A DNA stretch of 64,000 nucleotides from Rhodopseudomonas palustris (GTDB taxonomy: Bacteria; Pseudomonadota; Alphaproteobacteria; Rhizobiales; Xanthobacteraceae): contig NZ_CP140155.1 in the NCBI RefSeq assembly GCF_034479375.1, positions 3,386,501 to 3,450,500 of the forward strand, read 5' to 3'. A program made the translations under genes and the position numbers. The notes under the pieces are model-generated. The model did no database searches. It saw only the letters and a program-made list of their open reading frames with translations, and was not told where the DNA came from. Positions 1 to 64,000 of this stretch are shown piece by piece. Each line of letters starts with the position of its first letter. Position 1 is the stretch's first letter.

Positions 1-352
1 ACAAAGCCTGCAGACGGCTTGCAGGCCGGATCGGCCGCTCGACCTGCGGCCCGTACTCGTACCAGCCGCCGTATTAACGACTGGGCGAGGTTTGCCCGGC
101 AATCTCAATCGGAACAATTCGACTCGAATTGTCCGGGCCGATGCAACGGGCCGGGAGCGGCTCGTTCAAACTGTGGCACGGACGCCGCGTCAACCAAGAC
201 CGTGTCCGAACGCGTATCGCAAATTCACCCCGATCCAGGATGCTGTCGGCACTGCTCATTCCCTGACCCTTTTGGCACGCCCGCGCCGTCACCAGCCTCC
301 CACCGGGAGCACTGGGTTGCCGAAGGCTGCGGCGCAATCCGGAATCGCCGTC
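1..352. other. Intergenic leader upstream of the chemoreceptor gene
   Basis: No convincing gene is seen here; open frames on both strands look like shadows caused by high GC. The only structure noticed is a perfect inverted repeat at 114-132 (8-base arms ACAATTCG and CGAATTGT, 3-base loop), about 220 bases before the chemoreceptor start. It could be an operator or a small hairpin; no regulator can be named. Confidence 0.4.
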
Positions 353-2314
353 ATGAGTCTTCGTACGCGCATCACGCTCGCTTTGATCGCCGCTTCGGTG
401 CTGACCGCGGCCGTCCTGCTGATCGGATCGATCACCACCATCGGCGACATCATCCGCCGCGCCGACGACCGCGAACTGCGCGGCCACTACGACGCGGTAA
501 TCTCGCAACTCGCCCAGGAGGCGCGGCAGGCCGCGGCGATGAGCGCCGTCGTCGCATCGATGCCCAGCGCCCAGCAGGCGCTGGCGCGGGGCGACCGCCA
601 GGGGTTGTTCGACCTCTTCCTGGCGGGCTTTCCGTTTCTCAAATCGCAATACGGCGTCGATCAGTTCCAGTTTCACGTGCCGCCGGCGACGTCGTTCGCC
701 CGCATCCACCAGGCCCAGAAATTCGGCGACGATCTGTCGGGCTTCCGCAAGACCGTGGTCGAGGCCAATCGCGAGCGCAAGCCGATCGTCGGCCTCGAGT
801 CCGGGGTCGCCGGGCTCGGCATCCGCGGCGTCGTGCCGGTGGCGCATGACGGCAAGCATGCCGGCACCGTCGAATTCGGCCTGACCTTCGGCCAGGGCTT
901 CTTCGACAAGTTCAAGCAGGAGCGTGGCGTCGACATCGCGCTGCATCTGGCCAGGCCGGACGGCTCCCTCGCCCCGGCGATCGGCACGATCGGCGGGCAG
1001 AGCTACTTCTCCGCCGCCGAAATCCGGGCATCGGCGAGCGGCGCCGTGGGGACGCGGCAGGGCCAGGACGCCGGCGGCAAGCCGGTGGCGATGCTGCTCG
1101 GCCCCGTGAAGGATTTCTCCGGCCGGCCGATCGGCGCCATCGAGATCGCGATGGACAACAGCGAATACGCGGCCGCCGCCACCAACGCCTATCTGCTCGC
1201 CGGTCTCGCCTCGATTGTCGCCTTGGTGCTGGCGGCGGTCGCCGGTTTCGTCATCGCCGGCGGCATCTCGCGACCGATCCTGTCGCTGTGCGAGGCGATG
1301 CGCGGCCTCGCGGGCGGCGATCTGTCGATAGGGTTGCCGCCGCACAAGCGCGGCGACGAGGTCGGCCAGATGATCGACGCGGTCGGCGTATTCAAGGCCA
1401 ACATGATCGAGACCGAGCGGATGCGAGCCGAACAATCCGAACTGAGGCGACGCCAGGCGGCGCAGCGCCGCGAGGAGATGCACGGCCTCGCCGAATCGTT
1501 CGAGGCCGCGGTCGGCCGCATCGTCGAGACGGTGTCGTCGGCCTCGACCGAACTCGAAGCCTCCGCCGGCGCGCTGACCGCCACCGCCGACCGCTCGCTC
1601 GACATCGCCACCGCGGTCGCGGCGGCGTCGGAGGAAGCGTCCACCAACGTCCAATCGGTCGCCTCCGCCACCGAGGAGATGACCTCGTCGGTCGGCGAGA
1701 TCGGCCGCCAGGTCCGGGAATCGGCGCAGATCGCCCGCGACGCGGTGAGCCAGGCCGAGACCACCAATGCCCACGTCGCCGAGCTGTCGCGCGCCGCGGC
1801 GCAGATCGAGAGCGTGGTCGAACTGATCAACAAGATCGCCGGCCAGACCAATCTGCTGGCGCTCAACGCCACGATCGAAGCCGCGCGCGCCGGCGAGGCC
1901 GGCCGCGGCTTCGCCGTGGTGGCCGCCGAGGTCAAGGCGCTGGCCGAGCAGACCGCGACCGCCACCAGCGACATCGCCCGCTACGTCGGCAGCATCCAGA
2001 GCGCGACAGGGGAATCGGTGGCGGCGATCGGTTCGATCGGCCAGACCATCACCCGACTGTCCGAGATCGCGGGGGCGATCGCGGCGGCGGTCGAACAGCA
2101 GGGCGTCGCCACCCGGGAAATCTCGCGCAACGTCCACCACGCCGCCGAAAGCACCCACCAGGTCAGCGTCAATATCGCCGAGGTGCAGCACGGCGCCACC
2201 GAGACCGAACTCGCCTCCACCAGCGTGCTCGCCGCGGCGCATTCGCTGTCGGAAGAGAGCAACTGCCTGAAGAAGGAAGTCGAGAACTTCCTGCATTCGA
2301 TCCGCGCCGCCTGA
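353..2314 (+). CDS. Methyl-accepting chemotaxis protein with periplasmic Cache sensor
   Basis: Inner-membrane chemoreceptor of 653 residues. A first membrane helix (about 9-28) is followed by a periplasmic sensor (about 40-275) resembling the dCache_3 type (it contains [11 protein letters not shown] and IRGVVPV), a second helix (about 279-303), HAMP, and a cytoplasmic signalling domain. The hallmark hairpin tip is at about 495-525 ([20 protein letters not shown]), so it should couple to CheA/CheW. The ATG at 353 was chosen because it puts the hydrophobic helix directly after a short basic N-terminus; the frame stays open further upstream but that part looks non-coding. No CheB/CheR genes are nearby. 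The ligand cannot be told from the sequence. Confidence 0.93.
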
Positions 2315-2400
2315 ACGGCGCCGTCCCGGCCCGCCGGCATGGCGGGTCCGACTCCGGGTCGCTTCCCGTGGGCAGGATCGCTTGCTACAAGACCGGCATC

Positions 2401-3318
2401 ATGACCGACAATGCCAACGAACCGCGCGCGATGTCCTTCGCCGACAAAGCGCGCATGATCCAGCTCCGCCGCTCGATTCACGGCGGCATCCTCGGCCTGC
2501 AGCTCGACCGGTTCGAACCGGGAGAGGCCTGGAGCAGCCTGCCGTACCATCCGGTGTTCGTCGGCGACACCCGCACCGGCGTCATCCATGGCGGCGTCGT
2601 CACCGCGATGCTCGACGAGAGCTGCGGCATGGCGGTGCAGCTCGCGCTGCCGAGCACGCCGGCGATCGCCACGCTCGACCTGCGCATCGACTATCTGCGG
2701 CCCGCGACGCCCGGGCAGGCGATCCGCGCGCACGCGCATTGCTACCACGTCACCCGCTCGATCGCCTTCGTGCGCGCCACCGCCTATCAGGATTCCGAGG
2801 CCGACCCGATCGCCAGCGCCACCGCGATGTTCATGATCGGCGCCAACCACACCGACATGCTGCGACAGACGCCGAAGGTGAGCTTCGAGACGCTGCCGCC
2901 GCTCGAAGCCCCGGAGGATCCCGACGGCGCCGACGGGCCGCTGGCGATCAGCCCTTACGCGCGCTTCCTCGGCATCCGCGTCGACGCGAACGCGCAGCCG
3001 GTGATGCCCTACGATCCGAAGCTGGTCGGTAATCCGATTCTGCCGGCGCTGCACGGCGGGGTGATCGGCGCGTTCCTGGAAACGGCGGCGATCGTCAGCG
3101 TCCACCGCGAGATCGGGCTGTCCACCGCGCCGAAGCCGATCGGCCTGACGGTGAACTATCTGCGCTCCGGCCGCCCGCTGGACACCTACGCCAGGGTTTC
3201 GATCGTCAAGCAGGGCCGCCGCGTCGTCGCCTTCGAGGCGCAGGCCTATCAGGCCGATCCCTCGAAGCCGATCGCGTCCTGCTACGGCCATTTCAAGCTG
3301 CGGGCGACGGCTGGCTGA
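2401..3318 (+). CDS. PaaI-family thioesterase with two hotdog domains in tandem
   Basis: A 305-residue protein made of two hotdog folds in one chain. Each half carries the HGG-V-x-A thioesterase helix motif: HGGVVTAMLDESCG near residue 62 and HGGVIGAFLETAA near residue 219. Single-domain PaaI relatives are about 140 residues and act as dimers, so this fusion probably forms an intramolecular dimer and hydrolyses acyl- or aryl-CoA thioesters. The acidic residue (D/E) in each helix is present. Convergent with the acetate kinase operon. Substrate unknown. Confidence 0.85.
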   Translation: MTDNANEPRAMSFADKARMIQLRRSIHGGILGLQLDRFEPGEAWSSLPYHPVFVGDTRTGVIHGGVVTAMLDESCGMAVQLALPSTPAIATLDLRIDYLRPATPGQAIRAHAHCYHVTRSIAFVRATAYQDSEADPIASATAMFMIGANHTDMLRQTPKVSFETLPPLEAPEDPDGADGPLAISPYARFLGIRVDANAQPVMPYDPKLVGNPILPALHGGVIGAFLETAAIVSVHREIGLSTAPKPIGLTVNYLRSGRPLDTYARVSIVKQGRRVVAFEAQAYQADPSKPIASCYGHFKLRATAG

Positions 3319-3361
3319 ATGGTGCGCCTCGCCTGATCGGCGTGCGCGCCGACATCGCGCA

Positions 3362-4564
3362 TCAGGCCGTCCGCCCGCCTTCGATCAGCCGCCAGACATG
3401 GCGGGCGATCATCAGGTCCTCGTCGGTCGGAATCACCCAGACCGACACCTTGCTGGCCGCGCTGCTGATCCGCCCGGCACCGGACACGCCCGCATTGGCT
3501 GCGTCGTCGAGCGTGACGCCGAGCCATTCCGCCTGGGCGCATACCCGCTTGCGGATCTCGGCAGAGCGCTCGCCGATGCCGGCGGTGAACACCACCGCGT
3601 CGAGCCCGCCGAGCGCGGCGGCGAGCGAGCCGAGTTCGCGGCCGATGCGATAGACGAACAGAGCGATCGCCTCGCCGGCACGCGGATCGTCGCTGGCCAG
3701 CAGCGTGCGCATGTCGTCGCTGATGCCGGAGACACCGAGCAGGCCAGATTTGCGATACAGCAGATCGCTGATCTCGGCGGGCGTCATGCCCTTCTGCTCC
3801 AGCAGATACAGCACCACGCCGGGATCGAGCACGCCGGTGCGACTGCCCATCATCAAGCCGTCGAGCGCGGTGAAGCCCATCGTGGTCGCCACGCTCTTGC
3901 GCCCGCGCATCGCGCACATGCTGGCGCCGGCGCCGAGATGCGCGACCACGACGCGACCGTCGGCGACGCCCGGCCCGGCCACGCCCGGCAGCGCGCTGGC
4001 GATGTATTCGTAGGACACGCCGTGAAAGCCGTAGCGGCGGATGCCCTGCGCGATGAGGTCGCGCGGCAGCGCGAACCATGTGGCGACGTTGGGCAGGCGA
4101 TGGTGGAACGCGGTGTCGAAACAGACGATCTGCGGCAGCCGGGGATCCAGCCTCGCCAGCGACTCGATCGCCGCGATGCTGTGCGGCTGATGCAGCGGCG
4201 CCAAGGGAATGAAGCTGCGCAGCCGCTCGATCACGCCGGCATCGACGCGGACGGGCGCGTCGAACAGATCGCCGCCATGCACCACGCGGTGCCCCGCCGC
4301 GGCGAGCCGCCGTTCGGGAAAGCGCTGCGCGATCCAGCCCATCAGGGTTCGGATCGCCTCCTCATGGCCGGCGCCGTCGGCCAGATAGGCGTCGTGGACG
4401 GTCGCGCCGTGGCGATCGACCACCTTGTGGTGCGGGCGATGGCCGAGGCTGCCGATGCCGCCCTCGCAGATCAGGCACTCCTGCGTCGGCTCGGTATGCG
4501 CCTCGTACAGGGCGAATTTGACGCTCGACGAGCCGGCATTCAGCACCAGCATCATGTCGTTCAT
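3362..4564 (-). CDS. ackA: Acetate (short-chain acid) kinase AckA
   Basis: Interconverts acyl phosphate plus ADP with carboxylate plus ATP; 400 residues, the usual length. The nucleotide motif LNAGSSSVKF is at 8-17, GHRVVHGG at 91-98, the catalytic Asp/His region around D150 (CFDTAFHH), HGVS at 181-184 and the phosphate loop HLGAGAS at 209-215. The ATG at 4564 overlaps the stop of the upstream MaoC-phosphotransacylase gene by ATGA, so the two are translationally coupled. Pairing with a Ptb-type partner leaves acetate or butyrate-like acids as possible substrates. No missing residues seen. Confidence 0.95.
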   Translation of the reverse strand: MNDMMLVLNAGSSSVKFALYEAHTEPTQECLICEGGIGSLGHRPHHKVVDRHGATVHDAYLADGAGHEEAIRTLMGWIAQRFPERRLAAAGHRVVHGGDLFDAPVRVDAGVIERLRSFIPLAPLHQPHSIAAIESLARLDPRLPQIVCFDTAFHHRLPNVATWFALPRDLIAQGIRRYGFHGVSYEYIASALPGVAGPGVADGRVVVAHLGAGASMCAMRGRKSVATTMGFTALDGLMMGSRTGVLDPGVVLYLLEQKGMTPAEISDLLYRKSGLLGVSGISDDMRTLLASDDPRAGEAIALFVYRIGRELGSLAAALGGLDAVVFTAGIGERSAEIRKRVCAQAEWLGVTLDDAANAGVSGAGRISSAASKVSVWVIPTDEDLMIARHVWRLIEGGRTA

Positions 4565-5979
4565 TCGGCGCCTCCGGACGACACGCTCGGCAGCGCCGCA
4601 GTCCTGTGGCGCGCGACCAGCAGGGCGATCGCGCAGGAGCTGAGCCGGGCCAGCGTGTTGTCGGCGCGGCTGGTGAGGACGATCGGCACCCGCGCGCCGA
4701 GCACGATGCCGGCGACATGCGCGCGCGCCAGATATTCGAGCTGCTTGGCCAGCATGTTGCCGGCCTCGAGGTCCGGCACCACGAAGATATCGGCGAAGCC
4801 GGCGACCGGCGAGACGATGCCCTTGGTCTTGGCGGCTTCGGCCGACACCGCATTGTCGAACGCCAAGGGGCCGTCGAGGATGCCGCCGGTGATCTGGCCG
4901 CGCTCGGCCATCTTGCACAGCGCCGCAGCATCCAGCGTCGAGCGGATGCTTTCGGTGACGGTCTCGACCGCCGACAGGATCGCCACTTTCGGCTGGGCGA
5001 TGCCGAGCGCATGCACCAGATCGATCGCGTTCTGGATGATGTCGCGCTTGTCGGTCAGCGTCGGATAGATGTTGATCGCGGCGTCGGTGACGAACAGCGC
5101 CCGCGGATAGTCCGGCGCGTCGATCGCGTAGACGTGGCTGATGCGCCGCGCGGTGCGCAGGCCGCGGACCGGATCGACCACCGCGCGCATCATCTCGTCG
5201 GTGTGCAGCGCGCCCTTCATCAGCGCCTCGACCTTGCCGGCGCGCGCCAGCGCCACGGCTTCGGCAGCCGCGGCGTCGCTGTGCTCGGTGGCGACGATCT
5301 CGAAAGCCGACAGGTCGAGATTGGCCTGCACCGCGGCGGCGCGGATCCGCGCGGCGGGCCCGACCAGCACCGGCACGATCAGGCCGGCGTGCGCCGCCTC
5401 GACGGCGCCGAGCAGCGAAGGCGTATCGACCGGGTGCACCACCGCGACCCGCAGCGGCTGCAGCCCCTGCGTCATCTCGATCAGCCGCTCGTGCCGCCGC
5501 GCCGCCGGATGCAGATCGATTTCGGGGAGTTGCACGCGCGGGCGCGAGATTTTCTCGACCGGAGCGATCACCTCGGCGAGGCCGACGATCACCTCCTCGC
5601 CCTTCTGATTGGTGGCGCTGCAGTCCAGCAGCAGCCGCTTCTTCGCCTCGTTCTTCTCCTTCACCTTGACGCAGACGGTGACGGTGTCGCCGAGCAGCAC
5701 CGGGCGGACGAAGCGCAGCGACTGGTCGAGATAGATCGTTCCGGGGCCGGGCAATTGCGTGCCGAGCAGGGTCGAGATCAGCGATCCGCCCCACATGCCG
5801 TGCGCCACCACCTGATGGAAGTGATCGCTCTTGGCGAAGGCGGCGTCGACATGCATCGGATTGACGTCGCCCGACATCACCGCGAACACTTCGATATCGC
5901 GATAGGTCAGCGTCCGCACCAGGCTCGCGGTGTCGCCCACCGCGATCTCGTCGAAGGTGCGGTTCTGTATCTGCTCCAT
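4561..5979 (-). CDS. Fused MaoC-like hydratase and phosphate acyltransferase (Pta/Ptb type)
   Basis: A 472-residue bifunctional protein. Residues 1 to about 140 are a MaoC/R-hydratase domain with the active-site motif D38-x3-P-x-H43 (GDVNPMHVD). Residues about 155-465 are a phosphate acetyl/butyryltransferase domain. Predicted roles are enoyl-CoA hydration and transfer of an acyl group from CoA to phosphate, which AckA next door would convert to acid plus ATP. The fusion is known in alphaproteobacteria. It overlaps ackA by four bases and lies 24 bases after fabI, so all three probably form one transcript. Confidence 0.88.
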   Translation of the reverse strand: MEQIQNRTFDEIAVGDTASLVRTLTYRDIEVFAVMSGDVNPMHVDAAFAKSDHFHQVVAHGMWGGSLISTLLGTQLPGPGTIYLDQSLRFVRPVLLGDTVTVCVKVKEKNEAKKRLLLDCSATNQKGEEVIVGLAEVIAPVEKISRPRVQLPEIDLHPAARRHERLIEMTQGLQPLRVAVVHPVDTPSLLGAVEAAHAGLIVPVLVGPAARIRAAAVQANLDLSAFEIVATEHSDAAAAEAVALARAGKVEALMKGALHTDEMMRAVVDPVRGLRTARRISHVYAIDAPDYPRALFVTDAAINIYPTLTDKRDIIQNAIDLVHALGIAQPKVAILSAVETVTESIRSTLDAAALCKMAERGQITGGILDGPLAFDNAVSAEAAKTKGIVSPVAGFADIFVVPDLEAGNMLAKQLEYLARAHVAGIVLGARVPIVLTSRADNTLARLSSCAIALLVARHRTAALPSVSSGGAE

Positions 5980-6003
5980 GATGGTCTCCAGGCGGCCGGA
6001 CGA

Positions 6004-6765
6004 TCAGCCGACGACGTGATATCCGGCATCGATGTATTCGATGTTGCCGGTCAGCGCGCGTGCGCCGTCGCTGACCAGGAAGGTCGCGACCTGGCCGACG
6101 TCCTCGATGCCGACGAGATTGTGCGCAGGCGCGCGGGCGCGGGTCCGCTCCAGCATTTCGTCGAAGCGGGCGATGCCGGAGGCGGCGCGGGTCTTCAGCG
6201 GCCCCGGCGACAGCGCGTGGACGCGGATGCGCTTCACCGCCAGCTCGGCCGCCATGTAGCGCACCGAGCTTTCCAGCGCCGCCTTCACCGGCCCCATCAG
6301 ATTGTAGTCTTCGACCACCTTCTCGGAGCCGTAGAAAGTGACCGTCAACAGACAGCCGCCGTCCCGCATCAGCGGCTCGGCGAGCTTGGCCATCCGGATG
6401 AAGGAATGGCAGGACACGTCCATCGCCATCGCAAAGCCGGCCTGCGAGCAATCCACCACCCGGCCGTGCAGATCCTCCTTCGGCGCGAAGGCGATCGAAT
6501 GCAGCAGGAAATCGAGCCGGCCCCAGGTCTCGCCGATCTGTGCGAACACCGCCTCGAGCTGGCCCGGCTCACGGACGTCGCAGGGCAGCACGATCGGACT
6601 CTGCAACTGCTCGGCGAGCGGCCCGACATAGGGCTTCGCCTTGTCGTTGAGATAGGTGACGGCGAGCTCGGCGCCGGCGTCGCGAAAGGCCCGGGCGCAG
6701 CCGAAGGCAATGCTGTCGGCGTTGGCGATCCCGACCACTAGCCCCTTTTTACCTTTTAGCGTCAT
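6004..6765 (-). CDS. fabI: Enoyl-ACP reductase (NADH), FabI type
   Basis: Last reductive step of fatty-acid elongation, in the cytoplasm; 253 residues, typical for FabI. The N-terminus has the atypical SDR dinucleotide motif (GLVVGIANADSIAFG), and the Tyr-x6-Lys pair (YNLMGPVK) characteristic of FabI is present near residue 155. The start at 6765 (MTLKGKKG) fits the family; the longer in-frame extension has no family similarity. It precedes the MaoC-Pta fusion and ackA, suggesting a specialised fatty-acid or acyl-CoA overflow role rather than the only housekeeping copy. Confidence 0.9.
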   Translation of the reverse strand: MTLKGKKGLVVGIANADSIAFGCARAFRDAGAELAVTYLNDKAKPYVGPLAEQLQSPIVLPCDVREPGQLEAVFAQIGETWGRLDFLLHSIAFAPKEDLHGRVVDCSQAGFAMAMDVSCHSFIRMAKLAEPLMRDGGCLLTVTFYGSEKVVEDYNLMGPVKAALESSVRYMAAELAVKRIRVHALSPGPLKTRAASGIARFDEMLERTRARAPAHNLVGIEDVGQVATFLVSDGARALTGNIEYIDAGYHVVG

Positions 6766-6888
6766 GTCTTCCTTACCGCGTTGTGGGCACTCCCCTAACC
6801 CGGACGGTGTGTCATTGGCGTGACCGACGCGCTTCGACCATCGATCCATGGTGAGATGCCGCACCCCGGCGGAAAGCCGGCACGCAGC

Positions 6889-7758
6889 CTATTTCAGCAA
6901 CTGGCTCCGCAATTTCATCAGTTCCTTCCGCCGCGCCGGAGAGGTCTCGGGATACGACATCTTCAGCGCTTCGATCGTTTCCAGAATGATCTGCGACACG
7001 ATCAGCCTGGTGTTGTGCTTGTCGTCGGCCGGAACCACATACCACGGCGCATCCTCGGAGCTGGTTTCGCTGAGGCAATGCGCATAGGCGTCCATGTAAT
7101 CGTCCCAATATTTGCGCTCCTCGACGTCGGCGACGCTGAACTTCCAGTTCTTGTCCGGCTCGTCGATCCGCGCCAGGAAGCGCTTGCGCTGCTCCTCCTT
7201 CGACAGATGCAGGAAGAATTTGACGATCCGCGTGCCGTTGGCGTGCAGATGCTGCTCGAGATCGCGGATCGAGCGATAGCGTTTGTGCCAGAACTGCTTG
7301 CCGAAATTGGTCCCGTTCGGCACCGCCTCGCTCAGCAGAATATTCGGGTGGACGCGGACGATCAGCACCTCCTCGTAATAGGAGCGGTTGAAGATGCCGA
7401 TCCGGCCGCGCTCCGGCAGGTCCCGCGTGGTCCGCCACAGGAAGTCGTGCTTCAACTCGGCGGGGCTCGGATGCTTGAAGCTGAACACCTGGCAGCCTTG
7501 CGGATTGACCCCGGACATCACATGCTGGATCGCGCCGTCCTTGCCGGCCGCGTCCATCGCCTGGAAGATCAGCAGGATCGCATGCCGGTTGCTGGCGTAG
7601 AGCAGCTTCTGCTGCTCGGCCAACCGCACCACATGGCTGCGCAGCATCTCCTGGTAGTTCTCCTTGGACTCGTAGGCCGGCTCGACCAGCGTGGGCCATT
7701 GATCGAGATCGACTTTGGCGCCTTCCTCGACGCGAAACTGCTTGGTCTTGATCTTCAT
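6889..7758 (-). CDS. ppk2: Polyphosphate kinase 2 (PPK2 family)
   Basis: Transfers phosphate between polyphosphate and nucleotides, in the cytoplasm; 289 residues, matching single-domain PPK2. The Walker A-like segment [13 protein letters not shown] is at about 65-77, with the lid/Walker B region including NRSYYEEV further on. The start at 7758 follows an AAAGGA-like ribosome site; the upstream extension in the same frame is unlike the family. Class I versus class III specificity (ADP/GDP or AMP) cannot be settled by eye. It stands alone and is divergent from the membrane protein at 8133. Confidence 0.92.
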
Positions 7759-8132
7759 TCCGGTCCTTTCGACTCCGCGTCCGGGCCTCTGTCCGGCCTG
7801 CCCGGCGAAACAAATGGCCGGCCATCGCAACCGGGCAGCGGCCGATCAGGCCCGGACGACGTCGGCCACAATAGTCAGTGTTCGTTCATGATCGGTAGCG
7901 TATACCCGTTTGGTCTGATCAGGGAGCCATCCGGCGAGCGGGCCGGACACAAAGCGACCTCAATTTGACGCAATGACCGGCCGGACGGCCGAGCTGCTGA
8001 TCTCGCCCTTCTTGTAGGATCGTCGGGAATGAGTATGGTGCTGCGAGCGAGGGGCCGGCAAGGCCACAACCACGCGCCTGCCAGATCCAGCCGAGCGATC
8101 GCCGCATTCAACGGCTGACAAGACTCAACGAC
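7759..8132. other. Divergent intergenic region between ppk2 and a membrane protein gene
   Basis: About 370 bases with no supportable gene. It must hold the promoters for both divergent genes, but no convincing -35/-10, EcfG, sigma-54 or Fnr/FixK motif was seen. A few GC-rich partial palindromes (for example around 7965-7990, CCGGCCGGACGG) are present. Confidence 0.4.
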
Positions 8133-9518
8133 ATGGAAACGTCCGTTCAGACCAAGCTCATCGCCGCGCAGTCGCGCCGCACCACATCGGCGCGGATCGC
8201 GATGTTCGCGCTGCCGCTGCTGCTGCTCGCGCCCGCTTTGTGGAACGGCTACCCGCTGCTCCAGTACGACACCGGCGGCTATCTGGCGCGCTGGTACGAG
8301 GGCTACCTGGTGCCGAGCCGGTCGACGAGCTACGGCATCTATCTGCATCTCGGCGAATCCTCGCAGTTCTGGATCAACCTCGGCTTTCAGGCGATCGCCG
8401 TGCTGTGGATCCTGCAACTGACGCTGCGGGTGTTCGGTATCACCCGGCCGTTCCGGCTCGCCGCGATCGGCGTCGCGCTGGTCGCCACCACGGCGCTGCC
8501 GTGGATCACCAGCATGCTGCTGACCGACATCTTCGCGGGTCTCGCGGTGCTGACGTTGTACCTGCTGGTCGCCTGCCGCGACCGCACCTCGGGACTCGAG
8601 AAGGCGCTGCTGATCGCCTTCACCGCCTTTGCGGCCGCCACCCACAGCGCCACGCTCGGCGTGCTGACCGGATTGTGCTGCGCCGGCTGGCTGCTGCTGC
8701 CGTTCCTGCGTGGCCGGCTCTCCGCCGTCGGACTGGCGCAGGGCAGCATCACCATCGTCGCCGGCTCGCTGCTGCTGCTCGCCACCAACTACGCGCTGTC
8801 CGGCACCGTGGCCTGGACGCCGGGCGGCTCCAGCGTCGCGTTCGGCCGGATGCTGCAGGACGGCCTCGTCAAGCGCTATCTCGACGACCATTGCGCCACC
8901 GTGAAGCTCAAGCTCTGCCCCTACAAGAACGAACTGCCGCCGACCGGCGACGACTTCCTGTGGGGCGGCAACAACATGTTCGACAAGCTCGGCCGCTTCG
9001 AGGGGCTGAGCGGCGAGATGGAGTTCATCTCGCGCGAGGCGCTGAAGGCCTATCCGTGGCTGCAGGCCAAGGCCGCCGCCAAGGCGACCTGGGACCAGCT
9101 CGTGCATGTCGGCACCGGCGAAGGCACCAACGGCTGGCTGCCGCACACCTACGGCATCATCGAGCGCTATCTGCCCGATCAGTCCACGACGATGCGCGCG
9201 GCGCGGCAACAGCATTGGGACATCAATTTCAACGCGGTGAACTGGGTGCACATCCCGGTGGCGCTCGGCTCGATGGCGCTGCTGCTCGTGATCCTCGGCC
9301 GCGCGGCCTGGCGGCGCGAGCTCGACGACGTGACGCTGTTCGCCGGCTTCGTCGCCACTGCGCTGCTCGGCAATGCGCTGATCTGCGGCGTGATCTCCGG
9401 CCCGCACGACCGCTACGGCGCGCGGCTCGTCTGGATCGCGACCTTCGTGGTGCTGATCGCCGCGATCAAGTACTTCATCGACGGCCGCAACGCAGACGGC
9501 GACGAAGCCGCGGACTGA
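8133..9518 (+). CDS. Multi-spanning membrane protein of unknown function
   Basis: A 461-residue protein with around nine hydrophobic segments and one long soluble loop (about residues 235-375) rich in charged and aromatic residues. The N-terminal region contains LLQYDTGGYLARWYEG, an Asp-containing loop after the first helix reminiscent of GT39/PMT-like lipid-linked glycosyltransferases, but no firm family assignment is possible by eye. No operon partner: divergent from ppk2 upstream and convergent with the BA14K gene downstream, the two ends sharing the hairpin at 9547-9578. Confidence 0.7.
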   Translation: METSVQTKLIAAQSRRTTSARIAMFALPLLLLAPALWNGYPLLQYDTGGYLARWYEGYLVPSRSTSYGIYLHLGESSQFWINLGFQAIAVLWILQLTLRVFGITRPFRLAAIGVALVATTALPWITSMLLTDIFAGLAVLTLYLLVACRDRTSGLEKALLIAFTAFAAATHSATLGVLTGLCCAGWLLLPFLRGRLSAVGLAQGSITIVAGSLLLLATNYALSGTVAWTPGGSSVAFGRMLQDGLVKRYLDDHCATVKLKLCPYKNELPPTGDDFLWGGNNMFDKLGRFEGLSGEMEFISREALKAYPWLQAKAAAKATWDQLVHVGTGEGTNGWLPHTYGIIERYLPDQSTTMRAARQQHWDINFNAVNWVHIPVALGSMALLLVILGRAAWRRELDDVTLFAGFVATALLGNALICGVISGPHDRYGARLVWIATFVVLIAAIKYFIDGRNADGDEAAD

Positions 9519-9546
9519 TCACCGACTGATCACCGATCTCCGCACA

Positions 9547-9578
9547 TCAAAAAGCCGCCCGGGAGATCCCGAGCGGCT
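9547..9578 (-). terminator. Rho-independent terminator of the BA14K gene
   Basis: Stem AGCCGC...GCGGCT with inner CGGGA/TCCCG pairing, followed on the minus strand by a T run (the A run at 9549-9553 on the plus strand). It begins 25 bases after the BA14K stop codon. It may also stop the convergent membrane-protein transcript, although the plus-strand tail is less U-rich. Confidence 0.75.
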
Positions 9579-9602
9579 GATCGATTTCGTCATGCCCTGA
9601 CG

Positions 9603-10022
9603 TTACGGGCAGGAATGGCGATTGCCGTCGTAGCCGAGATAGGTGCCCGACGCCGGATCGTAGGACCGGAAGCGCTGCGAGCAATACGCCACCGCGTCGC
9701 CGCCGCGGGCCTGCGCCTGGCTGTTGGCGATCGCACCGCCGATGATCGCGCCGGCGGCGAGACCGCCGAGCGCCGCACCGGCCCCATAACCATAGCCCCG
9801 GTGACCGTAGCCGCGATGACCGTAGCCATAGCCGCGGTGGCCGTAGCGCGGGCCGCCGTGCCAGCCGCCGCGATGACCGCGATACTGAACCTGCTCGACG
9901 TTGGACGTGGTGACGGTGGGCTTCGCCGCGGCCATCAGCGGCGCGGCCGCAGCCGGGACCGTCGCGACTGCCAGCGATCCAGCGATCAGCGCCATGGCCG
10001 GCAGCATATGTGACATCTTCAT
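9603..10022 (-). CDS. BA14K-like secreted Gly/His/Tyr-rich protein
   Basis: A 139-residue protein with a cleavable signal peptide (about 1-27, ending in AAA). It then has a low-complexity GHRGYGYGHRGYG repeat tract, a glycine-zipper-like hydrophobic stretch (LGGLAAGAIIGGAIA) and a C-terminal BA14K-type motif with paired cysteines (YCSQRFRSYDPASGTYLGYDG). Family members are exported or envelope-associated and of uncertain function. The start at 10022 follows an AGGAAAGGAATTCG ribosome site and an EcfG-type promoter about 37 bases upstream, so stress induction is expected. Confidence 0.85.
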   Translation of the reverse strand: MKMSHMLPAMALIAGSLAVATVPAAAAPLMAAAKPTVTTSNVEQVQYRGHRGGWHGGPRYGHRGYGYGHRGYGHRGYGYGAGAALGGLAAGAIIGGAIANSQAQARGGDAVAYCSQRFRSYDPASGTYLGYDGNRHSCP

Positions 10023-10058
10023 CTTCGAATTCCTTTCCTCATGTGCGTCTGCCGGGCT

Positions 10059-10083
10059 AACGGCCGCCCATCCGCGGCGTTCC
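10059..10083 (-). promoter_or_regulatory. EcfG (general stress sigma factor) promoter of the BA14K gene
   Basis: On the minus strand GGAAC (10079-10083) is followed by exactly 16 bases and CGTT (10059-10062), the alphaproteobacterial EcfG consensus GGAAC-N16/17-CGTT. The -10 element ends 37 bases before the ATG at 10022, leaving a short leader. No transcription data were available; the match and position are the evidence. Confidence 0.75.
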
Positions 10084-10229
10084 GTTTTTCCCCGCCTGCA
10101 GCGACAATTCGCCCGCATTGCGTGCCCCATCGTACCTAACGCATCGATGGAACGGGGGATCGGGTTTTCTGCCGAGAATCATTCGTGACTGACGCGGCGG
10201 GGCGCGTGGTGTAAACAGCAGCGGGTCGC

Positions 10230-12464
10230 ATGGGGGAACTTCGGTCGATGCCGCGCTATATGGCAGCTCTGAAATATCTCGGTCTCGGCCTGCTGGTGAC
10301 GTTGCTTCTCGGATTGGCGATCGCGCCGTTTTCCAAGCGCCTGGTCGAGCAATGGTCGCGCAGCGACGTCGAGGCGCGCTCGCGGCTGGTCTACAACGCG
10401 ATCCAGCATCAGGTCGTCGGCGCGATGGCCGACGACAATGTGGTTCAGCTCTCGGTGAGCTTCGAGGCGGTCGCGCTCGATCAGCGGATCCTCGCCGTCG
10501 CGCTGTGCAGCGATCAGGGCCGGCTGATCGCGCCGACCAAATTGATGCCGAAGACGTTCTCCTGTGAGAAGGTGGCACGTTCGGAGGGCGTGAGCTTCTC
10601 CACCATCGTGATCGACGGTCGCCGGGTCATGGTCGCCGCCTTCCCGGTCGTCGAGCGGGCGCACAAATCCTATCTGATCATCCTGCACGATCTCAGCTTC
10701 GTCGACGTCCGCTCCAACGAAGCCCAGGGCTTCATGATCGCGGCGCTGGTCGGCGTGGCGCTGATGATCGCCGGCGGCGCGGCGATTTTCGTCCTGGTGG
10801 TGCTGCGCGGCTGGATGAACGCGTTGCGGCGCGCGGTCGACGACGTCCGCTCCGGCGCGGCGCCGCAACGGCCGACGCGCGACCCGTCGGCGATCGACCT
10901 GCAGATCAAGAAGCTGCTGAGCGAAGTCGAAACCGGCCGCCATTCGATCTCCTCGGCGCAGATCGAATGGTCGCCGGCGACTCTACAGCAATTGCTGCAT
11001 TCGACGCTGCCCGACGCCGAAGTGCTGATCGTCTCGAACCGCGAGCCCTATATCCACAATCGCGACGGCGACCGGATCGAGGTGCAGATTCCGGCGAGCG
11101 GCCTGGTGTCGGCGCTGGAGCCGGTGATGCGCGCCTGCGGCGGCACCTGGATCGCGCATGGCAGCGGCAACGCCGACCGCGACACCGTCGACTCCCACGA
11201 CCGCATCGAGGTGCCGCCCGATCATCCGTCCTACCGACTCCGCCGGATCTGGATCACCGACGAGGAACAGGACGGCTTCTATTACGGCTTCGCCAATGAA
11301 GGCATGTGGCCGCTGTGCCATATCGCCTTCGTGCGGCCGTCGTTCCGGGAATCCGACTGGAAGGCCTATCAGCAGATCAACGAGCGCTTCGCCGCCGCCG
11401 TCGTCCAGGAGGCCCGGACCGACAATCCGATCGTGCTGGTGCAGGACTATCACTTCGCGCTGGCGCCGCGGATGATCCGCGATCGGCTGCCGAAGGCGAC
11501 CATCATCACCTTCTGGCACATCCCGTGGCCGAACGCCGAGACCTTCAGCATCTGTCCGTGGAAGGAGCAGATCATCGACGGCCTGCTCGGCTCCACCATC
11601 CTCGGCTTCCACACCCAGTTTCACTGCAACAATTTCTTCGAGACCGTCGACCGCTTCGTCGAGAGCCGGATCGACCGCGAGCACGCCACCGTCACGCTGT
11701 CGGGCCATGAAACCATGGTGCGCGCCTATCCGATCTCGATCGAATGGCCGCCGGCGGCGCTGGACGGCCAGCCGCCGGTCGAAACCTGCCGCAGCGAGGT
11801 GCGCCAGCAGCTCGGTCTCGCCGCCGACGTCAAGATCGCGGTCGGCATCGAGCGCTTCGACTACACCAAGGGCATTCTCGACCGCATGAAAGCGGTCGAC
11901 GATCTGCTGACCCGCCAGCCGCAATGGAAGCGGCGGCTGGTGTTCGTCCAGGTGGCCGCGCCGACGCGCAGCAAATTGTCGAGCTACAGCACGCTGCAGG
12001 ACGACGCGGTGGCGCTCGCCGACGACATCAACCGCCGGCACGGCACGAACGACTACCAGCCGATCGTGCTGCTGATCCGGCATCACAGCGCGCGCGAAGT
12101 ATTCAAGCTGTTCCGCGCCGCCGACGTCTGCATCGTCAGCAGCCTGCACGACGGCATGAATCTCGTCGCCAAGGAATTCGCCGCCGCCCGCGACGACGAG
12201 CGCGGCGTGCTGGTGCTGTCGAGCTTCACCGGCGCCTCGCGCGAACTATCCGAAGCGCTGATCGTCAATCCGTATCACGTCCACGAAATGGCGACCGCGC
12301 TCGACACCGCGCTGCGGATGCCGGAGCACGAGCAGCAGGAGCGGATGCGCGCGATGCGTCAGCAGATCCGCGAGTGGAACGTGTACCGCTGGGCCGGCCG
12401 GATGCTGATCGACGCCGCCACCAGCCGCCGCCGCCAGCGCATTCTCGATCTCGCCGAAGGCTGA
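10230..12464 (+). CDS. otsA: Membrane-anchored trehalose-6-phosphate synthase (GT20)
   Basis: 744 residues; soluble OtsA is about 450-480. Residues about 11-33 and 168-192 are membrane helices flanking a roughly 130-residue extracytoplasmic sensor-like domain; a short linker follows, then a full GT20 domain from about 265. Catalytic motifs are intact: [25 protein letters not shown] and [12 protein letters not shown]. It should make trehalose-6-phosphate from UDP-glucose and glucose-6-phosphate. No trehalose-phosphatase (otsB) lies nearby. The start could also be the ATG at 10248 or 10260; this hardly alters the topology. Membrane tethering suggests the activity is signal-gated, which is inference. 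Confidence 0.88.
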
Positions 12465-12479
12465 GCGCAGAGCGCGTCG

Positions 12480-13793
12480 CTACAGCCTGAACGGACCGAG
12501 CGGGCCGAGTTCGACGACATCCATGAACGCCCGATAGCGGCTGCGCACATCCGCGAGATCGTCCCTCGAGCCGACCTCGCGCTCGGCGTCGGCCATCACC
12601 AGGTCGGCATGTTTGCGCACGCTGGAGAGCCGCGGCGGATCGCGCTCGACGCTCGCCACCTGGGTCAGCACGTCGAGCATCCCGATCAGCACCGAGGGAT
12701 TGCCGGCGGCGTTCTGCCGGATCATGTGGAACATCGCGTCGACCAGCTCGTCGTACTGCACGTGCGGCACCACCAGCACGATGCGCCCCTGCTTGACCAC
12801 AACGCCGTTTCGTAACTGCAGAGGCTGCATTTCGCACAGCGCGGCGCCGAGCCGGTTGAGCACGCTGAGCGCGGTGTTGGGATCGTTGATGCCGGGTGAC
12901 AGCGCGCGCACCGCGACCTCGACCAGTTGCCGCACCGCGAAGCGCAGATCGTCCGACGATGTGAGCGTCTGGCTGAGCGCCGTCGCGTTGCGGACGGCCT
13001 GTTCCGCGCCCTCGCGCGGTGGCTTGATCAGCGCGATCGGCGCACCGGGAAAGACATAGTCTCCGGGACGGATCAGCAGGCGGATCTCGGCCTCCTGTTC
13101 GCACGCCCAGGTCGCCAGCCCGTCGTCGTCGAGATGATGCAGATATCCGGCGCGCCGATCGCGGATCGGCTCGGCGTCGCGCCAATGCGCGGGCGGAGGC
13201 GGCGGCGGCACCGGCTGCGGCTCGTGCTCCGCAAGCTCGCTGATCACGTTGCGCACGTCGTCGCTGACCAGGCCGATCACGGTGTCGACGTTGATCCGGC
13301 TCGCCATGTGATCGACGAAATACACCAGCGTGGCGACGCAGACGAAGGCGAGCGCGATTCCGACGCCGAGCGCGAGGTGGGGAACGAAGGCGCCCTCGTC
13401 CGCGGTGCGGACGCTGCGCAGCACGATCAGCGCGTAGCAGAACGTGCCGAGGAAGATGCCGAGCGTGATCTGGTTGCCGCGGTCGCGGGTGAAGTTGCGC
13501 AGCAGCCGCGGCCCCATCTGCCCCGCGGCCAGCGACAGCGCCGCGATGGTGATCGAGAACACCGTGCCGGCGACGCCGATCGTCGACGACGCCACCGCGC
13601 CCAGCAGGGTGCGCGCGCCGGTGGGGCCGCCGTTGTAGAGCCAGTTCTCCAGCAACCAGGCCGGCACGCCGCCGTTGCGATCGATCTCGACCAGGCCGAA
13701 CGCCGCGACCGAGCCGAGCAGCACCAGCAAGGCGGGCAACAGCCAGAAGGTGTCGGCGACATCGTCGTAGAGCTTGCGAAGGCGCGCGTTCAC
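12480..13793 (-). CDS. DUF2254 integral membrane protein
   Basis: 437 residues with four hydrophobic helices in the first 165 residues (around 18-35, 65-90, 112-128, 142-162) and a long soluble C-terminal region. The run ASSTIGVAGTVFSITIAALSLAAGQ followed by a GPRLLRNF motif is characteristic of DUF2254. Function is not established for this family. It converges with the trehalose synthase gene (15 bases between stops). Confidence 0.85.
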   Translation of the reverse strand: MNARLRKLYDDVADTFWLLPALLVLLGSVAAFGLVEIDRNGGVPAWLLENWLYNGGPTGARTLLGAVASSTIGVAGTVFSITIAALSLAAGQMGPRLLRNFTRDRGNQITLGIFLGTFCYALIVLRSVRTADEGAFVPHLALGVGIALAFVCVATLVYFVDHMASRINVDTVIGLVSDDVRNVISELAEHEPQPVPPPPPPAHWRDAEPIRDRRAGYLHHLDDDGLATWACEQEAEIRLLIRPGDYVFPGAPIALIKPPREGAEQAVRNATALSQTLTSSDDLRFAVRQLVEVAVRALSPGINDPNTALSVLNRLGAALCEMQPLQLRNGVVVKQGRIVLVVPHVQYDELVDAMFHMIRQNAAGNPSVLIGMLDVLTQVASVERDPPRLSSVRKHADLVMADAEREVGSRDDLADVRSRYRAFMDVVELGPLGPFRL

Positions 13794-13990
13794 GGCAATC
13801 CCGTCGGTTCGGCTCGAGCCCGGTCGCGTCGATCAACGTGGCCGCCGACCGACGCGGGCATCGACTCCCGATACGTTAATTCGGAACCGACCAAGTGGCG
13901 GCCCGCCGAAAAGTTCCATCTCCGGATCGAAGACGCCTGCGCCGACGACATCGCACCCGTCGGCTTCGCATTGGGCGTGCGGCACGAACA

Positions 13991-14014
13991 AAGGGCGGCC
14001 TCGCGGCCGCCCTT
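13991..14014 (-). terminator. Hairpin downstream of the DegP-like protease gene
   Basis: Perfect inverted repeat AAGGGCGGCC-TCGC-GGCCGCCCTT, 33 bases after the stop codon of the minus-strand protease gene, followed on that strand by TTTGTT. It is a GC-rich stem with a short U tract, a plausible intrinsic terminator. Confidence 0.65.
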
Positions 14015-14047
14015 CGGGTGATGCCGAGTTCGATCGGTTCTTGACGA

Positions 14048-15634
14048 TCAGCCTTTGGCGATCGGCACCGCGACGAAGCGCGCGGCGGAATCCGCGGTCT
14101 TGACCCGCATCAGCACGGTCTTCTTGCCGTGCTCGCTGGCCTGCTTCAGCGCGTCGCGGACGTCGCCGGAATTGGCGACCGCCTTGCCGCCGACGTCGAG
14201 GATGACGTCGCCGCTGCGCAGGCCGCGATCGGCCGCCGGGCCTTGCGGGTCGACGCCGGTGACGACGACGCCCTTCTGGCCGGATCCGGCGACCTCGCCC
14301 GCCGGCGCGACGCGCAGGCCGAGATAGGGCCGGCCGGACTCGCGCCCGGCATCGCCGCTGTCGGCGACTTTCGCGCTCTCGTTCGGCATCTCGGCCAGAC
14401 TGAGCGTCACCGTCTTGCTGTCACCCTTGTGCAGCACGTCGAGCTTCACCGAGCTGCCCGGCGCCATCATGCTGATGGTCCGCGCCAGCGCGCGGGAGTC
14501 CTTGATCTCCGCGCCGTTGACCGCGGTGATGACGTCGCCGGCGGCGATCCCCGCCTTGGCGGCCGGGCTGCCGTCCTGCGGGCTGTCGACCAGCGCGCCG
14601 CGGGCCTGCTTCAGCCCCATGCTGTCGGCGATCTCGGCGGTCACCGGCTGCACCTGCACGCCGAGCCAGCCGCGCGTCACCACACCCTTGTCCTTCAACT
14701 GCGCGATGACGAGCTTGGCGGTCGCCGCCGGAATGTCGAAGCCGATGCCGACCGAGCCGCCGGAGGGCGAATAGATCGCGGTGTTGACGCCGATGACGTT
14801 GCCGCTGGTGTCGAACGCCGGCCCGCCGGAATTGCCCTTGTTGATCGGCGCGTCGATCTGGACGTAGTCGTCATACGGGCCGGAGCCGATGTCGCGACCG
14901 CGCGCCGAGACGATGCCGGCCGTGACGGTGCCGCCGAGACCGAACGGATTGCCGACCGCGACCACCCAGTCGCCGACCCGCGCCGGCTGATCGGCGAATT
15001 TCACGTAAGTGAAGTCGTTCTTGCCGTCGACCTTGATCAGCGCCAGATCGGTCTTCTTGTCGGTGCCGACGACCTTGGCGGTGTGGACGGTGCCGTCATC
15101 GGTCGTGACCTGCACCGACTTGGCGTGATCGACGACATGGTTGTTGGTCACCGCATAGCCGTCCGGCGAGATGAAGAAGCCGGAGCCTTCGCCGGTGACC
15201 ATGTGATGGCGCTGCGGCACGCCCTGCTGGCCGCGGAAGCCGAACTGCCGGAGAAACGGACTGAGCTGCTGGTCGAGGTCGCGATCCATGCCTTGATTGC
15301 CGTTGTCGTCGCTGCCGTCGTTGCGGATCAGCGGCGTGGTGCGGCTGTCCTCGTCGATCTTGACGCGCACCGAGATCACCGCCGGCTTCACCTTGCTGAC
15401 GAGATCGCCGAAGCCGGCGGGCGCACCGGAGGGCGATGCGGCTTCGGCCGCGAGCGCCGGCGACGCGAACGACGGAAACTCGTGCGTCATATATCCGCCG
15501 GTGACCAGAGCCGCGCTCAGGGCTGCGGCGGACGCCAGCAGAGCAAAGCGCCGCGGCTTCATGATCCGGCGGAGCTGCAAATCCGATTTCGGGGTGTAGT
15601 CGATGTCGTTGCGATCCGTCTCATTTTGATTCAT
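14048..15634 (-). CDS. DegP/HtrA-type periplasmic serine protease
   Basis: 528 residues. A basic N-terminus (MKPRR at 25-30) and a hydrophobic segment (31-50) give a signal peptide or anchor preceded by a 24-residue extension. The protease domain has a complete triad: His166 (TNNHVVD), Asp196 (TDLALIK) and Ser269 (GNSGGP). Two PDZ domains follow (about 325-410 and 430-520). It performs periplasmic protein quality control. A start at the internal Met25 is possible. The gene is alone; a hairpin at 13991-14014 follows its stop. Confidence 0.92.
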   Translation of the reverse strand: MNQNETDRNDIDYTPKSDLQLRRIMKPRRFALLASAAALSAALVTGGYMTHEFPSFASPALAAEAASPSGAPAGFGDLVSKVKPAVISVRVKIDEDSRTTPLIRNDGSDDNGNQGMDRDLDQQLSPFLRQFGFRGQQGVPQRHHMVTGEGSGFFISPDGYAVTNNHVVDHAKSVQVTTDDGTVHTAKVVGTDKKTDLALIKVDGKNDFTYVKFADQPARVGDWVVAVGNPFGLGGTVTAGIVSARGRDIGSGPYDDYVQIDAPINKGNSGGPAFDTSGNVIGVNTAIYSPSGGSVGIGFDIPAATAKLVIAQLKDKGVVTRGWLGVQVQPVTAEIADSMGLKQARGALVDSPQDGSPAAKAGIAAGDVITAVNGAEIKDSRALARTISMMAPGSSVKLDVLHKGDSKTVTLSLAEMPNESAKVADSGDAGRESGRPYLGLRVAPAGEVAGSGQKGVVVTGVDPQGPAADRGLRSGDVILDVGGKAVANSGDVRDALKQASEHGKKTVLMRVKTADSAARFVAVPIAKG

Positions 15635-16089
15635 GGCGAGGCTCCAGTGAGTGGTGAACGGGGCGTGAACTACTCGCTGGAATATAGAGAGCCGACATTA
15701 CGCGAAGCTGTTTGGCGAATTAATCTTTGGACAGAGAGGGCCGCCGAATGAGATCGATGCGTCCACGACTACGCGGCGCGCGCGAACGACCTGTCCGAAA
15801 TTTCATGAAGAGCAGGAGATCGAGAGAGGCGGACGGAGCGCAACGAAGCAGGCAGACCCAACGCGGCAGCCAGCGAACTCACTCAGCTGAAGCAGCTTGA
15901 ATCCGTAGTCTTTGGAAATCCGTGTCTTCGTCATGGCCGGGCTCGTCCCGGCCATCCACGTCTTATCGCCTCGCACGGTCCCAACACGTGGATGCCCGGG
16001 ACAAGCCCGGGCATGACGTGGGTGTTGTCATTGGTATCAACTCGGGACGTGATGGAGCGGCAGCGCGTGCCTGCTCCTCGCACCGCGCC
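15635..16089. other. Intergenic region with protease promoter side and a palindromic repeat
   Basis: About 455 bases without a gene. The first part (15635-15780) must hold the promoter of the DegP-like gene and is relatively AT-rich (GGAATATAGAGAG), but no named sigma-factor site was certain. The second part contains the inverted repeat at 15929-16018. Confidence 0.4.
15929..16018. repeat. Interspersed palindromic repeat, family 1, copy A
   Basis: Two hairpin-forming arms: CGTCATGGCCGGGCTCGTCC... and the mirror GTGGATGCCCGGGACAAGC...CATGACG, separated by about 25 variable bases. The same architecture recurs at 23759, 48714 and 53781, with half a copy at 49886. Confidence 0.85.
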
Positions 16090-16581
16090 TCAGCGTTTGC
16101 GTAGCGACACCGAGACGTTGCGCACATTGGTACCTTGCGGCACGATCGACACCGATTGCGACGCGCCGCGGGTCGCGACCGACAGCGCGGCCGAAAAACC
16201 CGGGCCGCCGACCTGCGCGTCGACGCGCCCGCCGCGCGCCGTGCCGGTGACCTGCCCATTGGCGTTGCGGCTCGCTTCGGTCCATGTCCCGGAGATCCGG
16301 CCGCCGCTTTCCTCGACATGACTGGTGATGTCGAACTTTGCACTCGCGCTGGCGCACTTCAGGGTTTGTTGCAGCAGACGTCCGCCGCCGGCCACCGCAT
16401 AGGACGCGCGGCAGCGGATGCGTTCGGCCGAGCCGTCGGACAGCTCCACCTTGCCGCTGCCGTCCCAATAGCCGGCCATGCCGTCGAACGCGCCGGCTGC
16501 GAAGCTCGTGGTGGAGAGCATCGCGAACGAGCCCGACAGTACGACAACGGACAGAAGCCGCGCAGCGGAATGAGTTCTCAT
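16090..16581 (-). CDS. Secreted protein of unknown function
   Basis: 163 residues with a clear signal peptide (basic MRTHSAAR, hydrophobic core, cleavage near SFA-A at about 28). The mature part is predicted to be beta-rich, with a regular series of G-T/S-W and VSVSLRKR-type strands and one cysteine pair (C57, C77 approximately); it resembles lipocalin-like or DUF-type periplasmic proteins, but I cannot assign it. The start at 16581 follows AAAGGAACC. It is followed by the palindromic repeat at 15929-16018. Confidence 0.7.
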   Translation of the reverse strand: MRTHSAARLLSVVVLSGSFAMLSTTSFAAGAFDGMAGYWDGSGKVELSDGSAERIRCRASYAVAGGGRLLQQTLKCASASAKFDITSHVEESGGRISGTWTEASRNANGQVTGTARGGRVDAQVGGPGFSAALSVATRGASQSVSIVPQGTNVRNVSVSLRKR

Positions 16582-16643
16582 ATGTTGGTTCCTTTCAGTG
16601 CGAACGCCGGGGGAAACAACCGCGAAGGACCGTTCCGGTTTCG

Positions 16644-17363
16644 TCAATTGCCGGTGATCGCCCGGTCATCGACGATCGGCGCCATCGCCGCGAGCACCGC
16701 GGCGGAGTCCGCAACCCATCCGAAGATACCGCCCTGCGCCTTGATCATGGCGAGCCCGGCGTCGTGAAAATCGGGAAAGTACGACGCGCAGCCGTCGCCG
16801 ATGACCACGCAGCGATAGCCGCGGTCGTTGGCTTCGCGCACCGTGGTGTTGACGCAGACCTCGGTGGTGACGCCGCACACCAGCAGATTTTCGATGCCGT
16901 ATTTCTGCAGGATGTCGCCGAGTTCGGTGGCGTAGAACGCGCCCTTGCCGGGCTTGTCGATCACGATCTCATCCTCGCGAGGATACAACGCAGGGATGAT
17001 GTCGTGGCCCGGCTCGCCGCGGATCAGGATCCGGCCCATCGGCCCGGGGTCGCCGATCCGCAGCGACGGCGCGCCACGCTCGAGCTTGGCCGGCGGCGCA
17101 TCGGCGAGGTCCGGCCGATGGCCTTCGCGGGTGTGAACCACCAGCAGCCCCATCGCCCGCGCCGCCGCCAGCACCGACGCGATCGGCCCGACCGCGCGGC
17201 CGAGCCGCGAGACGTCGTTGCCCAGCGTCTCGCCGAAGCCGCCCGGCTCCAGGAAGTCGCGCTGCATGTCGATGATCAGTAGAGCGGTCGCCGCCCAGTC
17301 GAGCGCGATCGGCGCCGGTTCGGCGGCGATCGTGGCGGAGGCTGAAGAAATCGTGCTGGCCAT
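16644..17363 (-). CDS. Isochorismatase-like cysteine hydrolase
   Basis: 239 residues of the isochorismatase superfamily, which hydrolyses amides, ureides or vinyl ethers. The catalytic triad is recognisable: Asp32 (IIDMQRDF), Lys137 (IDKPGKGAF) and Cys170 (GVTTEVCV). The cysteine marks it as an amidohydrolase (biuret, nicotinamide or peroxyureidoacrylate class) rather than a true isochorismatase. The start at 17363 follows GGAGCAAGAACG. It lies 62 bases upstream of the secreted-protein gene and 67 bases downstream of the small membrane protein gene, all on the minus strand. Substrate unknown. Confidence 0.87.
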
Positions 17364-17430
17364 CGTTCTTGCTCCGCGATCGGAATCGATCGCAGCATAG
17401 AGCAACGGGCGGAGCGGATGAAGGCGGCGC

Positions 17431-17715
17431 TCAGCCGATCAGCAAGGCGGCCAGGGTGCCGAGAATGGTGCCGGCGCAGGCGGCCGACAGGCCGAACACC
17501 GAGCTCCACACCACAAAATACAGGATCACGGAGCCAAGGTTCTTTTCCAGATCGGCGCCGTACATCAGAAACGACACGGCGCAGGCGACCAGCAGCACGG
17601 CGGCGACGCCGATCCGCACCCACAGCGCCCGGCGCGGCGCGCGCGCGACGAACCACGCGGCCCAGCCGAAGCCCGCGGCCAACACCAGCCAGAAGATGAT
17701 CAAGCGAACAGCCAT
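17431..17715 (-). CDS. Small three-helix membrane protein
   Basis: 94 residues with three predicted membrane helices (about 5-25, 33-52 and 65-90) and a basic loop after helix one ([11 protein letters not shown]). No enzyme motif and no recognised family. The ATG at 17715 gives a first helix starting immediately after a short N-terminus; a longer in-frame start at 17775 adds unrelated sequence. It is the first gene of a possible minus-strand run with the isochorismatase-like gene. Confidence 0.6.
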
Positions 17716-17852
17716 TCTGATTCCCTTGGTACAGGTTTTGGCGTAGCGCGTGAAGCCGACGATCGGATGACGCATCGCGCCGGCGGCATTTTTCGGGTAG
17801 GTTGGGCGGTCTGCGTAGGTGGGCCCGGCCGCGGGCGAAACTGGAGAAACCG

Positions 17853-18941
17853 ATGAGAGCGTCGATTGCAGCCGCGGTTCTGATTCTGGCGGCGGGCTGC
17901 GCAGCAGCGACCGGCGCCGCGGCGCAGGACCAGCCCGCCAGGCTCAAGATCGGCTTCGTCTATATCGGCTCGGTCGGCGATTTCGGCTGGACCTATCAGC
18001 ACGACCAGGCGCGCAAGGCGATCGTCAAGGAATTCGGCGACAGGGTCGAGACCACCTCCCTCGAAAACGTCAGCGCGGGCCCGGCCGCCGAGCGCTCGAT
18101 CGAGCAGCTCGCGCGCGCCGGCAACAGGCTGATCTTCAGCACCTCGGTCGACTATATGGAGCCGACCATCAAGGTCGCGAAGAAATATCCCGATGTGAGA
18201 TTCGAGCTCGCCACCGGCACCAGGCGCGAGGCCAATGTCGCGACCTATTCGGGCCGATTCTACGAGGGGCGGACCATCGAGGGGACGATCGCCGCGAAGA
18301 TGTCGAAGAAGGGCGTGATCGGCTATGTCGGCTCGTTCCCGGTGCCGGAGGTCATCTCCGACATCAACGCCACGATGCTGGCGGCGCGGAAGATCAACCC
18401 GGCCATCAGGATCAGGATCGTCTGGGTCGGCTCCTGGTTCAATCCCGGCAAGGAAGCGGACGCCGCGAAGGCTCTGCTCGATCAGGGCGCCGACGTGATC
18501 ATGCAGAGCACCGACAGCGCGGCGGCGATGCAGGTGGCCAACGAGCGCGGCGCGCTGGCCTTCGCGCAGAATGCCGACATGATCAAGCTGGGGCCCAAGG
18601 CCCAGCTCACCGGCATCGTCGCCGACTGGACGCCGTACTACCTCGCGCGCGTCCGGGCGGTGTTCGCGAACGAGTGGAAGTCGGGCGCGACCTGGGGCGG
18701 GCTGAAGGACAGGATGATCCTGATGGCGCCCTACACCAACATGCCGGAGGACGTGAAGAAGCTCGCGGCCGAGACCGAAGCCGGCATCATCGACGGCAAC
18801 ATCAAGCCGTTCGCCTGCCCGATCCGCGACCAGGACGGCAAGGACATCGAGTGCAAGGGCGGCGACCGCCTCGACGACAGCCAGATCCTCGGCATGAATT
18901 TCTTCGTCGAGGGAATCGACGACAAGGTGCCGGGCAAGTAG
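17853..18941 (+). CDS. BMP-family ABC transporter substrate-binding protein
   Basis: 362 residues. A signal peptide (about 1-24) with a possible lipobox (LAAGC) is followed by a BMP/PnrA-like type I binding fold: IGFVYIGSVGDFGWTYQHDQ at the N-terminus, then GTIAAKMSKKGVIGYVGSFP and a C-terminal ILGMNFFVEGIDDKVPGK. Such proteins bind nucleosides or related purines for an ABC importer. The start follows GGAGAAACCG. No permease or ATPase gene is adjacent, so it is an orphan here. It is followed by a repeat at 18979-19081. Confidence 0.9.
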   Translation: MRASIAAAVLILAAGCAAATGAAAQDQPARLKIGFVYIGSVGDFGWTYQHDQARKAIVKEFGDRVETTSLENVSAGPAAERSIEQLARAGNRLIFSTSVDYMEPTIKVAKKYPDVRFELATGTRREANVATYSGRFYEGRTIEGTIAAKMSKKGVIGYVGSFPVPEVISDINATMLAARKINPAIRIRIVWVGSWFNPGKEADAAKALLDQGADVIMQSTDSAAAMQVANERGALAFAQNADMIKLGPKAQLTGIVADWTPYYLARVRAVFANEWKSGATWGGLKDRMILMAPYTNMPEDVKKLAAETEAGIIDGNIKPFACPIRDQDGKDIECKGGDRLDDSQILGMNFFVEGIDDKVPGK

Positions 18942-18978
18942 TCCCGCGAGACTGGCGAGCGTCGCGGACCGCCGCGCC

Positions 18979-19081
18979 GTCATCGCCCGGCTGACCCAGT
19001 ATTCCAGAGCGCCAGCTCATCGACGTGCGCTCGCCGCAGATGCTCCGGAGTACTGGATCCCCGCCTTCGCGGGGATGACGG
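18979..19081. repeat. Interspersed repeat, family 6 (CCAGTATTCC ... GGAGTACTGG)
   Basis: The left arm around 18996-19008 (CCCAGTATTCCAGAG) pairs with CTCCGGAGTACTGGATCC (19042-19059), and a terminal CCCCGCCTTCGCGGGG hairpin is at 19059-19074. It lies just after the BMP gene stop and between convergent genes. Only one copy was seen in the window; membership of a dispersed family is inferred from its resemblance to Bradyrhizobiaceae repeats. Confidence 0.55.
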
Positions 19082-19111
19082 CTCACGAGCAATGTGGCGC
19101 CGCGCCGGCCC

Positions 19112-20077
19112 TCAATGCATCCGCGGCCCTTTGAGGAACTTGGCGCGATCCGCCGAATGCAGCACGACGTCGAAGGTGGCGCCGCCGCTGAACAGCGTCA
19201 GCGGGACCTCGACGCCGGCTTCGCCGAGCGCCCACACCTTGCGATAGAATTCGGCCTCGCTCGTCACCTTGTCGCCCGCGACGGCGAGAATCACGTCACC
19301 CGATTTCAATTCGGCGCGCGCGGCGGGCCCCTTCGGGGCGATCCCGACCACGACGATCCGGTCCTCGATCTCGGTCGAATACAGCCCGAGCCACGGCCGC
19401 GGCGGCTTGTCGACCCGGCCGAATTTGCGCAGATCGCCCAGCACCGGCTTCAAGAGATCGATCGGCACCGCCATGTTGTAGTGCTCGTCGCTGCCGCTGC
19501 GCTCGATCTGCAGCGAGCCGATGCCGATCAGCTCGCCGGCGGCGGAGATCAATCCGGTGCCGCCCCAGTTCGGATGCGACGGTTCGGTGAAGATCGCGTC
19601 GTCGATCAGATATTCCCAATAGCCGGCGAAAGGCTGCCGCGCCGCGATCCGCCCCGCGACCGACCGAACGCGGCCGCCGACGCCGCCGATGATCACGCGA
19701 TCGCCGGTCTTCGCCGCGCTGGAATTGCCGAGCCGCAGCGGCGGCAGGTCGATCGCGCCGAGCGCCTGCACCAGGCCGAAGCCGCTGTCGGAATCGATGC
19801 CGAGCGCGTGGCCCTCGACCGCCCGGCCGTCGCCGAGATGCAGCCAGACCGTCTCCGCCTCGGTGATCAGATAGCCGATGGTCAGCAGCAAGCCGTCGTC
19901 GATCAGGACGGCGTTGCCGGCGCGTTCGGTGCCGAGCGTGTTCGCGGTGAACGCGTCGGGCGGAATGATGGCGTGCAGGCCGAGCACTGCCGACAGCACG
20001 CGGTCGAGGTCGAACGGAAAGTCCGAAGCGCGCGGCCGGATCGCGGCCGGCACATTCCATTCGGGCAAGGAAGGCAT
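19112..20077 (-). CDS. S1C (HtrA-like) pseudo-protease with PDZ domain
   Basis: 321 residues with the fold order of an HtrA protease plus one PDZ domain (about 225-310), but all three catalytic positions are replaced. The His motif TNNHVV reads TIGYLI (Tyr69), the Asp motif TDLAL reads SGFGL (Gly99), and the GNSGGP nucleophile loop reads PNWGGT (Trp171). No signal peptide is visible, so it may be cytoplasmic. It probably works as a binding or scaffold protein rather than a peptidase; the partner is unknown. It has no operon partner. Confidence 0.85.
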   Translation of the reverse strand: MPSLPEWNVPAAIRPRASDFPFDLDRVLSAVLGLHAIIPPDAFTANTLGTERAGNAVLIDDGLLLTIGYLITEAETVWLHLGDGRAVEGHALGIDSDSGFGLVQALGAIDLPPLRLGNSSAAKTGDRVIIGGVGGRVRSVAGRIAARQPFAGYWEYLIDDAIFTEPSHPNWGGTGLISAAGELIGIGSLQIERSGSDEHYNMAVPIDLLKPVLGDLRKFGRVDKPPRPWLGLYSTEIEDRIVVVGIAPKGPAARAELKSGDVILAVAGDKVTSEAEFYRKVWALGEAGVEVPLTLFSGGATFDVVLHSADRAKFLKGPRMH

Positions 20078-20315
20078 CCGGCGTCTCCATTGTGCATCAG
20101 CGCAACCGGAAATATCGGCACCCCGGGGGCCAATTGCAAGCCGACGGGCCGCGCCCTGCCCCCGCGCCGCGCTTCGCGATAATCCAGCGTTAATCTCGGT
20201 TTCCTACACTCGCCGCGAGGCGGACAGCCCGATGCGAGCGACCGCGCGCCTCCGCACCGCGTGCCGTGCGCCCGCAAACACGGACTGTTCCAGCCGTCGA
20301 CGCAAGGTTGCAGCG

Positions 20316-21557
20316 ATGACCGACTTTGCCATCACGGCCGCCCCTTCCCCGGCGACGGCGCCACGGCTGCGAGCCCTGCAGCTCGCTTTGCTGTGGTTCG
20401 TCGGCGCCAGCGGCGCGATCGTCTTCATCGAGCCGAGCCCGTATGAATTCGCGATCCTGCTGTCGATCGTGGTGTTCTTCGCCTCCGGCCTGCGGATCAC
20501 GCCGGCGCTGATCGTGCCGATCGCGCTCTTGATCGGCGTCGAGCTCGGCTACACCGTCGGCGCCAGCTCCCTTCTCGACGATCCGATCATCCTGAACTGG
20601 CTGCTGACGTCGTGGTACATGGCGATCACCGCGATATTCTTCGCGCTGGTGACGCTCGAGAACACCGGCGACCGGATCGAGGCGCTCGCCAAAGGCTATC
20701 TGGTCGGCGGGCTGATCGCGTCGCTGGCCGGGATCGCCGGCTATTTCAACCTGATCCCGGGCGCCACGGATCTGCTGACCTATGCGGGGCGCGCGCGCGG
20801 CACCTTCAAGGACCCGAACGTGCTCGGCGCGTTCCTGATCTTTCCGGCGGTCTACGCGCTGCAGCGGGTGATCGAAGGCTCGTTCTGGAGCGCGATGCGC
20901 AATGCGATCGCGTTCGGCATCATCGCGCTGGCGATCTTCCTGGCGTTCTCGCGCGCCGCCTGGGGCACGCTCGCCGGCGCATCGATGCTGACGATCGCGC
21001 TGATGTTCGTCACCGCGCCGACGCAGCAGCGGCGGCTGCGGATCGTGATGCTGGCGGCGCTCGCCGGCCTGCTGCTGGTCGCGGCGATCGCGGTGCTGCT
21101 GTCGTTCGACCGGATCGACGCGCTGTTCAAGGAGCGCGCCAGCTTCTCGCAGCCCTACGACAGCGGCCGGTTCGGCCGGTTCGGCCGGCATCTGCTCGGC
21201 GCCGGCATGGCGCTGGACTATCCGACAGGGATCGGGCCGCTGCAGTTCCGGCGGTTCTTTCCCGAGGACACCCACAATTCGTTCCTCAACGCCTTCATGT
21301 CCGGCGGCTGGATCAGCGGCATCCTGTATCCGGCCCTGGTGTTCATCACCGCGGCCTACGGCCTGCGCAACGTCTTCGTCCGCACGCCGTGGCAGCGCAC
21401 CTACATCGCCATCGTCGCGACCCTGATCGTGACGCTACTGGAAAGCTTCATTATCGATACCGATCACTGGCGGCACTATTTCATGCTGATCGGCTTGACC
21501 TGGGGCGTCGCAATTGCGAGCAGTCGCATCCGGTTCCAGAGCAACGCCGGGCCCTGA
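20316..21557 (+). CDS. O-antigen ligase / Wzy-like polysaccharide polymerase
   Basis: 413 residues with 10 or more predicted helices and the large extracytoplasmic loop typical of the O-antigen ligase/Wzy family (around 265-320, ending in the conserved EDTHNSFLNAF motif). It probably polymerises or transfers lipid-linked oligosaccharide in the exopolysaccharide pathway. The start at 20316 (MTDFAIT) is chosen because the upstream in-frame stretch is arginine-rich and non-membrane. It is the first gene of the plus-strand run with the 4-epimerase and WecG-type transferase. Confidence 0.82.
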   Translation: MTDFAITAAPSPATAPRLRALQLALLWFVGASGAIVFIEPSPYEFAILLSIVVFFASGLRITPALIVPIALLIGVELGYTVGASSLLDDPIILNWLLTSWYMAITAIFFALVTLENTGDRIEALAKGYLVGGLIASLAGIAGYFNLIPGATDLLTYAGRARGTFKDPNVLGAFLIFPAVYALQRVIEGSFWSAMRNAIAFGIIALAIFLAFSRAAWGTLAGASMLTIALMFVTAPTQQRRLRIVMLAALAGLLLVAAIAVLLSFDRIDALFKERASFSQPYDSGRFGRFGRHLLGAGMALDYPTGIGPLQFRRFFPEDTHNSFLNAFMSGGWISGILYPALVFITAAYGLRNVFVRTPWQRTYIAIVATLIVTLLESFIIDTDHWRHYFMLIGLTWGVAIASSRIRFQSNAGP

Positions 21558-21597
21558 CATCCGCGACCCTGTGAAACGCAGCGACGAGAAGCCCGAC

Positions 21598-22581
21598 ATG
21601 GACAGTTACATCCTCGTCACCGGCGGCGCCGGCTATATCGGCAGCCATATGACGCTGGCGCTGCAGGCCGCCGGCGAACGGCCGCTGGTGATCGACGATC
21701 TCTCGGCCGGGCTGCGTGGCGCCGTGCCCGCAGGCGTGCCGTTCTTTCAGGGCTCGGTCGGCGATGCCGGCTTCGTCGGCGACATCATGGAGCGCCACCC
21801 GATAGCAGCGATCATCCATTTCGCCGCCAGCGTCGTGGTGCCGGAATCGGTGGCGAACCCGCTGGCCTATTATCGCAACAACACCGCCAACGCCCGCACG
21901 CTGATCGACTGCGCGGTGCAGCGGAAGATTCCGCATGTCGTGTTCTCGTCGACCGCGGCGGTGTATGGCGAGCCCGACCGCAATCCGATCGGCGAGGATC
22001 AGCCGACGCAGCCGATCAATCCGTATGGCCGTTCGAAACTGATGGTCGAATGGATACTCGGCGATGTCGCCCGCGCCCATCCGCTGAGCTACGCGGCGCT
22101 GCGCTACTTCAACGTCGCCGGCGCCGATCCCGACGGCCGCGCCGGTCAGTCGTCGCCGAACGCCACGCATCTGATCAAGATCGCCGTGCAGGCCGCGCTC
22201 GGCAAGCGCGACGGCCTCGACGTGTTCGGCACCGACTATCCGACCGCGGACGGCTCCTGCATCCGCGACTACGTCCATGTCGCCGACCTCGTCGCGGCCC
22301 ATCTCGACGCGCTGCGCTATCTGCGCGCCGGCAAACCCAGCGTCACCTGCAACATCGGCTACGCCAACGGCTATTCGGTGCTGGAGGTGATCGACGTGGT
22401 GAAGCGCGTCTCGGGCGTCGATTTCCCGGTCCGCATCAAGGGCCGCCGCGCCGGCGACCCCGCGGCGCTGGTGGCCGCGAACGATCGGGCGAAGAGCCTG
22501 CTGGGCTGGACGCCGCGCTACGACGATCTCGAGACCATCGTCCGCCACGCGCTCGCCTGGGAACGCCGCCTCCCCGCCTGA
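21598..22581 (+). CDS. galE: UDP-glucose 4-epimerase
   Basis: 327 residues, extended SDR family. The NAD-binding motif GGAGYIGSH is at about 9-17, the catalytic Ser/Thr segment is SSTAAVYG, and the Tyr-x3-Lys pair is YGRSK near residue 143. It interconverts UDP-glucose and UDP-galactose for polysaccharide building blocks. The ATG at 21598 lies 40 bases after the polymerase stop, so the two are probably co-transcribed. Confidence 0.94.
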   Translation: MDSYILVTGGAGYIGSHMTLALQAAGERPLVIDDLSAGLRGAVPAGVPFFQGSVGDAGFVGDIMERHPIAAIIHFAASVVVPESVANPLAYYRNNTANARTLIDCAVQRKIPHVVFSSTAAVYGEPDRNPIGEDQPTQPINPYGRSKLMVEWILGDVARAHPLSYAALRYFNVAGADPDGRAGQSSPNATHLIKIAVQAALGKRDGLDVFGTDYPTADGSCIRDYVHVADLVAAHLDALRYLRAGKPSVTCNIGYANGYSVLEVIDVVKRVSGVDFPVRIKGRRAGDPAALVAANDRAKSLLGWTPRYDDLETIVRHALAWERRLPA

Positions 22582-22772
22582 GGCGGTGCGTCCGCCGATG
22601 CGTCATCGCGGCACGCCGGCCCGCGCCGGCACAGGCCTGCCACATCGCGGGACATCCGGGCGAAATTGCCGGCCTATTTTCAACCGGGCAGTTAACCGTT
22701 TTACCTTGTTGAACGGATGCGGTTAAGCAGCGATTGCACGGCCGTTAAGATGAGCTAATTGTTCTATTCGAA

Positions 22773-23738
22773 ATGATCGAACAGCGCGTCTTGAACCAGC
22801 ATCGACCAGCGGAATCCGCAATGCCCCACGTGCAAGTTGCCGGCCGAGAGCCGAACCATGCGCCCGGCGAACGACGGGATTCGGATCGCCGCGTCGCGCC
22901 GTTCTCGATCCCCGACTCGCTCGCCGATCTGACGTTCGGCGAGCGTCGCGTCGCGGGCGATCGCCGGCGCAACCGATTTCCGCAATGGAAGCGCAACGTC
23001 ATCGGCGGGCTGCCGATCGTGGTCGCCGACCGCGCCGAGACCGCGACCGCGATGGTCGACGAGGCGCTGAAGCGCCGCGGGCTGTGGCGCCATCCCGCCT
23101 ACATGACCTCGACCAACGGCGAGGTGACCTATCGCTGTGCGGTCGATCCGTCCCAGCACGCGATGTTTCTGCAGGCCGATGCGATCCATGCCGACGGCAT
23201 GCCGCACGTCTTCGTCTCGCGTTTCAAATGCGACGTGCCGCTGCCGGAACGCGTCGCCACCACCGACCTGTTCCACGATGTCGCGCGCGAAGCCGGCGCG
23301 CGCGGCGCCACGATGTTCATGCTCGGCGCCGACGAGACCTCGAACCAGCGCGCCGCCGAGTTGGTCGCGAGGCGATATCCCGACGTCCGCCTGGTCGGCC
23401 GCCGCAACGGATACTTCGCCGACGAGGCGGAAGAGATCGCCGCCTGTGAGCGGATCTCCGAACTCGCGCCGGACATTCTCTGGATCTCGATGGGCGTGCC
23501 GCGCGAGCAGGTGTTCATCGCCAGGCATCGTCACCGCCTCACCACGATCGGCGTCATCAAGACCTCCGGCGGCCTGTTCGACTTCCTGTCGGGATCGAAG
23601 CCGCGGGCGCCGCAGTGGATGCAGCGGATCGGCCTGGAATGGCTGTGGCGGATGGCGCTCGAGCCGCGCCGGCTCGGGATGCGCTATCTCAAGACCAACC
23701 CCTACGCGATGTATCTGCTGCTGACGCAGACGCGGTGA
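22773..23738 (+). CDS. WecG/TagA/CpsF-family glycosyltransferase
   Basis: 321 residues. The C-terminal half carries the family signature: MFMLGADETSNQRAAELV, ILWISMGVPREQVF, TSGGLFDFLSGSKPRAPQWMQ and the WLWRMALEPRRLGMRYL tail. It transfers a sugar, typically N-acetylmannosamine, galactose or glucuronate depending on the subfamily, onto a lipid-linked intermediate at the membrane. The N-terminal 75 residues are poorly conserved and arginine-rich; an internal start at 22821 (MPHVQVAG) is possible. Preceded by 190 bases of AT-richer DNA that probably contains its promoter. Confidence 0.9.
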   Translation: MIEQRVLNQHRPAESAMPHVQVAGREPNHAPGERRDSDRRVAPFSIPDSLADLTFGERRVAGDRRRNRFPQWKRNVIGGLPIVVADRAETATAMVDEALKRRGLWRHPAYMTSTNGEVTYRCAVDPSQHAMFLQADAIHADGMPHVFVSRFKCDVPLPERVATTDLFHDVAREAGARGATMFMLGADETSNQRAAELVARRYPDVRLVGRRNGYFADEAEEIAACERISELAPDILWISMGVPREQVFIARHRHRLTTIGVIKTSGGLFDFLSGSKPRAPQWMQRIGLEWLWRMALEPRRLGMRYLKTNPYAMYLLLTQTR

Positions 23739-23758
23739 TGCGGTTCACTGATCGATGT

Positions 23759-23848
23759 CGTCATGGCCGGGCTTGTCCCGGCCATCCACGTCTTCGGACC
23801 CAGCACCACTGCAGGTCGTGGATGCCCGGCACAAGGCCGGGCATGACG
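23759..23848. repeat. Interspersed palindromic repeat, family 1, copy B
   Basis: Same two-arm design as at 15929 (CGTCATGGCCGGGCTTGTCC ... GTGGATGCCCGGCACAAGG...CATGACG). It sits between the stop codons of two convergent genes, where it could serve as a bidirectional terminator. Confidence 0.87.
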
Positions 23849-23875
23849 GACACGGGCTTCAGCGGCTGACCTGCT

Positions 23876-25198
23876 CTACTTGCGCGGCCGCATCAGCATC
23901 TCGTCGGTGATCGCGATCTGATCCGGTCGATAATGGCCGACGCCCCATTCGGTCTGCAGGCCGAACGGCGGATCGTTCGACGGCCCGATCAGCCACCAGC
24001 TTCCGCTGACCGGCTGCTGATCGCCCGAAAACGTCGGGCCGCCCTCGCCGCCGTATTTGCCGTTCATGTAGTCGATCAGATTGCGCGCCCATTCGCGGGT
24101 CTCGGGCGTGCGCAGCGACGCGCCCATCTCGCCGATCCACACCGGCGCGATGTCGTCGCGAACGAGATAACCCCAGGTGTGGTTCATCCGGTCGATGAAG
24201 CCCTTGCCGGTTTCGGGAATGCCCCAGCGCTTGGTGTCGGCGATCTCTTCCGGATATTCGTGGATCGAGTACACCAGCTTGTTCGGAATCTTCAGCCGCA
24301 CCGGATTGGCGCCCGCCGCGGTGAGATTGCCCGCGGGGGCGGCATGGCGCGGATCCATGCCCGAGGATTCCGGCGGCGGCCTGTAGGTTTCCGGGCCTTC
24401 GCAGATGATCAGCACCCGCGGCTCGACGTCCTGGATCGCCGAGCCGACGTCCTCGCACATCGCCTTGATGTCGGTCGGCCCGCCGCCGCCCCAGGTGATG
24501 CGGCCGCGATCGCCGTTCGGCTCGTTGTGCAGATCGTAGCCGATCACGGTGGGATTATTGGCGAAGGTCTTCGCCACCAACAGCCAGTTCTGCTTGAATT
24601 GCTCCGCCGTGACCCGGCCCGGCACCAGGCCGTCGGTGTTGTCGGTGCCCGGGCCGAGATCGAACCACAGCCCGTTGCGCTGCTGCCCGGCGGTGCCCTG
24701 ATTGGTGTGGTGATTGAAGATCACCTTGAGGCCGATGTCCTGCGCGTAGTCGACGATGCGCCGGAACGCCACCAGCGTCGTGCCGTAGCGATAGCGCCCC
24801 TGCGCGTTCGGCGTGTCGCTCGCCAGGAGTTCCGGATTGAGCGTGGTGTTGATCCAGCCGAGCCGGTCGCTGTAGCCGTTGAGCGGCGTGGTCAGGCCGA
24901 TATCGGTCCAGGGAATCCGCACCGCATTGAAGCCAGCGGCGACGATCGAATCCAGTACGGTCCGGTAGCTGACCTTCCAGATCCCCGACGGCGCCGCGCC
25001 GGGCGGCCCTTCGGTGCCGTTCCAGCCGATCGAGGCGATCCGCATCGGCCGGCCGGCATCGTCGATGATCTGGCTGCCGCGCGTGCTGAGCCAGCCGCGC
25101 GGCAGCAGCATGCCGCCGCGGCCCGCCGGCTGCAGATCGGCGGCCTGCCGGACGATCGCCGGCGGATCGGCGAGGTGGTTCGGCACGGCGGCGTCCAT
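23876..25198 (-). CDS. Glycoside hydrolase family 5 (cellulase-like)
   Basis: 440 residues. A GH5 barrel with the acid/base glutamate in LHNEPNG (about residue 229) and the nucleophile glutamate in WIGEMGA (about 356); HHTNQG and HEYP motifs lie between. Strikingly, no signal peptide is seen in the first 60 residues, so export by an unusual route or a cytoplasmic role is possible; alternatively the start is mis-set. It follows the VpsF-like gene by 10 bases and belongs to the exopolysaccharide locus, probably trimming or recycling polymer. Confidence 0.88.
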   Translation of the reverse strand: MDAAVPNHLADPPAIVRQAADLQPAGRGGMLLPRGWLSTRGSQIIDDAGRPMRIASIGWNGTEGPPGAAPSGIWKVSYRTVLDSIVAAGFNAVRIPWTDIGLTTPLNGYSDRLGWINTTLNPELLASDTPNAQGRYRYGTTLVAFRRIVDYAQDIGLKVIFNHHTNQGTAGQQRNGLWFDLGPGTDNTDGLVPGRVTAEQFKQNWLLVAKTFANNPTVIGYDLHNEPNGDRGRITWGGGGPTDIKAMCEDVGSAIQDVEPRVLIICEGPETYRPPPESSGMDPRHAAPAGNLTAAGANPVRLKIPNKLVYSIHEYPEEIADTKRWGIPETGKGFIDRMNHTWGYLVRDDIAPVWIGEMGASLRTPETREWARNLIDYMNGKYGGEGGPTFSGDQQPVSGSWWLIGPSNDPPFGLQTEWGVGHYRPDQIAITDEMLMRPRK

Positions 25199-25208
25199 CG
25201 CGCCCTCC

Positions 25209-26546
25209 TCAGCTCACATAGTTCGGCGGCGCATCCGGCCGGCGGAACAACGTCGCCACCACGATCAGGAAGATCGCGAAGGTGAAGAACCGCCCGGCGA
25301 ACGAGCCGAAAGTGCTGCACAGGAAGAAGAAGACCGCGATCGGAAAGACCGCCTTCGCGGTCATCCGCCGATACGCCTCCCACATCAGCAGCAGGATGCC
25401 GAGCATGATCAGCGACGCGACGATGACGCCCTGGAACACGCTCATCTGGATGAACGGGTTTTCCACGCCCCATTCCAGCCCGTACGAATAGACCTGCGAC
25501 CGCACATAGTCGGTATGCGCGCCCCACAACAGGTCGCCCCAATCGAACGACAACAGCAGCGGCACCATCAGCCAGCGGGTGCGCGCGCTGCCGCCGTCCT
25601 CGGTGAAGCGGTCGAGCAGCGGATCGAACGCGCCGATCGCCGCCAGCACTGCGATCGCCGCGATCCCGACCGGGATGATCGAGAACAGGACGATCAGGCC
25701 GCGCTGCGACACCTTCATGCCTGCCGCGACGCGGAACATTCCCCACAGCAGCATGCCCGCCATGATCAGTCCGGTCAGCAGGAACGCGGTACGCCCGCCG
25801 AAGGCTAGCAACGCCGCGCATTGCAGGAGGATCATCGGCATCCGCAGATTCGGCCGCAGCGCTTTGCCCGCGCCGCACAGCAGGCTGACGATGTAGACGC
25901 AGGTGATGGTCGCGGCGTGCAGCGGGTGGCTGAGAAACGCCGTCGCCCGCGGCTCGACCGTCGTCATGCCGTCCGGCGAATAGGTGATCAGCGGAAAGAT
26001 GTTGAACCCGATCGCCAGCTCGACCACCGCCAGCACCGCATTGACCAGGAAGAACCAGTGCAGGAAGCGCTCGAGCCGGTCCATGTTGTCCGGCGTCACG
26101 AACGGCAGCAGCATGGCGCACAGGAACAGATGCAGGTCGGTGTCGAAATACATGCCGAAGCCGTTGCGGCCGTCGACGACGATGTTGATCACCGCGAAGG
26201 TGGCGGCGCAGAAGAAGAAGATCGTGCCGAGCCTGGTCGCGAGATAATAGCGCGCGAGATCGCCCTTCTGCGGATAGGTGATCAGGAACACCGCGAACAG
26301 CAGCACGATGAAATAGGTCGAGACGTGAATCTTGGTGATCGGCGAACCGCCGATCGCGCTGTAGTCGTAGCCGATCAGGTCGAGCACGTTGGCCGACACC
26401 ACGAACAGCAGCACGATATAGACCGCCATCATTTTCTGGACGAGCGGTGGCGCGAACGGCAGCCGCAGCCGGATCGTCGAGGCGGCCGGGGCGGCGGGCG
26501 CGAACGCGACCGGCGGATGCGGCGCGCCGTGACCGCCCATGGTCAT
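25209..26546 (-). CDS. VpsF-family polysaccharide biosynthesis membrane protein
   Basis: 445 residues with about ten membrane helices and a cytoplasmic-looking Pro/Ala-rich N-terminus (1-35). The pattern and segments such as GRTAFLLTG and ENPFIQMSVFQG match VpsF-like proteins of exopolysaccharide loci, related to Wzy polymerases. The start ATG at 26546 overlaps the stop of the chain-length gene by ATGA. A second polymerase-like protein (20316) lies in the same locus, so the two may have different roles. Confidence 0.8.
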   Translation of the reverse strand: MTMGGHGAPHPPVAFAPAAPAASTIRLRLPFAPPLVQKMMAVYIVLLFVVSANVLDLIGYDYSAIGGSPITKIHVSTYFIVLLFAVFLITYPQKGDLARYYLATRLGTIFFFCAATFAVINIVVDGRNGFGMYFDTDLHLFLCAMLLPFVTPDNMDRLERFLHWFFLVNAVLAVVELAIGFNIFPLITYSPDGMTTVEPRATAFLSHPLHAATITCVYIVSLLCGAGKALRPNLRMPMILLQCAALLAFGGRTAFLLTGLIMAGMLLWGMFRVAAGMKVSQRGLIVLFSIIPVGIAAIAVLAAIGAFDPLLDRFTEDGGSARTRWLMVPLLLSFDWGDLLWGAHTDYVRSQVYSYGLEWGVENPFIQMSVFQGVIVASLIMLGILLLMWEAYRRMTAKAVFPIAVFFFLCSTFGSFAGRFFTFAIFLIVVATLFRRPDAPPNYVS

Positions 26547-28609
26547 GCCGCCACCGAGACGTCCGGCTCGACGAAGACGACCCGCGCCTTCACCTGACGC
26601 AGCTTCAGCAGATCGACCAGGATGGCGGCGTCCTCGCTCTTGCCGCCGGGTCCCTGCGCCAGGAACACGACTTCGTCGGCCAAATAGTACAGACCGAATT
26701 CGGACGCGGTCGATCCCATCTCGCCGCCGTCGACGATGACGCGGTCGAAGTCGCGCAACTGCCGGAACGCCAGCGACAGCGCCTGGCGGGCGCGCGGGTC
26801 GCGCTCGGCGACGGCCGACAGCCCGACCGGCACGATCCGCATCGCGGTCGGCTTGTGCAACTGCACCACCTCGTTGATCGCGGCGATTCCGGCCATCACG
26901 TCGCGCAGGCCGGGCGCCTTGTCGAAGCCGAGCCGCGACGTCGTCCGGTGCCGCGCGAGATCGGCGTCGACCAGCATCACGTCCATCTCGTTGGCGATCA
27001 CTGCGCGCGCGAGCTGCAGCGCGACGTCGTCGAGCCAGGCGGCGCGCTGCACCTGCACCAGCACCATGGTGTGGCCCTGCGGCGCCGCGAGCAGATCCTC
27101 GCTCAGCGCGCTCAGCCGGCCGGCGTGATGTTGCGCGATCACCGCGGGGCGGAACGCCGGCGCCGGCTCGGCCGCGGCGCGCGCCGGAACGTCGGGTTCG
27201 GCGACGGCGTCCGGCTCCGGTCCACGGTCCTGACGATCGAAGTAATCGCGCGCCAGCGCCAGCGCGATGCCGATGGTGAGCCCGGCGAAGATCGCGGCGG
27301 CGAGCATGATCATCGCCGGCGGCCAGCTCTTGTTCTCCGGCGTCGTGGCGCGGGAGATCAGCCGGATGTTGGTGGTGTCGATGCCCTGCCGCTCCTCGGC
27401 GGTCTTGGCCTTGGCGAGGAAACTCTCGTAGACGATCCGGCTCGACTCCGCCTTGCGCTCGAGTTCGCGCAGCGGCACCAGCAGCTTTTCGTTGGCCTGC
27501 GACTGCGTCTTCAGCGCGTCGAAATTGGCCTGCAGGGTCTGCACATTGGTGCGTTCGCTGGCGTAGGTGTTGCGGACCGATCGCGCGATCGTCTTCAATT
27601 CGCGCTGGATCGCCGCCTGGACGTCGCGGACCTGCGCGCGCGCCGCCTGCAGCGCCGGATGATTGGGGCCGTCGATCTGCGCGAGCTGCGCCTCTTCGCG
27701 CGACGCGTCGGCGAGCCGCCCGCGCAACTGCACGATCGCGGCCGACTGCATCGCCTCGGGCACCGCGTCGAGGCCGGCGTCGCCGTGCTCGATGGTTTCG
27801 ATCAGCCGCACGCGGGCCTGCGCATCGGCGAGCCTCGTCTTGGCGTTGGTCAATTGGGTGTTGGCTTCGTCGAGCTGCTGCTCGCTCACCATCCGGCTGC
27901 GCGCGCCGACCAGATTGTTGGCGGCCTTGTAGGCGGCGACCGCCTCCTCGCCGCGCTTGACCTCCTGCCGCAGCTTGCCGAGCTGCGCCGAGATCGCCTC
28001 CGAGGTCCGGCGCTGGAACGCCGAATTGGCGCCGGCCTGCTCTTCGAGATACGAGGTCGCGACCGCATTGGCGAGCGCCGCCGCGCGCGGCGCGGTGTCC
28101 GCCGACGCCAGAATGTCGATCACGAAGGAGCGGTCGATCCGCCGCGTGGTGACTTTCTTCCGCAGATTTCGCAGCGTGACCAGCGCGCGATCCTCCGGCT
28201 TGCCGAGCCCGATCAGCGCCTTCACCAGCCGGCCGAGGCCGACGCGCTCGCCGTTGAACTCCGGATCGTTCTGCAGGTTCATCTGCTCGATGACGCGGTT
28301 CAGCACCTCGTTCGAGGTGATGATCTTGAGCTGGCTCTCGACCAGCAGCAGGCCGTCGCCGGGAACCGAATTCTGCAGCGGATCGTCCTTCGGCGTGTAC
28401 TGATCGCGCGGGTCGACGAACACCTGCGCGGTGCCGGTGTAGGCAGGATGCGCGACCAGCAGATAGGCGACGACCAGCGCGCACAGCGCCAGCGGAACGC
28501 CGAACACCCAGTTCCTGCGCCGCGCCAGAATGCCGACGACGTTTCTGAAATCGACCCCGTCGGAATCGCGGCCTTCGGGGATGGTGGGTGAGGACGGCCT
28601 GGGCGACAT
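26543..28609 (-). CDS. Wzc-like exopolysaccharide chain-length protein with degenerate kinase domain
   Basis: 688 residues. Wzz-type chain-length determinant with helices at about 33-55 and 428-452, flanking a long extracytoplasmic region with extended coiled coil (about 195-400). The cytoplasmic C-terminus resembles a BY-kinase and keeps the Walker A' strand (VMLVDADLARH), but the P-loop position reads VQVQRAAWLDDVA with no GKS/T, and there is no C-terminal tyrosine cluster. ATP hydrolysis and autophosphorylation are therefore doubtful. It is the first gene of the minus-strand vpsF-GH5 operon. Confidence 0.85.
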   Translation of the reverse strand: MSPRPSSPTIPEGRDSDGVDFRNVVGILARRRNWVFGVPLALCALVVAYLLVAHPAYTGTAQVFVDPRDQYTPKDDPLQNSVPGDGLLLVESQLKIITSNEVLNRVIEQMNLQNDPEFNGERVGLGRLVKALIGLGKPEDRALVTLRNLRKKVTTRRIDRSFVIDILASADTAPRAAALANAVATSYLEEQAGANSAFQRRTSEAISAQLGKLRQEVKRGEEAVAAYKAANNLVGARSRMVSEQQLDEANTQLTNAKTRLADAQARVRLIETIEHGDAGLDAVPEAMQSAAIVQLRGRLADASREEAQLAQIDGPNHPALQAARAQVRDVQAAIQRELKTIARSVRNTYASERTNVQTLQANFDALKTQSQANEKLLVPLRELERKAESSRIVYESFLAKAKTAEERQGIDTTNIRLISRATTPENKSWPPAMIMLAAAIFAGLTIGIALALARDYFDRQDRGPEPDAVAEPDVPARAAAEPAPAFRPAVIAQHHAGRLSALSEDLLAAPQGHTMVLVQVQRAAWLDDVALQLARAVIANEMDVMLVDADLARHRTTSRLGFDKAPGLRDVMAGIAAINEVVQLHKPTAMRIVPVGLSAVAERDPRARQALSLAFRQLRDFDRVIVDGGEMGSTASEFGLYYLADEVVFLAQGPGGKSEDAAILVDLLKLRQVKARVVFVEPDVSVAA

Positions 28610-29032
28610 GATGCGGTACACACTCGCTTGTCTACATACTCGGATCATCCGCCGCGCCGGCCGATGATGGAAGCGCGGCCTCGTGCCGCAAGCCTCGCGC
28701 GGCCGTCGAGCGGCGGAGCGACGCATGCGGCGAACTGGAAGCCCGAGCCGCCTTCGCACACTGACTACAAAGTAAAGAACTACGGTTAATCGGCGGTTAC
28801 GCCTCCGCACAAGAGCACGGAGTTAGCGAAAGGTTAACGCGGCGCCGACGATCATGATCGATCCCACCGGAGACAGATCACACCATTAACCGCTTCCGCC
28901 GGAACCGCCCCCCGAAATGCTTGGAAACGTGTAAAAGGCGGACGCGCGCGGCGTACACGCTTCGTTAACCAGCAGCGCGCATGCGGCGACGTCGACAATG
29001 AAAACTGAAGCGAGTTGCTGAAAATTTTGGCC
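28610..29032. other. Divergent promoter region of the exopolysaccharide locus
   Basis: About 420 bases, AT-richer than neighbouring coding DNA, between the Wzc-like gene (minus) and a glycosyltransferase (plus). It holds several GTTAA sequences; one pair at 28786-28800 reads TTAA-N7-TTAC, close to the CtrA box TTAA-N7-TTAA. No gene is visible. Promoters for both directions are expected here. Confidence 0.45.
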
Positions 29033-30235
29033 ATGACGATCACCACGGACGACCGGACCGAACACGCGCGGATTCACGAAGGCGGCGCTGATATCGCGCG
29101 ACGGCCTGCGCCGGTCGCGGAGGCCGCGCCGGCGCGACGCACGCGCGTGGTCGTGATCCAGACCCAGGCCGAGAACGCCGGCGCCCAGGAGATCTCGCGG
29201 CTGGTCGGCGCCGGCCTCGCGGCGCGCGGCTACGACGTCCACAATCTGTTCTTCTTCCGTCAGTCGCGCTCGTTCGACGAGCCGGCGCAGACGACCTACT
29301 GCGCGCCGCGCCGGCCGGGCGATCCGCTGTCGTTCCTGCGCTTCCTCGGCGCGCTGCATGCGCGCATCCGGCGGCTTCGCCCCGATATCGTTCTGACCTT
29401 CCAGCACTACGGCAATGCGATCGGCGGGGTCGCCGCGCGGCTGGCCGGCCCGGGGCCGGTGATCGCCAATCAGGTGTCGGCGCGGCTGACAATGCCGGCC
29501 TGGCTGCGCGGCATCGACCGGATCATGGGCCAGCTCGGAGTCTTCAAGACCATCACGGTCAATTCGCACGACATGCTGCGCGATTATTCGCGCTATCCGG
29601 AAAGCTATCGCAAGCGGCTGCAGCACGTTCCGCACGGCTTCGACCAGAAGCACGCGACGCTGAGCAAGGCGGACGCGCGCCGGGAATTCGGACTGAGGCC
29701 GGACGCCGTCGTTCTCGGCTCGGCGGCGCGGCTGCATCCGCTCAAGCAGCTCGACGCGGCCGTGCGCGTGCTGGCGCAACGGCCGGACTGGACGCTCGCT
29801 CTCGCCGGCCAGGGCCCCGACGAAGCACGACTACGCGACATCGCCGACGGCCTCGGCGTCGCCGACCGCGTGCATTTCGTCGGCGAGATCTCTCCCGAGC
29901 AGGTCGCGAACTTCCTGGCGTGCCTGGACGTCTTCGTGTTTCCGTCGCTCGCCGAGACCTTCGGCCTCGCCGCGGTCGAGGCCGCCCACGCCGGCGTGCC
30001 GGTGGTCGCCAACGATCTGCCGGTGCTGCGCGAAGTGCTGTCGGTCGAGGGCGAACCGGCGGCGCTGTTCGTCGATGCGTCGGACCCGGCCGCGATGTCG
30101 AACGCGGTCGCCCGGGTGCTCGACGACGACGCGCTCAGCGCGCGACTTCGCCGCGCCGGCGACGGGCTGAAGTCGCGCTACTCGGTCGACGCCATGGTGG
30201 ACGAATATGTTCGCCTCATCGAGGACGCGACGTGA
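29033..30235 (+). CDS. Glycosyltransferase family 4 (group 1)
   Basis: 400 residues, GT-B fold. The C-terminal half shows GSAARLHPLKQ, FVGEI, the acceptor/donor helix FVFPSLAETFGLAAVEAAHAGVPVV and the conserved glutamates of GT4. It adds a sugar to the lipid-linked polysaccharide intermediate at the cytoplasmic face. The ATG at 29033 is preferred; an in-frame TTG lies at 29015. It is followed 27 bases later by the propeller-fused transferase, probably in one operon. Confidence 0.88.
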   Translation: MTITTDDRTEHARIHEGGADIARRPAPVAEAAPARRTRVVVIQTQAENAGAQEISRLVGAGLAARGYDVHNLFFFRQSRSFDEPAQTTYCAPRRPGDPLSFLRFLGALHARIRRLRPDIVLTFQHYGNAIGGVAARLAGPGPVIANQVSARLTMPAWLRGIDRIMGQLGVFKTITVNSHDMLRDYSRYPESYRKRLQHVPHGFDQKHATLSKADARREFGLRPDAVVLGSAARLHPLKQLDAAVRVLAQRPDWTLALAGQGPDEARLRDIADGLGVADRVHFVGEISPEQVANFLACLDVFVFPSLAETFGLAAVEAAHAGVPVVANDLPVLREVLSVEGEPAALFVDASDPAAMSNAVARVLDDDALSARLRRAGDGLKSRYSVDAMVDEYVRLIEDAT

Positions 30236-30262
30236 CCCGGCATCGGAGCGGAGGAACGCGCC

Positions 30263-31780
30263 GTGATCGTTGAGCTCCGTTTCGACGACCAGCGCCCGCG
30301 CCGGTGGATGCGCCATCTGATCGCGCTGCTCGGCTCCGATCAGCGCAAACTTCAGATCGCCTGGGTGCGGACCGATGCGCGCCGGGCGGCCGGGCTCGAA
30401 TCGCTGCTCGAGATCGAACGGATGCTGCTGCGGCGCGGCCGGCCGTGCGGCGCGGATGCCGATCCGGCGCTGAAGAGCGAAGGCCCGCCGCCGCAGAGCG
30501 CCGACATCGTGATCGACTTCACCGCGATGCCGCGGGATTCGTCGCGTGCGGCGCAACTCTATCTCCGGCCGCTGTTCGAGGGCGCCGCCGGCGAGGACGC
30601 CGCGCTGGCCGCAATTCTCGGCGACGATCTGCCGCTGATCGAAATTCTCGACGAGGTCAGCGGCGCGATCGTGTGGTCCGGCAAACCCTCAGCGGAGACC
30701 GCCGACGGCCTCGGCGGCGCGCTCGACACCGTGATGGCGCGAACCGCGACCTTGCTGAAGGGCGTGATCGAATGCGGGCCGCGCACGACCGCGCCACCCA
30801 AATCCGCTCGACGGCGCAGCCTGCGAACGCCCTCCGCCTATGTTCTGCGCGGCCTCGCGGCACATCTCGTCAGGCGCATCTACCGGCTGTGCTGCTATTC
30901 CCCGCACTGGCGGATCGGATGGCGCAACACCGACGATGCCGGCATCTGGGCTTCCGCCGATCTCTCCGGCCCGGCCTGGCGCGCGGTGCCGAGCCCCGGC
31001 AACCGGTTCTACGCCGACCCGTTTCCGATCACCTGGAAGGGCCGCACCTTCGTGTTCTTCGAAGATCTCGACCATCGCGTCGGCAAGGGCACCATCGCGG
31101 CGATCGAATTCGGAGACGACGGGCCGATCGGCACGGCGATCCCCGTGCTCGAGGAGCCCTGGCACCTGTCCTATCCGTTCCTGATCGTCCACGACGACGA
31201 ATTGTGGATGATCCCCGAAAGCAGCGCCAAGCACGAGGTGAACATCTACAAATGCGTGCGGTTTCCGGATCGCTGGGAGCGGCAGGCGACATTGCTGTCG
31301 GGCGTCGAACTCGCCGACGCGACGATCGTGCAGCACGACGGGCTTCACTACATGTTCGGCGCGACGCGCGACGGCGCCGGCGGCTATTCGGACACGCTGT
31401 CGATCTACTATGCGGACAATCTGTTCGGGCGCTGGACGCCGCACGCGCAACGGCCGGTGCTGGTCGATCGCGCCGCCACGCGGCCGGGAGGGCATTTCGT
31501 CCAACGCAACGGCCGGCTGTGGCGGCCGGTGCAGGATTGCACCAACGGCTACGGCGGCGCGCTCGGTCTCGCCGAAATCACCGCATTGTCGCCGACGGAT
31601 TTCGCCCAGACCGTGCACCACACCATCTCGCCCGGGCCGCGCTGGCCGGGCCGCAAGCTGCACACGCTGAATCGATGCGGGCGGCTCGAACTGATCGACG
31701 GCACCATCATCCAGCCGAAGATCGAAGCGCTACGGCTGCCCGACAAGCTCGGCACCGTGGCCGACGCCCAAAGCCGCTGA
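30263..31780 (+). CDS. GINT1-like glycosyltransferase: formyltransferase-like N-terminus plus beta-propeller domain
   Basis: 505 residues; GTG start at 30263 after a GGAGGAAC ribosome site. The N-terminal ~190 residues resemble a formyltransferase-like Rossmann region. From about 215 a five-bladed propeller-like domain follows, with repeated FYADPFPI, FFEDLD, LSYPFLIV and MIPESS blocks, resembling the GINT1 N-terminal (glucosamine inositolphosphorylceramide transferase) family and GH43-like propellers. Exact activity unknown; its place among exopolysaccharide genes suggests sugar transfer or modification. I am confident of the architecture, less so of the reaction. Confidence 0.72.
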   Translation: MIVELRFDDQRPRRWMRHLIALLGSDQRKLQIAWVRTDARRAAGLESLLEIERMLLRRGRPCGADADPALKSEGPPPQSADIVIDFTAMPRDSSRAAQLYLRPLFEGAAGEDAALAAILGDDLPLIEILDEVSGAIVWSGKPSAETADGLGGALDTVMARTATLLKGVIECGPRTTAPPKSARRRSLRTPSAYVLRGLAAHLVRRIYRLCCYSPHWRIGWRNTDDAGIWASADLSGPAWRAVPSPGNRFYADPFPITWKGRTFVFFEDLDHRVGKGTIAAIEFGDDGPIGTAIPVLEEPWHLSYPFLIVHDDELWMIPESSAKHEVNIYKCVRFPDRWERQATLLSGVELADATIVQHDGLHYMFGATRDGAGGYSDTLSIYYADNLFGRWTPHAQRPVLVDRAATRPGGHFVQRNGRLWRPVQDCTNGYGGALGLAEITALSPTDFAQTVHHTISPGPRWPGRKLHTLNRCGRLELIDGTIIQPKIEALRLPDKLGTVADAQSR

Positions 31781-31794
31781 GGCTGCATAGCGCG

Positions 31795-32154
31795 TCAATG
31801 CCGCGGCATCCACCGCACCATCAGCCAGCCGGCGATCAGCCCGACGGTGCCGCCGGACAGCTTCACGCCGGCATCGAACAGGCGGCCGTGCCGCGAGGGC
31901 TCCAGGACCTGGAGGATTTCGAACAGCATCGCCGCGCCGAGCACGATCGCGGCGGCGAACAGGATGTAACGCGGATAGGCCGCGGCGAACAAACCGCCGA
32001 CCACGGCGAACGCGAGAAATCGCTCGATCGAGGGCGGCCAACCCGTCGTCGGCCGAAGACCGAGCGGACTGAGCGTCGCCATCGCGATGAACGCCAGGCT
32101 GAGCCACGCCGCTCCGCGCAGCACAGTTGCGTACCTTACCGAAAGTTCAGTCAT
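31795..32154 (-). CDS. VanZ-like membrane protein
   Basis: 119 residues with four predicted helices and the pattern ATLSPLGLRP...ERFLAF...LFEILQVLEPSRHGRLFDAGVKLSGGTVG, matching VanZ-like proteins. VanZ itself gives low-level teicoplanin resistance; in exopolysaccharide loci the role is unknown. The ATG at 32154 is preceded by an in-frame TTG at 32157. It converges with the propeller transferase and is divergent from the flippase gene. Confidence 0.82.
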   Translation of the reverse strand: MTELSVRYATVLRGAAWLSLAFIAMATLSPLGLRPTTGWPPSIERFLAFAVVGGLFAAAYPRYILFAAAIVLGAAMLFEILQVLEPSRHGRLFDAGVKLSGGTVGLIAGWLMVRWMPRH

Positions 32155-32390
32155 CAAGTCCTCGTCGCATCGGATCGTGTATGGTTAACAAGTCGAGAAT
32201 TCCGCCATTGCTAAGCGAACTGGAACCACGGCTCAGTCTTAACCTCACACGCAAATATCATTTCGAATTTTCACGATCGGTCCCCAGATAGGGTAAGTTA
32301 CCGTCATACGCCAGAGCGCCGGCGCATAAGGTAGACCGGCAATCCGGCGAACGCGCGGCATCCGTACCAGTATCGCACCGACCAGGTTGA

Positions 32391-33749
32391 GTGAGAGTGA
32401 AGTTCAGCGTCGCGATCGGCAAGGTCATCCAGCTTCGCAACGACTCGACGGTTCGCGCGATGTCCGGCGCGTTCGCGTTGCGCGTCGCGATCACGGTGGT
32501 GAATCTGGCGCTGGTGACGCTCGCGGCGCGGATGCTGAGCAGGCACGATTTCGGCACCTACTCGATGCTGTTCAGCGCAGCCGGCCTGCTCAGCGTAATC
32601 GCGACATTCGGCCAGCAGATCTTCGTGATGCGCTCGTGGAGCGAATTCGGCGCCGCCGGCGACGAGGGGATGCTGAAAGGCGCGATGACATTCAGCGCGC
32701 TCGCCTGCTTCGCCGGCGTCGCGATGATCGGTCTGCCGTTCTATTTCTGGTTCGCCGCGGAGCACGATACGACGCTGGCGCTGTCGGCCACGCTCTATCT
32801 GGTGTCCTACTCGCTGATGCTGACCTCGGCGCACGTCACGCGCAGCGCAGTCGGGGTCGGCGTCGGCGACGGCCTCACCTATCTGCTGGTGGCGGCGTGC
32901 CCGATCTCCTATCTGATCGGATGCTATCTGCTCGGCGCTCCGATCGAGATCTATCGAATTTTCCTGGCGATGGCAGGCGCGTCCGCCTTCACGGTGCTGG
33001 TGCAGATGATCCTGCTGCGACGCAGGGTCCGGACGAAATTCCCGGCGCTCGGCCGCTCGCGCGCGAGCTTCGATCTCCGGACATGGATCACCCGCTCGGC
33101 CAAGCTGTGGGTGTCCGGCGGGCTGGAAGCCGCCAATCAATATGCCGACGTCGTGATCATCGGCTATCTGACGACGCCGTCGATCGCCGGCGCGTATTTC
33201 GTGACGACGCGAATCGCCAACGCCTTCGCAATGGCGACCGGCGCGGTCTACATCTTCTCGACCCGGCATATTCCGCATCTGTACTACAATCAGCAGCACC
33301 GGCAACTCGACAGCCTGCTCGACTCGGTCGCATTGGTGACGCTGACCATCGTGGTCGGCGGCCTGCTGGTGGTGCTCGGCGGCGGACACTGGATTCTGTA
33401 CGCCTTCAACCCCGACTACGTCTCGTATTACGGCATGCTGGCGCTGCTCACCGCGGGAACGGCCGCCGTCGCGGCCACCGGCCCGTCGGGCTCGATCCTG
33501 ATGCTGACGGGGCACGAAGGCCGCTATCTCGCGATCATCGGCGGCACGGTGCTGATGCGCGCGGTCGGCTTCTTCGTGCTGATCCCGATGTTCGGCATTC
33601 CCGGCGCCGTGGCGGCGACCACGATCTCGTTCGTCACCATGGCGGTGCTGCTGCGCAGCTCCGCCATCAGCACCACCGGAATCGACGGCTCGGTGCTGCG
33701 GCTGCTGACGCGGCTGCGGCGCGGCCCGGTGTCGCTGCGCCCGGAATGA
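32391..33749 (+). CDS. Wzx-type polysaccharide flippase
   Basis: 452 residues, 12-14 helices, MATE/MOP superfamily organisation with an initial block SGAFALRVAITVVNLALVTLAARMLS and the second-half GAYFVTTRIANAFAMATGAV segment. It moves lipid-linked oligosaccharide repeat units across the inner membrane. The start is GTG at 32391 with another GTG at 32397; no strong Shine-Dalgarno is visible. A 236-base divergent gap separates it from the VanZ-like gene. Confidence 0.88.
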   Translation: MRVKFSVAIGKVIQLRNDSTVRAMSGAFALRVAITVVNLALVTLAARMLSRHDFGTYSMLFSAAGLLSVIATFGQQIFVMRSWSEFGAAGDEGMLKGAMTFSALACFAGVAMIGLPFYFWFAAEHDTTLALSATLYLVSYSLMLTSAHVTRSAVGVGVGDGLTYLLVAACPISYLIGCYLLGAPIEIYRIFLAMAGASAFTVLVQMILLRRRVRTKFPALGRSRASFDLRTWITRSAKLWVSGGLEAANQYADVVIIGYLTTPSIAGAYFVTTRIANAFAMATGAVYIFSTRHIPHLYYNQQHRQLDSLLDSVALVTLTIVVGGLLVVLGGGHWILYAFNPDYVSYYGMLALLTAGTAAVAATGPSGSILMLTGHEGRYLAIIGGTVLMRAVGFFVLIPMFGIPGAVAATTISFVTMAVLLRSSAISTTGIDGSVLRLLTRLRRGPVSLRPE

Positions 33750-33826
33750 GCCGGAGCGGCGGCGGCTTTTGGTTCTGAAGAGATTGCATCGGCCCGAGGC
33801 GGGGCGCGGGCGCGGCGTGACGGCGG

Positions 33827-34345
33827 CTACTCGCCGCCGATGTCGAGATAGCCGCCGCGCCAATACACCAGCGCCTGCGCGCCGTCGCCGAGCTGCACCG
33901 CGTCGACCCGGCCGATCACCAGCGCGTGGCTGTTCCAGTCGATGATGCTGTCGACCGTGCAGTCGATCGCCGCCAACGCATCGCTCAGCAGCGGCGCGCC
34001 GGTCACCAGTTCGATCCAGTCGCCGCTGTCGTATCGTTCCGCGCCGCGGACGCCGTGGCGGCCGGCGAAGCGATCAGCCAGCTCGCGATGGCCGGCCGCG
34101 AGGATATTGACGCCGAACGTCCCCTGATCGCGCAGCACCGGCATGATCGAACAGCTCCGGTTGATGCAGACGATCAGCGACGGCGGCTCGACCGAGAGCG
34201 AACTCACCGACGTCACGGTGACGCCGTTGCGCTCCGCGCCCTGCCCGCTGGTGACGATGCCGACGCCGCCGGCGAGATGCCGCATCGCCGCCTTGAAGCC
34301 GTCGGCGGCGGACGCGCGATGCAGCGAGGCGGGCCGGACGTTCAT
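33827..34345 (-). CDS. Flavin reductase-like NAD(P)H:flavin oxidoreductase
   Basis: 172 residues of the HpaC/NtaB flavin reductase family. It has FKAAMRHLAGGVGIVTS, the flavin-contacting TVTSVSSLSVEPPSLIVCINRS and the closing GGY-L segment. It supplies reduced FMN/FAD to a monooxygenase, or reduces flavin in sulfur metabolism. Translationally coupled to the homoserine acyltransferase gene by an ATGA overlap, so it is the third gene of a methionine-type operon; no partner monooxygenase is adjacent. Confidence 0.88.
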   Translation of the reverse strand: MNVRPASLHRASAADGFKAAMRHLAGGVGIVTSGQGAERNGVTVTSVSSLSVEPPSLIVCINRSCSIMPVLRDQGTFGVNILAAGHRELADRFAGRHGVRGAERYDSGDWIELVTGAPLLSDALAAIDCTVDSIIDWNSHALVIGRVDAVQLGDGAQALVYWRGGYLDIGGE

Positions 34346-35343
34346 GATCGGCCTGCGAGGGAATCGAGCCAGTTGCGGAAGATCGTCGTCGCGGCGGCCT
34401 CGATGTCGTCGGCGATTCCGGCGCGCAGCGCCAAATGCGGCAGCCTGGAGATCAGCGCCGGATCGCGCCCGGCCTCGGCTTCGACGCGCAACGCGTTCAG
34501 CGCGGCCTCGGTTTCGATATCGAAGTAATCGACCGGAATTTCCGGATAGGCGTCGCGCTCGCCGGTGAGGAAGCGGCCGATGTCGCGCAGATACTCGCGC
34601 TGCAGCGAGGCGACGTCATATTCGGGGTGGCCCTGGAAGAACACGAAACGGCTGCGCCCGCGGCGCACGAAGACGTCGACGCCCGCATCGCGCGCCTGCG
34701 TCAGCACCTCGTAGCCGCTCGCGGCGAGCCGGTCCGCCGGCAGGTCGTTCAGGCGCGAATGCGGCACCTTCATCGGCGCCAGCAGACCGGCCAGCAGCGG
34801 ATCGTCCTGCAATCGCTCGCCCGCATAGATGCCGGAGCATTTCTTCGGCAATCGCTGCCGCTCGATGCCGTCGAGATGCAGCACCGCCGCGTGCGCGGCG
34901 AGGCACGACCAGATCGTCGAGCGGGTGTTGGCCTCGGCCCAGTCGACCAGCGCGCGCATCTCGTCCCAATACGGCTCCTCGCGCAGCGTGGCGGCGCGCG
35001 GCTCGGCCCCGGTCACGATCAGGCCGTCGAGCTTGGTGTGGCCGAGGTCGGCGATGCCGGCATAGAGGCTGTCGATGCGGTGACGCGCCGCCGGCGAGCG
35101 CTGCACCGAGGGCAGCGAGAAGCAGTGCAGCCGCACCGGACGATCGCCCGCGCCCACCTCGAGCAGGCGCGCGAACTGCCGCTCGGTAGCGCGCAGCGCA
35201 GCGTCGCTCATATTGTTGACGAGACCGATCTCGATCGCCGCGGGACGTTCGGAGCCGCCGCGTTGTCCGCCGCCGTCGTTCCGGCCGAGCGGGACCAGCG
35301 TCGGGCTGTCGATCGGATCGACGTTGTCGAACAGCAGGGACAC
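34342..35343 (-). CDS. metA: Homoserine O-acyltransferase, MetA family
   Basis: 333 residues; GTG start at 35343 preceded by GAGGCGGC. The glutamine-amidotransferase-like fold of the HTS/MetA family is shown by the nucleophile Cys147 (IWSCLAAHAAV) and the His239/Glu241 pair (FFQGHPEYD). It acylates homoserine for direct sulfhydrylation by the enzyme encoded 14 bases upstream. The residue that in other members selects acetyl (Glu) or succinyl (Gly) donor falls at Arg116 (TGAEPR), so acyl specificity is undetermined. Overlaps the flavin reductase gene by ATGA. Confidence 0.86.
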   Translation of the reverse strand: MSLLFDNVDPIDSPTLVPLGRNDGGGQRGGSERPAAIEIGLVNNMSDAALRATERQFARLLEVGAGDRPVRLHCFSLPSVQRSPAARHRIDSLYAGIADLGHTKLDGLIVTGAEPRAATLREEPYWDEMRALVDWAEANTRSTIWSCLAAHAAVLHLDGIERQRLPKKCSGIYAGERLQDDPLLAGLLAPMKVPHSRLNDLPADRLAASGYEVLTQARDAGVDVFVRRGRSRFVFFQGHPEYDVASLQREYLRDIGRFLTGERDAYPEIPVDYFDIETEAALNALRVEAEAGRDPALISRLPHLALRAGIADDIEAAATTIFRNWLDSLAGRS

Positions 35344-35357
35344 GCCGCCTCGCCGCA

Positions 35358-36662
35358 CTATTCCGCCGCGATCAGTTGCGTTCGCCGGCCGCCGGCCTGC
35401 GCCAGCGCCTGATCGAGGTCGGCGATGATGTCGGAGATGTGCTCGATGCCGATCGACAGCCGGATCGTCTCCGGCAGCACGCCGGCGATGCGCTGCTGCT
35501 CGGCGGACATCTGCCGATGCGTGGTCGATGCCGGGTGGCAGGCGAGCGATTTGGCGTCGCCGATATTGACCAGCCGGGTGATCAGTTTCAGCGAATCGTA
35601 GAACGTCTTGCCGGCCTCGAGGCCGCCTGCGATGCCGAAGGTGAACAGCGACGACGCCCGGCCGCCGAGATATTTCTGCACCAGCTCGTAATACGGGCTG
35701 TCCGGAAATCCGGTGTAGTTCACCCATTCCACGCGCGGGTCGTCGCGCAGGAATTCCGCCACCTTGCGGGCGTTCTCGACATGGCGCTCCATCCGCAGCG
35801 CCACCGTCTCGATGCCCTGCAGCAGCAGGAACGCGTTGAACGGCGACAGCACCGAGCCCATCGTGCGCTGATAGATGCTGCGGGCGCGCTCGATATAGGC
35901 GGTCGGGCCGAACCGCTCGGCATAGACCATGCCGTGATAGGAATGATCGGGCTGGTTGAACGCCGGGAAGCGCTGCGGCTGCGCCGCCCAGTCGAACCGG
36001 CCGCTGTCGACGATGATGCCGCCGAGCGTGGTGCCGTGGCCGCCGAGGAACTTGGTCAGCGAATGCACCACGATGTCGGCGCCGTAGTCGAACGGCTTCA
36101 GCAGGATCGGCGTCGCCACCGTGTTGTCGACGATCAGCGGCACGCCGTGCCGATGCGCCACCTCGGCGATGCGCTCGATGTCGCAGACATTGCCGGCGGG
36201 GTTGCCGATGGTCTCGCAGAACACCGCGCGGGTGTTCTCGTCGATCAGCCGCTCGATCGCGTCGGGCTGGTCGCTGTCGGCGAAGCGGCCGTGGATGCCC
36301 TGGCGCGGCAGGATGTGCGACAGCAGCGTGTGCGTGGTGCCGTAGAGCTGCGGCACCGAGACGATGTTGCCGCCGTGATCGGCGACGTTGACGAACGCGT
36401 AGTGCAGCGCCGCCTGGCCGCTGGCGACGGCGAGCGCGCCGACGCCGCCCTCGAGCTCGGCGACGCGCTTCTCCAGCACGGCGCTGGTCGGGTTGGCGAT
36501 CCGCGAATAGCGATAGCCTTCGGTCTCGAGATTGAACAGAGCGGCGCCGTGATCGGCGCTGTCGAACGCGTAGGAGGCGGTCTGATAGATCGGGACCGCG
36601 ACCGCCTTGGTGGTCGGATCGGGATCGTAGCCGGCGTGAATGGCAATCGTCTCGCTACGCAT
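35358..36662 (-). CDS. metY: O-acylhomoserine sulfhydrylase
   Basis: 434 residues, Cys/Met metabolism PLP family. The PLP lysine lies in VVHSLTKFLGGHG, with the N-terminal YSRIANPTSAVLE and SGQAALHY blocks. Its length and the ETIAIHAGYDPDPTTKAV start match the MetY (O-acetyl/succinylhomoserine sulfhydrylase) class, making homocysteine from acylated homoserine and sulfide. A strong GGAGGTGAG ribosome site precedes the ATG at 36662. It is first in the minus-strand operon. I found no convincing SAM riboswitch in the 5' leader. Confidence 0.92.
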   Translation of the reverse strand: MRSETIAIHAGYDPDPTTKAVAVPIYQTASYAFDSADHGAALFNLETEGYRYSRIANPTSAVLEKRVAELEGGVGALAVASGQAALHYAFVNVADHGGNIVSVPQLYGTTHTLLSHILPRQGIHGRFADSDQPDAIERLIDENTRAVFCETIGNPAGNVCDIERIAEVAHRHGVPLIVDNTVATPILLKPFDYGADIVVHSLTKFLGGHGTTLGGIIVDSGRFDWAAQPQRFPAFNQPDHSYHGMVYAERFGPTAYIERARSIYQRTMGSVLSPFNAFLLLQGIETVALRMERHVENARKVAEFLRDDPRVEWVNYTGFPDSPYYELVQKYLGGRASSLFTFGIAGGLEAGKTFYDSLKLITRLVNIGDAKSLACHPASTTHRQMSAEQQRIAGVLPETIRLSIGIEHISDIIADLDQALAQAGGRRTQLIAAE

Positions 36663-36937
36663 GGGCTCACCTCCGCATTGCCGAGGCTGCGACTTCTCGC
36701 GCAGTCCGTGGGCGTCGTCTTTGCTAGAGCGGAGATCTTTAATCGACAACAAATTTCGAAAATGACGACAAACTAACCCTAATTTCAGATGATAAATCGA
36801 TGACAATTTGAATCGAATCCGACGCATCGGAGTTCGTTTACCTTGCCGACGCTTTGTGCTCGCCCCGACACTCGATCTTCGATCGCATTCGCGTAAGTTG
36901 CGTCGACAATTTTCTCGATGTTGTCGGGCTCGCGTTG

Positions 36938-38755
36938 ATGAATTTCCAAGCAAGACCTGCGATGGCGGACACGGTGCCGGAGGCGCGCGCGAAGCCTTCC
37001 GTCGCCAAGAGCTGGCTGCGGGCGATCGAGATGACGTCGCGGATCGAGACCGAACCGCGACGGCTGCTCGCATCCGTGATCGACGAATGGGCCGCCCGCG
37101 CGCCGGAGCAGCCGGCGGTCGTGTCGGATCGCGAATCCTTCAGCTACGCGGCGCTGGCGCAACGCGTCGACCGCTACGCGCGCTGGGCGCTGGCGAACGG
37201 AATCGGGATCGGCGACGTGGTGTGCCTGCTGATGCCGAACCGGCCGGACACGCTGGCGGCCTGGCTCGGCATCACCAAGGTCGGCGGCGTCGCGGCGCTG
37301 ATCAACACCCAGCTCGTCGGCGCCTCGCTGGCGCATTGCATCGAGGTCGCGCAGCCGACCCACATCATCGTCGGCGACGTACTGGCGGACGCCTTCGCGA
37401 GTGCCCGAGGGCAGCTCGCATCGAGCCCACGCGTATGGACGCATGGCGGCGGCGACGAAGGTTCGATCGACCACGCGCTCGCCTCGCTCGACGGCGGCCC
37501 GCTGGCGCCGCACGAACGGCGCGACGTCTCGATCGAGCATCTGGCGCTGCTGATCTACACCTCCGGCACCACCGGGCTGCCGAAGGCCGCCCGCGTCACG
37601 CATCGCCGGGTGATGAGCTGGGCCGGCTGGTTCGCAGGGCTCACCGACGCCGGGCCCGACGACCGGATGTACAATTGCCTGCCGATCTATCACAGCGTGG
37701 GCGGCGTGGTCGCCACCGGCAGCATGCTGATGGCCGGCGGCTCGGTGGTGATCGCCGAGAAATTCTCGGCAAGCCGGTTCTGGGACGATATCGTCCGCTG
37801 GGACTGCACGCTGTTTCAATATATCGGCGAGCTCTGCCGCTATCTGCTGCAGGCGCCGCCGTCGGCGCGCGACACCGGCCACCGGCTGCGGCTGGCTTGC
37901 GGCAACGGGCTGCGCGGCGACATCTGGGAGGCGTTCCAGGACCGCTTCGCGATCCCACGCATTCTCGAATTCTACGCCTCCACCGAAGGCAATTTCTCGC
38001 TCTACAATGTCGAGGGCAAGCCCGGCGCGATCGGCCGGATTCCGTCGTTTCTGGCGCATCGCTTTCCGGCCGCGATCGTCAGGTTCGACGTCGTCACCGG
38101 GCTTCCGCTTCGCGGCGACGACGGGCTGTGCATCCGCTGCGCGCGCAATGAGCCGGGCGAAGCGATCGGCCGGATCGGCGAGGCCGCCGCCAGCGGCGGC
38201 CGGTTCGAGGGTTACACCAGCGACGCCGAAAGCGACAACAAGGTGCTACGCGACGTGTTCGCCAAGGGCGACGCCTGGTTTCGCACCGGCGATCTGATGA
38301 TGCTCGACGACAAGGGCTTCTTCCATTTCGTCGACCGCATCGGCGACACCTTCCGCTGGAAGGGCGAGAACGTCGCGGCCAGCGAAGTCGCCGAAGTGAT
38401 CACGAGTTGCCCGGGCGTGATCGACGCCAGCGTCTATGGCGTGAGCGTGCCGCAGCACGACGGCCGCGCCGGCATGGCCGCGGTGGTGGTCGACGAGCGG
38501 TTCGATATCGACGCGCTGCATCGCCATCTGGCGGATCGGCTGCCGTCTTATGCGCGCCCACTGTTCGTGCGGCTCCGCCCGGCGCTGGAGATCACCGGCA
38601 CCTTCAAGCAGAACAAGCAGGATCTGATCCGCGACGGATTCGATCCACGCGTGGTCAACGATCCGCTCTATGTCGGCGCGGCGCAGACCGCGCGCTACGT
38701 CGCGCTCGGCGCCGACCTGCACCGCCGCATCGCCGCAGGCGAGCTGCGGCTCTGA
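36938..38755 (+). CDS. Long-chain acyl-CoA synthetase, FATP/FadD class
   Basis: 605 residues, ANL superfamily. AMP-binding core IYTSGTTGLPKAA (near residue 205), FYASTEGNFSLYN, DLMMLDDKGFFHFVDRIGDTFRWKGENVA (A8 hinge) and a C-terminal lysine region TGTFKQNKQDL. The N-terminus and the length fit the very-long-chain acyl-CoA synthetase/FATP branch. It activates fatty or aromatic acids to acyl-CoA. The start could be the ATG at 36962 instead. Divergent from the metY operon; 77 bases before the aminotransferase, so probably one transcript. Confidence 0.88.
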   Translation: MNFQARPAMADTVPEARAKPSVAKSWLRAIEMTSRIETEPRRLLASVIDEWAARAPEQPAVVSDRESFSYAALAQRVDRYARWALANGIGIGDVVCLLMPNRPDTLAAWLGITKVGGVAALINTQLVGASLAHCIEVAQPTHIIVGDVLADAFASARGQLASSPRVWTHGGGDEGSIDHALASLDGGPLAPHERRDVSIEHLALLIYTSGTTGLPKAARVTHRRVMSWAGWFAGLTDAGPDDRMYNCLPIYHSVGGVVATGSMLMAGGSVVIAEKFSASRFWDDIVRWDCTLFQYIGELCRYLLQAPPSARDTGHRLRLACGNGLRGDIWEAFQDRFAIPRILEFYASTEGNFSLYNVEGKPGAIGRIPSFLAHRFPAAIVRFDVVTGLPLRGDDGLCIRCARNEPGEAIGRIGEAAASGGRFEGYTSDAESDNKVLRDVFAKGDAWFRTGDLMMLDDKGFFHFVDRIGDTFRWKGENVAASEVAEVITSCPGVIDASVYGVSVPQHDGRAGMAAVVVDERFDIDALHRHLADRLPSYARPLFVRLRPALEITGTFKQNKQDLIRDGFDPRVVNDPLYVGAAQTARYVALGADLHRRIAAGELRL

Positions 38756-38832
38756 GGCCCGCGCCCGACGAGCAGGAACGTTGGAATGAGTTTTCAGGCG
38801 CGGCTCGACCGCTCGAACGATGGATCAGCACG

Positions 38833-39705
38833 ATGACTCCGGCACCCGCACCGATCAGCTTCTCCAGGACCTGGACCTTCTTCGAAGGCGACTGGCACGA
38901 CGGCAACGTGCCGATCATGGGGCCGCGCACCCACGCGGCCTGGCTCGGCTCGATGGTGTTCGACGGCGCCCGCGCCTTCGAAGGCGTGACGCCCGATCTC
39001 GACCGCCACATCGCGCGGGTCAATTGGTCGGCGACCAATTTCAAGCTCAAGGCGATGATCGACGAAGAGACCTGGCACGGCCTGGTGCAGGACGGGCTGA
39101 AGCGGTTCGACGCCGACGCCGAACTCTACATCCGGCCGATGTACTGGCCGCAGACCGGCGCCGGCGGCGGCGTGCTGTTCGATCCGGAGACGACCAACTG
39201 GTGCCTGTGCATCTACGAAGCGCCGATGCCGAAGCCGACCGGGCTGTCGATCACGCTGTCGCCGTTCCGCAAGCCGAGCGCCGATTGCGCCGTGGTGGAC
39301 GCCAAGGCCGGTTGCCTCTATCCGAACAATTCGCGGGCGATGATCGAGGCGCAGAGCCGCGGCTTCGGCAATTGCCTGATGCGCGACATGCTGGGCAACA
39401 TCGCCGAGCTCGGCAATTCCAACATCTTCATGGCGAAGGACGGCGTGGTCTACACGCCGGCCCCGAACGGCACGTTCCTCAACGGCGTGACGCGACAGCG
39501 GGTGATCGAACTGCTGCGCGGCGACGGCGTCACCGTGGTCGAATCGACGCTGACCTATCGCGACTTCGAGACCGCGGACGAAATCTTCGCCTCGGGCAAT
39601 TTCGCCAAGGTGCAACCGATCGTGAAGATCGACGACCGCGCGCTGCAGCCGGGGCCGATGTTCGCCAAAGCGCGCAAGCTGTATTGGGAGTTCGCGCACG
39701 GGTGA
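38833..39705 (+). CDS. Class IV (branched-chain/D-amino-acid type) aminotransferase
   Basis: 290 residues, PLP fold type IV. Recognisable: the PLP lysine in VVDAKAGCLYPNN, GNIAELGNSNIFMAKDG (family AE-x-NIF), GTFLNGVTRQRVIELL (TRxxV) and FASGNFAKVQP. It exchanges the amino group between an amino acid and a 2-oxo acid; the sequence does not settle branched-chain, D-amino or aminodeoxychorismate-type substrates. Follows the acyl-CoA synthetase gene and precedes a repeat-filled gap. Confidence 0.88.
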   Translation: MTPAPAPISFSRTWTFFEGDWHDGNVPIMGPRTHAAWLGSMVFDGARAFEGVTPDLDRHIARVNWSATNFKLKAMIDEETWHGLVQDGLKRFDADAELYIRPMYWPQTGAGGGVLFDPETTNWCLCIYEAPMPKPTGLSITLSPFRKPSADCAVVDAKAGCLYPNNSRAMIEAQSRGFGNCLMRDMLGNIAELGNSNIFMAKDGVVYTPAPNGTFLNGVTRQRVIELLRGDGVTVVESTLTYRDFETADEIFASGNFAKVQPIVKIDDRALQPGPMFAKARKLYWEFAHG

Positions 39706-39737
39706 GCGCCGCAAGCGTCATCCACGCGCGCTGGAAG

Positions 39738-39840
39738 CGTCATCCTGAGGAGCGAGCGTAGCGAGCCTCGAAGGATGCGGCGACGGAGTGAGCGGCTCAT
39801 CCTTCGAGGCCCGCCGCGCCGCGCAGAGCGCGGACCACTC
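39738..39840. repeat. Interspersed repeat, family 3, copy A
   Basis: GTCATCCTGAGGAGC-GAGCGTAGCGAGC-CTCGAAGGATG followed by the mirrored CTCATCCTTCGAGGC...GCGCAGAGCG. A related copy is at 49706. It lies immediately after the aminotransferase stop. Confidence 0.8.
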
Positions 39841-39850
39841 AATGCACGGG

Positions 39851-39962
39851 TCATTCCGGGGCGCGCCGAAGGCGCGAACCCGGAATCCGGAGCTGTTCAT
39901 CCGCCGTGCCGACCCACCTCGGGATTCCGGGTTCGCTCACGGCGTGAGCGCCCCGGAATGAC
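39851..39962. repeat. Interspersed palindromic repeat, family 2, copy A
   Basis: Outer arms TCATTCCGGGGCGCG and GCGCCCCGGAATGA, inner arms CGAACCCGGAATCC and GGATTCCGGGTTCG. The same design is at 45077. With the neighbouring family 3 copy it fills most of the 307-base gap between convergent genes; nothing else was seen there. Confidence 0.87.
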
Positions 39963-40012
39963 GCATGAGAGGACTGGGTGAGTCCGCTCGATGGTGGCGA
40001 ACAGGCCGTCCG

Positions 40013-41692
40013 TCACGCCTTCGCCAGCGCCGCCTCGCGGATGCCGGACAGCGTGGCGCCGGGCAGAATCGCGTCGGGGTCGATCTTCAGATGGATGATC
40101 GACGGCAGGCCCGAGGCGCGCGCCGCCGTGAACGCCGCCGGAAAATCCGAGGTCTTCTCGACATTGGCGCCGAAGCCGCCGAAGGCGCGCGCATAGGCGG
40201 CGAAATCCGGATTGTGCAGCTCGGTGGCGGCGACGCGGCCCGGAAACTCGCGCTCCTGATGCATCCGGATGGTGCCGTACATGCCGTTGTCGCAGACCAC
40301 CACGACGATCGGCAGCCGATACTGCACGGCGATGGCGAATTCCTGCCCGCTCATCAGGAAGTCGCCGTCGCCATTGACCGACAGCACCAGCCGTTCCGGA
40401 TACAGCCGCTGCATCGCGATCGCGGCCGGCATGCCGTAGCCCATCGAGGCCGAGGTCGGCGCGACGTGCGTCATGTAGTTGCGGAAGCGATAGAACCGGT
40501 GAATCCAAGACGCGTAGTTGCCGGCGCCGTTGCACAGGATGGTGTCGGCCGGCACGTTGTCGCGCAGCCAAGTCATCACCTCGCCGAGATTGACGTCGCC
40601 GGGTTGCGGCGTCGCGGTCTCGGTCCAGGCGAGATAGTCGGCATGCGCCGCGTCGGCGGCCTCCTGCCATTCCGGTCGCGCGACGATGTCGAGTTTCGCC
40701 AACGCCGCGACGAAGCGCGCCGGCGAGGCGTGGATCGCGAGCTGCGGGCGATACACCCGGCCGAGCTCCTCGGCGCCGGGATGGATATGCACCAGCTTCG
40801 TCAGCGGCGCGGGGCTGTCGAGCAGCGCATAGCCCTGCGACGGGATTTCGCCGAGCCGCCCGCCGATCAGCACCAGCAGATCGGCCGCCCGGGCGCGCGC
40901 CACCAGCTTCGGATTGGGCCCGAGCCCGAGGTCGCCGGCGTAGCGCGGATGCAGCGGATCGAACAGCGTGCCGCGACGATAGCTGGTCGCGACCGGCAGC
41001 CCGGTGCGTGTCGCGATCCGCTCGATCTGCTCGCGCGCCTTCAGGCTCCAGCGGCTGCCGCCGAGCACGATCAGCGGCCGCTCCGCGCCGGCGAGCAGCG
41101 CCGCCAGCTCTTCCATCTCCTCGTCGCCGGGCGAGGTTTCGACCGGCCTGAACGCCGGCGCATTGGCCACCGTGACGCGCTCGCTCAGCACGTCCTTCGG
41201 CAGCGCGATCACCACCGGCCCCGGCCGGCCGCTGGTCGCGGTGTAGAACGCACGCGACACCAGCTCGGTGACGCGATCGGGATCGTCGATCTCGGTGGTC
41301 CATTTCGTCATGCTGCCGAACACGGCGCGATAGTCCAGTTCCTGAAACGCCTCGCGCTCCTTGACGCCGCGCTCGACCTGGCCGACGAACATGATCATCG
41401 GCGTCGAGTCCTGCCGTGCGACGTGGATGCCCGCCGACGCATTGGTGGCCCCCGGGCCGCGGGTGACGAAGCACACGCCCGGCTGCCCGGTGACCTTGCC
41501 GATCGCCTCCGCCATCATCGCCGCGCCGCCCTCGTGGCGGCAGACCGTGATGGTGATGTCGCGATCGCGCAGCGCGTTCAGCACCGGCAGGAAGCTCTCG
41601 CCCGGCACGCAGAACACGTGCCTGACACCGTTGATCACCAGTTGATCGACCAGCGCCTCGGCGGCAGTGCGGCTCTTGAGCGGTTGATGCAT
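40013..41692 (-). CDS. Thiamine diphosphate enzyme, acetolactate-synthase-like
   Basis: 559 residues with the three-domain layout of ThDP decarboxylase/synthase enzymes. The catalytic glutamate is Glu54 (CRHEGGAA), the central domain contains VLGGSRWS, and the ThDP motif GDGDFLMSG...NGMYGTI lies near residues 437-470. It decarboxylates a 2-oxo acid and transfers or releases the resulting unit; acetolactate synthase is only one option, and no small regulatory subunit is adjacent. It is 40 bases downstream of the GNAT gene, on the same strand. Product unknown. Confidence 0.85.
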   Translation of the reverse strand: MHQPLKSRTAAEALVDQLVINGVRHVFCVPGESFLPVLNALRDRDITITVCRHEGGAAMMAEAIGKVTGQPGVCFVTRGPGATNASAGIHVARQDSTPMIMFVGQVERGVKEREAFQELDYRAVFGSMTKWTTEIDDPDRVTELVSRAFYTATSGRPGPVVIALPKDVLSERVTVANAPAFRPVETSPGDEEMEELAALLAGAERPLIVLGGSRWSLKAREQIERIATRTGLPVATSYRRGTLFDPLHPRYAGDLGLGPNPKLVARARAADLLVLIGGRLGEIPSQGYALLDSPAPLTKLVHIHPGAEELGRVYRPQLAIHASPARFVAALAKLDIVARPEWQEAADAAHADYLAWTETATPQPGDVNLGEVMTWLRDNVPADTILCNGAGNYASWIHRFYRFRNYMTHVAPTSASMGYGMPAAIAMQRLYPERLVLSVNGDGDFLMSGQEFAIAVQYRLPIVVVVCDNGMYGTIRMHQEREFPGRVAATELHNPDFAAYARAFGGFGANVEKTSDFPAAFTAARASGLPSIIHLKIDPDAILPGATLSGIREAALAKA

Positions 41693-41732
41693 GGCGTTTC
41701 CCTGTGTTCTCGTTGCGGCGCCCGGCTTCGGG

Positions 41733-42608
41733 TCAGGGCCCGTAGAGCACGAGCTCGGTCTCGGTGAGGTCGGCGAGCCGCGGCGGGTTCGGGCCCTTGA
41801 AGTATTTGCGTCCACGCGTCTCGGTGTAGATGCCGGTCAGTCCCGCGACCGGGCCGTTGGCGTCGACCACCACCAGCGGCCGGCCGCGCCGGATCAGGAA
41901 GCCGCCGAGCGCGCGCGCGCAGCGCACGAAATCGGCGATGTCGCGGCAATACACCAGTTGCATCGCCGGCATCGGAAACCGGCCGCTCTTCATCCGCTTC
42001 GGCAGCATGATGAACGGGATCGCCTCGCCGCCGATCCGGCACACCAGCGACAGACAGCCGTAATCGGCGTGGCTGCGCAGCCGGTCGAGCTCGGCCTCGG
42101 GCAGGCCTGCGACGGCGGCCGTCGCGCCGGTCACCACTTCGACCGTCATGCCGCGCTCGCCGCGCGACAGCAGCGGCACCGAGAACAACATGCCGCTGCA
42201 ATAGCGGCGGAATCCTTGCGCCTCGATGATCGGCCAGGTGTTGGCGGCCGGCGAGATGTTGATGTAGGTGACGTGCTTGTGCTTCTGCGCCATCGACGTC
42301 AGCAGCGTCGCATAGTTGCGGAATTCCGGCGCGACGTACCAGCTCGATACGTTGCAGCGGATGTTCGGCTCGCCGGCCTCGATCCGTTGCGTGTAGAGCA
42401 GCAGCAGCACGCCGACCGGCCGCCCGTCGCTTTCGAGCAAATAACCGTATTGCGGGCATCCGGGCGGAACTTCGCGTTCACCCTGCCGGTGCAGGCCGCG
42501 CAGCCAGTAATCGCGCGTGCGGCCGGCGAAACCGCACGTCAGCAACTCCGAAACGGCTTCGATATCCGCCTCGACGATCTCGCGGCAGCGAACTTTGCGG
42601 GCATCCAT
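41733..42608 (-). CDS. GNAT-like acyltransferase, large form
   Basis: 291 residues, longer than a single GNAT domain (about 150-160). The N-terminal half (REIVEADIEAVSELL ... GYLLESDGRPVGVLLLLY) looks like an acyl-CoA N-acyltransferase core; the C-terminal half (MQLVYCRDIADFVRCARALGGFLIRRGRPLVVVDANGPV) has a second mixed alpha/beta region. Acyl donor could be CoA or the carrier protein encoded divergently 106 bases away. Followed 40 bases later by the ThDP enzyme, which may be co-transcribed. Confidence 0.7.
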   Translation of the reverse strand: MDARKVRCREIVEADIEAVSELLTCGFAGRTRDYWLRGLHRQGEREVPPGCPQYGYLLESDGRPVGVLLLLYTQRIEAGEPNIRCNVSSWYVAPEFRNYATLLTSMAQKHKHVTYINISPAANTWPIIEAQGFRRYCSGMLFSVPLLSRGERGMTVEVVTGATAAVAGLPEAELDRLRSHADYGCLSLVCRIGGEAIPFIMLPKRMKSGRFPMPAMQLVYCRDIADFVRCARALGGFLIRRGRPLVVVDANGPVAGLTGIYTETRGRKYFKGPNPPRLADLTETELVLYGP

Positions 42609-42714
42609 CGTCGTTTACCAATCGACCCGATTTGACGGCTCGGCACGTAGATTCAATTCATCTTTGAGCCATATGGTAGTTGTCTCACGGATCGAACAGG
42701 AAGGCGAAATATCG

Positions 42715-42960
42715 ATGTCTGTACGGTTAACGATTGTCACGATGATGCGGGAGATCGCCGCTGAGCAGAATCGCAAGCTGCCGGAGCTGACGGACGATCT
42801 CGTACTACACCAGTCCGGCTTCGATTCGCTGTGCTTCGCCATCCTGGTCGCACGGCTGGAAGACCAGCTCGGCATCGATCCGTTCACCGCCGCCGACGAC
42901 GCGATCTTTCCGGTGACGCTGGGCGACTTCATCGAGGCCTACGAGAATGTCCCGGCGTGA
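42715..42960 (+). CDS. Acyl carrier protein, stand-alone
   Basis: 81 residues. The phosphopantetheine site is Ser38 in QSGFDSLCFAILV; the preceding and following helices (LTIVTMMREIAAEQ, PVTLGDFIEAYENV) fit an ACP/PCP fold. The ribosome site AGGAAGG is 5-11 bases before the ATG at 42715. The AMP-ligase gene starts inside its 3' end (overlap of 14 bases), so the carrier and its likely loading enzyme are coupled. It is clearly unlike the fatty-acid AcpP. Confidence 0.85.
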   Translation: MSVRLTIVTMMREIAAEQNRKLPELTDDLVLHQSGFDSLCFAILVARLEDQLGIDPFTAADDAIFPVTLGDFIEAYENVPA

Positions 42961-44329
42961 ACCCGTTGCGCTGCGCAACTATCTCGCAGCCGGCCCGAGC
43001 GACCGCACGCTCTCGGACCCGACCGACAGCGTAGCGCTGGCGGAGATCGCGCACGGCACCGCGCTCGGCGGACGGCTGCCGGAGCTGGCGGGCCGCTCCG
43101 TGGTGCTGTCGCTGTCGACGCAACTGATCAGCGGCATCGCGATGATCGAGCTCGACGGCGTCGCGCGCCGCATGCTGTTGTGCCCGCCCGATTTCGACAT
43201 GAAGCATGCGCCGTCGCTGATCGCCGACGCGCAGGTCGACGCCGTCGTCACCGACGATCCGGCGCGCTGGGGAAATCTCGGCGTCGAGCTGATCGTCACC
43301 GCCGCTTTGCCGCTGCGGCCTGCCGCGCCGATCGAACTCACGCACGCCACCCAATGGCTGATGCTGACCTCCGGCACCACCGGCGCGCCGAAGATCGTGG
43401 CGCATACGCTGGCGGCGCTGACCGGCGCGATCGTCGCCGACGGCCCCGCACAAGGCGCGCCGCCGACCTGGGCGACGTTCTACGACATCCGCCGTTATGG
43501 CGGGCTGCAGATCTTCCTCCGCGCCGTGCTCGGCGGCGGCTCGATGGTGCTGTCCTCCCCCGGCGAGGCGATCGTGGATCATCTCGCACGGCTCGCCGCG
43601 CGCGGCGTCACGCATATTTCCGGCACGCCGTCGCATTGGCGCAAGGCGCTGATGAGCGCCGCGCTGGCGTCGTTCAGCCCGGACTACGTCCGGCTGTCCG
43701 GCGAGATCGCCGATCAGGCGGTGCTCGACAGCCTGCGCCGCGCCTTCCCGAGCGCCTCGATCGGCCATGCTTACGCCTCCACCGAGGCCGGCGTCGGCTT
43801 CGCCGTCAATGACGGCCGCGAGGGCTTTCCCGCCGCGATGATCGGCGCCGGCCCCAATGGCGTCGACATGCAGGTGATCGACGGCTCGCTGCGGATCCGG
43901 TCCGGGCGCACCGCGCATACTTATGTCGGGCGCAGCGCGCCGATGCTGACCGATTCCGACGGCTTCGTCGACACCGGCGACATGGTCGAACTGCGCGACG
44001 ATCGTTATTACTTCGTCGGCCGGCGCGACGGCATCATCAATGTCGGCGGCCTCAAGGTGCATCCGGAGGAAGTCGAGGCCGTGATCAACCGCCACCCCGC
44101 GGTGCGGATGTCGCGGATTCGCGCGCGGCGCAGCCCGATCACCGGCGCGCTGGTGGTCGCCGACGTGATGCTGGCGAGCGTCTCCGATTCCGGCCGCACC
44201 GGCGAGATCCGCGACGCGATCCTCGCCGACTGCAAGGCGTCGCTGCCGCCCCACAAGGTCCCGGCGATGGTGAACTTCGTCCAGCAGCTCGACGTCACCG
44301 CCTCCGGCAAGCTGGCCCGCCATGCGTAA
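42947..44329 (+). CDS. AMP-dependent ligase, probable loader of the adjacent ACP
   Basis: 460 residues, ANL superfamily. Core motifs: LTSGTTGAPKIVAHT (A3), YASTEAGVGFAVN (A5), DTGDMVELRDDRYYFVGRRDG (A7/A8), GLKVHPEEVE and the C-terminal lysine of TASGKLAR (A10). It is short and resembles acyl-AMP/acyl-ACP ligases; activation of a carboxylic acid and transfer to ACP pantetheine is the expected reaction. Overlaps the ACP upstream (14 bases) and the SDR downstream (8 bases), so the three form one tight operon. Confidence 0.85.
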   Translation: MSRREPVALRNYLAAGPSDRTLSDPTDSVALAEIAHGTALGGRLPELAGRSVVLSLSTQLISGIAMIELDGVARRMLLCPPDFDMKHAPSLIADAQVDAVVTDDPARWGNLGVELIVTAALPLRPAAPIELTHATQWLMLTSGTTGAPKIVAHTLAALTGAIVADGPAQGAPPTWATFYDIRRYGGLQIFLRAVLGGGSMVLSSPGEAIVDHLARLAARGVTHISGTPSHWRKALMSAALASFSPDYVRLSGEIADQAVLDSLRRAFPSASIGHAYASTEAGVGFAVNDGREGFPAAMIGAGPNGVDMQVIDGSLRIRSGRTAHTYVGRSAPMLTDSDGFVDTGDMVELRDDRYYFVGRRDGIINVGGLKVHPEEVEAVINRHPAVRMSRIRARRSPITGALVVADVMLASVSDSGRTGEIRDAILADCKASLPPHKVPAMVNFVQQLDVTASGKLARHA

Positions 44330-45053
44330 GGTGGTGGTCACCGGCGGCAGCCGCGGCATCGGGCTTTCGATCGCGCAGCGGCTCGCCGCGGCCGGCTACG
44401 GCGTCGTCGCCGTGGCGCGGCGGGAGAGCGAGGAACTAAGCGCGGCGATCGCCGCCGCCGCGCCCGGCCCCGGCGCGATCCATTTCAAGGCGTTCGATCT
44501 CGGCGAGATCGACGCCATTCCGGATTTCGTCAAGCGCCTGCGGCAGGAGTTCGGCTCGATCTACGGGCTGATCAACAACGCCGGGATCGGCACCGAAGGC
44601 GTGCTGGCGACGATGCACAACACGCAGATCGAGGCGCTGATCCGCATCAACGTCACCTCGCCGATCGTGCTGACCAAATACGTCGTCCGCCAGATGATGG
44701 CCGACGGCGGCGGCCGCATCGTCAACATGTCGTCGATCATCGGCTCGACCGGCTACAACGGCCTGTCGGTCTACGGCGCCACCAAGGCGGCCACCCTCGG
44801 CTTCACCCGCTCGCTCGCCCGCGAAGTCGGGCGGCTCGGCATCACCGTCAACGCGATCGCGCCGGGCTTCATCGACACCGAACTGACCAAGGGCCTCGCC
44901 GGCGACGGCCGCGACAAGATCGCGGGCCGCAGCGCGCTCCGCCGCCTGCCCGAGGTCGACGACGTCGCCCGCATGGTAGAGTACCTGCTCGGCGACGGCG
45001 GCCGCAACATCACCGGCGCGGTGCAGACCATCGACGCCGGGAACACGGCGTAG
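44322..45053 (+). CDS. SDR-family oxidoreductase, FabG-like
   Basis: 243 residues, classical SDR. TGGSRGIG (coenzyme site near residue 7), NNAG, the catalytic Ser (MSSIIGS) and Tyr-x3-Lys (YGATK), with the APGFIDTE tail. Probable 3-oxoacyl-[carrier protein] or other keto reduction on a carrier-bound intermediate, given its coupling to the ACP and ligase genes. Convergent with the amino acid:carrier protein ligase; the gap is filled by palindromic repeats. Confidence 0.88.
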   Translation: MRKVVVTGGSRGIGLSIAQRLAAAGYGVVAVARRESEELSAAIAAAAPGPGAIHFKAFDLGEIDAIPDFVKRLRQEFGSIYGLINNAGIGTEGVLATMHNTQIEALIRINVTSPIVLTKYVVRQMMADGGGRIVNMSSIIGSTGYNGLSVYGATKAATLGFTRSLAREVGRLGITVNAIAPGFIDTELTKGLAGDGRDKIAGRSALRRLPEVDDVARMVEYLLGDGGRNITGAVQTIDAGNTA

Positions 45054-45076
45054 TCCCGGGGCGGTTCACCCCCCGT

Positions 45077-45183
45077 CGTCATTCCGGGGCGCGTAGCACA
45101 GCTACGCGAACCCGGAATCCCGAGATGTTCTGCTCGTGTCGGATTCCGGGTTCACGCAGCTTCGCTGCGTGCCCCGGAATGAC
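45077..45183. repeat. Interspersed palindromic repeat, family 2, copy B
   Basis: CGTCATTCCGGGGCGCGTAGC...GCTACGCGAACCCGGAATCC plus the mirrored right half GGATTCCGGGTTCACGCAGC...GCCCCGGAATGAC. It sits in the gap between convergent operons and may terminate both. Confidence 0.87.
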
Positions 45184-45209
45184 AAGGGAGAGGGTTTGCT
45201 TGCGGCGAG

Positions 45210-45243
45210 ATTCCGGGTTCGCGCTTCGCGCGCCCCGGAATGA
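45210..45243. repeat. Interspersed repeat, family 2, half copy C
   Basis: ATTCCGGGTTCGCGCTTCGCGCGCCCCGGAATGAC: only the right half of the element, 30 bases from copy B. It lies 33 bases after the stop of the ligase (minus strand). Confidence 0.75.
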
Positions 45244-45275
45244 CAAACGCTGAGACCGAGGCTCAATCCGCGGAC

Positions 45276-46214
45276 TTACAGCGCCGGCATCTCCCGCACG
45301 CCCGCCGGCCACGCCGCCGTGTCGATCCCATGCGTCGCGAACAGCGCCACCGCGAGACGATCCATGCCGAAGGCGACGCAGCCGGTGTGGGCGGGCTGGC
45401 CGGCGACATCGTCGATGCCCCAGGTGACGCCGAAATGCTCGCGGTGATAGTTGAAGCTCATGCAGGCGGTCGGCTGGTCTTCCGAGCGCAGCGGCACCAG
45501 CAGTTCGAATTTCAGCGCCTGCTGCTGCTGGCTGATCGCCTTCATCTGGCCGACGCGGCCGAAGAACGGATCGGAGGCGGTGTCGACGCGGAAGGCGAGG
45601 CCGAGGTCGCGGGCGATCGCCTGCGCCTTGCCCATCCAGCGCTCGCGGAAATCGGCGACGTCCTGCGACGTGCCGATGCAGACATATTCGCGCATCCGGA
45701 ACGATTGCAGCCGGTCGAGATGCTTCGACGGTTCGCGGCGGAAACAATCGGCGGCGACGTCGAAGCGCAGACCGCCGGCCGGCAGCGGGCCGCGGCTCGC
45801 GGCGATCGGATACACCGGATAGCAGGCCGCCGGCGACAGCACCAGATCGGCCGGCGACAGCGAACTGGTCCAGTCACCGCCGGCGTCGAACCGGCTCACC
45901 GCCGCGTTGATCTCCTGCTCGCTGCCGTGCAGACCGCAGACGCAGCCGAGCAGATTCGGGAAGCTCTTCAGATAGCCGGACTTCTCGAGCTGAGCGCGGC
46001 TCATCACCGGCGGAAACCGCATCACTTCGGTGCCGGCCTCGCGATGCCGCGAGATCAGCGCCGCGAGCTTCTCGACCACGCCCTCGTACAGCGCGGTGCG
46101 GGCATAGACGCCGTCGGCGCCCATGCGATGGAACAGCTGCTCGGCGAGATGATCGAGCGCATCGACAGGCTTCGCTTCGGCTTGGGACGGAACCTTGCGG
46201 ATCGCGACGTTCAT
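45276..46214 (-). CDS. Amino acid:[carrier protein] ligase (seryl-tRNA-synthetase-like)
   Basis: 312 residues, a stand-alone class II aaRS catalytic domain without a tRNA-binding arm. Motif 2-like FRREPSKHLDRLQSFRMRE and motif 3 GCVAFGMDRLAVAL are intact. Cys131 (AACYPV), Glu176 (MREYVC) and Cys279 (TGCVAF) match the Cys-Glu-Cys zinc ligand set of atypical SerRS and of Bradyrhizobium glycine/alanine:[carrier protein] ligases, which charge a carrier protein instead of tRNA. The substrate is likely Gly or Ala. It lies 35 bases after the ACAD gene; its carrier is probably the protein at 47810. Confidence 0.9.
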   Translation of the reverse strand: MNVAIRKVPSQAEAKPVDALDHLAEQLFHRMGADGVYARTALYEGVVEKLAALISRHREAGTEVMRFPPVMSRAQLEKSGYLKSFPNLLGCVCGLHGSEQEINAAVSRFDAGGDWTSSLSPADLVLSPAACYPVYPIAASRGPLPAGGLRFDVAADCFRREPSKHLDRLQSFRMREYVCIGTSQDVADFRERWMGKAQAIARDLGLAFRVDTASDPFFGRVGQMKAISQQQQALKFELLVPLRSEDQPTACMSFNYHREHFGVTWGIDDVAGQPAHTGCVAFGMDRLAVALFATHGIDTAAWPAGVREMPAL

Positions 46215-46249
46215 GAGGTGGCCTCCTCGAAAGATCGGTGACGGTGCGT

Positions 46250-47467
46250 TCAGTCGCGCAGGCTCGCCGGCACCGCGCTCATCAGGCTGGCGGTGGCGAT
46301 ATTGGCGAGGATGCGGTCGTTGTTGATCATCAGCGGCGCCGACAGCACGTCGCGCAGATGCCGACCGATGGTGAAATCGCCGTCGTTGCGATAGCCGGAC
46401 AGGCCGCAGGCGCGCAGCGCGCTCATCACCGTCGCCACCGCGAGATCGGAGGCCTCGACCTTCAGCAGGTTGATCGCCGACTGGAATTCCAGCGAGCCGA
46501 GGCCGCGTTCGTCGTATTCGTGCGCCGCATAGGCGTCGAGATTGGCGGCGATCAGCGCGCGCAGCTTCAGCAGCGACATCTTCGCGCCGTTGTAGTGCGT
46601 AGCACCCGGCGGCATCTGGCCGCCCGCGCCGCGCGCCGCTTTGCGGATGAAGCCTTGCGCCCGCTCGACCGAGGCCGCCGCGATGCCGGCCCAGGCCGAC
46701 GACCACGACAGATGCGCGACCGGCGTCATGGTCTGCGCGTGAATGCGTTCATACGGCTCGGCGAACACCTGGGCGGCGAGGCCATTGGCCTTCAGTTCGA
46801 AGCCGGCGCTGCAGGTGCCGCGCATGCCGAGGGTTTCCCAGCCCAGCGTCGGCGTCAGCGTGTAGTCGTCCCTGGTGAACACCACCAGCACCTGATCCGA
46901 CGCAGCCGCCTCGGAGGCCCGCCGCGCGATCGTCATCACGCCGTCGGCTTCGGCGCCGTAGGAAATCACCGTGGCGTTGCGGACCAGCGATACGCCGGCG
47001 TCGGTCACCTCGATCGCCGCGGCGCTGGCGCGGATGTTGCCGCCGTTGTTGCCTTCGGTGGTCGACGACGCCAGCAGCATCTGTTCGGCGGCGATCCGTC
47101 GCATCAACTGCTCGTGCCAGTCGCCGCCGCGGCCGTGCCGCACCAGGCACGCAACCTTGGTTTGATGCATCGCGACGATCATCGCGGTGGAGGCGCAGGC
47201 GCGTCCCAGCGCGTAGCACATCTCGGTGACGTCGTGGATGGTCGCGCCCTCGCCGCCGAATTCGACCGGAATCTGCGCGCCCAGCAGGCCATGCGCCTTC
47301 GCCGCGTCGATCGCCGCGCGCGGAAACCGCGATTGTTTGTCGACGCTATCGGCATCGGCGGCCGCGATCGCGGCGACCTGTGCCACGCGCTGCGACAGCG
47401 GGACGGTTTCGCGCCGGAATGGAACGGTCGCGGCATTGCGGACGCTGTTGTCTGTGATGATCGCCAT
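46250..47467 (-). CDS. Acyl-CoA-dehydrogenase-like flavoprotein
   Basis: 405 residues, ACAD fold. N-terminal helical domain, middle beta domain around 130-250 (TEGNNGGNIRASAAAI, SYGAEADGVMTIARR) and C-terminal helical domain ending GDFTIGRHLRDVLSAPLMINNDRI. Where classical acyl-CoA dehydrogenases carry the catalytic glutamate (YEGT) this protein reads INND, so the usual alpha-proton base is absent there. It may act on a carrier-bound aminoacyl group or do flavin chemistry other than beta-oxidation. Start at 47467 by ATG after GAGGAGCG; operon with the ligase. Confidence 0.85.
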   Translation of the reverse strand: MAIITDNSVRNAATVPFRRETVPLSQRVAQVAAIAAADADSVDKQSRFPRAAIDAAKAHGLLGAQIPVEFGGEGATIHDVTEMCYALGRACASTAMIVAMHQTKVACLVRHGRGGDWHEQLMRRIAAEQMLLASSTTEGNNGGNIRASAAAIEVTDAGVSLVRNATVISYGAEADGVMTIARRASEAAASDQVLVVFTRDDYTLTPTLGWETLGMRGTCSAGFELKANGLAAQVFAEPYERIHAQTMTPVAHLSWSSAWAGIAAASVERAQGFIRKAARGAGGQMPPGATHYNGAKMSLLKLRALIAANLDAYAAHEYDERGLGSLEFQSAINLLKVEASDLAVATVMSALRACGLSGYRNDGDFTIGRHLRDVLSAPLMINNDRILANIATASLMSAVPASLRD

Positions 47468-47809
47468 GACGTCGGTCGCTCCTCGGGGCCTTGGACGGGC
47501 TCGATCGCGACGGCGCTGATGGTTCGCGCCTCTGTTGGTCGGCGATCGCGGCTGCAAGCTATGGGAGGGCGGCCGCGCCCGTCGAGAACTATCAAAGTGA
47601 ATCAATTTGGATTCGAATCCGACGGTTAATCCGGGATTGCACCAATAGGCGCAATTCTCCGGTTTCCCGTTAGCGTTAAAATTCGAATCGTCGCGGCCGG
47701 CAATCCGCCGCGATTGTTTCCGCTAATTTTCTGCGCTTACATCTCGAATGAAACACGATGCACCGCGACGACGCGCGGCGCCGACACCAACAACGATCAG
47801 GAGGTTGCG
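47468..47809. other. Divergent promoter region of the amino acid:carrier protein locus
   Basis: About 340 bases without a gene, between the ACAD/ligase operon (minus) and the carrier/cupin pair (plus). It contains a 12-base perfect palindrome GGATTCGAATCC (47609-47620) and a related AATTCGAATCG (about 47680-47690), with AT-rich stretches. A shared operator for both directions is possible. Confidence 0.45.
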
Positions 47810-48079
47810 ATGCAGGGCACGGACGCCACGGTTCAGAACAGGATCCTCGCGCTGGTCGAGTCGATCCTCGCGCAGAATGCGATGCCCGGCGGCGTGAAGC
47901 CCGATACGCGCCTCGCCGACGCCGGCCTCACCTCGATGGAAATGGTGAACCTGATGCTCGGCGTCGAAGCCCTGTTCGACATGACGCTGCCGCAGTCGGA
48001 TATCACGCCCGAGAATTTCACATCGGTCGAGACCATCGAGCGCCTCGTGCTTTCGCGTCTGCAGATGCAGGCGGCCTGA
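47810..48079 (+). CDS. Carrier protein, probable acceptor of the amino acid:[carrier protein] ligase
   Basis: 89 residues. The pantetheine attachment site is Ser42 in DAGLTSMEMVNLML; helix 1 (VQNRILALVESILAQNA) and the acidic loop (MTLPQSDITPENF) complete a four-helix carrier fold. A strong GGAGG site precedes the ATG at 47810. It is divergent from the ligase/ACAD operon and followed by the cupin gene; this arrangement is like loci with aa:CP ligases in Bradyrhizobium. No NRPS condensation or thioesterase gene is present to take the amino acid on. Confidence 0.88.
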   Translation: MQGTDATVQNRILALVESILAQNAMPGGVKPDTRLADAGLTSMEMVNLMLGVEALFDMTLPQSDITPENFTSVETIERLVLSRLQMQAA

Positions 48080-48147
48080 TCGCGCCGGCGCCGGATGCAG
48101 ATCGATCAGCACAGTCAACGTAGCACATCCCACCAGGAGTCGACCCG

Positions 48148-48603
48148 ATGTCCACGAACCTGATCCTCACCTCCAAGACCGATGTCGAACTGAAGCCGGC
48201 TCCGATCGAGCCGTCCTGGATCATCGAGGGCAATCCGACCGCGACCAACGCGACGCTGTCGCGCAGCGCCGACGGCATGGCCTCGACGATCATCTGGCAG
48301 TGCACCGAAGGCAGGTTCGACTGGCACTACGACATCGACGAGACCATCTGCATTCTCGAAGGCTCGGTGGTGATCGAAAGCGAAGGCATGCCGGCGACCC
48401 GCTACGGGCCGGGCGACGTGATCTTCTTCAAGGACGGCGCCAGCGCGCGCTGGCACGTCGAGGGCCACGTCCGCAAAATCGCGTTCTGCCGCCGAACCCA
48501 GCCGAAGCTGGTCGGATTAGCGGTCCGCGCATTCGCCAAGCTGCGCTCGCTGCTGCTGCCGTCGAGCCAGCGCCCGGTGCAGTCGCTACTCGGCGCCAAC
48601 TAA
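48148..48603 (+). CDS. Cupin-domain protein
   Basis: 151 residues, single conserved beta-barrel. Cupin motif 1 is WHYDIDETICILEGSVVIE and motif 2 is GPGDVIFFKDGASARWHVEG; the two His/Glu positions of motif 1 and His of motif 2 are mostly retained. It resembles DUF861-type (ethanolamine/ureidoglycolate-related) cupins. It follows the carrier-protein gene by 68 bases with a GGAG site. The role may be isomerase, sensor or dioxygenase; nothing decides. Confidence 0.8.
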   Translation: MSTNLILTSKTDVELKPAPIEPSWIIEGNPTATNATLSRSADGMASTIIWQCTEGRFDWHYDIDETICILEGSVVIESEGMPATRYGPGDVIFFKDGASARWHVEGHVRKIAFCRRTQPKLVGLAVRAFAKLRSLLLPSSQRPVQSLLGAN

Positions 48604-49082
48604 GCGTTTCATCTATTGCTTGAAGCCATAGGGCCGTTGCCAGTTCACTGACTCCTCATGCTGAGAGTCTGGCCGAACAATGCAGCCAATGAAGTCAGGC
48701 AATCTTGCTTCAACGTCATGCCCGGCCTTGTGCCGGGCATCCACGTCCTGCAGCGGAAGCCGCAAAGATAGGCGTGGATGGCCGGGACAAGCCCGGCCAT
48801 GACGGAGTGAATTGCGAATTGAACAACGTGCAAGCGGCACCTTCGCAGGCTGAGGATACGCATCGACGACGGGCGGGCGCAGATGATGCGGCCCGCTCTG
48901 GTCGTAGCTGCGAGGATCAGCAAGCCGCCGCCGCCGCGCGCGATCAGCACGCTATCGCACCGATGGTCGCCGCCGGCCGGTCCGCGGCCGGGCGCGACTG
49001 GGATTGATTTGCCGCAAAGCCCGGCGCTGCCCTTTCTGACATTCTACTATGCGAAAGTCGTATTGGGGAACAGCGGGCAGCG
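48604..49082. other. Intergenic gap with palindromic repeat, between cupin and DUF2478 genes
   Basis: About 480 bases with no supportable gene. It contains the family 1 repeat copy C (48714-48804); the remainder shows no NifA site, sigma-54 or FixK box upstream of the DUF2478 gene. Confidence 0.45.
48714..48804. repeat. Interspersed palindromic repeat, family 1, copy C
   Basis: CGTCATGCCCGGCCTTGTGCC...GGATGGCCGGGACAAGCCC...CATGACG. Same layout as at 15929, 23759 and 53781, with different intervening bases. Confidence 0.87.
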
Positions 49083-49667
49083 ATGGGGTTCACTCTCGGC
49101 AGGACTGGCAGGCCGTCGATTCTCGCGGTCGTGTATTCGGATGGCGCGGCTGCCTGCCGCATGATCTCGGACCTCGGCTATCGGCTGCGGAGCGCGGGCG
49201 TCGCCGTCGCCGGGATCGTCCCGTATCACGCGACGCGCGACAGCGTCCCGCGCTGCGACATGGAGGTCGAGGAACTGGCCTCGCGGATCATCCTGCAACT
49301 CGCCGAAGACCAGACGCCGCAATCGAGCGGTTGCCGGGTCGATCCGCTGGCGATCCAGGACGCCGCCGCGCTGATATCGGCCGCGTTTCAGAAGTGCCCG
49401 GAACTGCTGATCGTCAACAAGTTCGGCCAGCTCGAGGCCGACGGCGGCGGGCTCGGCGACGCGATCACCGAGGCGGTCGAACTCGGCATCCCGGTGCTGG
49501 TCGGCGTGCCGGAGCGCCGGCTCGAGCGCTGGCGGGAATTCACCAACGGGCTCGCCGAAGAGGCGATGATCGACTCGCCGCGGGTGCAGCAATGGCTGGC
49601 GCGGCGCGGCTTAGCGTCCCAGCGCAGCCGCATCGGCGCGCCGCTGGCCCTCAACTCGGCCGCCTGA
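49083..49667 (+). CDS. DUF2478 protein next to the nif/fix region
   Basis: 194 residues; the N-terminus (RTGRPSILAVVYSDGAAACRMISDLGYRLRSAGVAVAGIVPY) fits the DUF2478 pattern, a P-loop-like alpha/beta fold with no clear Walker A. The family is often found near molybdenum transport or nitrogenase genes, so a nitrogen-fixation or molybdenum link is inferred, not shown. Convergent with fixX; two repeats separate them. No sigma-54 or NifA site was found upstream. Confidence 0.75.
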   Translation: MGFTLGRTGRPSILAVVYSDGAAACRMISDLGYRLRSAGVAVAGIVPYHATRDSVPRCDMEVEELASRIILQLAEDQTPQSSGCRVDPLAIQDAAALISAAFQKCPELLIVNKFGQLEADGGGLGDAITEAVELGIPVLVGVPERRLERWREFTNGLAEEAMIDSPRVQQWLARRGLASQRSRIGAPLALNSAA

Positions 49668-49705
49668 TTGATTGAAGCGATATGGCCCCTGCCACATGGG
49701 ATGAC

Positions 49706-49813
49706 TCCTCATCCTGAGGAGCCCGGCGAAGCCGGGCGTCTCGAAGGATGATGCCAAGGTGCCTTGCGGCGCATGGTTCGAGACGGCGCTGCGCGCCTCC
49801 TCACCATGAGGCT
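49706..49813. repeat. Interspersed repeat, family 3, copy B
   Basis: CTCATCCTGAGGAGCCCGGC...GTCTCGAAGGATGATGCC, then GCATGGTTCGAGACGGCGC...CTCACCATGAGGCTG. Related to the copy at 39738; downstream of the DUF2478 gene. Confidence 0.75.
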
Positions 49814-49885
49814 GTGCTGTGGTGAGCTGCTCGGAATGCCCGTGCTGATTCCATCGGAAACAGAACGGCTCTCACGGGAAAGAAA

Positions 49886-49917
49886 CGTCGATGGCCGGGA
49901 CGAGCCCGGCCATGACG
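49886..49917. repeat. Interspersed palindromic repeat, family 1, half copy D
   Basis: CGTCGATGGCCGGGACGAGCCCGGCCATGACG: the right-hand arm alone, eleven bases before the stop side of fixX. It forms a stable hairpin and may terminate the fix operon transcript. Confidence 0.75.
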
Positions 49918-49927
49918 GAATGAAGGA

Positions 49928-50224
49928 TCAGCCGAACTTGAACAGCACGCCGTAGCCGCCGCGCGGGTAGTTCCATTCGATGTCGCCGTTGCCTTCGGCG
50001 ATCACCCGGCAGGTGCCGCATTCGACGCAGCCGTCGGGCGTTACCTCGACCTGGCCGTTGGTGTTCAGCTCGTAGCAATGCGCCGGACACACCTTGATCA
50101 GCGCCAGCAATTCCGCCGACGGCTTGGTGTGCGGCTTCACCTTGATGTGAGCGTTGCCGACGTCGACCAGATAGCGGTTCTGGAACAGCTTGTCTTCGAC
50201 TCGGATCGGGGCTTCCACCGTCAT
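49928..50224 (-). CDS. fixX: FixX ferredoxin-like protein
   Basis: 98 residues. Cysteines CPAHC and CVECGTCR bind Fe-S (one [4Fe-4S]); the rest is the FixX N-terminal region ([14 protein letters not shown]). Fourth member of the FixABCX flavin-based electron bifurcating complex, which transfers electrons from NADH to ferredoxin/flavodoxin and quinone for nitrogenase. GGAGAGCGAG precedes the ATG. Last gene of the operon; a hairpin follows. Confidence 0.95.
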
Positions 50225-50263
50225 TGTCTCGCTCTCCGCGTTTGAGTTCGTCGCTGTCGTCGA

Positions 50264-51571
50264 CTATCGCCACGCCCGCGCGAAGCGGAAGGCGTCGCCG
50301 AACAGGCCGGTCCAGGATCGTGCCGACACGAACGACTTGATGGTGACCTTCTCCTTGTCGACCTTGGGCGTGCCGTCGACCCGCACGAAGTTCTGCAGCG
50401 CCTTGTTGATGAGCTGCGGATAGGTCAGGAAGAAGTTCTGCGACTGGATGTGCAGCAGATCCGGCATATCCTTGTACTTCTTCAGATCCTTGATGACGAA
50501 GCTGTCGTCCAGCATCTTCTTGTAGAGCGCGAGATTTTCCTTGGTCATCGGATCCTTGCGCGACTTGACCTGGAAGATCGCCTCGCCGGCGATCCGGCCG
50601 GAGGTCATCGCCAGATTGGAGCCCTCGCGATGCAGCGCGTTGTTGAGCTGCGCCGCGTCGCCGACCACCACCCAGCCGTCGCCATAGAGCTGCGGGATCG
50701 CCTTGTAGCCGCCCTCGGGAATGAGGTGGCCGGCATATTCCTTGACCTCGGAGCCTTCGATCAGCGGCGCGATCGAGGGATGCTTCTTGAAGCGTTCGAG
50801 CAGATCGTAGGGCGTCTCGCCGGTCTTCTGGAAATCCGCCACCAGGCAGCCGATGCCGACCGAAACCGATTCCTTGTTGGCGTAGACGAAGCCCATCCCG
50901 GTCATGCCGCGGGAGATCGTGCCCGCCGCCTCGATCACCACGCCCTCGTCGCCCTTCAGATTGAATCGCGCCTCAATGGTCTCGCGCGGCAGGAAGTGCA
51001 TTTCCTTCACGGCGAGCGCGACGTTGTCCGGCGCCGGCCGGTCGCGTAGCTCCGCCTTGGTGCCGAGCAGGCCGTTGACGCCCTCCGCCAGCACGACGAC
51101 GTCGGCATGGACCTCGCCGCCCTCGCGGTCGGTGATCACGCCGATCACCTTGCCGTAGGCGTCCTTGACCAGTTCCTTGACGGTGGTCTCGCACAGCACG
51201 ATGGCGCCGGCTTCCTGCGCCTGGCCGGAGAACCATTTGTCGAACTGCGCGCGGATGATGGTGTAGCGGTTCGGCTTCTCTTCGTTGAAGTCGTCCGAGC
51301 GATAATGCAGCCCGGTATGCGAGCGCTCGTCCATCATCCAGAACCGCTGCTCGACCAGATGACGCTCGAGCGGCGCATCCTCGCGGAAGTTCGGCACCAG
51401 CTTCTCCAGCATGTCGGCGTAGAGAATCGCGCCCTGGACGTTTTTCGAGCCGGGATATTCACCGCGCTCGATCTGCAGCACCTTCATGCCGCGTTTGGCC
51501 ATCGTCAGCGCGGCGGCGTTTCCGGCCATGCCGGCGCCGACCACGATCGCGTCGAAACGTTCCTCGATCAT
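50264..51571 (-). CDS. fixC: FixC electron-transfer flavoprotein:quinone oxidoreductase-like
   Basis: 435 residues. FAD-binding motif [22 protein letters not shown] at about 8-29; later [14 protein letters not shown] and [23 protein letters not shown]. It is the flavoprotein that passes electrons to quinone within FixABCX. Between fixB (12 bases upstream) and fixX (39 bases downstream), so within one operon. Confidence 0.96.
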
Positions 51572-51583
51572 GGCGAACTCCTG

Positions 51584-52687
51584 TTAGCTTGCGATGCGAT
51601 CGCGGGTGTGCGGCGACAGCCGCTTGCGGAATGCTTCGGTCAGCGCCGGCAACAGCCGGATCGCGTCGGTGACGATCGCCAGATGCGCGAAGTCGAAGAT
51701 CGGCGCGTTCTTGTCGGTGTTGATGGCGACGATCAGGTCGGCGCCGTCGACGCCGACGCGATGCTGGATCGCGCCGGAAATGCCCGCCGCGATGTAGAGC
51801 TTCGGCCGGATGGTCTTGCCGGTCTGGCCGATCTGGCGGTCGGCCGAGACCCAGCCCTTCTGCACCAGCGGCCGCGAGCAGCCATACTCGGCGCCGAGCA
51901 CGCCGGCGAGTTGGCGCACCAGCTGGAAGTTCTCCATCGAGTTGAGGCCCATGCCGCCGGCGACGACGATGTCGGCGTAGGCCAGGTTCGAGGTCGCCTT
52001 GTCGCGATCCGGCACGAACGCCAGGATCTTGGTGACGATGTCGTCCTCGACCATGCCGAGCGGGAATTCGATGATGCGGCCGACCGGCTTCTCGACGCGC
52101 TCCGGCATCTCCATCACGCGCGGCCGAACGGTCGCCATCTGCGGCCGGAAGTTCAGCGTGTAGATCGTGCACAGCAGCGAACCGCCGAAGGTCGGCCGGG
52201 TCGCGGCGAGCGAATTGTCGGCGTCGACCTCGAGCTCGGTGCAGTCGGCGGTGAGGCCGGTCAGCAGCGTGGTGGCGACGGCGCCGGCGAGGTCGCGGCC
52301 GAGCGTAGTGGCGCCGAGCAGCAGGATCTCGGGCTTGTAGGTGTTGACCAGATCGGTCAGCGCCTTGGTGTAGGACTCGTTGCGATAGTCGGTGAGCACG
52401 TCGTCGGCGACGATGTAGGCGAGATCGGCGCCGTAGCAGAACGCCTCCGCGGCCGCCGCGCTGGTCGCCTCGCCGGCCGGGCCGATCACCACCGCGGCGA
52501 GTTCGACGCCGAGCTTGTCGGCGAGACGGCGGCCGGAGCCCATCAGCTCCCAGGACACCGGATGGACGTGGCCGCGCTCCTGCTCGACGAACACCCAGAC
52601 GTGCTTGTACTGCTTGAAATGTTCGGACAGCTCTTTCTTGGCGTTGGCGCGTCCGGCGGGCGGGGCAGGCTTTGCTGGCTGGCTCAT
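51584..52687 (-). CDS. fixB: FixB electron-transfer flavoprotein alpha-like subunit
   Basis: 367 residues. An N-terminal ETF alpha domain with a long FAD-free region, and a C-terminal FAD domain showing [37 protein letters not shown], the ETF-alpha FAD signature. FixA (24 bases upstream) is its partner; together they carry the bifurcating FAD. Confidence 0.96.
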
Positions 52688-52711
52688 GAGACTGCTTTCA
52701 AATGGGTGTTG

Positions 52712-53557
52712 TCAAAATCCACGCGCGAGCTCGAACATGTCGGCTTCGAGTTTCGGCCGGAGCTTGAAGATCTCGTCGATCAGCGCCTCCGCGGGCGGCC
52801 GGCCGGCCGGCTCCACCACCACGGCCTTCTCGGAACGCGCGGTCGGCGCGAACACGCGCTTGACCACGGTCGGCGAACCGCGCAGGCCGCATTTGGAGAT
52901 GTCCTCGACGCCGGCGTCCTGGGCGCTCCACTTCACCACCTCGGCGCGCGCCGCGGTCAGCGCGTTCAGCATGGTGCCGCGACGCACCTCGTTGGTGCCT
53001 TCCAGCATGGTGATCAGGCAGGGCAGCCGGCTGCGCAGCACCTGGACGCCACCCTCGGAGCGGCGCTCGACCTCGATGCTGCGGCCGGCGAGATCCAGCG
53101 ACGCCACCTTGGAGACGTAAGTGAGCTGCAGGAAGTCGAGCCGCTTGCAGATCCCGGGGCCGACCTGCGCGGTATCGCCGTCGATGGTCTGCTTGCCGGT
53201 GAACACGATGTCGGGCTCGCCATAGGTGGCGCCGATCTTGCGGATCGCGGAAGCGAGCGCGTAGCTGGTCGCCAGCGTATCGGCGCCGGCGAAGAAACGA
53301 TCGGTCAGCAGCACCGCGCGATCGGCGCCGAAGGTCAGCGCCTTGCGCAAGGAATCCTCGGCCGACGGCGGCCCCATCGTCAGCACCGTGACCTCGCCGC
53401 CGAATTTGTCGCGCAGCCGCAGCGCCTCTTCGAGCGCGAACAGATCATACGGGTTGATGATCGTCGGCACGCCCTGGCGCATGATCGTATTGGTGACCGG
53501 ATGGACGCGGATCTGCGCCGAGTCCGGGACCTGCTTGATACAGACGACGATATGCAT
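52712..53557 (-). CDS. fixA: FixA electron-transfer flavoprotein beta-like subunit
   Basis: 281 residues, ETF-beta fold. Starts MHIVVCIKQVPDSAQIRV and has the family VLTMGPPSAEDSLRKALTFGADRAVLLTD segment. The start at 53557 was chosen because it gives the conserved CIKQVPD N-terminus; the 57-residue upstream extension overlaps the promoter. First gene of fixABCX, with a sigma-54 promoter at 53610 and a NifA site at 53730. Confidence 0.96.
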   Translation of the reverse strand: MHIVVCIKQVPDSAQIRVHPVTNTIMRQGVPTIINPYDLFALEEALRLRDKFGGEVTVLTMGPPSAEDSLRKALTFGADRAVLLTDRFFAGADTLATSYALASAIRKIGATYGEPDIVFTGKQTIDGDTAQVGPGICKRLDFLQLTYVSKVASLDLAGRSIEVERRSEGGVQVLRSRLPCLITMLEGTNEVRRGTMLNALTAARAEVVKWSAQDAGVEDISKCGLRGSPTVVKRVFAPTARSEKAVVVEPAGRPPAEALIDEIFKLRPKLEADMFELARGF

Positions 53558-53609
53558 GGTGAGCTCCGCGCTTGCTGACACGACGACATCAGCCTGACAC
53601 AGGGACATC

Positions 53610-53625
53610 AGCAAGCCTCGTACCA
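53610..53625 (-). promoter_or_regulatory. Sigma-54 promoter of fixABCX
   Basis: Minus-strand TGGTACG-AGGC-TTGCT matches TGGCACG-N4-TTGCW with one substitution in the -24 element and the required GG-N10-GC spacing. It lies about 53 bases before the fixA ATG and 105-120 bases downstream of the NifA site. Confidence 0.8.
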
Positions 53626-53714
53626 ACTTTTCCGCCGGCGAAATTCGACCGATAAAGCAACGGTTTGCGCCGGACCGGCGAACGCCTTGGAATGGTTCTC
53701 GATGAACGCGACCC

Positions 53715-53733
53715 GACAAGTGTGACACTTGTC
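53715..53733. promoter_or_regulatory. 19-base perfect inverted repeat overlapping the fixA NifA site
   Basis: GACAAGTGT-G-ACACTTGTC, palindromic over 19 bases. Its right end overlaps the first TGT of the NifA element (53730-53745). It matches no consensus I know (not FixK, NtrC or NifA), so a separate regulator could bind here. Confidence 0.55.
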
Positions 53734-53745
53734 AGGAAGGCGACA
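53730..53745. promoter_or_regulatory. NifA upstream activator site of fixA
   Basis: TGT-CAGGAAGGCG-ACA, the TGT-N10-ACA NifA consensus, 173 bases upstream of the fixA ATG. The core CAGG-N3-GCG recurs in the site before iscA. Confidence 0.82.
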
Positions 53746-53780
53746 GCGCTTTCGATAAGGACGCCCGGAATATCCAGCCC

Positions 53781-53867
53781 CGTCATGGCCGGGCTCGTCC
53801 CGGCCATCCACGTCAGCGCACGACAGCACCAAGAACGTGGATGGCCGGCACAAGGCCGGCCATGACG
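53781..53867. repeat. Interspersed palindromic repeat, family 1, copy E
   Basis: CGTCATGGCCGGGCTCGTCC...GTGGATGGCCGGCACAAGG...CATGACG. It separates the nifW end from the fixA upstream region, so it may end the nifUSVW transcript before fixA. Confidence 0.87.
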
Positions 53868-53908
53868 GAAGGATGCGTACGATCTTTGGTGAAAAAACTT
53901 GCTGGCGG

Positions 53909-54280
53909 CTATTTCAAATCGTCGAGCGAGACGAAGGCCGGCCGACGCGGCGATTTCGGCGCCACTGCGTCCTTGAGCACCTTGAAGACGCGCTGATCGA
54001 GCGGCGACGATGCGACGAAGTCGGCGTAAGCGCGCTCCAGCACCGCCTTGCAGCGCGCGGTCGCTTCCGGCACCGGCAGGCCGTCGAGATCCTCGCCGGC
54101 GAGATACTGGCCCATCCGCTTCAGGATATGCAGCCGCGCCACATTGACGACGCTCGGATCGTAGGCGACGTCGAGCAGCTGGAAGAACTCCTCCGCCGAG
54201 GCAGCGCGCTGCAACTGTCCGATGATCTCGGCCGGCGCTTGGGGGTCGCTGTGTTGGGAAGTGGCCTGGGTCGCGCTCAT
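53909..54280 (-). CDS. nifW: NifW nitrogenase-stabilising protein
   Basis: 123 residues. SAEEFFQLLDVAYDPSVVNVARLHILKRM and DQRVFKVLKDAV are the NifW signature. It protects or stabilises the MoFe protein against oxygen. AAGGAGAATGAC precedes the ATG at 54280. Downstream of nifV, across a repeat-bearing gap of 160 bases; no own sigma-54 site was seen. Confidence 0.9.
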   Translation of the reverse strand: MSATQATSQHSDPQAPAEIIGQLQRAASAEEFFQLLDVAYDPSVVNVARLHILKRMGQYLAGEDLDGLPVPEATARCKAVLERAYADFVASSPLDQRVFKVLKDAVAPKSPRRPAFVSLDDLK

Positions 54281-54323
54281 GTCATTCTCCTTCGGATGTG
54301 GCTTGCGGTGAAGCCCTCAGCTC

Positions 54324-54414
54324 CGTCGTTGCGAGGAGGCGAAGCCGACGAAGCAATCCAGCGCCATGCACCGAGCCTCTGGATTGCTTCGTCGCTGCGC
54401 TTTTCGCAATGACG
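54324..54414. repeat. Interspersed palindromic repeat, family 5
   Basis: CGTCGTTGCGAGGAGGCGAAGCC...GAAGCAATCCAG pairs with CTGGATTGCTTCGTCGCTGCG...CGCAATGACG. It fills the nifV-nifW gap. A single copy in this window. Confidence 0.75.
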
Positions 54415-54440
54415 AAGGACCTCATCGCCAATCTGGTCAC

Positions 54441-55622
54441 TCAGGCGCAGTTCGGCAGCGTGCGGTCGTGAACCTCACGCCAGATCGCCGTCAATGTCTC
54501 GTTTCCGACCGGCCCCTTGTGGGCGACGGCGTGCAGGCGCACTTGCGCCAGAATGCCCTGCGCCTCCTCGGCCGTCGCCGGCAAATTCAGCTTGGCCAGC
54601 GACGAAATGATCGCCGACAGGCCGGAATGCTTGCCGATCACGATGCAGTTGGCGCGCCCAAGCAGCACCGGATCGAGCGACTGATAGGTGCGCTGGTCCT
54701 TGAGCAGGCCGTCGACATGGATACCGGATTCGTGGGTGAAGACGTGTTCGCCGACGATCGCCTTGTTGAGCGGAATCGTCCGCGCCGCGGCGGCCGCCAC
54801 CACATCGGCGACATGGCCGAGTTCGGACAGCACGATGCCGGTGTCGCGGCCGTAGAGCTGCTTCAGCGCGACGGCGACCTCCTCCAGCGGCGCGTTGCCG
54901 GCGCGCTCGCCGAGCCCGATCACGGTGACCGAGGCGTGGCTGGCGCCGGCCTGCAGCGCCGCCAGCGTATTGGCGGTGGCGAGGCCGAGATCGTCGTGGC
55001 CGTGGAATTCCAGTTCGAGATCGGTGGTGGCGCGCAGCGACGCCAGCAATTTGTAGCTGCTGAACGGATCGAGCACGCTGAGCGTATCGGCGATCCGGAA
55101 CCGCCGCGCGCCCGCCGCCTTCGCGGTGGCGATCACCTGCGCCAGAAACTCCGGATCGGCGCGCGACGAATCCTCGCCGCCGACCGCGACGTCGAGGCCG
55201 TGATCGCGGGCATAGCCGACCACACGCTTGACGGTCTCGATCGCGTTCGATCGCTGGCCGCCGAGCTTGGCGGCGATCTGCACATCGGAGACCGGCACCG
55301 AGACGTTGACCATCGCCACGCCCGACGCCAGCGCCGCGTCGACATCGTCGGTGCGCATCCGGCACCAGGCGATCGTCGTCAGCGGCAGCCCGGCCTCGAC
55401 GATGGTGCGGATCGCCGCGATCTCGTCCGGGCCCATCGCCGGCGTCCCGGCCTCGATTTCCGGCACGCCGGCCTGCGCCAGCGCGCGGGCGATCGCGAGC
55501 TTTTCGGCGGCCGAGAACGCGACGCCCGGCGCCTGTTCGCCGTCGCGCAGCGTGGTGTCGTTGAGCACGACCGGCGTCGCGACGGCCTTCGGTGCGGAGG
55601 CGGGTCCGGTGATATCAAGCAT
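54441..55622 (-). CDS. nifV: Homocitrate synthase NifV
   Basis: 393 residues from this start. The DRE-TIM barrel motif [17 protein letters not shown] comes at about residues 20-36, and the HxH metal ligands are in [13 protein letters not shown]. It makes homocitrate from 2-oxoglutarate and acetyl-CoA, the organic part of FeMo-cofactor. An alternative ATG at 55649 adds nine residues (MTDLCSGAP); either overlaps the 3' end of nifS. In the same operon as nifS. Confidence 0.93.
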
Positions 55623-56838
55623 GGGCGCGCCCGAGCAAAGGTCCGTCATCGGCGTCGAACGGCGAGATCGCGCGCAGCTTCGCGACCACGCCGGGGATGA
55701 CGGCGAGCGCGCGGTCGATATCGTCGTCGCTGTTGTCGCGCGACAGCGAGAACCGCACGCCGCCGCGCACGGTGTCCTCGGCGACCTTCATCGCCATCAG
55801 CACATGCGACGGCTCGAACGAGCCGGTCGAACACGCCGAGCCCATCGAGGCGGCGATGCCGGCGCGGTCGAGCAGCGTGACGACCGCTTCGCTGTCGATA
55901 TAGGAGAACGCGATATTCGAGGTGTTCGGTAGCCGCTCCGCGCGGGCGCCGACCGCGACGCAATGATCGACGCGCGCCAGGATCTCGCGCTCCAGCCGGT
56001 CGCGCAGGCCGCGCACCCGGATGTCCTCGTCGGCCATCGCCTCGGCGGCGAGTTCGGCCGCCATGCCGAGGCCGACGATGCCGGGCACGTTCTCGGTGCC
56101 GGCGCGGCGGCCGCGCTCGTGCTGGCCGCCCTTGATCTGCGGCTTGAAGGCCGCGCCGCTGCGGACATACAGCGCGCCGATGCCCTTCGGGCCGTGCAGC
56201 TTGTGTCCCGACAGCGACAGCATGTCGATCGCGGTGGACTGCAGTTCGATCGGGCATTTGCCGACCGCCTGCACCGCATCGGTGTGGAACAGCGCGCCGA
56301 CCTCTTTGGCGAGTTCGGCCAGATCGGCGACCGGATTGATCACGCCGGTCTCGTTGTTGGCCCACATCATCGACACCAGCGCGACGCGATCGGACAATGC
56401 CTCGCGATAGGCGACGATGTCGAGGTGGCCGTTGCGATCGACCGGGACGACGTGGACGCGGATGCCCTTGTGCTTCTCCAGCCAGGCGCACAGCGACAGC
56501 ACGGCGGGGTGCTCGACCGCGGTGGTGATGATCTCGCGCCGCCGCGGCGCGGCTTCCAGCGCCGACAGGATCGCGGTGTTGGCGCTCTCGGTGCCGCCGG
56601 AGGTGAAGATCAGCTCGTGCGGATGCGCGGCGCCGACCAGCGCCTGCAACTGCTCGCGGGCGTGCTTCACCGCGCGCGCCGCATGGCCGCCGAGCGCGTG
56701 CTTGGACGACGGATTGCCGAAATAGCCGGAGAAGAACGGCAGCATCGCATCGACCACGCGCGGATCGGTGCGCGTGGTGGCGTTGGCGTCGAGATAGACG
56801 ATGTTGGTCGGCGGCTGTGCGACGCGGGACTCCGTCAT
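55615..56838 (-). CDS. nifS: Cysteine desulfurase NifS
   Basis: 407 residues, PLP fold type I. The PLP lysine is Lys213 ([13 protein letters not shown]) and the catalytic cysteine Cys336 (MGSACSTGS), the short loop of class I desulfurases. It releases sulfur from cysteine for Fe-S assembly on NifU. The ATG at 56838 overlaps the nifU stop by ATGA. Confidence 0.96.
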
Positions 56839-57836
56839 GACACCGGCACCACGCGTAGCGGCCGGCCGATCTTGTCGACGAGCCTGGCCTGAACGCCGGA
56901 CAGCGTCACCGAGGAGAGCTGACAGCCGACGCAATTGCCCGACAGCCGGACATAGACGATGCCGTCTTCGAAACTGACGAGTTCGCAGTCGCCGCCGTCG
57001 CGCTGCAGATGCGGCCGCAATTCGTCGAGCGCCTGCGCGATCAGCGTCGCTTGCGACGGCGCATCGACGCCGACCCCGGCGGCGACGGGCGCGGGCGCCG
57101 GACGCGGCGGCGGGCTCTTCGGCGCGGCGCGCAGATGCGCCGGCGCGGCCTTGGCGGCGAAAATGTTGGTCGCCGGCTGCGGCGCGCCGTGCGGCTTGAG
57201 ATCGACCGCGCGTTGCGGCGTCGAGCCGAGCCGATACGCCTCGCGGGACTCGATCAGCCCGTCCTCGACCATGTCGGCATTGACCCGCGCCAGCAGGCCT
57301 TCGACCTGCTTGAAGCACGAGCTGCAGCTCCCCGCCGCCTTGGTGTAGTGAGTGACTTCCTCGACGCTGGTCAGCCGGTTGAAGCGGATGGTGCGCTCGA
57401 TCATCATCTGGCTGACGCCGAGGCATTTGCAGGACGGCGCAGCGTCGGCTTCGCCGAGTTCGGCAATGCCCCGATAGGACCCGATCGCCTTCTGCAGCGC
57501 CTCGTAGCCCATCACCGCGCAATACATCCGCTCCGGCGGCAAGCCGCCGAGATAGTCCGCGATATCCGCCGCGCCGAAGCCGCCGGCTTCGTCGAGCGTC
57601 TTGCCGGCGATCAGTTCGGTGACGGCGGAGGACGCCGCGATCGCCGAGCTGCAGCCGAACGCCTGAAACCGCGCCTGCTCGATCCGGTCGGTCTGCGGAT
57701 CGACCCGCAGCATCAGCTTGACGGCGTCGCCCCAGCGCAGCGTACCGAACGAGCCGACCGCGTTGGCCTGCGGCAGCACGCCGGCATTGCGCGGACTGGA
57801 AACGTGTTCGTCGAGCCTGGCGAGATGATCGAGCAT
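56835..57836 (-). CDS. nifU: NifU Fe-S scaffold with Trp at the first scaffold-cysteine position
   Basis: 333 residues, three-domain NifU. The IscU-like N-domain has Cys62 (AFGCSSA) and Cys106 (MYCAVMG) but Trp35 (TLRWGDAVK), where Azotobacter-type NifU has Cys35. The central domain carries C136-x-C138 and C171-x2-C174, the permanent [2Fe-2S] site. A Pro/Ala linker (about 215-255) leads to a C-terminal Nfu domain with the CxxC of GNCVGCQ. The missing cysteine implies that the transient N-domain cluster is altered or absent, while the Nfu site can still work. Coupled to nifS downstream and iscA upstream. Confidence 0.93.
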   Translation of the reverse strand: MLDHLARLDEHVSSPRNAGVLPQANAVGSFGTLRWGDAVKLMLRVDPQTDRIEQARFQAFGCSSAIAASSAVTELIAGKTLDEAGGFGAADIADYLGGLPPERMYCAVMGYEALQKAIGSYRGIAELGEADAAPSCKCLGVSQMMIERTIRFNRLTSVEEVTHYTKAAGSCSSCFKQVEGLLARVNADMVEDGLIESREAYRLGSTPQRAVDLKPHGAPQPATNIFAAKAAPAHLRAAPKSPPPRPAPAPVAAGVGVDAPSQATLIAQALDELRPHLQRDGGDCELVSFEDGIVYVRLSGNCVGCQLSSVTLSGVQARLVDKIGRPLRVVPVS

Positions 57837-57864
57837 GACGACACTCCGTGGCTTGAAGGGGACC

Positions 57865-58185
57865 TCAGCCGAACGACTTGCCGCAGCCGCATTTGTTCTC
57901 GGCGTTGGGATTGTCGAAGGTGAAGCCGGAGCCTTCGAGGCTCTCGACGAAGTCGATCGTCATGCCGTTGAGCAGCGGCTGCGAGTCGGGATCGACGAAC
58001 ACCATGACGCCACCGGCTTCGACGACCGCGTCGTCGGAGCGCGGCGCGGGGTCGAGCCCGATCAGATATTTGTAGCCGGCGCAGCCGCCGGCCTCGACCA
58101 TGATGCGTAGTCCGCCTTCGGTCTTGCCGGCGCGAGACATCGCAGCCTTGACGGCGTTACCGGCTTGTTCGGTCAGATTGATCAT
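57865..58185 (-). CDS. IscA/HesB-like Fe-S assembly protein of the nif operon
   Basis: 106 residues, A-type carrier. Contains GGCAGYKYLIGLDP and the C-terminal CGCGKSF motif with the three conserved cysteines (one in GGCAG, two in CGCG). It accepts or stores Fe-S clusters or iron for nitrogenase assembly. The ATG at 58185 (MINLTEQAG) is first in the operon, directly below the sigma-54 promoter at 58222. Confidence 0.93.
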   Translation of the reverse strand: MINLTEQAGNAVKAAMSRAGKTEGGLRIMVEAGGCAGYKYLIGLDPAPRSDDAVVEAGGVMVFVDPDSQPLLNGMTIDFVESLEGSGFTFDNPNAENKCGCGKSFG

Positions 58186-58221
58186 GATCGGCCTCCGTGC
58201 ATTGGGTCCGACATGAGCAAT

Positions 58222-58237
58222 TGCAACCGCCGTGCCA
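58222..58237 (-). promoter_or_regulatory. Sigma-54 promoter of iscA-nifUSVW
   Basis: Minus-strand TGGCACG-GCGG-TTGCA, a perfect match to the -24/-12 consensus with GG-N10-GC spacing. It ends 37 bases before the iscA ATG. Confidence 0.9.
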
Positions 58238-58296
58238 GCCTGCGGCGACGCAAAAAGGCGCTGTTTTTGCTGTCTATTTTTGATCACCGCGACCAA

Positions 58297-58312
58297 TGTC
58301 AGGGTTGCGACA
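58297..58312. promoter_or_regulatory. NifA upstream activator site of iscA-nifU
   Basis: TGT-CAGGGTTGCG-ACA, matching TGT-N10-ACA; 60 bases upstream of the -24 element. It shares CAGG-N3-GCG with the fixA site, so both operons are probably NifA co-regulated. Confidence 0.87.
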
Positions 58313-58353
58313 TGGTCGCGAAGGCGACGGTTTCCGACAATCGATCGCAGCTC

Positions 58354-58510
58354 ACTCCTCACCCTCCCCTGGAGGGGGAGGGTCGGCGGGTAGCGCGCGT
58401 AGCGCGGTACACGACGGGGTGGGGTGAGCCGCGAGCACGGCACTCGACAACGACGCCACCCCACCCCGCTCGCTACGCGAGCGACCCTCCCCCTCCAGGG
58501 GAGGGTGAAG
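58354..58510. repeat. Long inverted repeat, family 4, copy A
   Basis: CTCCTCACCCTCCCCTGGAGG... on the left mirrors ...CCCTCCAGGGGAGGGTGAAG on the right, with internal GGGGTGGGGTGAGCCG / CCACCCCACCCCGCTCGC arms. Copy B follows at 58602. Between nifQ and the iscA operon. Confidence 0.87.
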
Positions 58511-58601
58511 CGCGTCGTGACCGCAAATTTTCATCGATCGCCCTGCGCCTGCGGGTGTCGGATCGCATATGGAAATTGGAGAGTGACCGCGCCGGAGCGT
58601 T

Positions 58602-58755
58602 CTTCACCCTCCCCTGGAGGGGGAGGGTCGGCGCGCAGCCCGCGTAGCGGGATGCGTGACGGGGTGGGGTGAGCCGCGGGCACGGCGGAAGAACTCTTCG
58701 CCACCCCACCCCGCTCGCTACGCTCGCGACCCTCCCCCTCCAGGGGAGGGTGAAG
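58602..58755. repeat. Long inverted repeat, family 4, copy B
   Basis: Second copy, nearly the same arms as at 58354 with different interior (GTAGCGGGATGCGTGACGG). It ends seven bases before the nifQ stop codon position, i.e. directly downstream of nifQ on the minus strand. Confidence 0.87.
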
Positions 58756-58761
58756 CCCATC

Positions 58762-59472
58762 TCACGCCACGCCCGCCGCGCGCTGTTCGATCTCGCGCCG
58801 GCGGCCGGCCATCCGGCTTTCGCCGCTCTCGTCGCCGAAGCATTCGGCGAAGTCGTTGCACTGCGAACACACCGGCGCGCTGCACATCACCATGCCGTCG
58901 TCCTCGCAGAGCTTGCGATAGAAGAACCGCTTCCAGCGCATGTTGCGGGTGTTGTCGCGCGCCAGCGGGCCGAAGTGCCGCATCAACAGCCGCGTCAGCT
59001 CGGTGCGGTCGCGCAGGCCGAGATCTTCCCAGAGGTGATCCGGCTCCATCGCCCGGCGCGCCACCATCGTGGCGAGCCAGCGCCCGACCTCGCCCGGCGT
59101 CGAGCGATGCGCGAGCAGAAGATCGCGCACCATCGCGGCCTCCTCGTCGGCGTCGGGCTCGCCCGAGGCGAGCACCGACAGCAGCACCGAGATGTGCGGG
59201 AAGAACGCGGTCACCAGCGCGACGAAATCGTCGGCGCCGAGGCCGCAGCGCGCGTTGATCGGGCCGGGCTCGGCCATCGCCGCCGACAGGATCGACGCCA
59301 GCACGTGGCGATCGAACGCGTGGTCGTCATCGATCGATGCATCGGCCGGCAGGCCGCCGGTCAGCGCCCGATACACGATCGCCGGCGACGACGCGAAGCC
59401 GGACGCGGCGACGCGCAGCGGCAGCTTCGCCGCCGACGCCACGTCTGCCTGCTGCTTCGCCGCGCCGATCAT
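58762..59472 (-). CDS. nifQ: NifQ molybdenum insertion protein
   Basis: 236 residues. The C-terminal cysteine motif C-x4-C-x2-C-x5-C (CSAPVCSQCNDFAEC) is the NifQ hallmark; it binds an Mo-Fe-S cluster donating molybdenum to FeMo-cofactor assembly. The start at 59472 (MIGAAKQQ) is preferred over an upstream frame extension that overlaps fdxB. Followed by the two family 4 repeats. Confidence 0.92.
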   Translation of the reverse strand: MIGAAKQQADVASAAKLPLRVAASGFASSPAIVYRALTGGLPADASIDDDHAFDRHVLASILSAAMAEPGPINARCGLGADDFVALVTAFFPHISVLLSVLASGEPDADEEAAMVRDLLLAHRSTPGEVGRWLATMVARRAMEPDHLWEDLGLRDRTELTRLLMRHFGPLARDNTRNMRWKRFFYRKLCEDDGMVMCSAPVCSQCNDFAECFGDESGESRMAGRRREIEQRAAGVA

Positions 59473-59480
59473 GATCGCTC

Positions 59481-59795
59481 CTAGAGCCCGAGTTCGCTGG
59501 CCTTGACGTGGGTCTGACAATCCTTCGGACAGACCCGGTTGCAGGCCGAGCAGCCGATGCAATTGCCGGCCTTGTCGAGCACCATCACCTTGCGGACGAA
59601 TTCCTCGTCGTCATCGTCGTCGTTCTCGAGGCTGCAGCCGACCAGTTCGCCGTCCTCGTTGACGCCCATCAGGTGCATCACGTCGCGCGAGCAGACCTTG
59701 TAGCAACGGCCGCAGCCGATGCACTTGTCGCCATCGATCGCGGTGATGTAGGTCGGTTCCCACGGCTTGCCGTCGCGGGATGAAAAGATCGTCAT
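59481..59795 (-). CDS. fdxB: Nif-specific ferredoxin III, FdxB type
   Basis: 104 residues. Two 4Fe-4S motifs: CIGCGRCYKVCSRD and CIGCSACNRVCPKD, separated by an acidic DDDDDEE loop typical of ferredoxin III. It serves as an electron donor in cofactor assembly or nitrogenase support. AGGAGCG precedes the ATG. It is 58 bases downstream of the small nif protein and eight bases upstream of the nifQ start. Confidence 0.94.
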   Translation of the reverse strand: MTIFSSRDGKPWEPTYITAIDGDKCIGCGRCYKVCSRDVMHLMGVNEDGELVGCSLENDDDDDEEFVRKVMVLDKAGNCIGCSACNRVCPKDCQTHVKASELGL

Positions 59796-59853
59796 GGTAA
59801 TCGCTCCTGGCGCGGCCTTCGCCGCGCGGTTCGGGCTGTCGCTGCGGCCGCGC

Positions 59854-60060
59854 TCACGCAGCCTTGGCTTCCAGCTCCTTCAAGGTCTTTCGCGCGGCTT
59901 CGAGCGCCGCATAGGCATCGTGGGTCTGCTGCGCGACGGTCATGATGTTCTGCCAACTGATCGGCAGCTCTTCCGACAGATCGTGCAGATTCATCTTCAT
60001 CGTCGTGGCGCGCGCCGACAGTTTCTTGATTTCGGCCTTCAGCGCATCGATATCGGACAT
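59854..60060 (-). CDS. Small CCE_0567-family nif protein
   Basis: 68 residues, all-helical: IDALKAEIKKLSARATTMKMNLHDLSEELP then an IMTVAQQTHDAYAALEAARKTLKELEA helix, a coiled-coil hairpin typical of this small family found next to nifX. Function unknown, possibly metal binding. Eleven bases after the DUF269 gene, so in the same operon. Confidence 0.9.
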   Translation of the reverse strand: MSDIDALKAEIKKLSARATTMKMNLHDLSEELPISWQNIMTVAQQTHDAYAALEAARKTLKELEAKAA

Positions 60061-60071
60061 GGCTGTTTCCT

Positions 60072-60542
60072 TCAGAGCGCCGCGACCTCGGGGAATTTCC
60101 GGATCATCTCGACGCCGGCATCGACCAGTTTGTCGCCGTCCTCGGCGAGCTTGCCGAGATTGTCGAAGCCGAACCGATGGACGTCGCGCATGTGCTTGTT
60201 GACGACGATCAGCCGGCCGGCGCTGAGGATCATCCGGCCGAAGCCTTCGTGATGCATCTTCATCATCGGCGACACCATGATCCTGGTCTCGCGCTCGATC
60301 GACAGCGCCACCGCGTTGTAGAACAGCTCGAGCCGCCACAGCGTCTCCGGATCCGGATCGCCCATCAGCGGGATCTCGCGGCGCTTGGCCTTGTCGATGA
60401 TGAAGGGTTCGAGCAGCTTGAGATCGGACTTGCTCTCCCAGACGCCGTGGGTGTCCTGGGCGCGGAGCTGCTTGACCAGTTCCTTGACGAACAGCGAGTC
60501 GAGCGCGGCGTCGGCAGTGGCTGCTACTTCGGTCATGGTCAT
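60072..60542 (-). CDS. NifX-associated protein (DUF269)
   Basis: 156 residues, DUF269: [24 protein letters not shown] at the N-terminus and [43 protein letters not shown] centrally. It is found with NifX in many diazotrophs and probably helps FeMo-cofactor assembly, but the reaction is unknown. The start at 60542 overlaps the nifX stop by ATGA; 60536 is an alternative. Confidence 0.92.
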
Positions 60543-60937
60543 ACCTCGTCCGCGAAATCGAGCTTGCGTTCTTCGCCCTTCAGCAGCGCCTTGCGCAGCC
60601 ACGGCGGCGGCACGCCGCGCAGCACGCCCTGCAGCTTGACCAGCAGTTCGGCGATCGGCTCCGGTTGCGCGAGCTTCAGGGGATGCACCTGCGCCGCGAC
60701 GACGCGCGCCGCACCCGAGCCGCCGATCGCCGCGCAATACACGATCGCGCAATCGCGGATGGCGTCGATCTTGGCCGCGAGCTTGTCCTCGTTGCCGTCT
60801 TCCTGCTCCTCGGCGAACTGCACCGCCTCGACGAAGCGATAGTCCTCGGCGGTGACCTCGTAGATCGCGAGGTTCCTGGCCCAGCCGAAATGCGCGTCGA
60901 CGCGCGTCAGATCCTGGGTGGCGAATGCGACCTTCAT
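60539..60937 (-). CDS. nifX: NifX cofactor carrier
   Basis: 132 residues, NifX/NafY fold: [28 protein letters not shown] ... [18 protein letters not shown]. It binds NifB-co or VK-cluster and passes it to NifEN. The start at 60937 fits the family length; the longer frame overlaps nifN. Coupled to DUF269. Confidence 0.93.
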
Positions 60938-60983
60938 GCCGCGCCTCCGTTGCTGTGCATCGACAGTCTCCTTCTGGTCCGAA

Positions 60984-62378
60984 CTAATGAGCCGTAGCCG
61001 CCGCATCGGCCTGATCCCGATCGCCGATCGCGGCGCTGCGCCAGTCGTCGACATGCGGTTCCTTGATGGCGGCGATGAACAGATTGCCGATCGCGAAGAT
61101 CAGATCGCGGCTGCCGCGATAGCCGACCGCGACCTGATGCGCGGCGCCGAGCCGGTCGAACATCGGAATGCCGACGCGGAACAGCGGCACGCCGAGCCGC
61201 TCCGACGCCTGACGGCCGTGCGAATGCGTCACCAGCAGATCGCAATCCTCGGCGCGGGTCTCCAGATCTTCCAGATCACCTATCAGCACTTCGTCGGCCG
61301 GCACCTGCGCCAGCGCCGGCGATTGCGTCGTGGTCACCGCGGCGGCGACGCTGCAGCCCATGTCGGCGAGCCAGCCGCCGATATTCAGCAGCATGTCGGG
61401 CTCGGCGCCGATCGCGACCTGCTTGCCGCCGAAATAGAAGTGCCCGTCGAGCATGGCGTCGACGAGCTGGCTGCGCTGCCGGCGATATTTTTGCGGCACC
61501 GGCCGGCCGCTGATCTTGGCCAGCGTCGCCATCAGCTCGTCGCCCGCCGCCAATCCAGTGAGCCGCCGCAGCAGCGTGAACGGCACGCCGGCCTTGGCTT
61601 CCAGCGTGGCCGCCGCCTTGCGCATCTGCTCGCCGAGCGCCAGCGTGTGCGCCGCGCCGCCCATCGCCGCGACTTCGGCTACCGACACGCCGCCATGGGT
61701 GGTCGGGGTGAAATCCTCCGGCAGATGGCCGTCGAGCGAGCCGGAGATATCCGGCAGGAACGTCGGCACGAGGCCGAACGCCTCGATGATGTCGCGCAGC
61801 TCGTCGATGTCGCCCGGCGTGAGGTGGCTGCCGGCCAGCACGTTGAGCCGTGCCGGATCGCGCGCCGCGCCGGGCGCAGGCGCCTCGACCAGCAGCTCGA
61901 CGATCTTGGCGACCGTGGCGGCAAAACCGTCCTCGAACGCGCCCTTGAAGTCCGGCGTCGACACCGGCACCAGCGCGACGTGCGCGAGTTCCGGATGCTT
62001 GCGGCGGACGTCCCTGATGAAGCCGTCGAGATCGTCGCCCTTGATCTCGGTGACGCCCGTGGTGCAGATCCCGATCACGTCGGGCTTGGTGCGGCCAACG
62101 ATGTTGACGATCGCCTGCTCGACATTCTCGAAGCCGCCGAGCACGGTGGCGACTTCGCTCATCGCGGTGGTCTGCATCGGGATCTGTTCGCGGAAGTGCC
62201 GCACGAACAGCACCAGCCCGAACGAAGTGCAGCCCTGCGAGCCGTGCAGCAGCGGCATCGCATTGCGCAGCCCCATCAAGGCCAGCGCCGCGCCGAGCGG
62301 CTGACTCATCCGCAGCGGATTGACGGTGCAAGCCTTGCTTGACGTGACGACTTTCGTCGATGTCACAACCTCGGCCAT
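60984..62378 (-). CDS. nifN: NifN cofactor scaffold subunit
   Basis: 464 residues, related to NifK. The conserved cysteine in HGSQGCTSFGLV corresponds to the Fe-S ligand; ALMGLRNAMPLLHGSQ, GVTEIKGDDLDGFI and HSHGRQASERLGVPLFRVG are NifN/NifK-family motifs. It forms the NifEN tetramer that matures FeMo-cofactor. The start at 62378 (MAEVVTS) is chosen because the upstream extension overlaps nifE. Confidence 0.96.
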   Translation of the reverse strand: MAEVVTSTKVVTSSKACTVNPLRMSQPLGAALALMGLRNAMPLLHGSQGCTSFGLVLFVRHFREQIPMQTTAMSEVATVLGGFENVEQAIVNIVGRTKPDVIGICTTGVTEIKGDDLDGFIRDVRRKHPELAHVALVPVSTPDFKGAFEDGFAATVAKIVELLVEAPAPGAARDPARLNVLAGSHLTPGDIDELRDIIEAFGLVPTFLPDISGSLDGHLPEDFTPTTHGGVSVAEVAAMGGAAHTLALGEQMRKAAATLEAKAGVPFTLLRRLTGLAAGDELMATLAKISGRPVPQKYRRQRSQLVDAMLDGHFYFGGKQVAIGAEPDMLLNIGGWLADMGCSVAAAVTTTQSPALAQVPADEVLIGDLEDLETRAEDCDLLVTHSHGRQASERLGVPLFRVGIPMFDRLGAAHQVAVGYRGSRDLIFAIGNLFIAAIKEPHVDDWRSAAIGDRDQADAAATAH

Positions 62379-62379
62379 C

Positions 62380-63846
62380 TCACGCCACCTTTGCGGCGGG
62401 CGCGGCCTCGGCGGCGCGCTGAGCGTCGTCGGCCGCATTGGCGGCGTCGGCGCGGGTTTCCCAGCTCACTTCGTCCCACGGCGGCGCCGAGCGGACCTGG
62501 TCCCAGATCGGGTTCGACAGCGCCTTGTCGATCTGCCGCACCATCTCGACGATGCCGACATAGCCACAGTACGCGTAGGAGCGCTCCTGGTTGATATCCA
62601 TCCAGGGCATCCGCGCCTTCAGCGCGACGAATTGCGAGCGCCCGCCCGACAGCATGATGTCGGCCTGCGCCTCTTTCAGCATCTTGTACATTTCGCGCGG
62701 CCGCAGATCGTCGATCAGATGGACGTCGGGGCTCATCTCCTTGAGCCGCTCCTTGTCCTCCTTGGTCGACTTCTTGACGCTGGTGCCGACGATGGTCAGC
62801 CCGGCTTCCTGCAGCGCCAGCACCACCGACCACGACTTCACGCCGCCGGTGATCAGCAGCACCTTTTTGCCTGCGAGCCGCGGCGTATAGGCCTTGATGG
62901 CGGCCCAGGCCTTCGCCTCCTCGCGCGCGATCAGCGCCTCGACGCGGTCCATCAGCTCGGCGTCGGCGCCGCGCGCGATCAGCAGCCTGGCGATCTGGCG
63001 CAGCGAATCCGAGGTGTCGGTGATGCCGTAGAACGAGCCTTCGAAGTACGGAATGCCGTAGCGCTCTTCCATCTTGCGGGCGACATTGATCATCGCGGTC
63101 GAGCACACCATCATGGCGGCGCGGGCGCGATGCGACTGCGCCACCTCGTGATAGCGCGCGTCGCCCGACAGGCAGGACAGGATGCGGATGCCGAGTTCGT
63201 CGAGCAGCGGCTTGACCTGCCACAGCTCGCCCGCGACGTTGTATTCGCCGATGATGTTGATGTCGTAGGCGGTGGTGACTTCCGGCTCCTGGGTGCCGAT
63301 CACGTAGTCGAGCATCGCCTCGCCGGCGAGCTTGTTGCCGAGATTCTTCGGGCCGACGAAGCCCGGCGCGATGATCGGGATGCAGGGCTTGCCGAATTTC
63401 TCGGCCGCCACCTTGCAGACCGCGACGATGTCGTCGCCCATCATCGCCGGCACGCAGGTCTGATACACGAACACCGCCGGCGGGTCGTACTTCTCGATGA
63501 TTTCCTTGATCGACCGGAACAGCCGCTTCTCGCCGCCGAACACGACGTCGTTCTCGCTCATGTCGGTGGTGAAGCCTGTGCGATACAGCTTCGAGCCCGA
63601 CGATTTGGTGCCGCGATTGTCCCAGGACGAGCCTTCGCAGGCGATCGGGCCGTGCACCAGATGGGCGACGTCGACGATCGGCTGCAGCGCGATCTTGGCG
63701 CCGTCGAAAGCGCAGCCGCCGGCCGCGCCGCCGGGCTGCAGCGGTTTGCTGCAGCCCTTCTTGCGTTGCTTCTCGGACTTGGCCTGATTGTCCGCACAGC
63801 CGGGCTCGTTGAAGACATCTTGGATCTTGTCTGCGAGACGGCTCAT
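62380..63846 (-). CDS. nifE: NifE cofactor scaffold subunit
   Basis: 488 residues, related to NifD. Cysteines in [24 protein letters not shown] and [11 protein letters not shown] match the NifE Fe-S ligands; [22 protein letters not shown] is the NifD/E signature. AGGAGCG precedes the ATG at 63846. Directly upstream of nifN with a one-base gap. Confidence 0.97.
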
Positions 63847-63897
63847 GCGACGCTCCTGAGGATCAGGTAGTCCGAGACTTTGGTATCGCCTTCGGCA

Positions 63898-64000
63898 TCA
63901 GCGGATGATGTCGAAGGACAGGTCGGTCTTGCCGGCGATGTTGGTGGCCTTGTCCATTTCGTCGAAGATCTTGTCGAGGATCTTGACCAGCACGTTCATC
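63898..64000 (-). CDS. nifK: NifK, C-terminal end only (cut by window edge)
   Basis: The last 33 codons plus stop lie here: the translation ends KTDLSFDIIR, the typical NifK C-terminus. The rest is outside the window. nifE starts 51 bases downstream, as in a nifHDKEN order. Confidence 0.85.
   Translation of the reverse strand, partial: MNVLVKILDKIFDEMDKATNIAGKTDLSFDIIR

What the first reader, a model, noticed from the sequence alone, without database searches (positions are those of the whole stretch)
45276..48603. Amino acid:[carrier protein] ligase locus with ACAD-like enzyme, carrier protein and cupin but no NRPS
The 312-residue SerRS-like protein lacks a tRNA-binding arm but keeps motif 2, motif 3 and the Cys131-Glu176-Cys279 zinc set of known glycine/alanine:[carrier protein] ligases. 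A carrier protein (Ser42) is encoded divergently. An acyl-CoA-dehydrogenase-like flavoprotein without the usual YEGT glutamate is in the ligase operon and a cupin follows the carrier. Oxidation of carrier-bound aminoacyl groups by ACAD-like enzymes is known for prolyl thioesters. Inference: the amino acid is loaded, modified by the flavoprotein and possibly released or transferred in a route not named in any pathway I know.
Basis: partly seen in the sequence, partly recalled or inferred. Interest (0 to 1): 0.82.

Follow-up and report, generated by a model that had tools for sequence, protein, structure and literature searches.

The report
Carrier-bound glycine oxidation gene cluster
A Rhodopseudomonas-like bacterium carries genes that appear to hang an amino acid, probably glycine, on a small carrier protein and oxidise it there, and these genes co-occur with a larger set of partner genes, which gives a concrete lead on an enzyme family whose purpose a 2022 review still called unknown.

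Summary
In detail: ligase 45276-46214(-), ACAD-like flavoprotein 46250-47467(-), carrier 47810-48079(+), cupin 48148-48603(+). The ligase is a close relative of Bll0957. In 398 genomes, all 28 with a ligase above the family cut-off also have this ACAD-like protein; one other genome has it, beside a carrier and a DltA-like loader. Of 7 plasmid loci opened, 6 show the ACAD-like gene near a carrier and a loader; one (pRL10) has no loader in the stretch. The ACAD glutamate is Ile/Val in every sequence checked, which argues against ordinary acyl-CoA dehydrogenation; the best precedent is ChmG, an ACAD-superfamily N-oxygenase of prolyl-carrier protein. Downstream there are two branches: all 32 ligase+ACAD genomes examined have either a 291-residue, weakly GNAT-like protein with a second-carrier/AMP-ligase cassette (this window; 15) or DUF1839 (18; one has both); none of 36 others has a strong match to either. 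The cupin tends to follow, mostly unlinked. A 2010 note already predicted monooxygenation and sugar attachment for the DUF1839 branch; I did not find this window's branch described. Best reading: glycine is loaded, N-oxygenated on the carrier, and passed on. Product unknown.

The parts
45276..46214 (-). amino acid:[carrier protein] ligase, 312 aa (SerRS-like core)
   Evidence: NF005479 478.9 bits, cut-off 357; Bll0957 3mey 598 bits; C131/E176/C279
46250..47467 (-). ACAD-like flavoprotein, 405 aa; Glu base replaced by Ile381; His252 invariant
   Evidence: PF02771 46.9 bits; alignments; 35 bases from the ligase
47810..48079 (+). carrier protein, Ser42, divergent from the ACAD-like gene (342-base gap)
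   Evidence: PF00550; divergent in 80 of 80 loci
48148..48603 (+). Cupin_3 protein, 151 aa, without the canonical metal histidines (motif recalled)
   Evidence: PF05899 69.5 bits; alignment A6; co-occurrence
41733..42608 (-). 291-aa protein, weakly GNAT-like, proposed transferase
   Evidence: Acetyltransf_1 E 0.095 in the window, best 0.004 among 8 relatives; co-occurrence; 79 of 80 loci
42712..42960 (+). second carrier protein (ACP2)
   Evidence: PF00550 23.3 bits; found beside the AMP-ligase in L112, L154-L156, L196, L198, L200-L202
42947..44329 (+). AMP-forming ligase, 460 aa
   Evidence: PF00501/PF13193; strong matches only in ligase+ACAD genomes of 398
44322..45053 (+). FabG-like SDR reductase
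   Evidence: PF00106 183.8 bits; beside the AMP-ligase in most other loci
40013..41698 (-). TPP enzyme, acetolactate-synthase-like (membership uncertain)
   Evidence: NF006052 883 bits; beside the 291-aa gene in L002-L004, L112, L156, L201, L202, L230, but absent from the stretches L005-L007 of three other Rhodopseudomonas
38833..39705 (+). class IV aminotransferase (BCAT-like)
   Evidence: PF01063 140 bits; in the stretches L002, L003, L005-L007, L035, L156, L229, L230
36854..38755 (+). FATP-type acyl-CoA synthetase (start uncertain)
   Evidence: NF006134 790 bits, cut-off 625; beside the AMP-ligase in genus g2 of the same family (L194-L198)
35361..36665 (-). MetY-like O-acylhomoserine sulfhydrylase (membership in the pathway uncertain)
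   Evidence: TIGR01326 618 bits, cut-off 495; LIG>MetY>HTS in L113
34345..35280 (-). homoserine O-succinyltransferase-like protein (start and membership uncertain)
   Evidence: NF003776 458.9 bits, cut-off 358

Best explanation
The ligase activates an amino acid, most likely glycine, with ATP and loads it on Ser42 of the vicinal carrier. The ACAD-like flavoprotein then oxidises the aminoacyl group while it is on the carrier, most likely at nitrogen (N-hydroxylation, possibly on to the oxime). A dedicated transferase, here the 291-residue protein, moves the product into a larger pathway that has a second carrier charged by its own AMP-ligase, a reductase, the cupin and perhaps the aminotransferase and TPP enzyme. 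Shown here: gene identity, conservation, co-occurrence, loss of the Glu base. Inferred: substrate (from Bll0957 and relatives), N-oxygenation, the transferase role. Unknown: acceptor and final product.
For: Ligase identity. ACAD-like in all 28 above-cut-off ligase genomes of 398, and in one other. That other locus (G567) has ACAD-like, carrier and a DltA-like loader. Of 7 plasmid records opened of 62 with a match, ACAD-like and carrier lie near an annotated AMP-binding or adenylation protein in Rhodococcus, Streptomyces and Agrobacterium and near the SerRS-like ligase in Priestia, Mycetohabitans and R. binae. Glu to Ile/Val in 35 of 35 (32 Ile, 3 Val) and in 10 of 10 across three phyla, His252 invariant in both. 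ChmG: ACAD-superfamily N-oxygenase on prolyl-carrier, Glu replaced by Met (PMC10849742, section 8 read). 32 of 32 ligase+ACAD genomes have the 291-aa protein or DUF1839, 0 of 36 others have a strong match. AMP-ligase strong in 14 of 398 genomes, all 14 ligase+ACAD. Cupin strong in 24 of 32 against 0 of 15. No condensation domain in the genome.
Against: No biochemistry was done. The best solved-structure match of the ACAD-like profile is a short-chain ACAD (91 bits); DnmZ, two FAD oxidoreductases (3m9v, 4kcf; KijD3 by recall) and a nitrososynthase score 63-68, so the fold family does not decide. His252 could serve as an alternative base, which would allow dehydrogenation. No flavin reductase is conserved beside the trio. 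L214 (Rhizobium johnstonii pRL10) has ACAD-like and carrier but no ligase match in 19 kb, and G131 and G316 have the ligase but no ACAD match in 19.5 kb. The GNAT label is weak. Genomes are related, so the p-values overstate independence. The structure predictor could not be run.
Confidence: 0.58

Rival explanations
1. The ACAD-like enzyme is a dehydrogenase of the carrier-bound amino acid (C-alpha to N, giving an imine, or dehydroalanyl if alanine is loaded), with His252 as base.
For: The top profile match and many others are ordinary ACADs; His252 is invariant and by my own alignment lies near the IVD/LCAD-type base position (that position is recalled).
Against: The MCAD-type Glu is gone in every member checked. 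N-oxygenation by a Glu-less ACAD-superfamily enzyme is shown for ChmG.
Confidence: 0.25
2. The oxidised aminoacyl group is attached to an amino sugar of a surface polysaccharide; the whole set is a polysaccharide-decoration system.
For: Predicted for the DUF1839 branch (PMC2922099); DUF1839 classed as papain-like, possibly glycan-processing (PMC10318531 passages); GH2/beta-mannosidase in that branch; a Wzc-like gene within 10 kb of the ligase in L144, L150, L153, L154, L155 and 17 kb away in the window; NfrA in G567; a far relative beside MBOAT (L118).
Against: The window's Wzc, glycosyltransferase, 505-aa and flippase queries had no match in the Bradyrhizobium stretches L009-L081, though L035 has a gene clustering with a deacetylase-like gene of L112 (read by eye); the Wzc association is post hoc, with 3-6 Wzz copies per genome in 9 genomes; aminotransferase, MetY and FATP genes are not typical of sugar decoration.
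Confidence: 0.35
3. The pathway makes a small diffusible antimetabolite or metallophore with an N-O group.
For: The Priestia locus has carrier-ACAD-ligase with exporter, ATP-grasp ligase, alanine permease and alanine racemase; the Agrobacterium relative has an AMP-binding protein, ACP and a formyltransferase; S. anulatus has SbnA and an adenylation protein; AurF N-oxygenase beside a far ligase in L117.
Against: Those loci are distant (33-40 percent ACAD identity for the first three) and may make different products; I saw no exporter among the genes listed under parts.
Confidence: 0.3
4. The neighbours outside the trio are chance neighbours, and the HTS and MetY genes are ordinary methionine genes.
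For: TPP, MetY and FATP types are widespread families; in genus g2 the AMP-ligase and cupin lie far from the ligase; the TPP gene is missing in L005-L007; I did not test whether HTS/MetY are the only copies.
Against: Much of the set recurs in another order (L112) and another family (L156, L154 with L230); AMP-ligase, 291-aa protein and cupin follow the ligase even when unlinked.
Confidence: 0.15

Closest known systems
Bll0957 aa:[carrier protein] ligase 1 and Bll0958 of Bradyrhizobium diazoefficiens
   Same: Close relative of the ligase; bll0958 is annotated acyl-CoA dehydrogenase. Both are up in a phaR mutant under microaerobiosis: transcript fold change 3.0 each, protein log2 change 2.5 and 1.7; no operon is predicted for either (PMC10888616, Table 1 passages).
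Agrobacterium Atu2574-type system (SerRS-like ligase, ACP, redox enzyme, uncharacterised ORF, glycosidase) predicted in PMC2922099
   Same: Same kind of ligase, carrier and redox enzyme; monooxygenation of the aminoacyl group already predicted.
   Different: That the uncharacterised ORF is DUF1839 is my reading. The window's genome has no DUF1839 but a 291-aa protein plus a second carrier module.
ChmG/ChmI/ChmJ, chalkophomycin (PMC10849742)
   Same: Loader, discrete carrier and Glu-less ACAD-superfamily flavoprotein acting on an aminoacyl-carrier.
   Different: Proline loaded by an adenylating enzyme, NRPS pathway; its sequence relation to the window's family was not measured here.
RedW/PigA prolyl-carrier dehydrogenases
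   Same: ACAD-fold oxidation of a carrier-bound amino acid.
   Different: Far below their NCBIfam cut-offs (27.8 of 650; 40.2 of 500); Glu absent.
Dlt system (DltA, DltC, MBOAT DltB; recalled)
   Same: Stand-alone loading of a small amino acid on a discrete carrier; DltA-like loader in G567, MBOAT beside a far ligase.
   Different: No MBOAT or DltA-like gene among the parts; SerRS-like loader.

Membership tests
amino acid:[carrier protein] ligase | score above NF005479 cut-off | tested here: met
   478.9 bits against 357
amino acid:[carrier protein] ligase | zinc set Cys-Glu-Cys and class II motifs 2 and 3, no tRNA-binding arm | tested here: met
amino acid:[carrier protein] ligase | vicinal carrier gene with Ppant serine | tested here: met
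   Ser42; carrier divergent in 80 of 80 loci
amino acid:[carrier protein] ligase | aminoacylation of the carrier, glycine preference | not testable with these tools
   needs an assay; inferred from Bll0957 (recalled; Gly/Ala/Ser use of the family in PMC9437257)
acyl-CoA dehydrogenase (catalytic) | catalytic Glu of YEGT | tested here: not met
   Ile381 or Val in 35 of 35 and 10 of 10
prolyl-carrier dehydrogenase (RedW/PigA) | NCBIfam cut-off and catalytic Glu | tested here: not met
   27.8 and 40.2 bits
ACAD-superfamily aminoacyl-carrier N-oxygenase (ChmG type) | Glu replaced, carrier and loader nearby | tested here: met
   (exception L214); criterion taken
ACAD-superfamily aminoacyl-carrier N-oxygenase (ChmG type) | closer to KijD3/DnmZ than to ACADs | tested here: inconclusive
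   63-68 bits against 91 for 7p98; structure prediction unavailable
ACAD-superfamily aminoacyl-carrier N-oxygenase (ChmG type) | N-oxygenation activity | not testable with these tools
   needs an assay
NRPS | condensation domain | tested here: not met
   none in G000; 7 of 16 genomes searched have some
GNAT acyltransferase (291-aa protein) | Pfam GNAT score above cut-off | tested here: not met
   13.4 bits, cut-off 20.7 in the window; 3 of 8 members hit weakly
Atu2574-type DUF1839 branch | DUF1839 in the genome | tested here: not met
   no match in G000

The most novel reading that the evidence does not exclude
An NRPS-free biosynthetic pathway with two dedicated carriers: one presents N-oxygenated glycine made on the carrier by a Glu-less ACAD-superfamily oxygenase, the other an AMP-ligase-activated, SDR-reduced acyl group, and the uncharacterised 291-residue transferase joins them, giving an unknown N-O metabolite or surface decoration in Rhodopseudomonas, Bradyrhizobium and scattered other Alphaproteobacteria.
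Probability: 0.28. Interest if true: 0.8.

Novelty: new variant of a known kind. Interest (0 to 1): 0.62.

Why it matters
[quoted passage not shown] Here the ligase is tied to a specific oxidising enzyme and to one of two nearly exclusive downstream branches. That makes the question directly testable with a short list of genes, names a likely reaction (N-oxygenation of carrier-bound glycine), and marks the cupin, the AMP-ligase and the 291-residue protein as partners; the cupin and AMP-ligase would be missed by gene neighbourhood alone in genomes where they are unlinked.

Tried and rejected
Structure prediction: the 291-aa alignment was submitted once and the ACAD-like alignment many times; a full queue turned them away. 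So no fold comparison was made.

Cupin as an N-nitrosating enzyme (by analogy with ham/fragin and SznF systems; passages): set aside, because the canonical cupin metal histidines are missing (the motif is recalled), although the cupin does co-occur.

Flavin reductase-like gene at 33827-34345 as the monooxygenase partner: not conserved. Its only tblastn match among the loci then held was in L116, and none lies between the HTS and Wzx matches of L005-L007.

Heuristic ORF calling lost the ligase in some loci ('nolig'), so ligase, ACAD and carrier counts rest on tblastn and profile searches. L109 and L114 (G131, G316) have a strong ligase but no ACAD match in 19.5 kb; their whole genomes were not searched with the ACAD profile, and I could not explain them. 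L214 has ACAD-like and carrier without a ligase match; not explained.

SigmaN-like and NifA-like sites in the 342-base carrier/ACAD gap by simple patterns: none found.

Full report
OBSERVATION. All four genes are present at the stated coordinates and the residue claims are right: ligase 312 aa with C131, E176, C279; carrier Ser42; an ACAD-like protein whose YEGT stretch reads LMINNDRI; a Cupin_3 protein. The ligase-ACAD gap is 35 bases, the divergent ACAD-carrier gap 342, the carrier-cupin gap 68. The ligase is a close relative of Bll0957 (598 bits to 3mey) and lies above the NF005479 cut-off. No condensation domain was found in the genome. The window lies in a single 5.3-Mb contig; the nearest named relatives of its ligase and ACAD-like protein are Rhodopseudomonas.

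THE TRIO. In 80 of 80 the ACAD-like gene is immediately upstream of the ligase and the carrier divergent. The 291-aa gene is matched in 79 of 80 (the exception, L008, is a 4.1-kb contig) and directly downstream of the ligase in 73; the cupin is in 7, the AMP-ligase in 6 and the TPP gene in 4 of these stretches. In an evenly drawn set of 398 genomes of the phylum, 44 had an NF005479 match and 28 were above the cut-off. The ACAD-like profile (18 sequences) matched 29 of the same 398 at E 1e-60 or better: the same 28 plus G567. In G567 the ACAD-like gene lies beside a carrier (PF00550) and a stand-alone DltA-like adenylation enzyme (TIGR01734 357.8 bits, below its cut-off of 559.85): the loader differs while ACAD and carrier are together. 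In the plasmid collection 62 records hold an ACAD-like match at 1e-50. I opened 7. Near the ACAD-like gene and a carrier there is an annotated AMP-binding or adenylation protein in Rhodococcus, Streptomyces anulatus and Agrobacterium salinitolerans and the SerRS-like ligase in Priestia, Mycetohabitans and Rhizobium binae. The seventh, Rhizobium johnstonii pRL10 (L214), has ACAD-like and carrier but no ligase match in 19 kb. On balance this is the strongest evidence that the flavoprotein works on aminoacyl-carrier.

WHAT THE FLAVOPROTEIN DOES. In register with true ACADs (RD...I anchors) the catalytic Glu is Ile381 here. It is Ile in 32 and Val in 3 of 35 aligned members, and Ile or Val in 10 of 10 from Pseudomonadota, Actinomycetota and Bacillota, while H101, W210, H252 and W259 are invariant in both sets. 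Among solved structures a short-chain ACAD ranks first (91 bits); DnmZ, two FAD oxidoreductases (3m9v, 4kcf; KijD3 by recall) and a nitrososynthase score 63-68 over most of the length, so sequence alone does not decide. The best precedent is ChmG, an ACAD-superfamily enzyme in which the Glu is Met and which N-oxygenates prolyl-carrier protein (PMC10849742, section 8 read, other passages seen). AlnG/AlaD of alanosine is a putative N-hydroxylase annotated as an ACAD (PMC11705231, passages). Independently, a far relative of the ligase sits with a carrier-sized gene and an AurF-type N-oxygenase (L117, PF11583 101.8 bits; related genes by clustering in L119 and L165). I put about 0.6 on N-oxygenation and 0.25 on C-N dehydrogenation with His252 as base; no experiment is behind either.

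THE LARGER SET. In Rhodopseudomonas (window and L002-L007) a convergent cassette (second carrier, AMP-ligase, SDR) lies between the ligase and the 291-aa gene; a TPP enzyme follows in the window and L002-L004 but not in L005-L007, where the aminotransferase follows instead. The set without cupin and aminotransferase nearby is in G140, another order (L112); with both it is in G547, another family (L156); in G629 it is split into two blocks on one contig (L154 and L230). Strong AMP-ligase matches (542 bits or more) occur in 14 of 398 genomes, all 14 within the 28 ligase+ACAD genomes; six weaker matches (177-330 bits) are in genomes without a strong ligase. The hypergeometric p is 1.8e-18 by genome and 4.1e-8 by genus (6 of 6 genera within 15 of 213), not corrected for shared descent. 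Within the window's family in that draw, 7 genomes have ligase, ACAD, AMP-ligase and 291-aa protein, and 5 have none of them at the thresholds used.

TWO BRANCHES. In 68 genomes that I chose by handle (32 ligase+ACAD, 2 ligase only, 34 without a strong ligase), the 291-aa protein is strong (267 bits or more) in 15, all ligase+ACAD; six further genomes give 59-83 bits, five without a strong ligase and G475. DUF1839 is in 18, all ligase+ACAD. So 32 of 32 have at least one, one genome (G551) has both, and 0 of 36 others have a strong match to either. ACAD presence in 28 of the 32 comes and in G140, G186, G280 and G358 from tblastn of their loci. The cupin is strong (124.9 bits or more) in 24 of 47 genomes searched: all 15 of the 291-aa branch and 9 further DUF1839 genomes, and in none of 15 without the ligase+ACAD pair (best 44.6 bits); so 8 of the 32 lack a strong one, and six genomes give only weak matches. 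In the DUF1839 branch the usual order is carrier-ACAD-ligase-DUF1839-GH2. DUF1839 is described as papain-like (PMC10318531, passages).

PRIOR ART. A 2022 review calls the role unknown (PMC9437257, passages). PMC10888616 (passages) lists bll0957 and bll0958 with transcript fold change 3.0 each and protein log2 change 2.5 and 1.7 in a phaR mutant. The original ligase paper is not held and is recalled. None of the paper searches that ran showed me the 291-aa/AMP-ligase branch; those genes have no published name to search for, and the library lacks most subscription journals.

PRODUCT. Unknown. For a polysaccharide: Wzc-like genes within 10 kb of the ligase in L144, L150, L153, L154 and L155 and 17 kb away in the window, against 3-6 Wzz copies per genome in the 9 genomes checked, a post hoc count; GH2 in the sister branch. 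For a small molecule: the Priestia plasmid locus with exporter, ATP-grasp, alanine permease and alanine racemase. MetY and HTS lie directly downstream of the ligase in G070 (L113) and are matched in L112, L156, L035, L157 and other stretches, but they could be ordinary methionine genes; I did not test that.

VERDICT. A real, conserved system; ligase chemistry known by homology; the carrier-bound oxidation well supported in outline and open in detail; the downstream branch of this window is, as far as I could search, undescribed. New variant of a known kind.

Noticed in passing
window 26543-33749: Polysaccharide genes: a Wzc-like protein (Wzz domain found by profile at this place), and glycosyltransferase-like and flippase-like genes read by eye from the translations.
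   Followed up: partly
window 33827-34345 (-): Small flavin reductase-like gene (read by eye, not scanned) beside the HTS-like gene; not conserved near the ligase elsewhere.
   Followed up: partly
window 49083-63846: DUF2478 gene, then fixX, fixC, fixB, fixA and further nif-like genes (names read by eye) next to the carrier and cupin.
   Followed up: no
L217 11262-19821: Priestia aryabhattai plasmid p-LAD4: holo-ACP synthase, carrier, ACAD-like, ligase, DMT exporter, ATP-grasp, hydrolase, alanine permease, alanine racemase; looks like a cluster for an alanine antimetabolite with self-protection.
   Followed up: partly
L115, L116, L118, L158: Far ligases (33-34 percent identity, near 400 aa) with an MBOAT-family gene next to them or nearby (L118 scanned; others by clustering); L118 also has a GNAT gene. 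A Dlt-like arrangement with a SerRS-like loader.
   Followed up: partly
L117 8073-10408, L119, L165: AurF-type N-oxygenase gene (L117 scanned), a carrier-sized gene and a far ligase in one row.
   Followed up: partly
L203, L204, L205: Weak AMP-ligase relatives in stretches with a gene that reads by eye like PseG of pseudaminic acid synthesis; hints at sugar acylation.
   Followed up: no
L109, L114 (G131, G316): Strong ligase without an ACAD-like match in 19.5 kb (a weak carrier match in L109 only); not explained.
   Followed up: no
L214 8654-10086: Rhizobium johnstonii pRL10: carrier and ACAD-like gene without a ligase match in 19 kb; possibly a remnant or a ligase elsewhere.
   Followed up: partly
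L074: Record titled Frankia sp. RB7 carries a Bradyrhizobium-like locus (83 percent ligase identity); the title may be wrong or the assembly contaminated.
   Followed up: no
window 45060-45240: Inverted repeat-like stretch between the convergent SDR and ligase genes, seen by eye.
   Followed up: no
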